From: Galaxea fascicularis
Lineage: Eukaryota; Cnidaria; Anthozoa; Scleractinia; Euphylliidae
Length of the DNA: 64,000 nt
Direction: 5' to 3'
NCBI GenBank assembly: GCA_948470475.1
Contig: OX419335.1
Coordinates: 26,844,661-26,908,660, forward strand
The notes beneath the pieces were generated by a model that made no database searches, had not been told where the DNA came from, and was given only the letters and a program-made list of their open reading frames with translations. Below are positions 1-64,000 of the stretch, one piece after another; position 1 is the stretch's first letter, and every line of letters begins with the position of its first letter. Both the position numbers and the translations under genes were made by a program.

Positions 1-962
1 TTTAATGGAAATCTTTAAGCGTATTGAGTTTAATGGCTGCTAAAGTTTAAACAACTAAACATTTGGCAGTAACATCGGTTCATTTCAACTTAGTCACGGT
101 GCTTCCGTCAAAAATGGTTCCCTGAGGAATCAGATATTAAGGCCAGTCTGGAAAAGAATTAATGCCAATTAGGTCAAGTAATTTGTAATGACCGTTTACT
201 GTGTTGTCAACTTAAATACGTGATTCGTGTAAAATGCACACGTGAATGTGCACTGGAACATATCAAAGGGAATTATTTCTGTTATCAGCTGTTTTTTCAG
301 TACCGCATTCCCTGGTCATGGCGGCTTTTTAGGCAGTTGATTATTGTCAGGTTTTTGCAGCTTTTTTCATTGAAAAGAAGCCAACTGGAGACAACCAGTT
401 TTTTTTTCTGCTGGGAAGGAAGAAAAGATCATTATTGTGTAACTGGCATCTCGACAAAAATGGTGACCTATAAGGAGCTAATGGCCTTGTCTCTTACGGC
501 TTTTTTTCTCCTGCATAATTCTTGAGCACTTATTCTGTGATAATAGGAGTGCTCTCGGCATGGTGATAGATTTTCTTACTGTTGCCCGCTCCTAAAGTAA
601 AGCATTTCCTAAGGTCGTCATAAGTTGAGAAACTAATAAGTATCTGCCAATTTAGTCTGGTCTCTGGGTTGGTCAAAACCGGATGCTGTTTTTTTTTGTT
701 CCGGTAAAAATGTAGTGTCAGAGGACGCCAACGCAAATTAAAATTAAGACTGTTTACAAGCGTTACCCCAAACCATAATCAATCGCAAGAAGGCAAAACA
801 TAATATCTAAGCTAGCAATGTCTTTTTTAAAAGAACTCGCAATTCACCAGTGTTTCCACGAAAAGATGTTTCCAATCACTAAAAAACACGAATACCCCTA
901 CTCACCCTTGAACCTCGTGATTTCAATTGAAGCATCAACACACTATTTGTTTCCACTTTCAG
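1..962 (+). other. Upstream of exon 1, nothing recognised
   Basis: Probably an RNF213 intron, because exon 1 has an acceptor and no start codon. An open frame at 220-525 shows no recognised domain. Confidence 0.5.
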
Positions 963-1167
963 CGGGGAAGTGAAGGTGAGGAGGTGTTCAGAAACCTTTC
1001 AGAACACGGACTTGAGTCTCCTCAGGCATCGAAATGTGGCGAACTCCTCACTCTGATGTTAAGAAGAGGTTGGCCCAAACCAGAAGGAGGTGTGCCATGC
1101 TCAAGTACTGAAATTTTCAAGCATGTTCTGACGTGGAGGTTGTGGCCCTGCTTTTTCCAGAGATTTG
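963..1167 (+). CDS. RNF213: RNF213-like exon 1 of the window (codons 1-68)
   Basis: The acceptor is a pyrimidine tract ending TTTCAG at 957-962 and the donor is TTTG|GTAATC. The exon starts in phase 0 and leaves one base that joins exon 2. It encodes [15 protein letters not shown] through [16 protein letters not shown]. No start codon lies in frame at the exon border, so further coding exons must lie upstream of the window. This is the least strongly recognised exon; the phase match with exon 2 is the main support. Confidence 0.75.
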
Positions 1168-4100
1168 GTAATCATTTTCTCTGTTGTCGTCGAGTGTTTT
1201 GGAGACATTGAGCTGGCCTATTGGCCGTTATTTTGTAAAGAGTTAATCAACGGAGAATAGTATTCATAACAGCAGTGATCACCGACGTCTTCATTCATTA
1301 ATTCGCAGTTCAAATATTTGATTTTTATGTATCATCCTTCACGGGCTTATTACGAACCCACAAAATGATCTGGTAGTGCACTCCATTGGTATCGCAGAGG
1401 TCATGACTTCGAGTCCCGCACAGTTCTGAAGTTTTTTAAGGCTTAATGTTCACTACTGTTCATGTAGTATTCTTAAATGCGAAGATAACTTACATCTTCA
1501 TTCATTAGTTGGCAGTGCAAGTATCTGATTGTCATGTATTCGCACCAATGGAAGCCATTATTTGTACAAAACCTGCGCTGTAGAGGTTATCCGAGTGCTG
1601 GAACAAACTGTACATTAACTTGTCGATAAGCAATATTCAAAAATGGAGGGAAGGTGCCAATTGACAGCAAAGCAGCTAATGAGCAAATGTGGGCAAAATG
1701 CAAATAGAGGGGGGTAACCATGGCAACCTCCCACGGGTCACCTCCCCCAGGCACCTGTCACACTGAGTTCTCAGTGGAGAATAAGTATACTTACCTAGAC
1801 ACAAGCCCCCCCCCCCCCCCCATGAACCACGAGGTGGGTGGGATGGGGCAAACCCAAGGCAAGGCGACAACGCAAAAGGCAAAGCAAAAACCACGAGGGC
1901 AATGAGCAGAGCAATGGCACAACTACGCATGCCGGCAGCGATCACCCGCTGGCCAATAGCAGATCTCCCAGTTAACTCTGATTATTGATAATCTCAGTTA
2001 ACAGTCAGACGTGTCCGGAATAACCCCTGTCATCAGTTTTAGTTAATGGTTTTAGCTTTAGTCTGCTGTAGTTGCTACAGTAGAATTTCAATTCAGAGGG
2101 CACCTTTGGTACTTGTCACGAATTGTAATTTGTGTCCAACCCCTTCGCTGGTTAAAAAGGATTTTGGGACCCTGAAAACATGTCCCAGTCCCCTGATTAG
2201 AGTTTTCCCCTCATGGATAGAAAGATAATGTAAACTTTTTTTTTTTCGGAAAGTCTGTACCCTGAATGAAGGTGTCCTAAAATGCGCATTTTAGTAGGTA
2301 CATTGTGCCAATGCCTCTGTAAAAACGACGGATGTGTAAATGCTATTTGCTTTGAGTATTTTAGCCCTAATTGAGTACTTTTAAAATTTATTGATTTCAG
2401 CAATTTACCAATATCTAAGCGTAATTTCTTATTCGATGCCTTATTTGCCCCTGTCCTCTTATACGATGCCGAAGTCTGGGGACATATGACAATGCCAATT
2501 TTAACAAATGGGAAAAAGACCCAATCGAGAGATTTCATTCACAGTTCTAGATATAATATCTTAACTTGAACAGAAGAGTATCAAACTACTTTTTGCTAAG
2601 GCAACATTTGTCACCACCGATACGAAGCGCTCTTGTTTCGCAGCTTGTTTCTCAGCGTGCCTGTTCTGCTTCATGGCTTAAAGAACTAAGTATACACATC
2701 TGCTGCGTTATTGTTTCGCAGCGTACTTACTTCGACTAGCTTGTGCTGAGGCACCGTTTGTCACCACCTGACTGCTAAATAGTCGGGTCACGCTCAGTCA
2801 AGATAGGTTCAGGAGCAGATTAGTGCGATTTTCACTTCCGGCAATCTACTTCACTTCCGTTTCGCATAACACAAGCTGACTTCCGGTAGACGGGTCGACG
2901 TTAAACGACCGGACTCAATTCGTGTGTATTGGACATGGATGATCAAATGTGGTAGCACGTAATGAAAATGGAAGACCCCCTCAAATTAGTTGTGCTGTCT
3001 AGAATGATAAAGTTCTGGCTACACCTTCTCAAACTTCCGAAATCAAGCACTGCTGCACAGTGCCCTCTAATATCAACGCAATTAGCAGCATCTGGAAAAC
3101 AATTCTTCGTTCTTACAACTCACGAGGTGTTAAAACAATATACTACCAACTTTGATTATGACCTCTTAGCCATGATCACTACCAACGTGGATGTGCAAAA
3201 AACTAAAAAAATCCTTATCTAAAATAATAAAAAGAATAACAACTAACCTGGAAAATCCCCAATCGCAAATTATTAAGTGCAACAAAAAACTTAACTTTTA
3301 CTCTACATTCAAAACGGATGCAACTCCCTCCAATTCACTAGAACTTATTACAAACCAGAAACATAGGCGGGCAGCAGCAAAATTAAGGGCAGGTAATCAT
3401 TTTTCTATTTAATAGCATAGATACATTTATTTGTAGAAAATTAGGCTACTTTATATACAAAGCTTTTGAACTAAGAAACGAACCAATAGACGTACGAATA
3501 ATTAAGTCCTTAGTATTAATTTAGATTGCTTATATCCTACTTTTTGTAATACCTTTTTTTCCTATTTCTCTCCTTTTTCTCTTATTTGTGCAATGCCATT
3601 TGTAACTGGGAATGCAAATAAATACTTGTTGATGATCTGGTCGAGGCATTTTACCCTTATACCCCTATTTTCAGGACCAGAATCTGACTGTCGCAACGTC
3701 CTAAAGGAAGATGGACAAGAGATTTTGATGTTGGCACTGTCTTCCCTTGAAGCTGCAGTAGGATGTCTGATGGATGGGTCCATACAATTTCAAACGTTGT
3801 CCATAATTCGTAAACATTCTAAGAGATTTCTGTTGCTTTCTGAGGAAATAAGCAAGCAGAAAAGTGAACATTTGCAATTAAAAATGTTGTTGGATCAACG
3901 CATCGTTGAACAAATTGCATTTCTGGAGGAACGGGACAAAGTGTCTTGCTTCATCAGGATATGCTCTCTGATCAAACAAGGTAACAGGAATGACTGAAAC
4001 TATTAGCCTTTTGTCGTCTTAAGCATTAACTGCGTTGGTGGAATTGGAACAGTACTTGGCTCTGAAGCAGTTAACTTACACATCAAGTTTTCTGATCTAG

Positions 4101-7100
4101 GCAAGAAGTCAATTTACGCTGTTTACCCTGAGTGTATATGGATGCTCATAGTTTTCTCAACTGCTTTTCTACTTAGGGAAGGGCTTAAAGCTTAAAACTC
4201 TCTCTTTGGCACAAAAGCCAATTGTTTTGCCTCCGGCCAGTTGGGATTCTTATCATGTTCTGCTTGTTTAAATTACTTGTTTCATGTATTTGCTCGGTCC
4301 CACTAGCCTTTGTGCTAAATATACTGCCGAGGGTAATTGAACAAAAAGGCTAGTAGGCTATTACATAACCTTTTATTTATTTAAAAGGTTACGTAATAGC
4401 ATTGCGTTAAAGTGAACACTTCTTGCTCTGGTCTTTGTCTGTTTGTGGTGTTTTGAAATTGTTCCTGCTAACTGTTTTATAGCTTTTTTGTAGTAGTCCG
4501 CTCGTTGTCTGTTGTATCTTTGGGAACCTAATTGGCCCTAGGTTTCTGAGCATTTGCAAGCAGCTAATTGCAAGTATTTCTCCAAGAGAAACGTCTTTCT
4601 CAATATTTGGAAAGCACAACCTTGCTAACCTGTCCACCAAGACTGGACTGACCTCTGGCCGTATTATGATGGGTGGAAACAAAAAAATCATTCAGTGGCC
4701 AACCTTAAGTTGCATTTCCTAGTATCTTTATAGTTATTTGATTTACTTTTCTCGTAGTGGATCTAGATGAACTGTCAAAGCGGACACAGTATGACGCTTC
4801 CCATTTGCCCATCAAAGATCTCGTTCAGTCAGTGGTTGTTGGAGGAAAGACTTTCCCACTGGTGAAATTTTTTGGGCTTTCTCCAAAAGCCAAGATGATG
4901 ATGTCATCTGTCAGCAAGTTAATGAACAGTGTCTTACTGCGGCAATTTTGGAAAGAAAATAGCGATAAGGCATTAAAGCTGACAAGAGAAAGAACAGGAC
5001 GGAATATCTCCCTCAGCGTTGACGATGTTGAGGCGATGGTTTGGACACCGTCAAATGAACAGCTGCGGTCTTTGCAAACGAGTTTCTTAAGTGGTGTTAT
5101 TTCCTTTGAAGAAATTGATAAGGCCTTTAGAATGCTCAAGGAAGGTAATGACCTCGCTAAGGAAATCAAGCTTGTTACGTCACAAAATGGTGTTCAAAGT
5201 CAAGCCACTGAAGCATTTATCAACCAACGCATTGAGCAGATAGATCAATACTACAAGTTGCAGAATTGTATTGACACTGCGAAGAGCATCCTTCAGTTCA
5301 AAACGTCTCTTAGACTTACGGGAAATTTCCAGCTGGTGGAGGACCTGTGTAACCAGGTTTGTTTGTCTTTCAAATATTTGACATCTCTGATAACGTTTCT
5401 GGTTCTTTTTCATCTTTTTCATACCTGTAGAGAGTAGGTAGGTGGGTAGTAGGCCTTTGTTAGATATGTGTTAATTGTGGGTGATACTCCCCAGCCGCCG
5501 GTCTTGTTGTGGTGGAGCTAAGTGTCCACTGTTGTTTCTACGTTCACTGTGTCATCCCTGACATTTCTCTTTTCTTAATGTAGATGAATGATGAGTTCAA
5601 AAAGCGACCTCTGAACTCCATGAATGAAGCTTTGAAGAGGACTGGTCGATCACTGTCCCAATTAACGCCCAGTCGTATAACACTGGACGAAAAAATGGAT
5701 TTACTAGGGTTTGTCAAGGTGTGCAAATGTGCTGCAATTTTGGGGCTCTAAATTTGAACTAAATTTGTACTTGCCGTAACGTGAAGGTAAACTCAAGCAT
5801 TTGTTTCTGACGAATTTGCATGCAAATATCACGTAAATATAACATTTGCATAAAATTTACCTCGCATTTGCTGCCAAGCTAAACCTTGAATTTTTACACC
5901 ATTTCATCAAGCATTTGCTCTCTGTGCAAAAGTGGCATATTTACTATTAATGTAAATACAAGTAATTATGGTGCAAAGCAATTTGTTTGCAACATTTTTC
6001 AACCACATTTACTTACAATGTAAATAAGTACCTTTGCATTGAATACACTCTCATTTGCCAATGGAGCAAAACTGTTCATTTGCTATAAATTTGCATTGAC
6101 TTCAAACGAAAAAGAAATTAATTATTTTGCTCACAATTGCTTAAGAGCAAATCTTTATTGAAGCTGGTGCTTCAAATTTATAGAAATTAGCCTGTTTTGC
6201 TACCAAGGGAAATCTTTAACTTTCATGTACAAGTTTGCTTACCATTTTTTATCATTTTAAAATGGCAAATCTGGTGGCAAACTTGCTACAAAACATTTAA
6301 TAGGTGGTTTGCAGCCAATCTCTAGAGACACAGATAACAATGGTGAAATGTACAAATGCTGGTGGACGAACAAAACGAGCTAATGAGAGATCTATTGTTT
6401 ACCGTCCATTAGCATGGTGGCAATGACGTAACATGAAAACCACCTATTTACACCAGAATCTTAACACAATTATGATATGTACATAATCATCTTAATTCTT
6501 TAATTTTTGCAATAGGAACAATTAATTGTCATCCCAGCCTAATTAATCAGGTCTCATATGAAACTTATGTTCAATGAAAATTAATACTAATTGATAATTG
6601 TTGAAAAGTCAGGTTCCTTGAATAGCATTCAATCAGCTGCAATTGTCATTGATTAACATTGTTTATCATTTTTAAAATGGGATCAATGTCTGACCTACGA
6701 AATGCTTGCTTTGGTGTATACAGACCTTTAACATTATCTTCCAAGTGTTGATGGCAACGAAACAGGAAAGTATCTTATTTAGAAAGACTAAGCCTATCAA
6801 CCTATAATTGTTTAATCATTACACCAACAATTACCGATATGAACTAACTTATGCCATACATGCATCATCAATCAGCTTTTGCTTGATCAGTGATGAGTTT
6901 CATGAATTAATGTCAAAAGAAAAGCTGCTAACACACACATCTGAACCTTGATTTAGTAGCCACCTATTTAGTGGCAACCCCATGTCAAATACATAGTATG
7001 GCTCCTTATTGAAAATGCTGGTAACAGATAAGAGACTGAAATGAAAAAAAAACTGTTACCATCTTGTGGTGAGTTTTTTGTCACCTAGTGTGCTGTATAT

Positions 7101-10100
7101 TTTTTTGATTTTCTAGTAACAACCCTATAAACCTGTCACGCTAATATTTCTGATAAAAAGTAAAAAACCCCTATAAAGCAGCCACTTGCAAGTTCCCCAA
7201 GGGCGGCCGGAATAAAATTTGATGCTAATGAAATTGGGTGTGAATGTGCTTGATCTATTTAACTTTCCCAGAAATCTGAGGGAAATAATAATTTAGGCCA
7301 CTTTAGGGGTCTTTTTGGGCCTAACAATAATCCCCTTAGAAGCTATTTACATGAGCCAGGCTGACCTGCCCCAATTCATGCCATTGTCCTAGTTATTTGC
7401 AACCCTTGAAGTTTTTGGACCTCTGTCTAGATCCAAATAAGGAGCCTTAAAGGTTCAAACCTGGATCTGCAAGCCAGTTGCAAACATGTCACATATGAGA
7501 AAAAAAATGAAAAATGTTAGGTACCAAAGTGCATAAACAAAATAACAATCAGCCCTCATTATTAAAGGTACCATTCAAAATAGCAAATAAGCAATTAATG
7601 TAAATCAAGTCCAAATCCATTGGTTTGATGACACCAGACCAAAGGTCATCTTAGCAAACAGTCAACCCAGCTCATGTAATCCACCCCTTATTGAAAAATC
7701 CAATTAACAAACAATAGTGGCAGGCCTCTGCCTACCACAGATATAACATTTTATTACTTTCATAAACACTGCAAACAAATCTTGCACATGGAGATGATTA
7801 TTATTTTAGCTGTTACCACACAACACTGACAAATTGTTTCAATTTGGGCTGAAAAAATTCTCTACAATATAAATCATGTGTTATATAAATCATGTCTCCA
7901 AAAATCAAGTCACAATAATTCCTTTGAGACTGTCATATATAAATTTAAACTTGTAAATAGCTTTACAAATCAGAAACTTTAGTATACAATTAAAGAATGG
8001 GGTAAAAGAAATACTTGTCACTTAAAAGCACTGACTAACAAGATGTGCCATTTCGTCAACTGCCAACCTACATTGTGCCCTTGTAAAAAATGTAAATGCA
8101 AATCTTATTTATAGTGCTTATGTACTTAGCTATACAAGCACTAAGCTTAGCTACATGTAGTTTACAGGTACATGTATGCCACTGAAACAAAGGAAACAAA
8201 TATTTCAAATAAACGTAACATACACTGTAGTAAAAAATCCCAAATGGCAGAAAGCAGACCAGTTGGCTATTTACAAAGCATGACAGGGGATTTAAACTCG
8301 GGACTACTGAGAAACAAGTCCCGCTAGTGGCAGGGTGGAGGCCTTGAACCCGAGACCTCCAGATTACAACACCAGCACCCTAAACCAAGATTTGGTGACC
8401 ATTACAAATTTTCACCATTCACGTTCAGAAGCAAACAGGTTCAGGTTCAGAACCAAATAAACAGTTTCAACAGGATCACCTGATAAATAAATTTCTTGAA
8501 GAAAGTATTTATAAGATTTAAATTTATCATGCATGTCCTGATGCAGCCTGACGGTATCTTTGTCTTTGCTTTTATAGGATAGCACCAAAATCTCATTATC
8601 TTATAGATCAACTGTTGCCTTGATACTAAGGAGGAAATGTATAAAGTAAATGCAACACCACAACTGAGTGTAAATGTAACAAGTTTGATCCAATTACCAG
8701 CACCTGGATACTAAAAGTAATAACCACACAAGTTACTGTAATAACAATTGTGAATTCCAGCATAATGATTCAAACAATAAGAATAATAAGTATTAAAATA
8801 AATAATTGTTCATGTTTCCAGTGCTCTATAAAGGCAACACAAGAATTACTACAAGGTGGTTAGCACTTTGGTTATTCTCTGTTGTTATTCTAATTTGTGG
8901 TTTTCCATCTTTTTCTTATTCTTTTTTTTATATATAGATTTTAATTTTCTTGGATCATTGTTAATTTCAATTAATAAATAAAAACAATTTTATTTATGAA
9001 ACTGTCGCTATGAAGCTGACATACTGTCTTTACAGAAACACCTGTATTAATCTGTTGACTTCATCCAAAGCTTCAAATCACACATTTTATTGATACTGAG
9101 AACAGGGTGTATGCAACTGTAGCACCACAAAAGCCCTGACTGACAAGATGTGCCATTTCGTCAGCTGCCAACCTACGATGTGCCATCGAGAAAGCTTTCA
9201 GAGCTCTTGTGGGCATTCAGTGGGGTAATGCCTAATATCTGTCCAATTAATGATCAGATGCAATAAATTGAACAAGTCTGGGTAGGATAAAGAACTGTTC
9301 CCCCCGCCCCTGAAAAAAAAAAAATACAAAAACTAAGAAACAGTGAACAGCTTCAACAGGATTGTATGTCAGTAGACATATATCATCACTTGCTATGAAA
9401 TTTTAATTGCATCTCTAGTTCATCTATTATATGACTTAATTGTGGTCTTAACTCAGGATCATTAGGAAGGAACTTTTTGCCCAAAGAACAAAGAAAGTGG
9501 CGTTGAAGGTATGTACCAACTGCACAGACCACTCTTCCAAACAAGAACACATCACTGGCATGTGGACTGGTACCACATACAATTTCAGGAGCAATGTGAC
9601 CATGTCTCCTTTTGTAAAGTTCTCGTTCTGTAGGTGTGAGATGTTTCACAAGGGAACCAGCTGCTGTTAAAGCTATGCATTTGCCAAAGTCAATTAATAT
9701 GGCATGGTACTCATTGTTCAAATGTGAGATCAGGACATTATCTGCTTTGATATCCCTGTAAATGAATCCTTGTTTATGCAGATAAGATATTGCCTGAGCC
9801 AACTGATTGATCAAGGTCAGCCAAATAACCAGTGAAAGGTTCAAACTGTTGCTCTTCAGTGATGAAGATATTGTGTATGGCTTATCCAAAACATGGTAAA
9901 AGGACGATACTAAATGGTAAGGCTTTGACAGAGTGCACACCCCAATAAGAAGAAGGAAATTTGCATGTTTGAACTTTGACAAGACTCTTGCCTCCCGTTT
10001 AATCTCCTCAGCTGTAGCAGAATGAAATGTTTTTACTGCAACAGGATTACCCCTGTAAAACATCTTATTGCAGCAACCAAACACACCAGAACCAAGATGT

Positions 10101-13100
10101 ACTTTCACCTCCATTCCAGATTCATCTTTTGGGGGCTCCAAAAGGGCACGCGTCCCAAATCGAGAGGCAGATAGTAGTTGTCGACTTTTCTCAAGAAGTA
10201 ACAAGTCTTTGTTTACCTTCCATTTTAAATATAGTACTTCCGTCCAAGGAAAAGCAGTCGCGCGCTGTTTTTGCTTCGTTTCTTTCCGCAATCGTTCGGC
10301 GAGACCCTCGATGACTGCATTCGCTTTGAGCTCATACTCGTCATTGCCTTCCTCTTCTTTCTTTGATTTCTCACACGACGACGCTCGCTAGCGGTATTCT
10401 CTCTTCATTTAACTAAGACACTCAACTCTTTTCCGCCGAAACAAAGTAAAGTGCGCCAAAATTAAGGTGGGGCGTCGTGTATGGGGTCATAATGTACCCA
10501 CATGTATGTCGACCGCTGGTTAACGACGTCAGACTGTTTCAGCCAATGATTGTTCTGGAGTTTATTCACAGTGTTGTGAACTGGTTCACGTGGGATAATG
10601 CATAATGATAACTAATGCTTAAATCTAATGACCTCGTGTTTCACTGAATCTTTTAAAAAGTATCTTTAGTTGTTGGATTCATAGTGGAGTGATAATGAAG
10701 GGTGAATTCGAAACTTGTGTACGTATCAACTGACTGCCAGTCAGCGGTGATCCATTGACAGGCCAGGCTTGCGCGACTCTCACGTGGAAAACGCTTTGAC
10801 TTTGCATTGGCTCAAGCTGAAAGTGTTGACAGAGAAACGCTTTTGAATTCACGCGGCCTAGTTCGTCCTTTCTCTCGTTCGCCTGATTCTTCAAAAGCCC
10901 ACTTTAGTTACGTACGTGTAATACATCGAACATGGTACGACTGGCTCCCGATTAGCCTGGTAAGCATCGTATTAAAAGCATGATTCTAAATTTAATCGGA
11001 CGTTCAGCAACCGATCAGGTAATAACCTTACAGAACGAGCTGTAGGCCGCTTTTATTCCTCGAATTCCTTGGCGGAGAGTGAACATGAAGAGCTGGAAAT
11101 GGACAGAGCATCCACATCATCTACTGCTGGAACGCTACGCGAGAATCGCCGATCAACTAAAGCTACTCCTCCTCCTCTGTCGAATTCCACACCAGTCGCT
11201 GCGCTGCAAGAGCTCACAGTAAGTCAGTTTGTTTATTGCAACTACCTTTTAATTGTGCAGTTTAATATTTTTGTATCTGGCACACCCTGTGAAAGCTACC
11301 AAGTTTTGGTCTTATTAACAGGGTTCCACTGTATAAACAACGTTGGTTTTGAATGATAGCATGCAAAGCTAGAGGGACTGCAAAAGTATGTGTAACACTT
11401 CATAAAAAACTAATTTCGTTTATCTTGTGAGTGATGACGCTTGCCTGATCTTCAAACTTTATGGACCATGCTGAGTGACCACAACTTATAACATTGAACC
11501 AAATTGCAGGCAGTAGTTTTCATAAAAATAATTCAACAGTTTTACTTGAACATTATTATTGTGAGATCTTAATTTGGTGCATATTGTGAGTGATGGCCTT
11601 TGCCCGATCTTTAAACTTTATGGACCATGCTGAGTGACCACAACTTATAACATTGAACCAAATTGCAGGCAGTAGTTTTCATAAAAATAATTTAACAGTT
11701 TTACTTGAACATCATTATTGTGAGATGTCAATTTGGGGCATATTGTGAGTGATGGCCTTTGCCCGATCTTTAAACTTTATGGACCATGCTGAGTGACCAC
11801 AATTCATTATTGAACCAAATTGCAGGCAGTAGTTTTCATAAAAATAATTTAACAGTTTTACTTGAACATTATTATTGTGAGATCTTAATTTGGTGCATAT
11901 TGTGAGTGATGGCCTTTGCCTGATCTTTAAACTTTATGGACCATGCTGAGTGACCACAACTTATAACATTGAACCAAATTGCAGGCAGTAGTTTTCATAA
12001 AAATAATTCAACAGTTTTACTTGAACATTATTATTGTGAGATCTTAATTTGGTGCATATTGTGAGTGATGGCCTTTGCCCGATCTTTAAACTTTATGGAC
12101 CATGCTGAGTGACCACAATTTATTATTGAACCAAATTGCAGGCAGTAGTTTTCATGAAAATAATTCAGCAGTTTTACTTGAGCATTATTATTGTGAGATC
12201 TTAATTTGGTGCGTATTGTGAGTGATGGCCTTTGCCCGATCTTTAAACTTTATGGACCATGCTGAGTGACCACAATTTATTATTGAACCAAATTGCAGGC
12301 AGTAGTTTACATGAAAAAATTCAGCAGTTTTACTTGACATTTTAATTGTGAGATCTTAATTTGGTGCATATTGTGAGTGATGGCCTTTGCCCGATCTTTA
12401 AATTTTATGGACCATGCTGAGTGACCACGATTAATATTGTTGAACCAAATTGCAGGTTGTAGTTTTCACGAAAATAATTTAGCAGCTTTACTTGAGATCT
12501 TAATTTGGTGCATATTGTGAGTAATGGCCTTTGCCTGATCTTTAGACTTTATAGACCATGCTGAGTGACCATGATTAACATCACTGATTGATCCAAATTG
12601 CAGGCAGTAGTTTTCACGAAAATAATTCAGCAGTTTTACTTGACATTGTACATTTTAAGTTTGAGGTCTTAAGGGTCTTAGGATAGTGTTTGCGATCAGC
12701 TTTAATGTAGACATAAATGGATGACAAGTGTACACTGTATAATACTGTGTTTCTAAACAGACAATAACTCAAACTCTTAAAATAATATTGTAATATTATT
12801 TTCTTCTGTTATTTTCAGCTTTGCTGATCCAATAATTAACAAAACTGTCAACTGTGCACTTCTTTATGGTGTCCTTAGTATGGACCCTGTCAAGACACCT
12901 ACCAACACCAGAAAGGGTATGCTGTAAGTTGTAACTTTACTTGATAACATTTGTTAAATCTTCATTGATCATACAATGTAATGTGAATGACTAGAAGCAT
13001 TCATTGATGACCTTGGCACAGAATTGGCTAAAAACTGTAAAATGCTCATGAATTAACCCCTTTAAGCTATGCCTTGAAAAAATCACGTACAATATGAGGT

Positions 13101-16100
13101 CAAAGTTGTGTATACATGTAAATGTTCTCCCAAAACTGTTTTGACAGCATTTATTGAAGCTGCATAGATAAATATTGAGAATTATGAAAGTAACTTGTTT
13201 TAGACTGTTGATGGCTTAGTGAACTTTTTACATTCTTCACACACATCCCAGTTGATCTAAATTTCTACAGAATATTCAATGAGAACGTTTTGATTTTTTT
13301 TCCCTGTCACACCGCTATGAATGTATGAAAGACAGTCATCCAGGGTGGTACAAAATATATGTACCAGTGCAGTTCAACTGGTCAGCAGTTCTAATGGGGG
13401 GAAAACTTCTCTTACATGAAATACTTACCAGATCACAAATTTTGCTTTTTACTTGATGAAAAATGGCCTAAGAGTGTTGACCATTAATAAAAGTGTTGTA
13501 CATTTCTAGCTACTCTCATTCCAAAAGCTTTTAAAAAGGTGCTGAAAAATCATGTACAAATCCAGTGCATGGTGTTATTCTGTTCATAACATTTTATTTA
13601 TGAAGTACATGCACACAAAACTTAGATTCTCAAACTGAGGCTATCACTCAATTCTGAACAAATCTTATTGTTGTAAATATCTGTGACTTTCAGTTTTCTT
13701 GTATGTTTAATTTGCCTTTTTTCTTTTTGTTTTTTACACAGAAAGGAAACCAGAGAGTCAAGGCCTTAAACCTCTCTATTTCCTTCACAGCAGAAGAGAA
13801 AGAGCAGTACAAGGATTTTTCGACCAAATAATTCAGCTTTACATTTCCACTTCAAATTCCATTTCAATCTGCAATATTATAATTGTGATAATGGCAGTCA
13901 GACAATGCTAGAAATGTGTAATGTCGTTTTTTGAAATTGTATATTCAGATTATTAAAATTTCTCAGTTTAATTTATTATTGACATTTGTATTTTGATCCC
14001 AATAGCTTTATTTAGAAAACATGAACAAATGTAAATAGTTTGCTCGACTTCGCTGCACAAAGCAAATATGCGCAAAAATACTTGTTGGCACACCTTTGCT
14101 CTCCTAAACAAACGTGCGCAAAACTACGTGTTTACGCGCCTATGCTACCCTCGGCACGCCTTTGTTATTGTGAACAAATATGCACTAAAGCACTTGTTTG
14201 CACGGCTTTGCCACCCAACCAAATGTGGACAAAAATACGTGTTTGTACGCCTACGCTATCCCAAGCAAAATCATGCAAAAGTACTTTTTGCACGTCCCTG
14301 CTGTCGCAAGCAAATATGCGCAAAATACCAGTTTGCACGCCATTGCTATCCTTAGCAAATGAGCGCAAAGGTAGTTCTGCTACACAGAGCAAAGTTGGTC
14401 AATTCTTTAGAGTTTGCTCACATTTACTATACAAAGCAAACTTGATCAAAATTTGGATTTTGATTATATTTGCTTATCTGAGCAAACGTATTCAATACTA
14501 ATAATTTGATCACATTTGCTACACAAAGCAAACTTGTTCAATACTAAGAAGTTGCCAGCAGTTATCAGCCTATGCAAACTTCATCAATACTACGAGTTTG
14601 ATCACGTTTGCTGGCCCAAGTAAACACTTCAAATCCACGCTTTTGAGCACATTTGCAATGCTTTGTAAGCTTGCTGGTAATAATAAGTTTGCATGTTTTC
14701 ACAAGGGCAGCAAATGTTGTGCAAAAAAGCAAATCTGCTCAATAATTTGCCTCATATGTAAACAGGCCCCAAAGAAAACCATTTGCATTCGCATTTGCTC
14801 CATGGGCAATTGCAAAGAAAATTCATAGCTGTACAATACTCTTGCACAAGAGCGAAAATCTTAAACAAATGTGGCATTTACGACCATTGCTATGGGTAAC
14901 AAATGTGGTGTAAAATCGATCTGTGCTCTTTGACAAACTGAGGCAAATATGTGCAAATGTGGTATTTGCTTTAGTTTTGCGATAGATTTGCTACCAGTGT
15001 AAATCCATTTTTTCGTCCAGTGTAAGCTGCCTTGATGCTATTGCCAGATGCCAAGAGTTGGTTGGCTGGTTGAAGGAAACTATTAGAGGTGATACACGCC
15101 GAAAATACGAATGTTATACCTCTGAATTGTGATCATCCCCATCTTGAGAATGGTACCTACGTAAAATTGCGTGGATGGGTAGCATATGATGATCTCACCA
15201 AGAAATAGTGCCCAGGATCGTCCTAAGGTTTGAAAGTTTGTGAAGTGACCTCATCACATTTTAAAATCAAATTAGCAAATTAGCAGCTCGTTTCCTCATA
15301 TTTCCTCCACCAACGATTGGTGTTAAAGTGCCGGACCGTATCACAGAAACAGAACTCCCAAAGATGTTTAAGGTATTTAAGCAATATTTGCAGTTGCAGC
15401 TGACGTCGAAGAAAATGCCTGCTTTTTTTAAAATTGCGACTTTTCTCATTAGGTCCTCAAGAACTTAAAGTGCTTGTGGATTTGGCTATTATATCAGCTG
15501 GAGAGGCGGACTTGGAAACGGCTAAGATCACCTGCCTGCACACAAGCTGTCTCGGATTTGCTCCACTTATTTTCGACTTGAAACGTTCCTTTGGCTTTGA
15601 CGAGTTAATGAAGACTTGCAAACCCGTGTGGAGTGCAGTGGATACAGACCCCACCCTCCCGCAGAAATTGGTATGACTTCTTACTGCTTTGAAAAATGAT
15701 CATTGTTCTAGTTTCAAAAATAGATCAACGTCTCTGCTGCTTTTTACTTCAAAATGCCTCCGTTTTCGACAGTTTGTTTCTTGCAATTTCTAGTTTTGTG
15801 AGGCTCCTCCTTCCGAAGACGAACTGTTAAAGAAAGTTGTAATATCCTGTTTCATAATTAATCCTATAGGTTTCTGTTTAAAATTTTTATTAACGTGTTT
15901 GATTTCACATTTTTTCTGCCGTGTTAAGTATGACACCAGTCGTCACTTAGATTGGCTAAAAAGTGTTGAGACGTCTCATGGTTCAGTGGCCAAGTCCTCC
16001 CTTCGGGAAGCTCAGGCTATTAACGAACAGGGTGTGTACCGTGTTGGATGTCTCAAGGAAGATGCAAGCACTGCAATGGAAGAGTTAACCATTGATAAAG

Positions 16101-19100
16101 TGGTTGAGCTAAGTGTACCCCAGGGTGAAGAGGAGGAACGCAAACTTTACTCTGTAGATGACTTAAAGGATTTACAAAGTAAGCTGATGCTTATCGCGGC
16201 TAAAGCATCACGTAAAGAAGAAGTAGACCGGTTTGTTGATGTAAGTTTTCACCATAAGGGTATATCACTTTATAGACTGTTTATTTATTGCTTTCCCTTT
16301 TTTATTGAGATATCCAGACGTTCATTCTAGATAAAATGACTTAGTGTCATTGAATAATCCTCATTTATTTTCCCCTTTTCTTCCTAATGAAGTCAAGTGA
16401 AGTTGCTTATGGAATGCGTGCGTTTTGGTCATTTATTTACAGGGTGGCGTTAACACTTGTGGGCCAAGGTTTCGTGCCTACGTATAAGGCTAGGCTCTTG
16501 TCTCATGCCAGTTATTGCATTTATTGCACAGGAAATGGAAGACTAATCAATGGCATCTTCCGTGCAAATATCTTATGCTGCTTGTTACCTAGCGTTACCT
16601 GTATCCGTTGTTCATACCCGGCGACAGATATCTGGAGTCACGTTTATAGATGTTGGTCTTAAGTGTATTCATGAAATGTTGAGATGACCGCACTTAAACT
16701 TCTCTTTCTTCATAAGGTGACTTACTTTGTTTTCCCCTGAAATGAAATAGATTCTACAGTGCGTCCGGCGACTTGGTGCAGCATACATCTCTCTTTGCCA
16801 GGCTGGAGAGGTCGGCCACCTGAACTGGAAATACGAGTTTCAGTGCACTCCGCAGCTTGACGGCAACCGTTCCGTGACAGGCGATCTGGCAAAGCAAAGC
16901 GATCATATGGAGCATTGTCTTCAGCAGTGGAAAGATGAATTACACACTAAGAGGTTAAAGTGCAGTGAGCTAAATCACTTCACCACGAGACAGTTACTGT
17001 TCCTTCGAAACAAACTGGCAGTTGTTCGAGGAAGGGGACCCAGAGCAGTGGAAGACATTCCGTTGGAGGTTTATAACCTGTTGGAGAGTGTGCTTCCGGG
17101 AGTCGAGCCAGGCATTCTGAAGTCTGCTCTACTGTCTTGTGGCATTTGCACTCAAGAAGCGGGTGAAACCATCATGAGGTCATTTGGTCCGGGTAGCACG
17201 TCTCATCGCACAGTGCCACTGCAACAATCCATGTCACAAAGGAGGCCGACGCATTCGTCAACAGTTGACATGTTCCAGTCACTCGTAGCACATTTAGAAT
17301 CGATTGTTACATACTCTGATCCCGAAGAGATTGCGATTGCAGCAATGGTTTCGTGCAAAGACGACGTCAGTGAAAGTGATCTCATCGTGTGGTGTGTGAA
17401 GAATGCCAACAACAAAAATTTGATAAATGCCAAGTACTCAGAGGCAGTTAATGATCCAAGATATTCAGCACTGATCGATAAGGAAGGCAACGCAGGATTG
17501 GAAGAAGAAGTGTAAGTACGTAGTAAAGAATGTTTGGGTTAAATGTTGTGCAAATGACCAAGGGCGATGTCACTTAACTTTAACCTACGTTTAAGAATTG
17601 GGGCCGTTGGTAATTGGCCTCAGCTGTTGCGGTGACCCGGATATTTTCCATTTGCATTATTTCATTTGCCTTAGTTGTCTTTGTTGGCGGTTGGGATTTT
17701 CCTTACATGTTTTAGTTTATATGACAAACTCCATAATTTGTGAAATGAACGCCAGAAATAACAAAATAGACAACCAGTTTACAAGAAATTTATTAGTGTT
17801 TCACTGAACATTCAACCGCTGAGAAGTCGGTCGAAAAAGCGAAGCACAGCCAAATTTGTTTCGCCGCCTTCAAATGTTTAAAAGGGCATACTTGTACCAT
17901 AGCCCATCATAATTTTAAGCCTATTGTATTTTAGTGTTTTTCTAGTAGTTTGTACAAATATGTATAGATTACTTCATGGTTGGTGAGCGCTTACGATTAT
18001 TATTCACAACAAGTGAATAAAAATCGTACAAGCGAACTAATCATGAAGTAATTTGTTTATTATATAAATACTGAGATTTACTCAGTCAATTGACTGCAAA
18101 AGATCAACGAGCCGCGAACACAATGTCGGCAGCTTTTTACTTTGAGCTAACTCAGTGTGCAACATGCCTCAAATACTGAATTAGAAACTGCTTTAAATAC
18201 CTGAAAAAAGGTAAAAATTTCCTTTTAAACGGTTCCTTTAAAGTATTTTCTTTTAAAGAAAATGTTACGTTTGACAGCTCAACACTTTCCCGTAAACATT
18301 AGCTCACAACGGGCGTTCCAATCCAATTTGGAATCCCGGTCCAGTGCTTTAAGTCTTTTTTACCTCTTTTGAAGAAGGCTCTCCTCAGTTTCTGGAATTG
18401 GCAAGGTTGTCGATTGATGAAGGCTGTTGATAGAAATGCTGAATTGACCAGCATGAATAACAACACCCGTAAATAGCGACGTGATGTTGAAAAATATGCG
18501 AACAAACAAGGTGAATGGAATTGAGGTCGACCATTCAGCAAAGCGACATTTTGTAGGGCTTTGTTTTGGAGTGTTTGTTTTCGTTTTCTTGGCCTTCAGT
18601 GAATTCCTCCAATGAAGGAATATCTGAAGCTCTTGAACAGCTTTAACGAGAAGCAACGAGTTAAAGGGAATAACGAAAGCTGTTCATTCATCATTGGCTT
18701 GGGAAGCTCTCCTGAAAGGCGGGAAAACCGATACGATTTTTTCCACCGAAAAAATTTCGTCTGCGGCCAGTGATTGGTCAGACGATACTTCTTCACAAGT
18801 GAGAAAAAATCGTCCGACCAATTCTAGTTATTGGCGGACCATTTTTATTTGACAACTCTGTTTACAGTATATCGCAGTACTAGTACTTATATAATAAGTT
18901 AATTTATCATTTTCATTTCAAGCCCTTGTGAAGAGGAGCTGGAGACCGAACCAGATGATTTACCAGAGCCTATGGAAACTACTTTCGCTCTTGACCAGAC
19001 AGCAGATGGGAAATTCTTAAGCCTTGATGAGCTGGGAAATCTTCTGAGTCAACTGGCTTCACAAGGTTTGATATTGTTATTGTTGCTTTAACCAAAATGT

Positions 19101-22100
19101 TGACTTGTATTGTTTCGTAATATAATTTTTCATTTAATCTATCAGTTGTTGACACTTGACGGAACGTATTTGCCAGAACATTATCTTGCATCGCATAGTT
19201 TAGCGTTAGTGGGCCTTAACTTCACACAGATTTCCCTCACTTAGCTCTTCAAGGATGCTTCTGGTAGGAAAACCACCTGATGGATTGTTACATTTAATAA
19301 CGTAACATATGTCGCATATGGATGTCGGTTGACCTCGCTTTTGGTTACCGTAATACCTGCCTTGATAATTTTGATACTTCCAGTCAATATATATTTCGAA
19401 ATGGTAGAGCAATAGTTTTATTTTCCTTATTGATTACTGATTACTTCCCACAGCAGCGCAGATTCTGGGACTTGCTGCTTAAAGGGACTACGTCACGACG
19501 ATTTTGTTGTTTTGGATCAATTCTTTCCAAAAACGGTTACTTGGAGCTTTTATTTATACAAACAATGTTCCTGAGAAACTATGAGGTGGATCTCAATTTA
19601 ATTTTATCAAAGAGAGCAACCCATAATAAGGGTTTTGGTGTTTTTTGTCGAAAAAGTTGGCCCAACCCTTTCAAGTTTCAATCCATTTCTATCCTTGCCG
19701 CATTAATAGCAACAGATGACAGGAAACACTTTTAGTGTCATAACAGTCTTAAATAAGAAAACTAGGACGATTATGTTTGGATCTCAGTTGACGGCAAGAC
19801 ATATTTTGAGCTTTAAAAAGATCCTAAAATAGCGTGACACAGCCTCTTTAAGCAACGCTTTACATACACCCCCCCTTTTTTTTTTCTTCCCCAGGCTGAG
19901 TAGGAAAGCTGTTGTCTATTGGCACGGCTAAAGAAAATGGCATAGATGGGAAATTATCACCTTACTTCTTTGTGAGTTTATGGTGGGAGTGGTGTGGCGG
20001 GGAGGCCAATGCGAGTCAGTATTTCAAGTAAAAAAAAGACCATGCGTTCATTTCCTGTGAAAATCCAAAAACCTGACCTTGAACACTAGAAATAAGTATG
20101 GAATATTATTGTGTTTCAAGTAATATATCAAACACGAGAGACAGTGTTTCATCGGGATATCCAAACACCGAGAAGAGAGTTGAAAATACGACGCGCAGCG
20201 GAGTATTTTTGACGGAATTCGAGGTGTTTGGATGGCCGATGAAACACTGTTTCGAGTGTTTGATATATCTTCTCAACTGAAACAAAAACTAAGGAATTAA
20301 CGGAGAAGTAAAATCGTCAAAATCTATGCTAATTAAGACCGGGTATCCAAACCCCCTTCACGGTTGTGATTTCCTTTGTTTTAACCTGATGAATTATTAA
20401 TGAGTTTGAGAAGTAAAAGCCAATCACGGTAATTAGTTTTGGTTTCGTGTCGCTTCTGATTGGTTGCTGCACAATGGGAAATGTCAAAATCAAATCAAAG
20501 TGGTCACGGTGTTATGAGGATCAGAATTGCTTTTAGTTTTTCTGTTATGCAATTCCAGATTTTTCTAGAATTATCCTATAATCTGTAATATTACAGAAAT
20601 ATCTTTGATGTGACTCAGCAGTTTCCACAAATAGTAGACCTTGTACTACACTATAAATAGTTACAGAACATTCTAGATACTTGAAGAAAATGTATAAAAG
20701 CAGGCTCGTAAGTAATAAAAAAAACTCTCTTGCCCGAGGGCTTACCCTCGTGGCCGGCTGTGATTGAACTTATGCTATGGATGCTATGCTGTGAGGAAGC
20801 TATATAATCAACTGCGATAACTATGGTGGAGCTATAACCTTTGACCTTGCTATATCCGGAGAGAAGAAAGAAACGATAGCAGAAAAGGGAAGAAGATAAA
20901 GAGTTCAGAGTTTATTATGAAGTCCTCCGTACGAGTTTGTGTGCACAGAAAAGCCATTGAGTGGAAAGGATCCAGTTAATCAAGAAAGTCAAGCATTGTT
21001 GTCTCTAGTCAGTGGAATTTGGAGTTCAAAGTTGATCAAGATCAGTACCTGTATGACCATGAAAGACAGTAAGCCTGCTTTAAGAACTGAACTGCTTAAC
21101 TTAATCTTTAACCTAACTAATTGTAACAGTGTATAACTAAATAAACAATAGTTAAAAGGGTAACTGCTCGTTGTCACCCTTTTGTACCGTGCCTTATATC
21201 GTACTCGGGAGCTCTTTTCACATATGTCTTGTTCGCGGACAATCTCTTGGTTATTACAGCACGTGAAAACGGTTTTTGGATTCGCTCTCGTTTTGCAGGT
21301 TCAAAACAGGTTAAAAGACGCCAACCAAGATATCTGAAACGTGGAAAGCCAAACTTCGTTGTTGTTCCAAAAGGTAGAAGATAGTGTTCTTGTTATGCAT
21401 CTACAATCCTATTCTCTATTCGATGTCTCTCTATTTCACTATGCAATGCTCTAGGAAGGTGTATCAATTATTTTTCTTTGCGTTGTTTTCTGTAAAGTAG
21501 ATGACGGTCGTCTCATACTCACTAACGTATGTACTCCATAAACCCATTTGTAATGTTTGTAACTTGGTTCTTTTTCACCTGTTATCAGATGACATTTTTG
21601 GAACGGTGCTGTCCATGTACATGCAGGACATGTCACAATCTCTACCCACGGCTGAAGAAGTCTTAATTTGTACTTCTCATACAACCGCGGAAGAGGTGGG
21701 TGGTGAAAAACTACATTACTACGTTTATACAGTACCTTCCATTTGTATAGCATCGTCTCTTTTATCAGGTTAATTGGACATCTCGTTATAAAACACATGT
21801 GGGGAGTACCTAACTCTAACTACGACGGAAATGTATCGAGCCTTTAAAGAATGGTTTTGTTTTCTCTCGTACTCGTTGGATCTCTATGAATCGCAAGTCG
21901 TGGATGGTCATGGAAATACATGAACGGGTGCACTTCTCTAAACTAAAGCGGCGCTGTGATTACAGGATTTAAGTCACTTCTTGTTAGTCACACTTCAAAA
22001 ACCCAAAGGACTCTCTTCATAATACTTTAATCTAGAGATGACGACGATGGACGTACATACCAATAATTATTAGCGGGTTAATTTCATCGCCACTTATGGT

Positions 22101-25100
22101 GCCTCATTCTTCTGTTGAAAAGTCGATTGATGTAATTTCATTTGTGATCTCGAGACATTTTCTGAATATGCAAGATAAATATTAATTTGTGGTGCTGCTC
22201 ACCAAAACACGGGGTAAAACTAAACACCTCGCCCCTCAAAAAGGAAAAGCGGTGTTTTGGGTTGTGACCTTTCTCGTCGTGTTGTATCCTTAGGTAAGAC
22301 ATTTTACTGCCCTTCACCAGGTTGTATAACTGTAAACCTTTGCGAAAACGTTGTACCCAACTACGAAAAGAGCTTTTAGTTAGCCCCAGCAGCAAGCGCG
22401 TTGTGTGCCACTGTCTGCTTGATCAACACTTGTCAGAAGTTGTGCAGCACTTACATCTGAAGAAACTGCCCAGTAACTGAAGGTTTACCCTTGTTTCGTT
22501 TTCAAGATTGAACTGTTGTGGCGACGATCCCTTGGAGACCACGATAGCAGATTGTTCTGTTTGGTGAATGTCGACCTGCTCGACTACAGTGTCGCCCAGA
22601 AAGCCGCGGACAGTCTAAGCTTCTTGCTGCAAGAGCCTACATACAATCGTAATGAGGGTAATCATATATTTGTCTTTAGAAGTTGCATTTTTTAGTTCTC
22701 TTACCCCTCAGGAATTGAAACAATTTGCTTTAAGAGATGGTCTTAGATGTCAACATCCGCTTGAAGTAACGATGATGATGTGGAATAGGATGAGGAGAAA
22801 GAGGTGGAGAATGTGGATGATAATGGTGATAGGAATGGTGATGGTGGTAGTTGTGATGACGTTGATGGGAATTGGTGTTGGTGAGGGTTGTGGTAACGTT
22901 GATCGTGTCGTTGATTTGATTGTCACGTTTGCCTGTCTTTTGTCACAATAATGTTGGTTGTTTCGTTTCTTGTAGACCTGTCTCTGGTGATTATTTGCAG
23001 TTCTGAAAACGAGGACAGAGCTCACATGGCTGCAGCTCTTGACCAGTTCAGGCTGGGAACTGTACCACATTGTGCACCGACAAGGGAAATCAAGCAATAC
23101 TTGAAGACACAATTCAGTGCAAGTTCTCAACAACAAGGAAGGTTTAGAGATCGCATCCTGCCTTGGACGCCTGCTGCAATGGTGGACAAAGAAAGGTAAG
23201 GAAACACCAGGCAATGTGACCTACTCCCTCTGTTACTTTATTAGTTAGGAGAAATATTGGGATACAAGAAAACCGAATAGACGAACATTTCAGTTACGGA
23301 AGGTAGAGAAGGAATGTGTAAACATATGAAAACGTGAGCCAATTTGTAGCCGTTTTTCATATTGTCTCGCTTAGCATCGCAAATTCTTGTCTTCTTGTCG
23401 TTGGTCAAGGAGCGTTTGGTTGAAAAGAAAAAGAAAGCTGACAAAACTTCCTAACCAAATTTCGTTCTGTCAACAAAGTTGATAAGGAGTATTGGCCACC
23501 GTAAAAAGCTTCGAGTGGAGATGTTTTGACCGGTAAAACCAGTTGTAAAAATACTCGAGACAGTATGTCATTTGGGCTTTAATGATGTCTCCATGATTTT
23601 CCAGTGTTCCATTTCCCTTCCCCTGCTCAAAATTGAAGGAACCGTTTGAATGAGGAAGAGGGAGGGGGTTTGTTATATCTCACATATTTCTTGCAAGCAG
23701 CGCTTTTAGGAAAGAAAAGCTGTTTTTGATTGGGAGTATCCCAAAAATTTTGCGACCGGTTGTAGCACTTCTTTAAACCAAGCAAAAGATAACAAATTTC
23801 TGAAGTAGCTGCTTTTGAGAGAGATGAACTGAATGTCCCTTCTTTTCTTTGATTTTTTGCGTCGCAGCTGGATATCTTTAAAATGCTTTGTGATATAAAT
23901 TTCTTGCCTTGTGTTAGTTGAACACTCATGGAGAATGAGTTCACCCCTCTCGTCCATCACGTCCCTTTCCTTTACTTGTATTACGAGGGCGATGACTCAG
24001 CTAAGGCTTGAAATAAAGCTAACGTGAATTCAAAGAGGATATTCATACTGTTGACTACCATCGGGACCGGATTTTTGAACAGTTTTTATTTTCCTGGTAC
24101 AGATTATCTGTGAGGGTTTTGTCATCCGAACGAGCAGGATCTGGCAAGAGCTTGGTGGTGCGTCGACTGAGTGAGGACCTACGTGAACTGCCAAACAATG
24201 GCGAAGTGATGCGTTACCTGAAGGATATGGATGCAGAAGAACCACTTTGTATCAGTGTGCCAATTTACGGACCTGCTGTCAATCAGCGTTCCATTGTGGA
24301 GAGCTTGTTACCTCGCATGATTGCGCCTGACTTGCCACTTTCCCGAATATTTCATCTTGATGTGCACCCATCGGTAGGAAGTTGTTAAAAAGTATATTTC
24401 ATGTGCCCCCCTCCCCTCCCCTCCCCTCCCCCTCTCCTCCCCTCCTCTTCTCTCCCATCCCCTCCCAGTGAAAGGTGTTCACTGTGCTAGTGATTTGTCT
24501 CCTGTTTTTCCTTGTGGGTAGGTAAAAATTGTAGCTTATATGAACCAGTTTATTTCACAAATACGTTACAAATATATAATTCCGTAAACATTTGAGTAGA
24601 ATATTGCCAGGACGATGTATACCCTGGTACGTTAGCATTAATGTAAATTTATAGAGGAAACGTAGCCCAACCTAGTAAGGTAAAATGTTTGGTGACCTAT
24701 CCATGATAATTCACCATATATTCTTTCTGATCTTGGTTGTTAAAAAAGTTTATAATTTTAGTGGTCGATGTAACCGTTAGCCCAGATATAGAAAAGAGTG
24801 TTTACACAGAGAAATCTTTTTGCATTTTAACAGGTTACAAGCGGTCTTGACACCCTTCTGTTCAATCTCGTGGTCCTTGGTGTTTTGAAGAGTAGTAGTG
24901 GCCAGGTGTGGAGGCGAAGAATGTCAGATCTGTATGTGATTGAACTAACTACAGGACCAGCACAGGGTGCAGCAGAAACTGTTGATAGAAGATACCCAAT
25001 ATCTAATGTGAGTGCCTAAGGATGTGTTTATTTAAAACATAACGAGAATCTTTCCAAGATCGGTAAATCATTGTTCGGAAAAGGGTGATGTAATGGATAT

Positions 25101-28100
25101 CGTTATCGTCTATTTCCGCTTTTGATTTCCCCGTACACTCGTCCAGCTGTTTATCACAAGAGGTTCGGTTTCATTGGCTTCCTGAAAATAGCCGCAACCA
25201 ATGGACGTCGCGAATCCAAAATGGCTGCATGCGGGAAATTTCAAAGTGAAAAAGGTGATAATGGTACACACAAGCTAGTTATTTCCAACGATTTAGGTCG
25301 ATTTGTTGTAAGAGTGGAGGTTCTCTTTCAATTAAGTTTACTAAAGTGTCATCTGAGAATTGTCTCAAAAGTGGATTCTCTCCATTTGCCTTCCAAGATT
25401 GCCGATGCGAAAGTTGAAACGTTTCCATATGTAAGATCAACTGAAAAGCAAATTACGCAACCCCCCAAAAACCTTTTATTGGTAACACGAGGTGACTTCA
25501 TCCATAGTCGGACTCAAAATTTAGAATTTCTTGGGTAGGATGAAGAAATTATTGTAGATAAAGTTGGATGAACAATACTTTAAAAGAGGCTTTGTAAGTT
25601 GAACACGTTGGTTTTACAAAAATGCATTCATTCAAGGAGGTTTAGAACTCGACATTTACGTTACTCCATAGAATGTTGCTGTCAGAAAAGGATACGCAGA
25701 GCCCTTCTACAGCCTGCTTCCAATCATTCTCTGTGGAACACCATTGCAAGCCTATTTTCAGTTGAGGAACAATGAAACAGGCAAGAAAAGGGAGACTATT
25801 TTGTGTTGCTGAATTGATTGTGACTGATATTACTGTTTGGTGTATTTGATTAACCCTAGCTCCGACCTGTACGAGCAAAAGATCTCTGCAAATTTCCTCT
25901 GTTTGCTGTTGTGTCCACATTACTTTCAAAGGTTTCTCCATTTTATAGTAGCGTAGATTAGAGCAGTTAAACGTACTTTTATGTTTTGCCTCACCTTTAA
26001 ATGTTCTTGAAGCTCAGACACTTCACGAAACATTGTGCATGTTGCTGTGTCGAGCCCTCAGACAGTAACTGGTCCATGTGATACTCCACACTGTGTTGTA
26101 AGAGTTGTGCATAACATAGGTCGCAATCATGTCAAGAGAGCCGATTGTTATAAGGAGAAAGCTGATTGTGCGCAGTACTCTGCAGAATATTTTACATGTA
26201 TCCAGCAATTGAAAGGTGGTGCACATTCAGTGCTCCCCGAGCCCAAAGGTTCGTGCAGTGGCAAGCCATTTTCAGTGAGACTATATGGCAGTTGAAGTAG
26301 ATTCTTAGTGCTCAGTAAGGGCTTTTCGTGTCGCAAATTGGACGTTTAGAAGTGGAGTTAGTGATAATAAAGAAATCTTTCTTTTTACAAGCCTCCAAGT
26401 AAAACTAACCATTTTTAAGGAGTCAATTGCTCGAGCTCAGGCAGACTCACATGATAGTTATTTGCCTGCAGCTTCCACAGTTCATTTCGTTTTTGCATCC
26501 TTATTTCATAATAATAAAGCACTTATGTAGTGCTTGATTCAATAATTGTCCTAAGCGCTTTACATGATAATAAAGAATTTAAAAACGAAAAATTATCAAT
26601 GCAGAGAACAATTAGGACCTAAGCTACAAAGAGATTAGCAAGAAATGACAAAATGTAAAAATCCCGTATACCTTTCTAATGACTATGTAAAAGCCTTGTG
26701 AAAAAGACACGTTTCAAGTTGTCTTTTAAAAGTTGATAAGGAATCAGTTGTTATAGCTGATGAAGCTTACTCCGGTGTCTAGGGGTTACCACAGAGAAGG
26801 CTCTCTCGCCGTATGTATTAAATTTAGCTGCGGAACGATCGTTAATTTTGCGCTGGAAGACATTAATGACTTAGCTGAAGTAAAATAGGTTAACAGATTA
26901 GTAATGTAACTTGGAGCAAACTTATTTAGAGTTTTGTAGCCTAGCAGAAGTAACTTAAGTTTTCAGTCTCAGTGAGGTGTAAATGACAACAACTTTACTT
27001 TGCATGAAAAAGTAAAGGAGGATTATGGCAGTTGCAGTCAAAAGACACCATCGTCAAACTGTCAATGGTTTCCGGAACATTCCCTTGAAACAATATTTTC
27101 ATAATTTCTTTTCATGTAGGCGAACAGAGTATAAATCCTCTTTTTGACAATCATGAATTTCGAAGTCCGTCTGTTCAGCGTGCATTCCAGTACCTGAAGT
27201 TGTGGGAGTCCGCCAAAGAGAATCTCGATCATTTCGGGTTCATACCAGGTCGAGTGATGGGTGACCATGCCGACTGTATAGAGACAGTCATCAGGTAGAA
27301 TTTTATCTTATGCATCCCTGTGTTGCAATGTTGAAAGTAACTTGGTGAAGCACGGTTGTGACTCCTAGTTTTAGACCATTTACAATCTTGAATGGGGAGC
27401 CGATTAAGAACACTCTCACGAGTTGTCTACCCTAACCTACTCTACCAGATCCGACCCTACCCTACCCTACCCTACCTGACCCTACCCTACTCTACCCTAC
27501 TCTATTCTACTCTACTCTACTCTACTCTACTCTACTGTACTCTCCCCTCCCCTCCCCTCCCCTACTCTACCTTACCCTACCCTATCTTACCCCACTCAGC
27601 TACCCTACTCTACCCTACCTGGCCTTATCCTACTCCACCCTTTTGTTTACAGCTTGGTGACATATCCCATGTAACATTTCGTGTCAGCTTGAGACGCGAA
27701 TGGATGGTGACCGTTTTGCTAGGGGACATTTCAAAAGCAAAAACGTCTTGGCTCTGACTTGTTGTGTAGCCAGAGATTGCTGTTTAATAATTGTTAATAT
27801 GTTGTTTTTTTTGGTTGCTGTAGAAATTGTGGAATCCAGGATCCTTCATGGGCCGAATTGCGTCACTTTATCAATTTCCTCAACACTCAGCTGCAGTCTT
27901 GTGAAGAGAGCATCTTTTGTAACATGGAACTTGTGGGAGACACTTTGGAGGGTTTCAGGCGTTTCGTGGTTCACTTTATGATCCTCATGTCACGGGTAAG
28001 GAAGGATTCTTTAGAACAGGCTTTTGATGGGAGAAGAGAAGGCAGCTTTTTACCACACACCTTTTGATGTGGATTGTCACTCGTTAATGGAACTTCTTAT

Positions 28101-31100
28101 TTTCAGAAATTACGGGCCAACAATAAAAAGTAGTTACAATAAGTCCGGCTGCATATATCATTTCCATTCTTATTTAACAATACATAAGTTGCACTCCAAA
28201 AACAATTCACACTGCATCAACACTTACCACGCTTAAACTATTTACGGTACATGATAAACATTAAAACAATAGGAGGGCATAGAGAGGCATGAGGTTTGCG
28301 GTAAAAGTTTGGTTCTAAGAAATCAAGGGGCAGGAAAAGAAAAAGGAATGAGTGTTAACTAATCGTTTATATATTAAACTAGAGGTTACCATTTCTTTGC
28401 TTTGCGTGATTTCAAAGAGAGTAGATAGGATTTAAAAATGGGATAATTTGTCGATTTGGTTTTGGAAAGCCATATGTGATATCGTGCTAGAAGGAAACAG
28501 TAGTTAATTTGAATTGAAAAATTAGATCTGATTGGTTCTAGACCCAAAGCCGTGGTATTTGTCAGAGAGAAATCGTTAGAAAGTAAATTAGCTTCTTGCA
28601 GCCATTTAATCACTTCCTTCCAAAAAAAGTTGTTTTTGTGCAAGACCAAAAAAGATGAATTAAAGATTCGGGAAAGATATCGCAAAAAGAGGAATTTTCA
28701 TATTCTTATATGCCAATCCTGGAAAGGAAGGTATTAGTTGGAATTCGTCTGTGTAAGAATTTAAATTGAAATTCGATAAGTTTGTTGCTCATTGTACACT
28801 TCTTAGCCAGCATGTACGCTGCTGACCGGTTAATATTTTCATTATCTGGAAAGCAGCAATCTCTGACCCATTTCTTTTGGCTGGACTCTAGGGTTAAGAT
28901 CTTATTAAAAATAAAAGTTGTAAATAAAAGTTGTTATCTTTGAAGCCTGTGAGATTTTATACGTTAGGGTTTCATGAACCTGGCTGTCTTCTCTTGTGTC
29001 CTGAAGATTTGAGCTGGCTTTGAGGGCTTTTAGAGCCGACAAAATGCCATTGTAGCCGAGTGGACATGGAGTGAGATCATAATTTAGGCTAAGCTCCTTT
29101 AGGGAAAGGAAGGTGCTCGTTCCTGGTCTCACCAGATATTTTACTTTTGATAACCCTTTTGAAAGCCATTCTTTGAACAGAGTAGGTTTGTTTGCAATCC
29201 TTATTAGAGAGTTAAGCCACAGTGATTGTTGAAAAAACTTATCTAACAATGTTATCTGAGATTTAAAATTAAGTTCTGCCCAGATTTCCATCTGCCATCT
29301 GCCATCTGACGTATCAATCAATTTTGAGATGTCGATAGCATTAAGATTGTAAGAGAAGAAGCTTTGGCAACCGACTTTCCTGAGAACAGTGTTTTCTTTA
29401 TCAAAGTATCTCTTAATCCACGTGGTCTTGAGGGATTTATTGAAGGAGATAAGATCTATCATTCCTATGCCGCCATTGCGCGGATCGTTGATCATACTTT
29501 TTCGCTTTATCTAGTCTTTTTTTCCATTCCAGAGTAAACTGTACAAACATTCATTTATTTTATGCAACACCTTATTATTTGATTTTAGAGGGGAAAACAG
29601 ATATACAAGCTGAGAAACGACTAAGGATTTAAGTACAGTGATTTTTAGCTCATGGATGACGTAGTCATGCCATGAGGTTTTGTTGTGGGTCTGAATTTCC
29701 CTCACTCACTCAGGGGATCACTCATTCGCTCACTCACTCGATTCTGATTAATTTATTCATTAAACTTTCCCCGGTCCCTCCCCTGGTAAGTATTACTTTT
29801 GTCTCCATAGTCTTCTTGGTCCAACGTTTGCAAATTTCAGGGTGTAGTACAAAGGCGGAGAATTTTGCTCTGCAGATATTGTTTACGTGTTTAATGTTCA
29901 TGGCGTCGATTTTTGGTTTCGATTTTCCAACTCAACAAAGGTCTATTTTGTTTAAGGATCAGTGATCAGATAAAGTTAATAAGATGAAGAACACGAGTTG
30001 CGAGAATTGAACTTTGAAATCTTCAGAGCAGCGAAAATGAACTTCGAGATATCGCAAAAGCAACTATAAAGCTTATCACTGTGCGGTATCTGGGGCAGAA
30101 GTAATCGAGAATTTTTTGCCACAATATGATGGAAGAAGGAAGAATGAAGAATGAAGAAAATCGGCAAAAAAGGGAAACAGGATAAAGACTTTCTAGCCAA
30201 AAAATCGAATTCTGGCAAGCAAACGCATTTGATTTATGAGCAACATATCGATTTAAGCGGGTACGTAATGAAGTATTTTTGAAGACGCTCTTTTCATGGC
30301 GAACGCTCGATTGCAAATATGATCTTGTTTAGAAAGGCTATATCCCTTGGCTTAAACGATCAGTATAACACTTTGTCAACATTTGACAAAAACACAAGGA
30401 CCACAAGCATGCAAATATTTTTCTCTGTGTGGATATAATTTGGTCTGACAAGCAGCTATAACAGCTAATCTGTTCGAACAACAAAATATTTGGAAAGTCA
30501 AGTTAATTGTAGCACAAAGCATAAATAGATGGATTGAATATCTCACCTTACAAAGCAAAAGTTTTGTGCCGGACCCCGAATCGCTCAAAAACATTGACTG
30601 TAAAGCGTGACTAATTTCCCTCAGGACTTTCACAAAATATTGTGATGGTATCTCGCGTTCAGAATAGTCGGAAATTTCATTACGACCAAAAACGTTTATA
30701 AAACTAACTTGAAATGAGCCGTCGACCAGTAAGAAACTTTAACTTGCCTGTTACACTTCTTAACAAAGCGATCACATTTGAATATTATTTTTATAGTCCG
30801 TGTACAAATTTGCATATTTGTGTTCCATCGTCGGTTCAAATTACGTCTGTCAATTTCGTTTAATGTAATGCTTCTGGCGCCTGTCAATCAACTACGTAAT
30901 TTTACGGAAAACATTAGCGCGTAAACGGTTCTTTTACCAAGAGGTGTGTCTGAAAAGGATGTGCTCCCACAAAACACAAACGAATGTACGGGTTTCTTGC
31001 ACATATCTTTTTAGAAAATAAAGTTGTTGTAAATTCAAAATCCAAAATCCGAAAAGTTGCGTTCAGTATAAACGCCCATTCAAGAGAATCAAAAGCCTTT

Positions 31101-34100
31101 TCAAAATCAGTAAAGAGAAGAAGGCCTGGAATGTTTTTTTCTTTAGCATACTGGGTTATATAGTCGATTAGTCTCACATTTTCACCAATAAATCGACCCT
31201 TCAGAAAACCTGTTTGATCATGACTTATGAGGGTTGGAAGGACGTTTTTCACGCGGTTTGCAATAGCCTTCGCTGCAATTTTACAATCAGTATTTAGGAG
31301 AGCAATAGATCGCCAGTTTTTAATATGATAAGGTTCCGCGACTTTCTTTGGGATAACTGGTTTAATAATTCTTCTTCTCTGTGTTACAGAGAGGAACTTT
31401 ATCGACTTGACCATGCTAAGAATAAAGTTGTAAAAAAAATTGAGTTTAAAAAATTCGTTTGAGTATGAATGTATGAAAATCATATGTTTAAACTGTAGAT
31501 TGATGAATGAAGATAACAGGGATCATCGTGATTATGAATACCACTTGAGCAGTTGTGAAAATATAGCCTGAAAAATCAGGCTTTACTGGAGTTAAACTCA
31601 TGACCTGTGCGTTACCGGTGAAGTGCTCTACCAATTGAGCTAACAAGGCAACCAGGACACAATTAAGGTTTCCTGACAGGTGTCTGATTTTCCTTTTCGG
31701 CAGGATTTTTCTACACCATCTCTTAGTTCTGAGGACAAGCCAACCGAAGCTGCTGTCTTAGACGATGATGGTGATGATGATGACGATGACGATGAACAGA
31801 ATGCAACCCCTGAAGTTGCGCAATTATGTCTCAGAAGGCATTGGGAAACAAGGTATCAATAGATCACCAGATCGGTGATTTAGGGCAAAAATCGAAAGCA
31901 ACTCGGATGAACTGTGATGGGCTTGTGTCCTCAGTTTGCAGCTTTTACCGTTGGTAACTGGAAATTGCTTTTGAATTAACTACGAATTTTCAGCGAAGGG
32001 AACATTACTCTCCTAGTGGGTATCAGTAGATCATCATTAATAATCCATGTATTTAAATTAGCTACTGACAGTTTGACGTTGGGATAAATGATGAAAAGAA
32101 GATTTCAAGAAGGGCAATTAATCATAATTAAGTGGAGTACGATCGTCCGGGTGAGTGTAGTCCTGAGAAGGACTGTTTGTGGTGACATTGATTGTCGGAG
32201 GCGCAAATAGCCGAAACTAGTGTTGCATTTGCACGATTACCAATAGATAGCGACTTGAAATGGTGTACGAGGGTTTAATTTTCATCAGTGATTTTATTTC
32301 GTTAGACATACTGAGTCTCGGGTGAAAACCATTGCAGTTAATAAATATGATCACATTTTTGTGAAATCAGGCGCAGCCAATTCAAATGGCGGAGAACGTT
32401 TGGGAAAGCAGAGATGGAAATAAGGGAAAACAGATTGATAGGTGATAAGCAGCTATCTTTGTCCAGTTATCGTTTTTGTTTTATTCTTGTGAAATTTTAC
32501 CATATTACTTCATTTTTGGCTGGCAAATTTGATCGGTAATTACCGATCACTGGCCGTTATTTCCATCCCTGGGAAAGTATTATAGGAAACGCAAAAGCAT
32601 ACACCGAATTCATAATGGCGGACGGCTCGGGAAAGCCTCAGTACCAGCAGTATCGAACATGGCGACCTTTCAGGTGGGGAAAATTATAGGACAAGTTTTA
32701 CTCACGGAAAATGATATTCCCGGCGCCAGTCTTGAGGGGAAGAAAACCGGCAGAGCTAAAGAAAGCTGATCTCTTGTTTTGGCTTCGATGCAGAGGGGAC
32801 TCGTGCAAAGGGCTAACCGTAAAATCACAACTCGTGAAACGGTTTGTGCAACGAAATATATATAGTAGTCACTGAAGCACTAAGCTTGTCATTGTGTGAT
32901 GATAGTTCTATTGTTCCCTAATGGATAAAACGTGTTCAAGTTGCAATACTTAATATAAAAGTAGGGATCCATTCGATAACATTGTGATATTTAGGGGCGA
33001 AAATAAATCAAGACATAATTTGTGTGAATTTGCAGTAATTGCTGTTTCATGTAACTGCTGAAAAGTTCACTGTTAAGGAGAAGGCTTTACTAGGCATCTG
33101 GCACTTAACCTCAATACAATCTATAATAACCCTGGTATGAGGGTGATTGTTTTTGAAGTCTTGAGGAATGTTCTTATCCACTACATTTCGTGATGGCCAT
33201 ATGTTCAACTGCCCAAATCGTAAAAACATAAAAGTGACCCAGGAAATTATAATTCAGCTAACGGTAGATTGGGAGATGTTAAATGCCCCAGATAGCGTTC
33301 TGCAAAGCACTGCCTTAATCTACACATAACCAACAATACCTCCTCTTTAGCATTTAGAGTTCTAGTTCCTCCGGGACCTACACCAAGTTCAGGGTCTCTT
33401 TTATAATATTCAGGGTCAACTTCCATGGGAACAGAACGCCAGTAGCGAATGTTTTGACCATTTTCTTCCCGATTTACAAAGTTGCGTGTAAATGCTGCCA
33501 GACTCGAGGGAGGAACTCTGACTTTAGGCGCCGGTCTCTTTCTCGGTGAGCTGCTTTTCCACGCAAAAACTGATGGAACTGCCCCATCGACGTAATTCAA
33601 TCGTCCTATACACCAACTTTTTTTTCAGGTGTTCTTTCTTAAAATGTAGAGAATAAACTGTTGTAGAATCTGTGATCGAAAAATGTTTTCCTGGGTGTCT
33701 TCGAATAGCGTGCAACCATTGCTCCCATTCAGACCTGTCGATCCTTTTTGGTTACAAAGTGATACACAGCAATAACGATTTTGTGGAGATTTTATTTCAC
33801 TCGTAGAGAATTTCGACGTTGTACAACCGTTTGATTAATGACAAAACTCGCTACACTGTAAACTTGTTTACCACCCCGCCTCGTTTTCATGTAGTCGTAC
33901 TGAGGCTTTCCCGAGCCGTCCGCCATTATGAATTCGGTGTATGCCGAGTGTGTGGAGGATTACTGACCTGTATCGAGAAAACTGTAATCTGTTTATGTGC
34001 AACCATGGCCAAAATTCTTGAGACACTAGACAAAACTTTATAGTAAAGAATAGATCTATTTGCTGCCCCTACCCCCTCCCCTCTCTCATGCAGCGCTAAT

Positions 34101-37069
34101 CCGCTCAAGCATATTTTGTGCGCGCGACTTAGCATCCTGTTCGAAGAAAGTTTGACCAGGTTTGTAGGTTAATATATTCTGTACTGGTACAAAAACAAAT
34201 TGTACCAAAGTGCAAATTAAACTACAACATATACAAATACCGGCCTTTTACTGTCAGAGAGACAAGTTGACTATATCTGGTCCTGCCCCGCCCATTTAAT
34301 TGTCTAATTTCTTGTTTTTCCTGCGTGTAGGACTATGTGTGTATTTGTTAAAGATTTGTACTGTAATATTTCATTTCCACGAAGACACAAGCCTGATTTA
34401 TTTTGACTAAAATTGGAGTTGGTTAGTAAGTCAATTTCCTTTTGTGCTTTGCAGTTTTGACAGTCAGTTCTTTCTTCTTTTCGACAGCTCGCATCCTTAC
34501 ATATTCTTCAACCAGGATCGTACAAGTATGACGTTTGTTGGTTTTCACATCGACCGAAAAGGTAATCTAATTGATCCAGACCGTCACGTTATTATTCAGC
34601 CCAATTTGATGTCAAGACACTTGCGCACTGGCCTCACTGTCCAGTTCCAGTTTGGGAACCAAAGAGTTGACTTCGAAACTAATTATGAAACTTGGAACAA
34701 GTGAGTATTGTATTTTTGTGATACTATCTTTTTATGATGATGGTGATGACGATGATGATGATGATAAGGAGGAGGATTATTGTGTTGTTGTTGTTGTTGT
34801 TATTGTATGGAAATTGAATTTTGGGACAATAAAATCCTTTATCAGAAGCGAATGAGCGCATGTAGCGCGAAGGTTCAACGAGTTCAGCAACGGGAGGTTG
34901 AATACAATTGAAAACTTCTAACGCTTGAAAGAAGTTCCAATTATTGTGATGTAACTAGGAACTGGTATTTTGGAAAAGTAGTTGCTTACTGAGGTGGTCA
35001 CTTAGGACTGTGAGTTAGCACCACCTCTCGCAGTTTTGTACATTTCTTGAATATCTTTTTGTCCGTCGAACTTAACCTCGATGGTCTTTACAATAGCATC
35101 TTAAGGGAAAGCACTGTTATTATGTTTACAACAGGGGAGAGAAAATTGAAAAGCTTTGTGCAGTGATGGGAGTCGAGTGGCCTTATGACCCAGATGACTC
35201 TTACGAACTCACCACAGACAACTTGAAGAAGATTCTTGCCATCCACATGCGCTTCAGGTAAGGTGAATCATTTGAGGTCCAGAAAATTATTCTCCCTTCA
35301 ATCCTGTATGTAAAGAGCTAGTTAGGTTAACTCGCTTTTTGTTAATTCAAAATTGTAACATTGCTGTCCGGGTATATGTGAATTATTTCTTTCTCTAGAT
35401 GCGGTATTCCTGTGGTCATTATGGGTGAAACAGGCTGTGGCAAAACCTGCCTCATTCGATACATGTGTGGCTTGCAATCCGGACCCGGGGGACCAAAGAA
35501 TATGATGCTCATGAAGGTATGACCAGAATAGGCCTTGCAATGTTCGTAGGCGACGCTGACGGTTGTAGTTGAGTGAACTGATTTATAATTACTTGCACGT
35601 TGGTAATATGCAAATCAGTTTTTCCTTTTTCTGTGTGATCTTTATACGCTGAGGTAAAAAGGCATGGGAACTGTCGGAAGTGAAGAAACAAAGATGCTGT
35701 GTATAAGTTAACGTTGGTATCAAACCTCAGCAGAGTGCAGGAAACAAGCGAAGAAGCAGTTAATGCTTCGGAGTCACCGTTTTTCAGGGCGAGGTGTGAG
35801 AAGAAATCTTCAAGTTAATCACTTGCTTTTTCATTCCTTCGCCATTTCTCGCGTGCAGAAGCAAGCATGATTGAGGCAAAGCCTTGGATCTACCTTTTCA
35901 CTTTTTATACCAGTGTCTTTACTACTACGCCAAGAAGGTGGTTTTAATTAATTAATTTATTCAAAAATATTTTTTCTATTTAAAATCAGTACTTCACAAA
36001 GGGACGTCCGAGTTTACAATTCAAAACATTCACAGTCTTAAATGTAACTGTTTGGAAAGGAACGTAACTACAAAGCTTTCAGTTCGAGCCGAAGGTAAGA
36101 TGGTATGTCCCGCGAACTTCGTGATGTTTGTGTGAAATAGAGGTCTTGGGCAGACAGTTGGCGGAGTCAATTATCTTCTGGCCCATAAACACTTTCTCAT
36201 AAATGTCATAAATGGTAATATTATTTAACCATGGTCTGGAATCGTTATTGATAGGTTCACGGAGGCACAACGTACGATGACATTAAGGAGAAAGTGGAAA
36301 AGGCTGAACAAATGGCTACACATAATGAAACACTTGGTATTGACACGGTGTTGTTCTTTGATGAAGCTAACACAACTGATGCCATAGGAATGATCAAAGA
36401 GGTCATGGTAGATCGCAAAGTCGGCGGCAGAAAAATTGAAGCCAGACGGTTGCAATTCATTGCAGCATGTAACCCCTACAGGAAGTAAGTATTCACTTGA
36501 TGGGTTGTCAAGAACAACAAATCTCTGTATGTACTAAGGGGCTCAGGAAGGAAGGATATAGTCAGGATGAAATTGACTTTTTCTTTAGAGCAATTGTCCT
36601 CTTTAAGATTTTTCATGGCCATCACATATACGGGGCAAGTGAAACTGATCTGAATAATGTACAATTCTTTTTAAAGAGGTGCTTTAAGAGACGTCATACT
36701 TCTACCCTGTGTAATGTATATGAAATTGTAGAACAATATGACAAAAGGCTTTTCAAAACAATAAGTAGTGACTCAGCTCACCCATTATATTTCAATCTGC
36801 CCCGTATTAAGAAATCATCGATTAGGTTGCGAAAAAGTTGTGGACAACTTCCAAAATAAACACTGAACATTAAAAAAAAAACATTTCTATAGACTTAGAT
36901 TTCAATTAGCAATATAGAGTTCATTTTCTTATTTCATCTGAATACTTTCACTTACCAATTTAGTCATTTTTGTTGTAAGCGCTCATTATTCTAGTTAATT
37001 TTTTTGTAACTTTTGATATGTATTTTTATCAAAAGAATAAAGACGCATTATTGTTACTACTACTACTAC

Positions 37070-37120
<51 letters not shown>

Positions 37121-40100
37121 CATTGTTATTATTATCACGGATTATAGTTGTAAATGTTATTTCTAACATTTTAGTAGATCATATACGGTAAATTTGAGAT
37201 TAGTAACTGTAAGCTTCTTAATTCTATATGGAGATGCCTGTCATAAAAATTCTTTTCTTCTGTTGTCCCTTGTTTTCCCAGTTGTATGGTTTGTTTGTTG
37301 GTGTTGATTGTTTGGTGTCCATGTATCCTAATAGTAAACACCGTAATTAGTACAAAAAGAATAGCTTGTAAGTTAATTTGTTCATAGAGTGTTGATTTAG
37401 TATAGAGTGTTGTAAATGTAGGACCGTTAAAACAATAAGTGTGTAAGCCAGATGTTAGAAGAATTAATTATTGTGGAATTAATAATATATATATAAATGG
37501 AAGCAAGGCGTAAAAAACGTTAGAAAGCAGTTCTTTGGAGAAGGAAAACGAGAAGGAAACAAGGAGAGAGCAAGTAGAGAAAAAACGATAGATGGATTGA
37601 GAGATCACTGCCAAGAGTCTTTGGCAAGCGCCGACCAAGTATTCTCAGTTGATGAAACTCATTTGTCAGTGGCGGTGGTTGAGCGGAGAAGATAAGTGCT
37701 GAAAGTCAACGTGCAGTGTGGGAATTAAAAGTTTTCTCCCAAGAAGATAAAAGCGGAGAGCACGCGGAGCTTGGCTTGAACCGGCAGTAGGAGGTTTGTT
37801 TGTAGAATTGGTTTTGGTTTGTGGAGTCGGTTGTGGAGTTGGAGAGAGTCAAGGATCTCAAAAGGAACTGAACAGTGAACCGTAAATAACTGTAAATAAT
37901 TGTAAATACTCAGTACTTAGTTAAGTAAGATTAGTTCTATCTGTGTTTATTGCATGTCAATGTCTTAATTAAAATCATTAGTGTCTTTTTAGAAGTCTGT
38001 GGTGGCAAATTGTGCCTTATGTTAGTTCTATTTTGTTTTATTTTGTTCCTTTCGACTCGGGCCATTGGGACCCACGTCGCAATGCCGTTCATGCTCATTG
38101 CCAGAAGCCTACCAAGTTAAGAATTGTTTTTTCGTTTACTTTAACCTCATTATGTAGCATAAAGTACATAAGCTAAGGGTATCCTTGTGACAGATCATAT
38201 TTCGAGTGGCCTTGTAGTTAAATTAATCGGAGAAGAAAATAAATACGTTGCATATTAATTATTATTATTATTATTAACTAACGATCAGCATTCTTCGACG
38301 TGAGGGTCTTTCACCCTAATGCTGATTCCTATAGGGACCTAGAACTCCAACTAAACAGACATACTGCAATCACGAGAATGAGAAGAAGCGCCTATACTCG
38401 AGGAGGGTTTTGGATATTAAAGTAGGAACTCACACCCCTTATTTTCTTTTTTCTTTTTTTTTTTTCAAAGCTTTATTAACACATAGGGAAGTTACAGTAA
38501 TCACGGCTATACATACAACGAAGCAGTATACTAGTAAAGTGTAAAACTAAGATACAAAAGCGTGTCACAATAGATTGCGTGTCACAACTGATTGAACTTA
38601 CGATTTAACGATTAAACACAAAAAAGAGAGGATGAAAGAAATATAAATTTAACTGAAAGCGAAAAAAAAAACGTCAAAAGAGAAGGAAAAAAACACACTT
38701 ATTTTCACGTCAACGGACGTTATGGGAAAGGAGTGCTTGCAATACCATAGCAGACTGGCGCAGCTGATCTCCCGTCAAGAAAGGAGAAGGTTATGCCAAA
38801 ACAACCTCCCGGATAAGAGCAAGGACATCATTCGCTCTATTAAGATCCGCACTAATCTGTTTAAGAGGATCGAGAGTTAGAAGAAAAGCTATTCGTGATT
38901 TTAATAACATTGATGTTGGCATTGAAATTCAAGAAGGAGCCATAATGTAGTTTTTTAAGAGCTCCATCACAAAGTTTTCTTCAGACGAATTTTCTTTTAA
39001 CTATTTTAAATTTGTTCTTAGCCATGTTTTATGAAACTTTTTTTTTACTATTGTTAATAAAATTCTCATACGAGATTATTATTATTTGGAATGTTTTGAA
39101 CTGAATTATTATGAGGAAAAAATCTGGACAAATATGTGTTGTCACTCAAGCCTTTTTTGTAGCAAATGTGCTTTCGGAAACAAACAAATTCAATATAAAG
39201 TAAACAATATTCCTGCAATAAAGGTCGCAGACAGGGCACATGTTGTTTGCCTGTAGTTTACTTTGTTGTTCTATTGACAATTGAAGATGGGAGTGTGCAG
39301 CCGTATTTCGTAACTTCTTGTGTTAGAATTTAGATTTTGTCACTGCGGAGGTCTTGAAAACGCTCGCAAGATTTTGGGTGAGCATCATCCAACACTTAAG
39401 GCCGTTGGGAACGTTTGAGCAACGTGTTTGAACAACTGGCAACAACACTTAATGCGGTGTTTAACGCATCCGACATGTTGGACCCTGGATGGTGGATGCC
39501 GTTCGTCAGTGATGTTGTGATTGGTCAGAGTAATTGCTTTGGTTTTGGTTTTACGTCACTCAATTGAAAAGCGCTCTGTCTTTGTCTAACACCGCATAGT
39601 AAACAATTAAACCTGAGTAACTAGCGGAACTGCTATGGCAGTAAAGGTTTTGTTACGACGGAGTCTTATAAATGACCTGCAGGTTCTCACGGTGAATACG
39701 GAAAAGGCAGGCTTGTGTGCCGCCACTCCGAGCCTTGTTCTGTCCAAACTAAAATGGAATATATTTGTATATATCTGTCTTGAAGGCACACCGAAGAAAT
39801 GATACAGAAACTTGAATCAGCTGGCTTGGGTTACCATGTCTCAACTCAACAGACCCGTGATCGACTCGGTAAGAAATCATCTTGAATTCGCTCGCTCTTT
39901 TTTGAAATGATGTGTGGGAAAATATCCTGTTGCCAAAAATGACGATAGCTTCAGTAGCTTTATGATTGGGCTGTCGATGGTAAAGGTTATCTGTTTTAGT
40001 CAGGTAATTTTTTCGTGTCAATCCTGAGACCTTTGAGTCATATGTCCTGGGAAGCATCACAAATGTGATTGAATCGTTCTACAGGAATACACTGTACGGT

Positions 40101-43100
40101 AATGATCACTTGCAAGTAAAATAGTACTCGTGAGTTTTTCATCTAAGCACGCAAATTTGCATGCTCCGTACAATCCACCAAGCAGCACAACATTACAGAA
40201 TTGCTGAAATGTTTTTCCTGCCGGCCGAGCTTGCGAAAGAGGCAGGAAATGAAGTTCTCTCGCACTAAATGTAAGACCTGGGTACGAGCCAAGATGTCAG
40301 TTTCACGCTTGGTCACGCTTGGTTTTTGTTTTCTTGCCGGACAGTGCAACAGCTTTCCGGCCCTCCCGCACCTTGCCTAGTTCTTGCCTTAAGTTTTTAT
40401 TCGGTAGCTCTCTTCCCGTTGTTGAATGAGACTCTGCTATTGTAATTGTTGCGATGATTGGTAGATTTGATATTTGTCAATAAAGTGCTGTTGCATTGTC
40501 GTGCGGCAGACAAATGGCATTCAGTGTGTGAGAATTGGATGTATTTTCAGTAATTCATCAGTGATAGCGTGTCATCTTCACTATGTATGCCATATTTAGG
40601 TATATTTCAGTTATTTATTCTTTGTCTCTATTATAATAATTTCCAGGCCGCATTCCTCTCCGTCATTTGGTGTACAGAGTGCATTCTTTGCCCGCGAGCA
40701 TGCGTCCTTTGGTCTGGGACTTCGGTCAACTAAAACCTGAAATTGAGAGGCTCTACACAAGCCAAATCGTCAGTAGATTTGTAAGTGGAGTTCATACCTA
40801 TTTCCCCACAGGACAGCATCGCGTTGGAGCATACACTGAGGAAAAGGTTTTTTTCTCCAGTGAAAAGCGATGCGATTTCGTGTGCAAAACGTTTTCTTTC
40901 ATTGTAGATCCTTAAATCAATCTCCTTTGTCGTTGTCACTATTTCATTTGCTTTCGTTTTTTGTATTATCTATAGACGTCCGTTCATTGATACATTTATT
41001 CATTGCTATTCTTGCAGTTGTTCGGACTTTTTTTTGTTTTAAATATGTGTCGAGGATCATTCATTCATGCATTCATGCCTGCATTCACATTCATTCGTTC
41101 GTTCATCATTATTTATTTATTTATTTTCTTTAGAGCAGTTGTTCATTCATTCATTCATTCATTCATCTTTGTTAAGAATCAATAATCTTGTTAAATACGT
41201 CAAAATCCTGACTGTTTCCTTATTCGAACCTTTCTTTCAAGGTTCTTCAGGAAAAACTCATTCCAGGGGACGTGCCATTGGTAAAGGCTCTGACAGCAGT
41301 GCTTACTGCTTCACAGCGTTACATGAGACATCAAACGGTAAATTCCCTGTGACCGTCGGACAGTAGGAATAGTGCGTCGGCTGCAACCTTAGGGGAGATA
41401 GTTTTTTATTCTCTCAAACATACTTAGGCTTTCTTGTTAATAATAACTTTATTTAAGTCTCAAATCGTTCTAGCTGAACACGAGTGCTCTACTAATTGGG
41501 GAGACTGTTAATCAAATAAACTTTAAATTAAATCAAATGTTGGTTTTTGAAGAGAGGGGAAAACCGGAGTACCCGGAGAAAAACCTCTCGGAGCAGAGTA
41601 GAGAACCAACAAACTCAGCCCACTTATGACGCCGAGTCCGGGAATCGAACCCGGGAAACATTGGTGGAAGGCGAGCGCTCTCACCACTGCGCCAACCCTG
41701 CTTTCCCTTTCCTTATTCGAGGTTGTATATTTGTATGAGTCTTTGGTCATTTTTTGTTTTCACTGCGAGCAGTCAGCTTTCTTTATTTTGTAGTGTGCAT
41801 TGGATCTAGTAAGAGGCGAGCGCGGGCATAATTTGACCGGCCGAGTGATGATAGGAAAAGAGCAAAACTGATCGCAATCCATTTTTTTGTTTTGCCTTCT
41901 TCCCTTGTTATGCATGGCAATTGTTGGTTCGTGCACTTTTACTCTGTAAGAATTCTCTGCAATGTTCCCCAGTTTAAAAGTGAGAAAATTGCACCTATTG
42001 CGCAGTTTTCCTTTCGCTACTCGTCCATCATTTACGCCGGTTGATGGGTCAGTTTTATCTCAAATGAGTGAAATTAGCTTATTTTAACAGGACGAATGCA
42101 GCTTTGTCAGCCTTCGAGATGTTGAGCGTGCAATGAGAGTGATGGTTTGGTTCTACAATCACCGTGACGACCTCAATCCCCTGATGGATGAAGAAGAAAG
42201 TGACGAGGAGGAGTATGATGACAGCGATGGTGATGATGATGAAGAGGACGAAGAAGATGTTTTGGATCAGGTACGCGCTATTGACAACAGGTCGTCTTAT
42301 TTTTCACTTTGTCATTCTTTTAGTCTTTTGATAATTTCTTTGTTCCTTTTCCTTTGGTCATCAGTACTTGTTTTTTCTCTATTTTAAAGACCATTTTTGT
42401 TGTTTTGTGATATCTAGTTGATATTCTTTTAAATAAGGGCCCGATTACATGGCGAATTTCAGCCCGGTTAACCGGGCTGAAATTTTGTTGCGATTACATG
42501 ATGAACTTCAGCCCGGGCTGAAATATTAGTCTCGGCACCAAATATGAAATTTGGCGCGAAGAGTCTCGGGAAAATCAGGCAGCCATGTTATTTCCTGCTT
42601 TTCAGCCCGGGCTGAAATTTCTTTTCGATTACATGAGATTTTTTCAGCCCGGGGCGCAGTTCAGCCCGGGCTGAAAATCCTAGCCCGGTTTGGTCAAACC
42701 GGGCTAGGATTTTCAGCCCGGGCTGAATTTCGCCCCGGGCTGAAAAAATCTCCATGTAATCGACAATTTGATTTTCAGAGGATTTGTTTCAGAAGCCGGG
42801 ATGAAATTTCAGCCCGGTTAACCGGGCTGAAATTCGCCATGTAATCGGGCCCTTAACCGGGCTGAAATTCGCCATGTGATCGGGCCCTAAGCCGGCAGAA
42901 CAAGATGTAACCGGACTCCTTGTCCTCCGGCAGACCCAGCTACTGAGGGAGAAACTTCGGTTTAAAGCACATGCAACTAAAACACAAGACATGTGGCAAA
43001 AGTTCCGTGATGTGCAAAATCTCCTAAAGAAGAAAATACGTGAAGCTCCTCAAAATTTCTTCAATAAGGCTCTTTCATCCAAAAAGCCCAAAGAGGTATG

Positions 43101-46100
43101 GTAGGTTATCTACCGTGTACTGCACCCAAACCCCACACCTTTGAGGTGCAATGTAGATTCCCTCAACGACTACTTTGCAAGTACAGCTAAGAGGACCGCT
43201 GGTGTTGAAACATCGGATACTTAAGAAGGTCTCATAGACTTCGTAGATGTATTACTTCCCGAAGAGTGTCTGACCCAGGAAATGACACCTTTACCTTAAG
43301 GCCTGTTACATTCCATGACGTTTCACGTGAGCTGAAGCTCCTACGGTCTGACACATCAACTTGCCCTGACCTAACTCCAGCAAAACTTTTGAAGCTGAAT
43401 AAATTGCGTGCCCTTTGACTAACATAATTAATTCAATCATTTAATTGTGTGACTTTCCAGATAAATGGAAACAAGCTCGTATAACTCCAATCCCAAAGGT
43501 GGATAGTTCTCAAGATAACAATGATTTTCGACCAATCTCTATATTCCCTGTTTTGTCTAAAATCTGCGAGAGGCTTATTCACAACCAAGTTGTTGAGTTT
43601 TTGGAAAATAACCATCTACTTGAGGATAACATTTCTGGATTTAGGAAAGGCCACTCAACACATCTGTTTTTATTACGTATACGTGATGGCATATTAATAT
43701 TGAAAGCATAAAACCGGAGTGAATGCACTCTGCTTGTCTTAGCTGACTTCTCGAAGGCTTTTCACACTGTAAAGTATAGGTCTATTGTTGTAGAAAATGA
43801 ATGCTCTTGGATTCTCAAGGTCATACCTTAAATGGACAGTCAACTACTTGTGTGGAAGAGAGCAGTTTGTTCAAATTGATGACCGTATTTTAAAAGCATT
43901 AGCTTGGGAGTCCCACAAGGCTCGATCATGGGTCCTCTCATTGTCAACTTATATATTGCTGATCTACAAGGGAAAAGTGATTGTGCTTGCTATCAATATG
44001 CTGATGATACAACCATATATCAAGCATCGAAGCCTGGTGAACTTGCATCTTGTACTACCTTAGTGCGACGTAATGTGGATAAACTTCAGTGCTGGGCGAA
44101 CGAAGCTAATCTGGTCCTAAATCCTTGCAAAAGGAAGTACATGTTATTATCTTCAAGTAAACTTTCTTCCTATCACGAACTTAACAACACTGACGTTGAT
44201 CTAAGAGTTGGAACTACATCTTTAGAACGTGACCTGCATTGACCACCACATTAATTAAATGTGAAGTAAATGCTAAGCAAGTCTCAGCCTCTTGCTTTCA
44301 CACTCTTGGAATCTCAAAGGAATTGAGGAATTTTCTTCCATTTAACATTCGTAAACAGTTAGTTCAGGCCCTATAGTACTTTCCAAGTTGTATTATAATT
44401 GGTGGAACAGAGAATTAACTCTGAAGTGTAAATTAAAGTGCTAATAGAAACCCATGAAAAACCCACTGGGCGTTAGCCCTAGTAAAGGGTATCAGGGAAC
44501 CACACGAGGCAAAGAAAAAGTTCTTATGACCTCGGTGGGAATCGAACCCACGACCTCCGGATTAGATCTACCGTTGCTCTGCCGACTAAGCTACGAGGTC
44601 GGACAGAGAACGTCGGGGACGATTGAGATGGTGAATCGCGGCGAAGAGAAAGTAAGGGTACATATATATGTTGTGCCGCGTAGCACTATAAACACATACA
44701 AGTGGCGGAACAGAGAATTAACTCTGGAATGTAAATTAAAGTGCTAATAGAAACCCATGAAAAACCCACTGGGCGTTAGCCCTAGTAAAGGGTATCAGGG
44801 AACCACACGAGGCAAAGAAAAAATTCTTGTGACCTCGGTGGGAATCGAACCCACGACCTCCGGATTAGATCTACCGTTGCTCTGCCGACTAAGCTACGAG
44901 GTCGGACAGAGAACGTCGGGGACGATTAAGATGGTGAATCGCGGCGAAGAGAAAGTAAGGGTACATATATATGTTGTGCCTCGTAGCAATATAAACACAT
45001 ACAAGTGGTGGAACAGAGAATTAACTCTGAAGTGTAAATTAAAGTGCTAATAGAAACTCATGAAAACCCCCCTGGGCGTTAGCCCTAGTAAAGGGTATTA
45101 GGGAACCACACGCAGATACATTTTATAGTGCTACGCGGCACAACATATATATGTACCCTTACTTTCTCTTCGCTGCGTCCCCGACTTTCTCTGTCCGACC
45201 TCGTAGCTTTGTTCCACCACTTGTATGTGTTTATAGTGCTACGCGGCACAACATATATATGTATTATAATTGTGTTGTTTATCATAATCTACGACATTAC
45301 TTTGTTAAACGCCTACAAAGAATTCAAACATCATGTGCGAGCTTTGTTGTAGGTAAACTTGTTGAAAGATAGGATATCATAAAGCTAAATTTCTTACCCG
45401 TTAAAGAACACATTGAATGGCCGTTGTTAAAGTCAGTTCACAAGGCGATTTTTTCTCATGAATGGCCAAGTTACTTGCGACTGAAGCTCACTCTTTCTCA
45501 TTTAGGATCTCGATGACGTCACGCGTGCCCTCGTACTTTCCATCGGCGTGTGTTACCATGCGCGACTTCAAGAAAGAGATCACTTCCGTCATGCCATAGC
45601 TCCAAGCTTTTCTTATCCTTGTCAGCTCCCAGGTGGACATCAGCGCATTCTGCAAGAAATAACAAGGTATGTTGGGGTTAATTTCTGGACTATTCCAACG
45701 CATATCCCTGTCCAGAATCCAAGGAGTCCCTGTACGGGCAATTTTTGATGCTTTGTTGTTGGAGGCCAACATAGGTTTTCCCTTGTGCCAGTTTTTATAA
45801 TGCAGTGGACATGTTCAATATGATCTTCGAATAAGGCCTTTTCTTACATTGTTTCGAGCCATAAGCGGCAGTAATTAAAGGTGTTTTCAGCCGTACATCA
45901 TTTTTCACAGTACTAAGGACAAGTCGAAATATGTGAAAATGATCAGTGCAAGTATCAGAACAACCAGAGACAACTAGCTGCCCTCTTCAAATTGAATTCT
46001 CTCGTACTATAGTTTTAGCTCCGTGAATGGTGAAAGAGTGTAAATCGTTACAGAGGTGATGAATTCTCTCCATTCCATAAAATCTTTATATTGCACAATT

Positions 46101-47598
46101 GCACGTGTACTTTAAATGCGGTTTGCGCTCTCCATCTAATTTAAAAAAGCGGACATTTGTCGTGGACAGTTGATTGTGTGTTAAACGTATGCTCCGAAGC
46201 TTTAGTTGGCTGAATACAAAAACTATAAAATAGTATACCGAAGGGGATGGTGTGTCCAGCAAACGAGGAACGCTTCTGACAGTTCTTGCAATGTTTAAAA
46301 AGAAAAAGATATATTTACAGTTTTAAAGCATTATTCCTTTTTTCAGCCAACGGATATTTGTGCTCTATATGCTTCTATGCTTTTGACCTTACCAGATGCC
46401 AGAACGCAGTGTTGAATGAGCTGGAATTAGGTCAGAATATCGCACGTAACAGAGCCTTAAGTGAGAACGTGTTCATGATGGTGGTGTGCATTGAGCTCAG
46501 GATTCCACTGTTTGTGGTTGGTAAACCAGGCAGCTCCAAATCTCTCGCCAAGACAGTTGTGGCTGATAACATGGAGGGTGATGCATCGCGTTCAAATCTC
46601 TTCAAGACCTTCAAACAGGTGATCTGGTGCATTGCTGTAAAGAGTCAGGATTCCTTTCTAACAATTGTCTACCTTAGGCTAATTCCGTGGTACATGCTGC
46701 GGCGAACTCAAATGAATTTGATCCGACAGTTCTATGACTATAGCACGGCGTTGTTGAAACGTCGAATTTGATTCAGTCGCGCCAATTGAAAAATACTATC
46801 AAAAGAAACAAAACAAACTTGTCACACCCTCCAAAATGGGAAACAGAAACACAAGGAAAGACCAGAAGAGAGCACGTCTTTTGAAACCAAGTCATTCTTC
46901 TGCTGTGCGGCACGACAAGGTCTTCCGTGCTAGGTAGTCGTGTCGAACTTATTTCAACCTGTCAAACTGAACGTTTTAAAACATTGTGCTATTGCCGTTT
47001 TGTCAGCAAAAGCCGGAAATCTGCGTTAAATATTCAAATGGCACAACTCATTCTCCTAAAAAGTTCCCTAAAATGGAAATTATCGGACGTATTCCATTCT
47101 TTTTTTATTTCCATTTGAAACGACCGTAAAACTCCTCAACCATTTGGCAAACAAAACTCGCCTTGGTTCTGGTCTGTTTTCGCGCCCTTTATCATAGCTT
47201 TGTCATGAAAAATCTCCATTCGTGCAAATGGTAAAATTTCGTGGTCTAATTTATTCATTGTCTTGTTTTATTACAATGGCTTTGTATTATTACAAGAAGT
47301 ACTAATGTTTCTGTGTATAGATTAGAACCAGCTGTTTTTTGCCGATTTTTGTTAGAAATAATAGTGTGATAAAGTAAAACTAAAATACTACGACGCCTCT
47401 AAAAGAAACTGCAGAATTTTTTTGTTCCTTATGACTCCAAGTAACAGTTGAGCCCCGTGCAAACGCTCGCAACATTGTTGGCCAACAAGACGCAACATTG
47501 TTGGGGCCAAGATGTTGCGAGCGTTTGCACACCATGTTGTGTTGTTGCGTGTTGTTGCGCCTTGTTAGATGTTTGAAACTGGTCAAACTTCATCCAAC

Positions 47599-47632
<34 letters not shown>

Positions 47633-50600
47633 TACAAAACAACAATGTTGCGTCTTGTTGGCCAACAATGTTGCGAGCGTTTGCACGGGGCTTTACGGTA
47701 CGTGCTCCAAAGGAGATTTCTTAAAAATAAAACGGATAAATTGGTTCCAAAGTAACTTTGCATTGGGATTATATTTCCAACCAGGTCCATATGGTGTCAT
47801 ACCAATGCAGCCCTCTTTCAACCACAGACGGGATCAAGGCGACGTTTCGCCAGTGCAGCAACCTACAGAAAGGTAAAAACCCAGACAAGTACGTGTCAGT
47901 AGTGGTGCTAGATGAGGTAGGCCTGGCGGAAGACTCTCCTCTGATGCCCCTGAAAACGCTGCATCCGCTACTGGAGGACGGGGTGGAAGACCAGAAGAGT
48001 GACAGAGTGGCCTTCATTGGAATATCGAACTGGGCTCTGGATCCTGCGAAAATGAATCGCGGTATTATGCTGTCACGTGACCTTCCAGATACCCAGGAAC
48101 TGGTGGAAAGTGCTATGTAAGTAAAGTTCGTCTTGCTTCAAGGAAGGAAGACCGTATCATTACTGAAGCCAGGATACGTTATCCGTATGTAAGGGATACG
48201 TTTGATTAATTAGACAACTTTGATATTTGAAGTACTTTGGCAGTCTTTTACATTAGGAATTGACAGTGTAAATGTTTATTACGAAACCGTGGGTCTAGAT
48301 TTTTTTTTATCATGAACCATATGGTAATTCTCGCCCATAAACGTGAGGTACACTGGTTTAAAACTATTGCAGTAGTTCTTGTAAGAAGCGTAATGTAAGG
48401 CAACAAAAAAAAGTTATGTAGCATCAACAAATTATCGATGTAAATAGACACCCTCCGAACGGGAAGAGAAAGAGACTTGAAGCTATTTTCGCGTTCATAT
48501 CCCTTTTTGTAGTGTGCTGAGTTTATTTAATATGACAACTCGTGACCACTTGCTTCTTCAGGGGCATATGTTCAACTGACGAACGAGTACAATGCTTTGT
48601 CGCTCCGCTCATGAATCCTCTTGCACGGGGTTATGAGAAGCTGTACGGCAGTCAGAGAAAGTCAAAAGCTCTTCGAGAGTCCAAAAAAGATGAGTTCTTT
48701 GGGCTCCGTGATTTTTACAGGTAAAATTGCATTAAAACGTTCATGTAAAATACTGGAGCATTGTTACGCGGCAACTCTTTCCGTTCAAATTCCCTTGGAC
48801 TGACACTCTTCTATTCTACCATATTCATTGGAATGTTTTTCATTTGCCCCAAGCCTTGTGAAAATGGTGTACAAAATTGCCGAGAAGCTGGGACGTGAGC
48901 CAGATTGGCCAGAGATCGAACATGCCATTAGAAGGAACTTCGGTGGATTGGATGAGATGGATCCTGTTAAAGTCTTCAGGAGACAGTTCAAATATCTGAG
49001 AAACCACACGGTGAGAAGATCTGGAAACTACTTGATTTTGTCTTTGCTTTGCTTGCCACTGATTTTTCTCACTTCGTTTCGTTCTCTCTCTCTTCACCTT
49101 GCGTATATGCGTTATTCACCGAACTGACACAATTGCGAAAACTAAATGGGAATTCTACAAGGGCTCAAGGTGGACTAAACTAATTTTCCTCTGTTGTAGA
49201 GGAGAGAAAATCACGATGCGTTCTCTGCAGTGAACCTGATCAAAGCCAGTCTAGAACGTGAAATCTCCAGAGGGGCAGAGGGAAGAGACAGTCAGAAAGT
49301 GGATAACACGAAGAGAGGGTAAAATAAATAAAAGGCACAAGTGGAAGTGTGCTTGAACTTTTCAGAGTGCTTGATACGTCAGCACTCGGATGGTTTTGTC
49401 ATACTATGAGTTAGAGTCCTGTTAGAGCCTTACTAGTTGCCATTATCTCCCTCTCGTTTAGAGGCAAAGGTGTGAAAGGGCCCTAAACGGCTCATTAGTT
49501 GAAAACATTCGATTTTCCGTCCGACGCATTTATTTTATTCTGACAACACGAGGAATGACGCCATTACGAAAAGATGTCCTGTATCCGTTTGGTATACGGT
49601 GCCGGCTTAGATTGGCCGAACTTATACTAGAGACAAATTATCCGTCTAGACGAATTATCCGTCAGACGGATAATTTGTCCAAGTATAAATCCGAAGACGA
49701 ATTTTGACGAAGAATTTGTAATTACTTTCGAGGAAGCAGTGGCTTTTCCGGACCCATCTCGAAACAGGCATCCCAGGAAACCTTGCGAAAATATAGAAAT
49801 CAGTCCGTCTTATGTGGAAACTTCGTCAATAAACCGTCTACGTTCCGTCTAGATATAAATTTAGGGGCCGTTCACACTTAGCTCGTTTTAGGATCGAATT
49901 AGTTTAGACCAATCCGAAACTGATCCGAAGCCACTTTCCTTGATTGTTCATACTATATATGACTAAACAGACGAAGTGTTCTCGAGGGACTGGGCTTAAG
50001 TTGTAGTAATTAAAGATGGCGGAGTTAGGAGTGACAGCAGGACTTACAACGATGGACTTAAGGCAGAGGTTTGAAAAACGGCAAATGGTAGCAAGAAAAC
50101 TTCATGCAATTATTCGACGCTACGTTCGACGAAGACAGAGGAAGATCTCTCTGTTTATATTGTTTATCGGCAAATGTTTGAGAGATCGAGCACGACAAAG
50201 GCGATTCTGGATTGAGCCAAGTAGAGGGAAAAGTCTGTATTGGGAAGAAGCAGTAAGCCAGTGGAAAGATGATACGCTTTGGCTCGAAAACTTTCGAATC
50301 TCGAGACAGTCCTTTCTCTTTATTTGTCATGGGTTACAGGACACTCTGAAGAGGAAAGATACAAGATTTAGGAAAGCAATAACTGTTGAAAAGAGTAAAG
50401 CCATCTGTCTTTGGTATCTTGCCACTGTAGAAGATCTGCGTTCCCTTGGTTGGAGATTTGATGTTGGAAAAGTACTGTCTGCCAAGTAGTAAACGAAGTC
50501 TGCCAGGCTATTGTAGATGTGCTTTTGCCGGGTATAATCAAATGGCCCACTGGAGATGACTTAAAGACAGTTATAGAAGGCTTCAAGACAACGTGGCGTT

Positions 50601-53600
50601 TCCCTCAGTGCGCGGGAGCAATTGATGGAACTCATATACCTATTGTTGCCCCAAAGGAATGTCCAGCTGATTACTATAATCGCAAAGGTTTTTATTACCT
50701 TGTGATGCAGGTTGTTGTGGACCATACGTACAGGTGAGGTGTCAATTGATTTTAAAATAAGGCTACACTGCCTTTTTTTTCAGACTCAGTAACGGAAGTG
50801 GAAGTGCGCAAGTCCTTGACATCATCATTAAGTGTTATTCTCATGTTATAGGTTCACCGACGTGTACATCAAATGGCCAGGAAGGGTACATGATGCACGT
50901 GTCTTTAGCAATTCAGGCTTGTATTTAAAGGGTCAACAGGGAGACCTGTTTCCGGATGTGAGTGCCAGATAGTCATTTTGCCTTAATGTTACTTCAACAC
51001 ATAATATCTGATGATCAAGTGCAAGTCATTCATGGAAGTTGTAAAATTTATTTCACTTTTTTAGAATGCGTTTGTGAGAACATGTTCAAGGGCTTCCCTT
51101 AAATAGAGAATAATTGTTTGTACTTCCCAAGTTGATGAACTATGATCACAATTCTATTCTGTTTAGTGGACTGAGGGTGTTCATGGATTTGATGTTCCCC
51201 TGGTGATAATTGGGGATGCTGCTTATCCCTTGTTACCCTGGTTAATGAAGGGATTTCAAGACAGTGGCGAGTTGACCATGGAACAACAACAGTTCAATTC
51301 AGTTCTGAGCATTGCCAGAATGGTGGTGGAGGGAGCCTTAGGGCGTTTAAAGGGTCGTTTCCGCTGCCTCCTTAAAAGAAATGATACTACATTGAAATAT
51401 TTGCCTGTTAAGATTGCTGCGTGTTGTGTTTTACATAACATTTCTGAGACAAGAGGGGATGATTTTCAGGAGGAATGTGGGATACATGTAAATGATGACC
51501 ATGATAATGAAAGCATTGCCAGTACTGCAACCCAAGGAGACACAACAGCACAAGAAATTAGACGAGCGTTGACTGTTTTAATAAATGAACAAGTGCAACT
51601 GCTTTAAAGAATGTTAAGTCATTCCAGATAGAAAACCTTCTATAAACAGCTTAAAATTAACAACCTATGCGAACATTTTAACTAGGGAGGAAGGTTCACA
51701 GGGTCAAGGACTGTTCCTGTATTGACTGTCACCCAACCTGAATGCTTAAAGCATTGTACAAATTTAACTGCTGTGAAGTATGTAAAACCGTTGTGAAAAA
51801 ATCCTTAACACGACTTTTCAACAAGCATCTGAGCAAGTGTCACAGTCTTTTTTTCACAGCCTGTACAAGGTTTGGCTGGTCTCTTCATCATAAACGAACT
51901 GCTGAGTATGGGCAGTATTCTGACCAGCAATAGCTCTGGCCAACAGAGCCATTGAATCTGTGTATGCTTGAAGCTCCAGCTTTCTGAGATCAACATCATC
52001 TTTACTTTGTTGTTCAATCAATGTTAGGAATTTATCATCAGCCTCTTTTTGGTGGCTTGTAAAATCAGCAAGAACGTTTTCATACCCAGCCTGTTTAGAT
52101 AATTTTCGTTTTCGTTGGTTGTTTGCCTTTTTCCCTTCCCCTGTGCCAGTTTTGGCATTCTTGTTCCTATTTTCCGGCAGCTGGTCTTGCACCAAGGGCC
52201 CTTCCTGTGGATCATCGTCACCTGTTATAACATAAACAAGAATTTATTTATGCTTGGTTTTGGTATTCATGTGGATTTATTAACATAATGATTATTGTTG
52301 TCATCGTAACAAACTATTTCAGTGTGATTTCATGTAACAGCTTAGGCAAGAATTCGTGTTCCTTATACACTACGTTGCTTCTGGTTGCTCAGAAATGTTT
52401 GCTGCTTTGACAAGGAGCTTCTACTTTACAGGTCGCTTAAAAGGCAGGGGTAGGATAAGTTTTCTTTTCTTCTATTTTGGTATAAGGACTTCTTGACCAA
52501 CAAGAATACATTTCTCTATTGAACACATTTTTTGTATTAGGTGCTAAGCCTGAGTTTTGAAGGTAAAATCTACAGTACCTCCTTCCAATAAGGTTTCCAT
52601 CTCATTAACTATAGCCATCTCAAAATTACAGTAATAATAATAGTTTATAATAGTTTATTGATATCCCTCTCGCAGCCTAAAAGGCTGAATTACAAGGATG
52701 GTCAGTGACAATAGCACAAGACACTACGGTATAAAGACAGTCAGATAAATAATGATATAACTATGATTAAAGCACAAATAACAGAGAAAACATAACAGAG
52801 AAAAGGATTACAACTGGTCTTGATACTTAATGGTGCAGAAATCTGCGAAACGCTTTGTCTTGGGGACAAAGCGCACCGGAACACGTTCGCCTGATCGGAG
52901 GCAGTACGGCCTGTCAATTGACACGCGAGGAATTAATGGCTTAAGGACAGGAGACGAACGGCAATCACGCTTGATAAAATTTATGCAAGCTTCTTCCCTT
53001 CTTTGGGAAAGGGCAGTGATGTCAGATTGAATTAGGGCTTCGTCATAGTGACAGTTCGGCAGAATCAGGCAGTGTCTTATTGTGAACTGATTGCTAACCT
53101 TCTTCAGTAAAGCCGCACCGAGGACACTGCCCAAAAGGTGTACTCCTGCTGTCTGAATTTCGCTTTTGTACTCACAATTTGGGCATATTTTCTCTTGGAT
53201 TTTACCTTCACCGTATTTTGCAACCATTTCTGAATATAGAAACAAAAATCAGTGTTAGTGTGGTTATTATTTGTTAAAGCTGCTATTGTAAGCCAGCACA
53301 CGTCATTTACGATCCCGCGCGTGAATGTTTAGCCCTTCGTTTGAGCCCTGCATTTGAGCCCGTTGTAGGACGAAGGGCAAATGCTCGAACTGTCAGCTTT
53401 CAAGTCTCGGAGAGATTTCCGCACAACCACATACAGTCATTAATTATACATACATCACTGTCATACTAACTCTGTTCAAAATCAAATAGAGTCACAAATT
53501 GCATGAATAATTGATGTATGGGGCTGTGCAGAAGCTGGCTAAGGTAAATAGATATGCAAGGCTTGAAATAAATAGATTTATACCGAACATCCATTCCCCT

Positions 53601-56600
53601 CAGAATGCATTGTGATTGTTGTTGAAACACGTCATGAAGACCATATTTTACAAAACCAAATTCACAGACGGATGCTAGTGTCCCTTACAAACCACCGGAT
53701 CGACATTAAAAAATTATGTAAAATTAAATAGAGTATTTGTAATCACTGTTAATAATTATATGAAAAATTTGCGAAAGTAACAAAGGGACTAATATCAGTA
53801 TGGCCAAGCATTTGCCTCTTTTTGAATAATTTCCTGAGCTAACAAAATCAAAGGTCTACTAAGGTCTATTCCAAAAAAAAAAATTGATTTCAACCTTCCT
53901 TTTCATGTCCTTTCTTGGACGTAACTCCTTTGTTGGATGATGAAGTATCAATGGCGTGAGAAACTCCAGTAACCTCCGGTTGATCACCAAGAAAGACATC
54001 CAACTCGTCAAAATACTTCGGAGGCTTTCCTCCGTCAGCCCCAGAGCGTCCCAGCGCGTCTTTGTACTTTTTATATTCAGCTTTTAGATGTTTCACCTTG
54101 GTTCTGCACTGAAGGTAATCTCGCTGATAACCCAGAACTGACATTTCTGTGCTCATCTTATTGTAGATATCGCCATTTTTATGGGTATTACTCAACATCT
54201 CCATTATTTCTTCTCTGCTCCAGATTGATATCAAGTCCCTTACCTCTTTATTAGTCCACGTTTCTCCTCTCTTTGACATGTTATCAAGCCAGAATGCTCT
54301 ATACTTACAGTTCAAAATGGCGGTCGAGTACAACTGCCAGGTCACAAAGCTGTGATCTCGGTACACTTCAGTGTTCTCATTTAGCTCGATTCGACATCGA
54401 TCTAGATTAGATCGATCCGAGACCACCTCTCTAGGTGGAGTAATTTGGATCGGCTTCGGATCAGTTCGAGGTGTTCAAATTTAGCACGGTTACGGGTTAG
54501 GTCGTTTCGAGACCGATCTAACTCTCAAGTTGTTAGCACGTCTTTAAGACGCAGACAGATTTTGCTCCATAATTCGTCTTCGCACCGAATTTATACTAGA
54601 GACGGATTATCCGTCTCAGACGGATGATCCGTCTAGACGGATAGTTCGTCTCTAGTATAAATTCGACCATTGTAAAACCATTCGGCCGGTGTTGAATAGC
54701 AAAAAAGCAAAAACAAAAAAAAAACTACATCAAAAAGAAGAGTAAGGATATAATCTGAGAATGGTCGTACTCATATATAGCTAAGGTGTTGTCATATTGG
54801 TGGAGCACCTACCTGGGAGGGAGGCCTGTGTAGCAAACGTTCTCTTATAAATGGGGTGCTTTCCAGTTTCGTTTTTGGGTGCTCAGATGCAAGTGACCAA
54901 ATAGTTTGCTTGCGGCTTCTGTCACATGTATCTTGCATTTTTAACAGGGAGAGTCGATACTTGTTGGTGCTGACAGAGAACTACGCAGCTTTGCCGATTG
55001 TCCAACGGGAGTTGCAAGAGAAAGGAGAGGAACCTGTCATAATATTCGGTAGCAGCTTTCCCAAAGATCAGGAGTACACTCAGGTGTCAAATAAGAGCTT
55101 TAACTGTACTTTTACTTTTTAGTTATGGAAACAGGATTTTGTGTTCCAGCCGGAGATTACTGAAGAAAATTAGACACTACGCTATTTCATTTTTCAGATC
55201 TGCCGCGACATCAATCGAATTAAAGTGTGTATGGAAACAGGACGAACAGTTATTATGTTGAACTTGGAGAGCCGCTATGCAAGTCTTTATGATGCCCTGA
55301 ACCAGGTAGGAAACAATACCCAGTTCTACATTTTTCTCTAAAATTCATCAGCAGGTAACCACTGAAACGAATCTCTTTACGTTGTGACATTGCATTTCAA
55401 AGAGCAAACTCTGCATATCTAGTGCCTTTCTGGCTTTGTCTTTGTGGAACCAAACAAATTTTTAACGGTATTTGTGATTAAAAACCAGTGGATAAATACC
55501 ATGCCAGTTTGCCCAAGTTTCTATAACAACAACTTTATTTAAGTCTCAAATCGTTCTAGCTGAACACGAGCACTCTACTAATTGGGGAGACTGTAAATCA
55601 AATAAACTCTAAATTAAATCAAATGTTGGTTTTTGAGGAGAGGGGAAAACTGGAGTACTCGAAGAAAAACCTCTCGGAGCAGAGTAGAGAACCAACAAAC
55701 TCAGCCCACTTATGGCCCCGAGTCCGGGAATCGAACCCCGGACACATTGGTGGAAGGCGAGCGCTCTCACCACTGCGCCAACCCTGATCCCATGTATTTC
55801 GTCGGTTGCAGTCAATTTCTTGATCTTGTTATCTATATTGAAAGTTTCTTTCTTGTATGTTAATTGTTCCATAGTACTACATGTATTTCGGAGGCCAGAA
55901 ATATGTAGATCTTGGACTGGGAAGTCATCGTGTGAAATGCCGCGTTGATGATAAATTCAGGTAACGACCGCCTGTTTAGCATGTTTTCCTCTAGCTTCCT
56001 TTTCTTCTTTCTCCTTTTTTTCTTGTTGAAGAATAAAGGGCTCCTCAAAAACACGCTACTCTTTTTTTATACGAGCACACGTTACTTATTTACCTACATA
56101 CCTAGGTAGCGTTAAGAACAGCACCACAAAGAAATTCTGCTTGGTAGCTTTAACCTGGGTGACAATCACACTTGTGGGTAAGGCCAGGCCAAAACACAAT
56201 CGTGTCATCCCGCTCAATACAACGAACTGCTCTAAATTGCTGTAAATGAAAGTAATCTGAACTTGCAAAGAGACAAGCTCAACACAGGATATTGATGCAA
56301 GGCACATAGAAACGTTTGTTGCGTTTGTATTGGAGTTGAGCGGTAGACATCCTTTTATTTCAACGTTTGCTTATTAAAACGTTCTCGGTACACGTTAGTA
56401 CAGGTTACATGCGACCGTATTGCCGTTATCCTGGTATAGCCTTTGATTGTTATTTCCACTTCTCTTCCTCCTCAATAGGTTGATTGTAATTGCTGAAAGA
56501 AATGTTGTTTACAGCGAGTTTCCAATTCCTCTGATCAACCGCTTGGAGAAGCATTACCTTGTGACTTCAGCAAGTCTGACCGCTCAACAGAGACGCGTCG

Positions 56601-59600
56601 TAGAAAGACTTGACGAGTGGGTGACACAATTTTCTAGTGTGAGCGCCCCACCCTACCAGCAGATGAGGTGTGTTCTGCAGTTAATCATTGTCTTTGTTCT
56701 TACGATTGTTGATGTTGTTGTTATTGCTGATCAGTGTGCATGGCCGCAATCCGGATTAAGCACCATCTGAAAGTATCCCCTGTAATAACATTGCAGGTAT
56801 CGCTTTTACTTCAGCTGCCCTCTATAGCAAAAATACTGTACTTTTTGACCATTTGGAATGTCCTGTTGTCAGGGTGGTCGTTTGACAACTTTTGTGACAT
56901 TTTCTCTTTACAGAGAATATACACCAGGCGACGCGTTTGTTGGTTACCATGCTGACACGACAGCATCTGTTGTCCTACAAGTTACTAGCAACCTAACCCA
57001 TTGCCGACAAAGCAAGTATCGTGACGAGCACACCTTCGAAGAGAAGGTACGTCAAAAACCTGATTGTGTAGTCTTTCACACAGAATCGAGGGAGAAAGAA
57101 AAGCATTCACCACCTTGGTTTGTGTCCAAATAGTGGACCATTATGACAATTTTGACGTTTCTGAAATTTTGGTACCCTTTCTATGAAATTGTTACACCAA
57201 ATCGTTGTATGTAGAATTCACCCAATTTCCTTCAGTTTTCCTTTCAACATTTGAATGCTGAAACATCAGAAAACCTGCAAACAGCAAAATGAAACAACTT
57301 ATAATGACCCCAGCTATTCGTGGGCTGGTGTTGTGTTATTGTACAACGGACGGTGTAAACCTCGTGTTTTGATTGGTCTAGAGGAGTTTGCGATTTGAGT
57401 TTGTATAGACGCGCGAATGACGTCATGAGTCGATGAAAATAGAAACAACCATGTATAAAACAAATAGATTCCAGTTGTCAGTGTGTGTGTTCTCTGACAA
57501 CGCACGGAGGACGTCAAAACGTGGTAAGAACATCATTCACGTTACTCGCCAGCTCCTCGTAACGTACTTCTTTATTCTTACTGCGTTTTGACGTCGTCCG
57601 CCCGCTATCAGAGTAAATAAGAACTGTCAAATGGGATATATTTGTTAAACACATTTTAAAAAGATTTATGCAAACGAGACACATCAAGGCCTTGTTTAGT
57701 GATGATGAAATAAATTAACGCTGACCAAATATTACAGGTTTTCAGGGAATCGAAAGAACTTCTGTTACAATGTGCAACACCTGATGCAGTTGCACGCCTT
57801 CCAAGCACAAAGCTTGCTCAGCAGGCAGACAACCTATGGGCAACTTACTTTACAGTGCAGGAGCATTCAAGTTTGACTGCCTTTCTTAGACGTGTTCTTA
57901 CAACAGAGGAAAGAAGTGCAGATCAGGGAACTTTAATTCAGGTAATGTCTGTATTACGGTTCATAACCTACAGAGGACAGCAACGGACACAGACTCCAAC
58001 AACAAACTCACTATCGCCCTCTCGTCACGTTTCCTTACCGAGACGTAAAGCAATGCAAGTAATGGCTGCTCAAAACAAATAAACGAGAAACATTTCCGTT
58101 TTCCCGGCATTTTTGCTTATCTCGCGTTTATACCTATAACAATCAGCATCGAATTATCAGATCAAATACCCAGGTAGCTTTCCAGGTGAATTACATTGGG
58201 CTGTTGTCAGCGACAAACGACCTTTTATTTATCTGTGTTGGCTTTCTATTTAAAGGTCTGCTCAGCATTAAACAGTGAGCATCGAAAAGGGCAACATATC
58301 GGTGGAACTATGTTACCAAAATGAATCAAAGATCAAATGTCAACATTCTCCCTGTAGGTAACAACCCACTCAAGATTGCTGTCATCCAACGATTTACAAG
58401 ATATAGCAGCTTCAACGTCTCTACAATTGTCAAATGTGGCGTGTCTAAGTCTGCAGCAGTTTCACACGGAGCAGCAGTTCTGTTCATCTGTAAGGTTAGC
58501 TACGAACTAAATTTAAGGTTTCTTTATAACGTTTTTATTTATTTATATGAAATAGGAGTAGCTAGGAAGGAAGATGTAATGACTAACCATTTTCTGGTAA
58601 AATTTGACTGGGAATTTGAATTATTGATATGCCTGAATGTTGATTGCTCCTAACCCGATCTCGTCTCTGTGCAATCCTTATTGAAATACCTAGCTCCATA
58701 ATCTTCAGGTGTATGATGGGTCCCTTGAGCAGATGGGACAACTGTGCAATGCAAATCTAACTGAGGCAGAGTGCTAAGGACATTGTGCAGTGAAGCACTT
58801 TTAGTCCTTTTGATATATGGAAACTGAGTCGTTCCATAGGCCAAACGCAATTGAAAAGGTCGAGCATAAGTCTTACCGTATTTTAAATACGAAGATATGA
58901 GCACTACTGAGGCAGTGGTGGAAAGAAAACCTTGTGCGGGATTCGAACTCGTAACCCCTGCGATACCAGCTCATCGCTCTACCAAATGGGCTAACAACTG
59001 AAGCCAACTGGTGTTCAGAAGAGTGAAATATTGAACTTGCCTCTGGAATGTTCTTATGCAGTGTAGGCTATTCCAGAATGTTCTCTATAGATGTTTCTGG
59101 AAATAACTGAGTCACTATTACCAGAGAGTTCCACTATATTCAAAAATAGACATGATCAATGTAATGTGATAAGTTACTAAAAATAGTTCAAGATGTGAAA
59201 CGTTCTAGATCACAGCTACCAACCTATATAAGTAGGGTTAGTTTCAGCAGGATTATTGATTGTTATGGTTATATTGTTCTTGTTCTTGGTTATTGGTCTC
59301 GGTCTCGGTCTCGTTCCTATTGTTGGTTGTTCAGAGGAAATCAGTTCAGTTTCAATCGAAAGTTCAAGAAGGTCAAGTTCAGTGGTAATTGTCAAGTTGT
59401 AAGTTTTAAGTTCACGCTTCCACTTGTTCTAATAAAACTCTGACAAACAACTGGGATCTGGTCACTTTGTTGATTCGTAATAAATCCTTGAGTGATGAAC
59501 CTAGTGAATATGAATATATGACGATCATATCGTAAATTCTATAATCCGCAGTTCTGTAGATGATTTTCATATTTCACATTTGTGCATTTGAAATATTTGA

Positions 59601-62600
59601 AAATTTGTCTTTCAGAGACGTCTTTGCCAAACTTGGGGGAAGGGAAGGATTGCTTGTTGTCCAATGCGACGCCGGAGACGCTAATAGCACTCTGATACCT
59701 TGCGCTCGTCACCTGCTGGTGGAACAGAGGACGACGGCAAAGCAAGATTTTGCAGAGAGTGTTGGACACGACCCTTCTTCTTTTGTGCACATTGTGATGA
59801 TTGTGCAGCTTCCGCGGCTTGTTGGAGGCTGTCAAGCATTTGCTGGCTTCCAAGGCGGCCGATGGTTGTCTGTTCATATCGATGAACTGCGTCCACCAAC
59901 GGGTCAAATCCCAGCCATTGAATTCATGGTGGACCGATCAGTCAGTGAGCTGTTTGATGTAGCGCCAAGGACCAGAAGGGCTGACGACATGGAAGCTGAA
60001 GAACAGCAGGAACAAGGTATTGACATTAAAATGGAGGGCGCCGATGTTGCTTCCAGCGATGACGTCCTGGATAAAGTAGACATTGTCAGTCTGTTAAGAA
60101 GTTGTGTTCAGGCAGCTGTTGCGAGAATTGACGACGAATCTTGGCGTTCATCCAGATCAACTCGCAGGATTGAAGTCATGTTAAACCTTCTTCCAGATCA
60201 CAGGTCCTATGGAACTGGTATGTATCAGCCTAGAATACCAGAAAACAGACGGACTTACAGTTTCTCTGCTGTGTTTTTTTTTTGTCAACTTCGTACTTCC
60301 GCAAAACTGGCAAACAATAACTCGTCACTTGCTCATCAGATTTCCCCTGATCCCCGAAATAATGGCTTCGCACTTTAAGGATTTGTGGTGGACGCTTCTG
60401 ACAACTTGTTCACTTAACAATAAGTCGTCTTCAAGACTGATCGTTAGCGGACGGCGTTAAGTCCCCTGTTATCAAAGTTTGACCTACAAAATTGCTGTTT
60501 TTTAGATTTGTCCTTTGCTACCATCTTGGCACGACGAATTCACAAACTTCTCCAAGAAAAAGATGAGCGCGCCGGCACGAAGGCGAGTGAATGGCTTCGC
60601 TTGGAGGCGCTAAGTGGTACCGGGATTCAAGAGAATGGTACATTCAGGAAAGCGCTGTGGCAGCGAGTGTACTCTTCCGTCATTCCGATCCTCTCTGAGA
60701 TCATTGCTTATGTCGACCGTGATTGCAACCTGGACTTGGTAACGGAAGAAGGGAGCTGGTTCTCATGTCTGTGGATAGCACTTTTTCAAAATCCGAGCAT
60801 GGTTGAGCTTCATTATGAGAACTTTTTGTCACTTGAAAATGGCATCATACGCGAACGTGTTCCAGTGACTACCTCTGGACGTGAAAGACATACGTTTGAT
60901 TTGCAGTTTCCTTTCTCCTGGTTAATTAAGGAAAGAATTGATGCCATGTGGAAAGAGGCCGCAAGTATTGCAGGTAAACGCTTTTTCTTGAGCCTAACCT
61001 TGATTTTAACAGTTTTTCATTTTTCGTTAATGGGTTGTTATCAGACCGGCAAATGAGTGACCGAAGTTTGTCTTGAATTCGTCCGTTTATTATTTCAGGA
61101 ACTTTTACAAAGAGTGTAACCTATGCGACTGTCAATCCTCAGAAGTTGAAAGAGCTCTTGAGCGTGAATACAAATATTTAAAAAAGGGGCGGGGGGGGGG
61201 GTTAACAAATAGACTTTGCGAACCGATGGCAGTTCTTCTAAGAAATGAGACTACTTAAAGTTAATGAAAGAGGACTACTGTCGAACCTCCCTTTGCAAAT
61301 AGCTTTCGTAAGCAACCACCTCCCGTCAGCGAGCACTTTACTTTACTTTACTTTACTTTACCCTCCCTACCCTACCCTACCCTCTACCCTCTGTCGCACC
61401 CTACCTACCCTACCCTACTCTACCCTACTCTACTCTACTCTGCCCTCTGTGGCAATTCTGTTTATGATTCTCATGAGCTGTCTAACGCCTTTAATCATTT
61501 TTCTCCCATTGGGCTTAAGTTAGCAAATAATATTCATACCAATGAAGACAATACTTCACATTTGGATTATTTAGCAGAGACTGGTCACTGCACATTCGAG
61601 CTAAAATCAACCAGCGTCCCCAAGGTTCTTTTGCTTTTGTAAGGATTATGTAAATCAAAATCTACTGGTTTGGACAAAATATCTGCAAAACTCTTGCGCG
61701 AATGTGCGGATTTAATAGCCGAATCACTCTGTACTATTTTTAATCAATCTATTGTTTCTGGAATTTTCTCTGATAAATGGAAACTTTCGAAAGTTGTCCC
61801 CTTGTTCAAACAAGGTAATCGTTCAGATCTAAATATAATTACCGCCCAATTTCAGTTATTCCAGTTGTAGCTTAAGTCTTTGAGAGATTCATTTATGATC
61901 AACTCTATAATTATCTTACTATACGATTGGTTTAGATCTTACTTGGACTGCCGCAAACAACGATGTTTTATAAATGGTTCGCTCTCTAGGGACCATTTTC
62001 TTAATTGTGGTATACCTCAAGGCACAATTCTGGGTCCACTCCTTTTTATAATATATATCAACGACTTACCTAACTGTATATCAAATTCTGAACCTCGACT
62101 GTATGCTGATGACACACATATAACCTTAAATGAGGATCTTTCTAAAGTTGATAAATGGCTAACTGCTAATAAGCTTACTCTTAACGCGTCTAAAACTGAG
62201 TTTATGTTGATCGGATCAAGGCAAAGGCTAAGCACGTTTCACAACCCCCCGTCACTTATGATTGACGGTGCACCTATAACTCAAGTTACTTCTACGAAAT
62301 CTTTGGGTGTTTACATTGACCACAAATTATCCTGGAATGTTCATGTTGAGAATTTATGTAAGAAAATCGTGTCTGGTATTAGAGCGTTGAAGAGAGTGAG
62401 GTCTTTCGTTCCACAAGGCTCTCCGATCAATCTTCATGTCTTTAGTACAGCCTCACTTTCATTACTGCAATTCTGTCTGAGGATGTTGCGGCAAAACCAT
62501 AGCCAGTAAACTTTAAAAAACTTCAAAATCGCGCTGCGCGTATACTCACTTACTCGAACTATGATGCCAACGCTCAAAACCTTATCCCAAAACTTGGATG

Positions 62601-64000: not shown

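Follow-up and report, generated by a model that had tools for sequence, protein, structure and literature searches.

A CACTA transposon in a coding exon of an RNF213-like gene of the coral Galaxea fascicularis and its predicted removal as a new intron

A 9.3-kb CACTA transposon is inserted, with duplication of a TAA target, within a coding exon of an RNF213-like gene of Galaxea fascicularis. The insertion was confirmed in the window, i.e. the whole stretch of 64,000 nucleotides that was analysed. Judged from sequence features, the element may in addition act as a new intron that is spliced out of the pre-mRNA, via exon ends at 5718 and 14986; the case for insertion plus such removal is evenly balanced, and splicing of this kind appears slightly more likely than a broken allele.

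The interrupted exon and the inserted element

The following features describe the locus:
4758-5356, plus strand: upstream RNF213 exon
5584-5680, plus strand: interrupted RNF213 exon, first part
5678-5680, plus strand: target duplication TAA, left copy
5681-15022, plus strand: CACTA element of 9,342 bp, with perfect repeats, a 3-bp TAA duplication and an empty site in a paralogue
5681-5704, plus strand: left terminal inverted repeat, 24 bp
5705-6480, no strand, limits approximate: left subterminal TTTGC/GCAAA repeats (9 matches in the 500-bp bin at 5500, 12 in that at 6000)
5749-5751, plus strand: stop codon met by straight read-through in an mRNA that keeps the element
9386-10387, minus strand: protein-kinase open frame in the element (Pkinase, E 2.3e-22), with related sequence in other family elements
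11411-12647, plus strand: minisatellite within the element (157 bp x 7.9), similar repeats being found in several sister copies
13990-14998, no strand, limits approximate: right subterminal repeats (20 and 18 matches per 500 bp), partly with a 46-bp tandem period
14999-15022, minus strand: right terminal inverted repeat, 24 bp
15023-15025, plus strand: target duplication TAA, right copy
15026-15088, plus strand: interrupted RNF213 exon, second part
15453-15670, plus strand: downstream RNF213 exon

Removal of the element and one TAA leaves a 160-nt exon reading ...LTPSRISCLDAIARCQELV..., in phase with both neighbouring exons. Compared to RNF213 of solved structures, the rejoined exon crosses the junction without a gap (best of 9 matched sequences), and the split exon and restored frame of the preliminary description were recovered. 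The homology to RNF213 is collinear (PDB RNF213, E 2.3e-79), coral relatives match exon by exon to their last residue, with gaps, and a phylogenetic tree also supports the RNF213 family. Among the 15 matches listed none was near-identical and from the source species, the highest identity being 82%. The preliminary description had proposed a search for an uninterrupted copy in relatives and had allowed for a normal intron at this position. The junction is uninterrupted in 22 of 22 retrieved proteins spanning the insertion point, and a tandem paralogue on the same contig of the same genome (C1:26729359) retains the whole exon, in which the 26 bases spanning the site are identical and TAA is present once; no intron or insert was seen in these proteins or the paralogue. 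On this contig the gene has one close RNF213 paralogue and five or more that are less close. A structure model of a coral RNF213 piece, concerning the question whether the site is a loop, had a mean pLDDT of 49.6 and was left unused.

The arms 5680-5704 and 14999-15023 are complementary over 25 nt (100%), which agrees with the 24-bp perfect terminal inverted repeats and the TAA on both sides described earlier. The repeat begins CACTGGACG... and is perfect over 24 bp; within the window it occurs at two places only when up to 3 mismatches are allowed, with 0 expected (100 shuffles), and viral contigs searched with it gave 0 exact matches. TTTGC/GCAAA motifs reach 9 to 20 per 500 bp at the element ends against a window mean of 2.1. 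Full retention of the element would add 23 codons of its sequence followed by a stop, the same in-frame stop as reported before, and skipping of the 160-nt exon alone would shift the frame.

Transposon family and age of the insertion

CACTA (EnSpm) elements have inverted repeats starting CACT(A/G), as found here, and a 3-bp target duplication without fixed sequence; PIF/Harbinger elements duplicate TWA. The genome harbours at least 80 copies of the repeat. An exact 3-bp duplication was found in 20 of 20 end pairs examined, with 15 different sequences, a count that leaves out C6:385791/395523, C13:7509841/7524746 and unpaired ends. In a relative with an identical repeat (L046/L067), a tnp2 transposase frame of 932 aa (PF02992, E 3.6e-20) lies upstream; the left end of this relative was not found, so that the frame is not placed between two ends. 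No transposase Pfam match was obtained for the window copy in six frames, a transposase of its own being required of autonomous copies only, and a tnp2-type transposase from another place in the genome therefore probably mobilised it.

Because the duplications are varied and the related transposase is of the tnp2 type, assignment of the family to CACTA rather than Chapaev3 is supported. The subterminal repeats at both ends likewise support the CACTA identity given in the preliminary description. Chapaev3 was considered since TAA fits TWA. This member of the CMC group is described with CAC...GTG ends and a 3-bp TWA duplication (PMC4079192), and the window site resembles it in its ends, in the length of the duplication and in the TAA itself. 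However, the coral family is not restricted to TWA, which accounts for only 4 of the 20 duplications, and Chapaev3 was ruled out. PIF/Harbinger was considered for its TWA duplication and rejected on account of the tnp2 relative and the element ends. At 50462-51604 the window contains a separate transposase of the Harbinger type. The kinase frame was found in 8 of the 11 family elements searched, the window copy included, and its presence across several transposon subfamilies makes one ask for what reason a kinase is retained by a CACTA element.

The insertion had been called young on account of its perfect repeats. The youth holds in the sense of fairly young, but the reason does not, since 24 perfect bp alone date an insertion poorly. 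A better bound is the end branch of the window copy among its sister copies, which is 0.73% and sets an upper bound on insertion age. The insertion could be younger than this branch, leaving too little time for visible decay.

Predicted splicing and alternative fates of the locus

The best frame-keeping splice pair defines three predicted features, with the splice point marked by a slash:
5681-5718, plus strand: stretch of the element that would become part of the left exon; the donor AAG/GTGTGC follows (score 8.0, top 0.9% of 3,919 GTs in the window)
5719-14985, plus strand: predicted new intron, frame-keeping, compared with a random-end null and by a phase test
14986-15022, plus strand: stretch of the element that would become part of the right exon; the acceptor TTTTGCGATAG/A precedes (score 7.6, top 2.4% of 3,852 AGs in the window)

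The CACTA transposon inserted in the exon, duplicating TAA, and would be removed from the pre-mRNA through a donor and an acceptor that lie within it, 38 nt from the left end and 37 nt from the right end, respectively. Splicing at 5718/5719...14985/14986, as we infer it, would leave 38 + 37 + 3 nt = 78 nt, or 26 codons (TLDEKMDLLGFVKICYQCKSIFSSSV), between ...LTPSRI and SCLDAI... with the frame kept. Sites were scored with a matrix of 31 introns of the same gene from automatic placement, without the intron spanning the insertion and without junctions that this placement skipped or failed to place; 16241-16759 was replaced by hand with 16241-16750. The pair, which was sought after the fact, scores 15.6. 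Of 1,500 random ends of each kind, 1 reached this value when made by a Markov model, 9 when taken from inside the element and 21 when taken from the window, a null that includes the gene's own real splice sites. Both element sites score within the range of the gene's own 31 introns, and the gene itself uses a similar donor, gag/GTGTGT. The added 26 codons are open in only one of the three phases, phase 1, which is the actual insertion phase, and in the reverse orientation of the element no comparable splice pair was found near the ends. The donor is common to sister end L007 and the acceptor to L010-L013 and L018, slightly weaker in L005, which suggests that the element brought the predicted splice sites. 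Related ends from other subfamilies lack the donor, and in several end types no acceptor scores 4 or more.

Other sites near the ends were scored as well. The acceptor has a competitor in an AG 11 nt upstream of it (exon start 14975), which scores -3.2 and is out of frame. A second strong donor (exon end 5786, score 8.4) comes only after the in-frame stop. At 15021, where the repeat ends, an acceptor scoring 3.9 yields no readable product when paired with the best donor. An acceptor at 14998, picked by eye, scored -1.0 and was dropped. Several further pairs keep the frame. Splicing by such pairs, i.e. 5718 to 15076 (second best, 12.3), 5708 to 15021 (9.8) or 5708 to 15027 (10.9), the acceptors 15021 and 15027 lying at the repeat's end, or joint skipping of the interrupted exon and the next, which together measure 378 nt and can be skipped in frame, is improbable. 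These pairs all score below 15.6, 5718 to 15076 would remove 50 nt of conserved exon sequence past the site, and the joint skip would lose 126 conserved-exon residues including ELKVLVDLAIISAGE.

The main competitor of splicing by the best pair is a broken allele, in which the recent insertion truncates this RNF213 copy at the stop at 5749-5751, with nonsense-mediated decay likely, and is tolerated via paralogues or an intact other allele. This is a serious alternative, falling somewhat short of an even chance. The in-frame stop and the young age, for which 0.73% is an upper bound, are in agreement with it, and the RNF213 paralogues on this contig, one close and the others less so, could make a null allele tolerable. 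The frame-keeping splice pair argues against it, as does the reading of the gene's other exons: in the ~3,800 residues where these are readable a stop codon was looked for and none was seen, while neutrality of the copy over the whole 0.73% would predict ~3.3 to 3.5 nonsense changes (P ~0.03 to 0.04). At 0.1% only 0.5 would be expected, so that the missing stops weigh little against a broken allele. An assembly or haplotype join instead of a real insertion is extremely unlikely because the same ends recur genome-wide with duplications. Nothing favours it beyond the family copies at C14 and C1:12449, which look like one insertion on two contigs and indicate that some haplotype sequence was retained; exact repeats, target duplication, subterminal repeats, the many copies with the same ends and the empty paralogous site all oppose it.

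Known systems and significance

Exon insertions of the maize element dSpm (En/Spm, CACTA) are reportedly spliced as introns, as described by Menssen and co-workers in 1990. Reported cases include bz-m13 and a2-m1. The coral locus resembles these cases in having a CACTA element in a coding exon with splice sites near its ends that would make a new intron, splicing being a prediction here. It differs in its animal host, its 9.3-kb length, its kinase frame and the 26 codons predicted to be added. In soybean, a large CACTA element in a MYB gene, TgmR*, sits in an existing intron and is removed with RNA splicing (PMC4219821). The coral element is likewise large and has subterminal repeats, but lies in an exon, and its removal by splicing is only predicted. 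Introners have repeats and a target duplication; some families carry splice sites, one example adds codons, and families have median lengths of 30-654 nt with 5 to >2,000 copies as introns (PMC9860276). The coral element shares with those described the repeats and the target duplication, and is predicted to carry splice sites, whereas one 9.3-kb exon insertion is known here against many intron copies there. Literature searches on RNF213 in corals, on coral element insertion with splicing and on CACTA elements with a kinase or gene capture, which were not exhaustive, listed no paper describing such a case in its title or the opening of its abstract.

It is conceivable, though rather doubtful, that this kinase-carrying CACTA family of the coral has polarised ends, with a donor at the kinase end and an acceptor at the other, so that exon insertions in one orientation would be ready-made introns and the RNF213 copy would be a nascent 9.3-kb intron of an animal gene. 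If the element is spliced out, the locus would be a case, open to dating, in which a large DNA transposon gave an animal gene an intron; the paralogue with the empty site, located on the same contig, would serve as an internal control, and the protein is predicted to bear a tag of 26 residues. Without splicing, the locus would be a natural knock-out of one member of the RNF213 cluster in a coral.

The interrupted exon and its empty site

The window spans C1:26844661-26908660, with the RNF213-like gene on its plus strand, and a 160-nt exon of this gene (5584-5680 and 15026-15088) is interrupted by a 9,342-bp element (5681-15022). Its ends are perfect 24-bp inverted repeats, CACTGGACGAAAAAATGGATTTAC, with TAA on both sides, in agreement with the preliminary description. 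Its placement within a coding exon was borne out by a gene model of 784 residues in seven exons (3675-17511), whose best structure match is RNF213 (E 2.3e-79, nine sequences matched), gapless at the junction. Coral relatives line up with the gene exon by exon through the window, and 3' of it the match continues to the relative's last residue (30 kb covered, 15,000 bases masked). In a tree of 20 rows the gene groups with four Montipora and Acropora proteins (support 97/97), which points to a stony coral as the host. Pieces of other mobile elements lie between its exons:

43445-44239 and 61871-62506: fragments of reverse transcriptase (RVT_1)
50462-51604: fragments of a DDE_Tnp_4 transposase of the PIF/Harbinger type, within an intron of the gene

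Two tRNA-Arg(TCT) genes were also observed on the minus strand, in a 303-bp tandem repeat of 2.4 copies (44400-45112).

It had been proposed to look for an uninterrupted copy in relatives, and such copies were found. Of the 34 retrieved RNF213 proteins and fragments (P0036-P0069), 22 span the junction in alignment, without any insert or normal intron there; the remaining 12 give no alignment over it. One of the 22, P0040, reads through the unbroken exon into the apparent next intron, so its source is likely a relative's DNA or unspliced RNA. The same genome (416.6 Mb in 170 contigs searched) holds the following RNF213-like paralogues among the 15 matches listed:

C1:26.73 Mb: one close paralogue, ~120 kb upstream
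C1:30.5-31.1 Mb: five more distant copies

In the close paralogue the exon is whole, CCCAGTCGTATAAGCTGCCTTGATGC, with a single TAA; it is identical to the joined flanks over 26 bases at the site and differs from the window exon at 27 of 160 bases. Each of the distant copies matches over the site as a single uninterrupted stretch, at 29-36 % identity. The 15 matches listed include no second, near-identical copy in which the site is empty; the next best among them is 62-71 % identical.

A CACTA family with kinase sequence

The proposed assignment to CACTA was upheld. The inverted repeat has at least 80 genome copies with up to 3 mismatches (reversed control, 0), and an exact 3-bp target duplication was found in all 20 end pairs examined, the window's included, with 15 sequences: TAA, AGA, TTA, TCA, TAT, TGA, CAA, ATA, GGC, CGG, AAA, TAC, GTA, TTG and CTG. 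At most 19 of these pairs are independent, because C14:77939-90903 and C1:12449-21772 have the same flanks in opposite orientation and probably represent a single insertion that appears on both contigs as retained haplotype sequence. TTTGC/GCAAA subterminal repeats are dense at both element ends. A relative on contig C3 has a terminal repeat identical to that of the window copy; upstream of this repeat lie a kinase frame and a frame of 932 aa that matches Transposase_21 (tnp2; E 3.6e-20, 777 residues scanned). The relative's left end was not found in the partly masked upstream sequence. Varied 3-bp duplications, subterminal repeats and a tnp2 relative are CACTA traits. Chapaev3, which requires a TWA duplication (PMC4079192), was rejected, as TWA occurs in only 4 of the 20 pairs. 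No transposase match was obtained in the window copy, which was probably moved by tnp2 transposase from another copy. The sister element at C3:18502323-18526227 (ends L005-L007) contains a second, nested family member (C3:18507668-18519164), with 3-bp duplications for both end pairs; the sister element also has open frames that look retrotransposon-like by eye.

Several subfamilies of this CACTA family carry protein-kinase sequence, once beside a tnp2 transposase frame. It is present in 8 of the 11 family elements with a searchable interior:

9386-10387, minus strand: kinase frame of 333 codons in the window copy (kinase domain, E 2.3e-22)
L032, L033, L035, L038, L040, L042 and L046: kinase sequence in family copies elsewhere in the genome

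The interior search found none in L031, L034 and the L036/L037 composite; L044 is masked, and the 3-kb and 0.2-kb loci, being ends only, are uninformative. The same kinase (~94 % identity) occurs in sister copies on C6 (two) and C50, and related sequence in elements of other subfamilies on C12, C2, C13 and in the C3 tnp2 copy (38.6 % to the window's, E 1e-56). The kinase points towards the homologous end at 3.7 kb in the window copy and 3.4 kb in the tnp2 copy. Outside this genome 35 protein matches were found, the closest at 82-90 % identity; the one match from a named coral, Montipora capricornis, stands at 66 %. The window copy's kinase may be inactive, because it has YRD in place of the HRD motif and lacks two residues that relatives have; the sister-copy kinases also have YRD but keep the two residues.

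Age of the insertion and state of the gene

The insertion had been called young on account of its perfect 24-bp repeats. These alone still allow several percent divergence and date it poorly; that it is fairly young is supported instead by the right-end 0.8 kb, over which seven copies share ~96.6-99.6 % identity. Of 798 positions, 5 carry substitutions private to the window copy, whose end branch of 0.0073 is an upper bound on insertion age, in substitutions.

Compared with the relative P0051, the exons cover 3,782 of the 4,361 residues between position 625 and the last residue, 4985 (largest gap 4369-4872, in a masked stretch), residues 1-624 falling beyond the DNA examined. No in-exon stops were seen across the covered exons. 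Three P0051 matches contain stops, read as small in-frame introns bridged, which automatic intron placement did not place, or exon edges overrun; two matches to a second relative, P0053, are flagged for a stop where the P0051 match has none. Neutrality over the whole 0.73 % predicts ~3.3 to 3.5 nonsense changes (probability of none ~0.03 to 0.04), the calculation having counted 4,055 codons, some of which are intronic. The absence of stops therefore weakly favours a still-working gene, while for an insertion age of, say, 0.1 % only 0.5 are expected, which is uninformative.

Predicted splicing across the element

Straight read-through meets a stop at 5749-5751, as previously described, so that translation of an mRNA retaining the element would run through 23 of the element's codons before ending. 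Loss of the 160-nt exon alone would shift the frame; loss of the next exon as well would keep it, at the cost of 126 residues. Splice sites were scored with a matrix from 31 introns of the RNF213-like gene itself (in leave-one-out scoring, its donors range from 3.4 to 9.8 and its acceptors from -0.9 to 11.5). The best frame-keeping pair is donor AAG|GTGTGC after 5718 (8.0; top 0.9 % of the window's 3,919 GTs) with acceptor TTGCTTTAGTTTTGCGATAG before 14986 (7.6; top 2.4 % of 3,852 AGs). Pairs at least as good, counted only if frame and most of the exon were kept, arose in 1 of 1,500 Markov ends, 9 of 1,500 element-internal pieces and 21 of 1,500 window pieces. Only one of three phases of the added 78 nt, which include one target duplication, is stop-free, and it is the actual one. 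The reverse orientation has no comparable pair within 120 nt of the ends (best donor 5.1, acceptor 3.9).

Sister end L007 shares the donor, and L010-L013 and L018 share the acceptor (in L005 it scores 6.8 vs 7.6); these signals were therefore brought in by the element. This donor is absent from the related ends of other subfamilies. Two further end types (L009/L014; L021-L024 and L026) have acceptors scoring 4.0-8.4 at a distance of 26-37 nt from the terminus, and the remaining types have none of 4 or more. Other candidate sites speak against the use of 5718 and 14986: a second strong donor lies past the stop (5786, 8.4), an AG that is out of frame closely precedes the acceptor, and further pairs also keep the frame, e.g. 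5718 to 15076 (12.3). In maize, CACTA ends reportedly serve as splice sites. Introners (PMC9860276) provide a further precedent. Splicing from 5718 to 14986 would remove most of the element from the pre-mRNA as an intron, and the product would carry 26 added residues.
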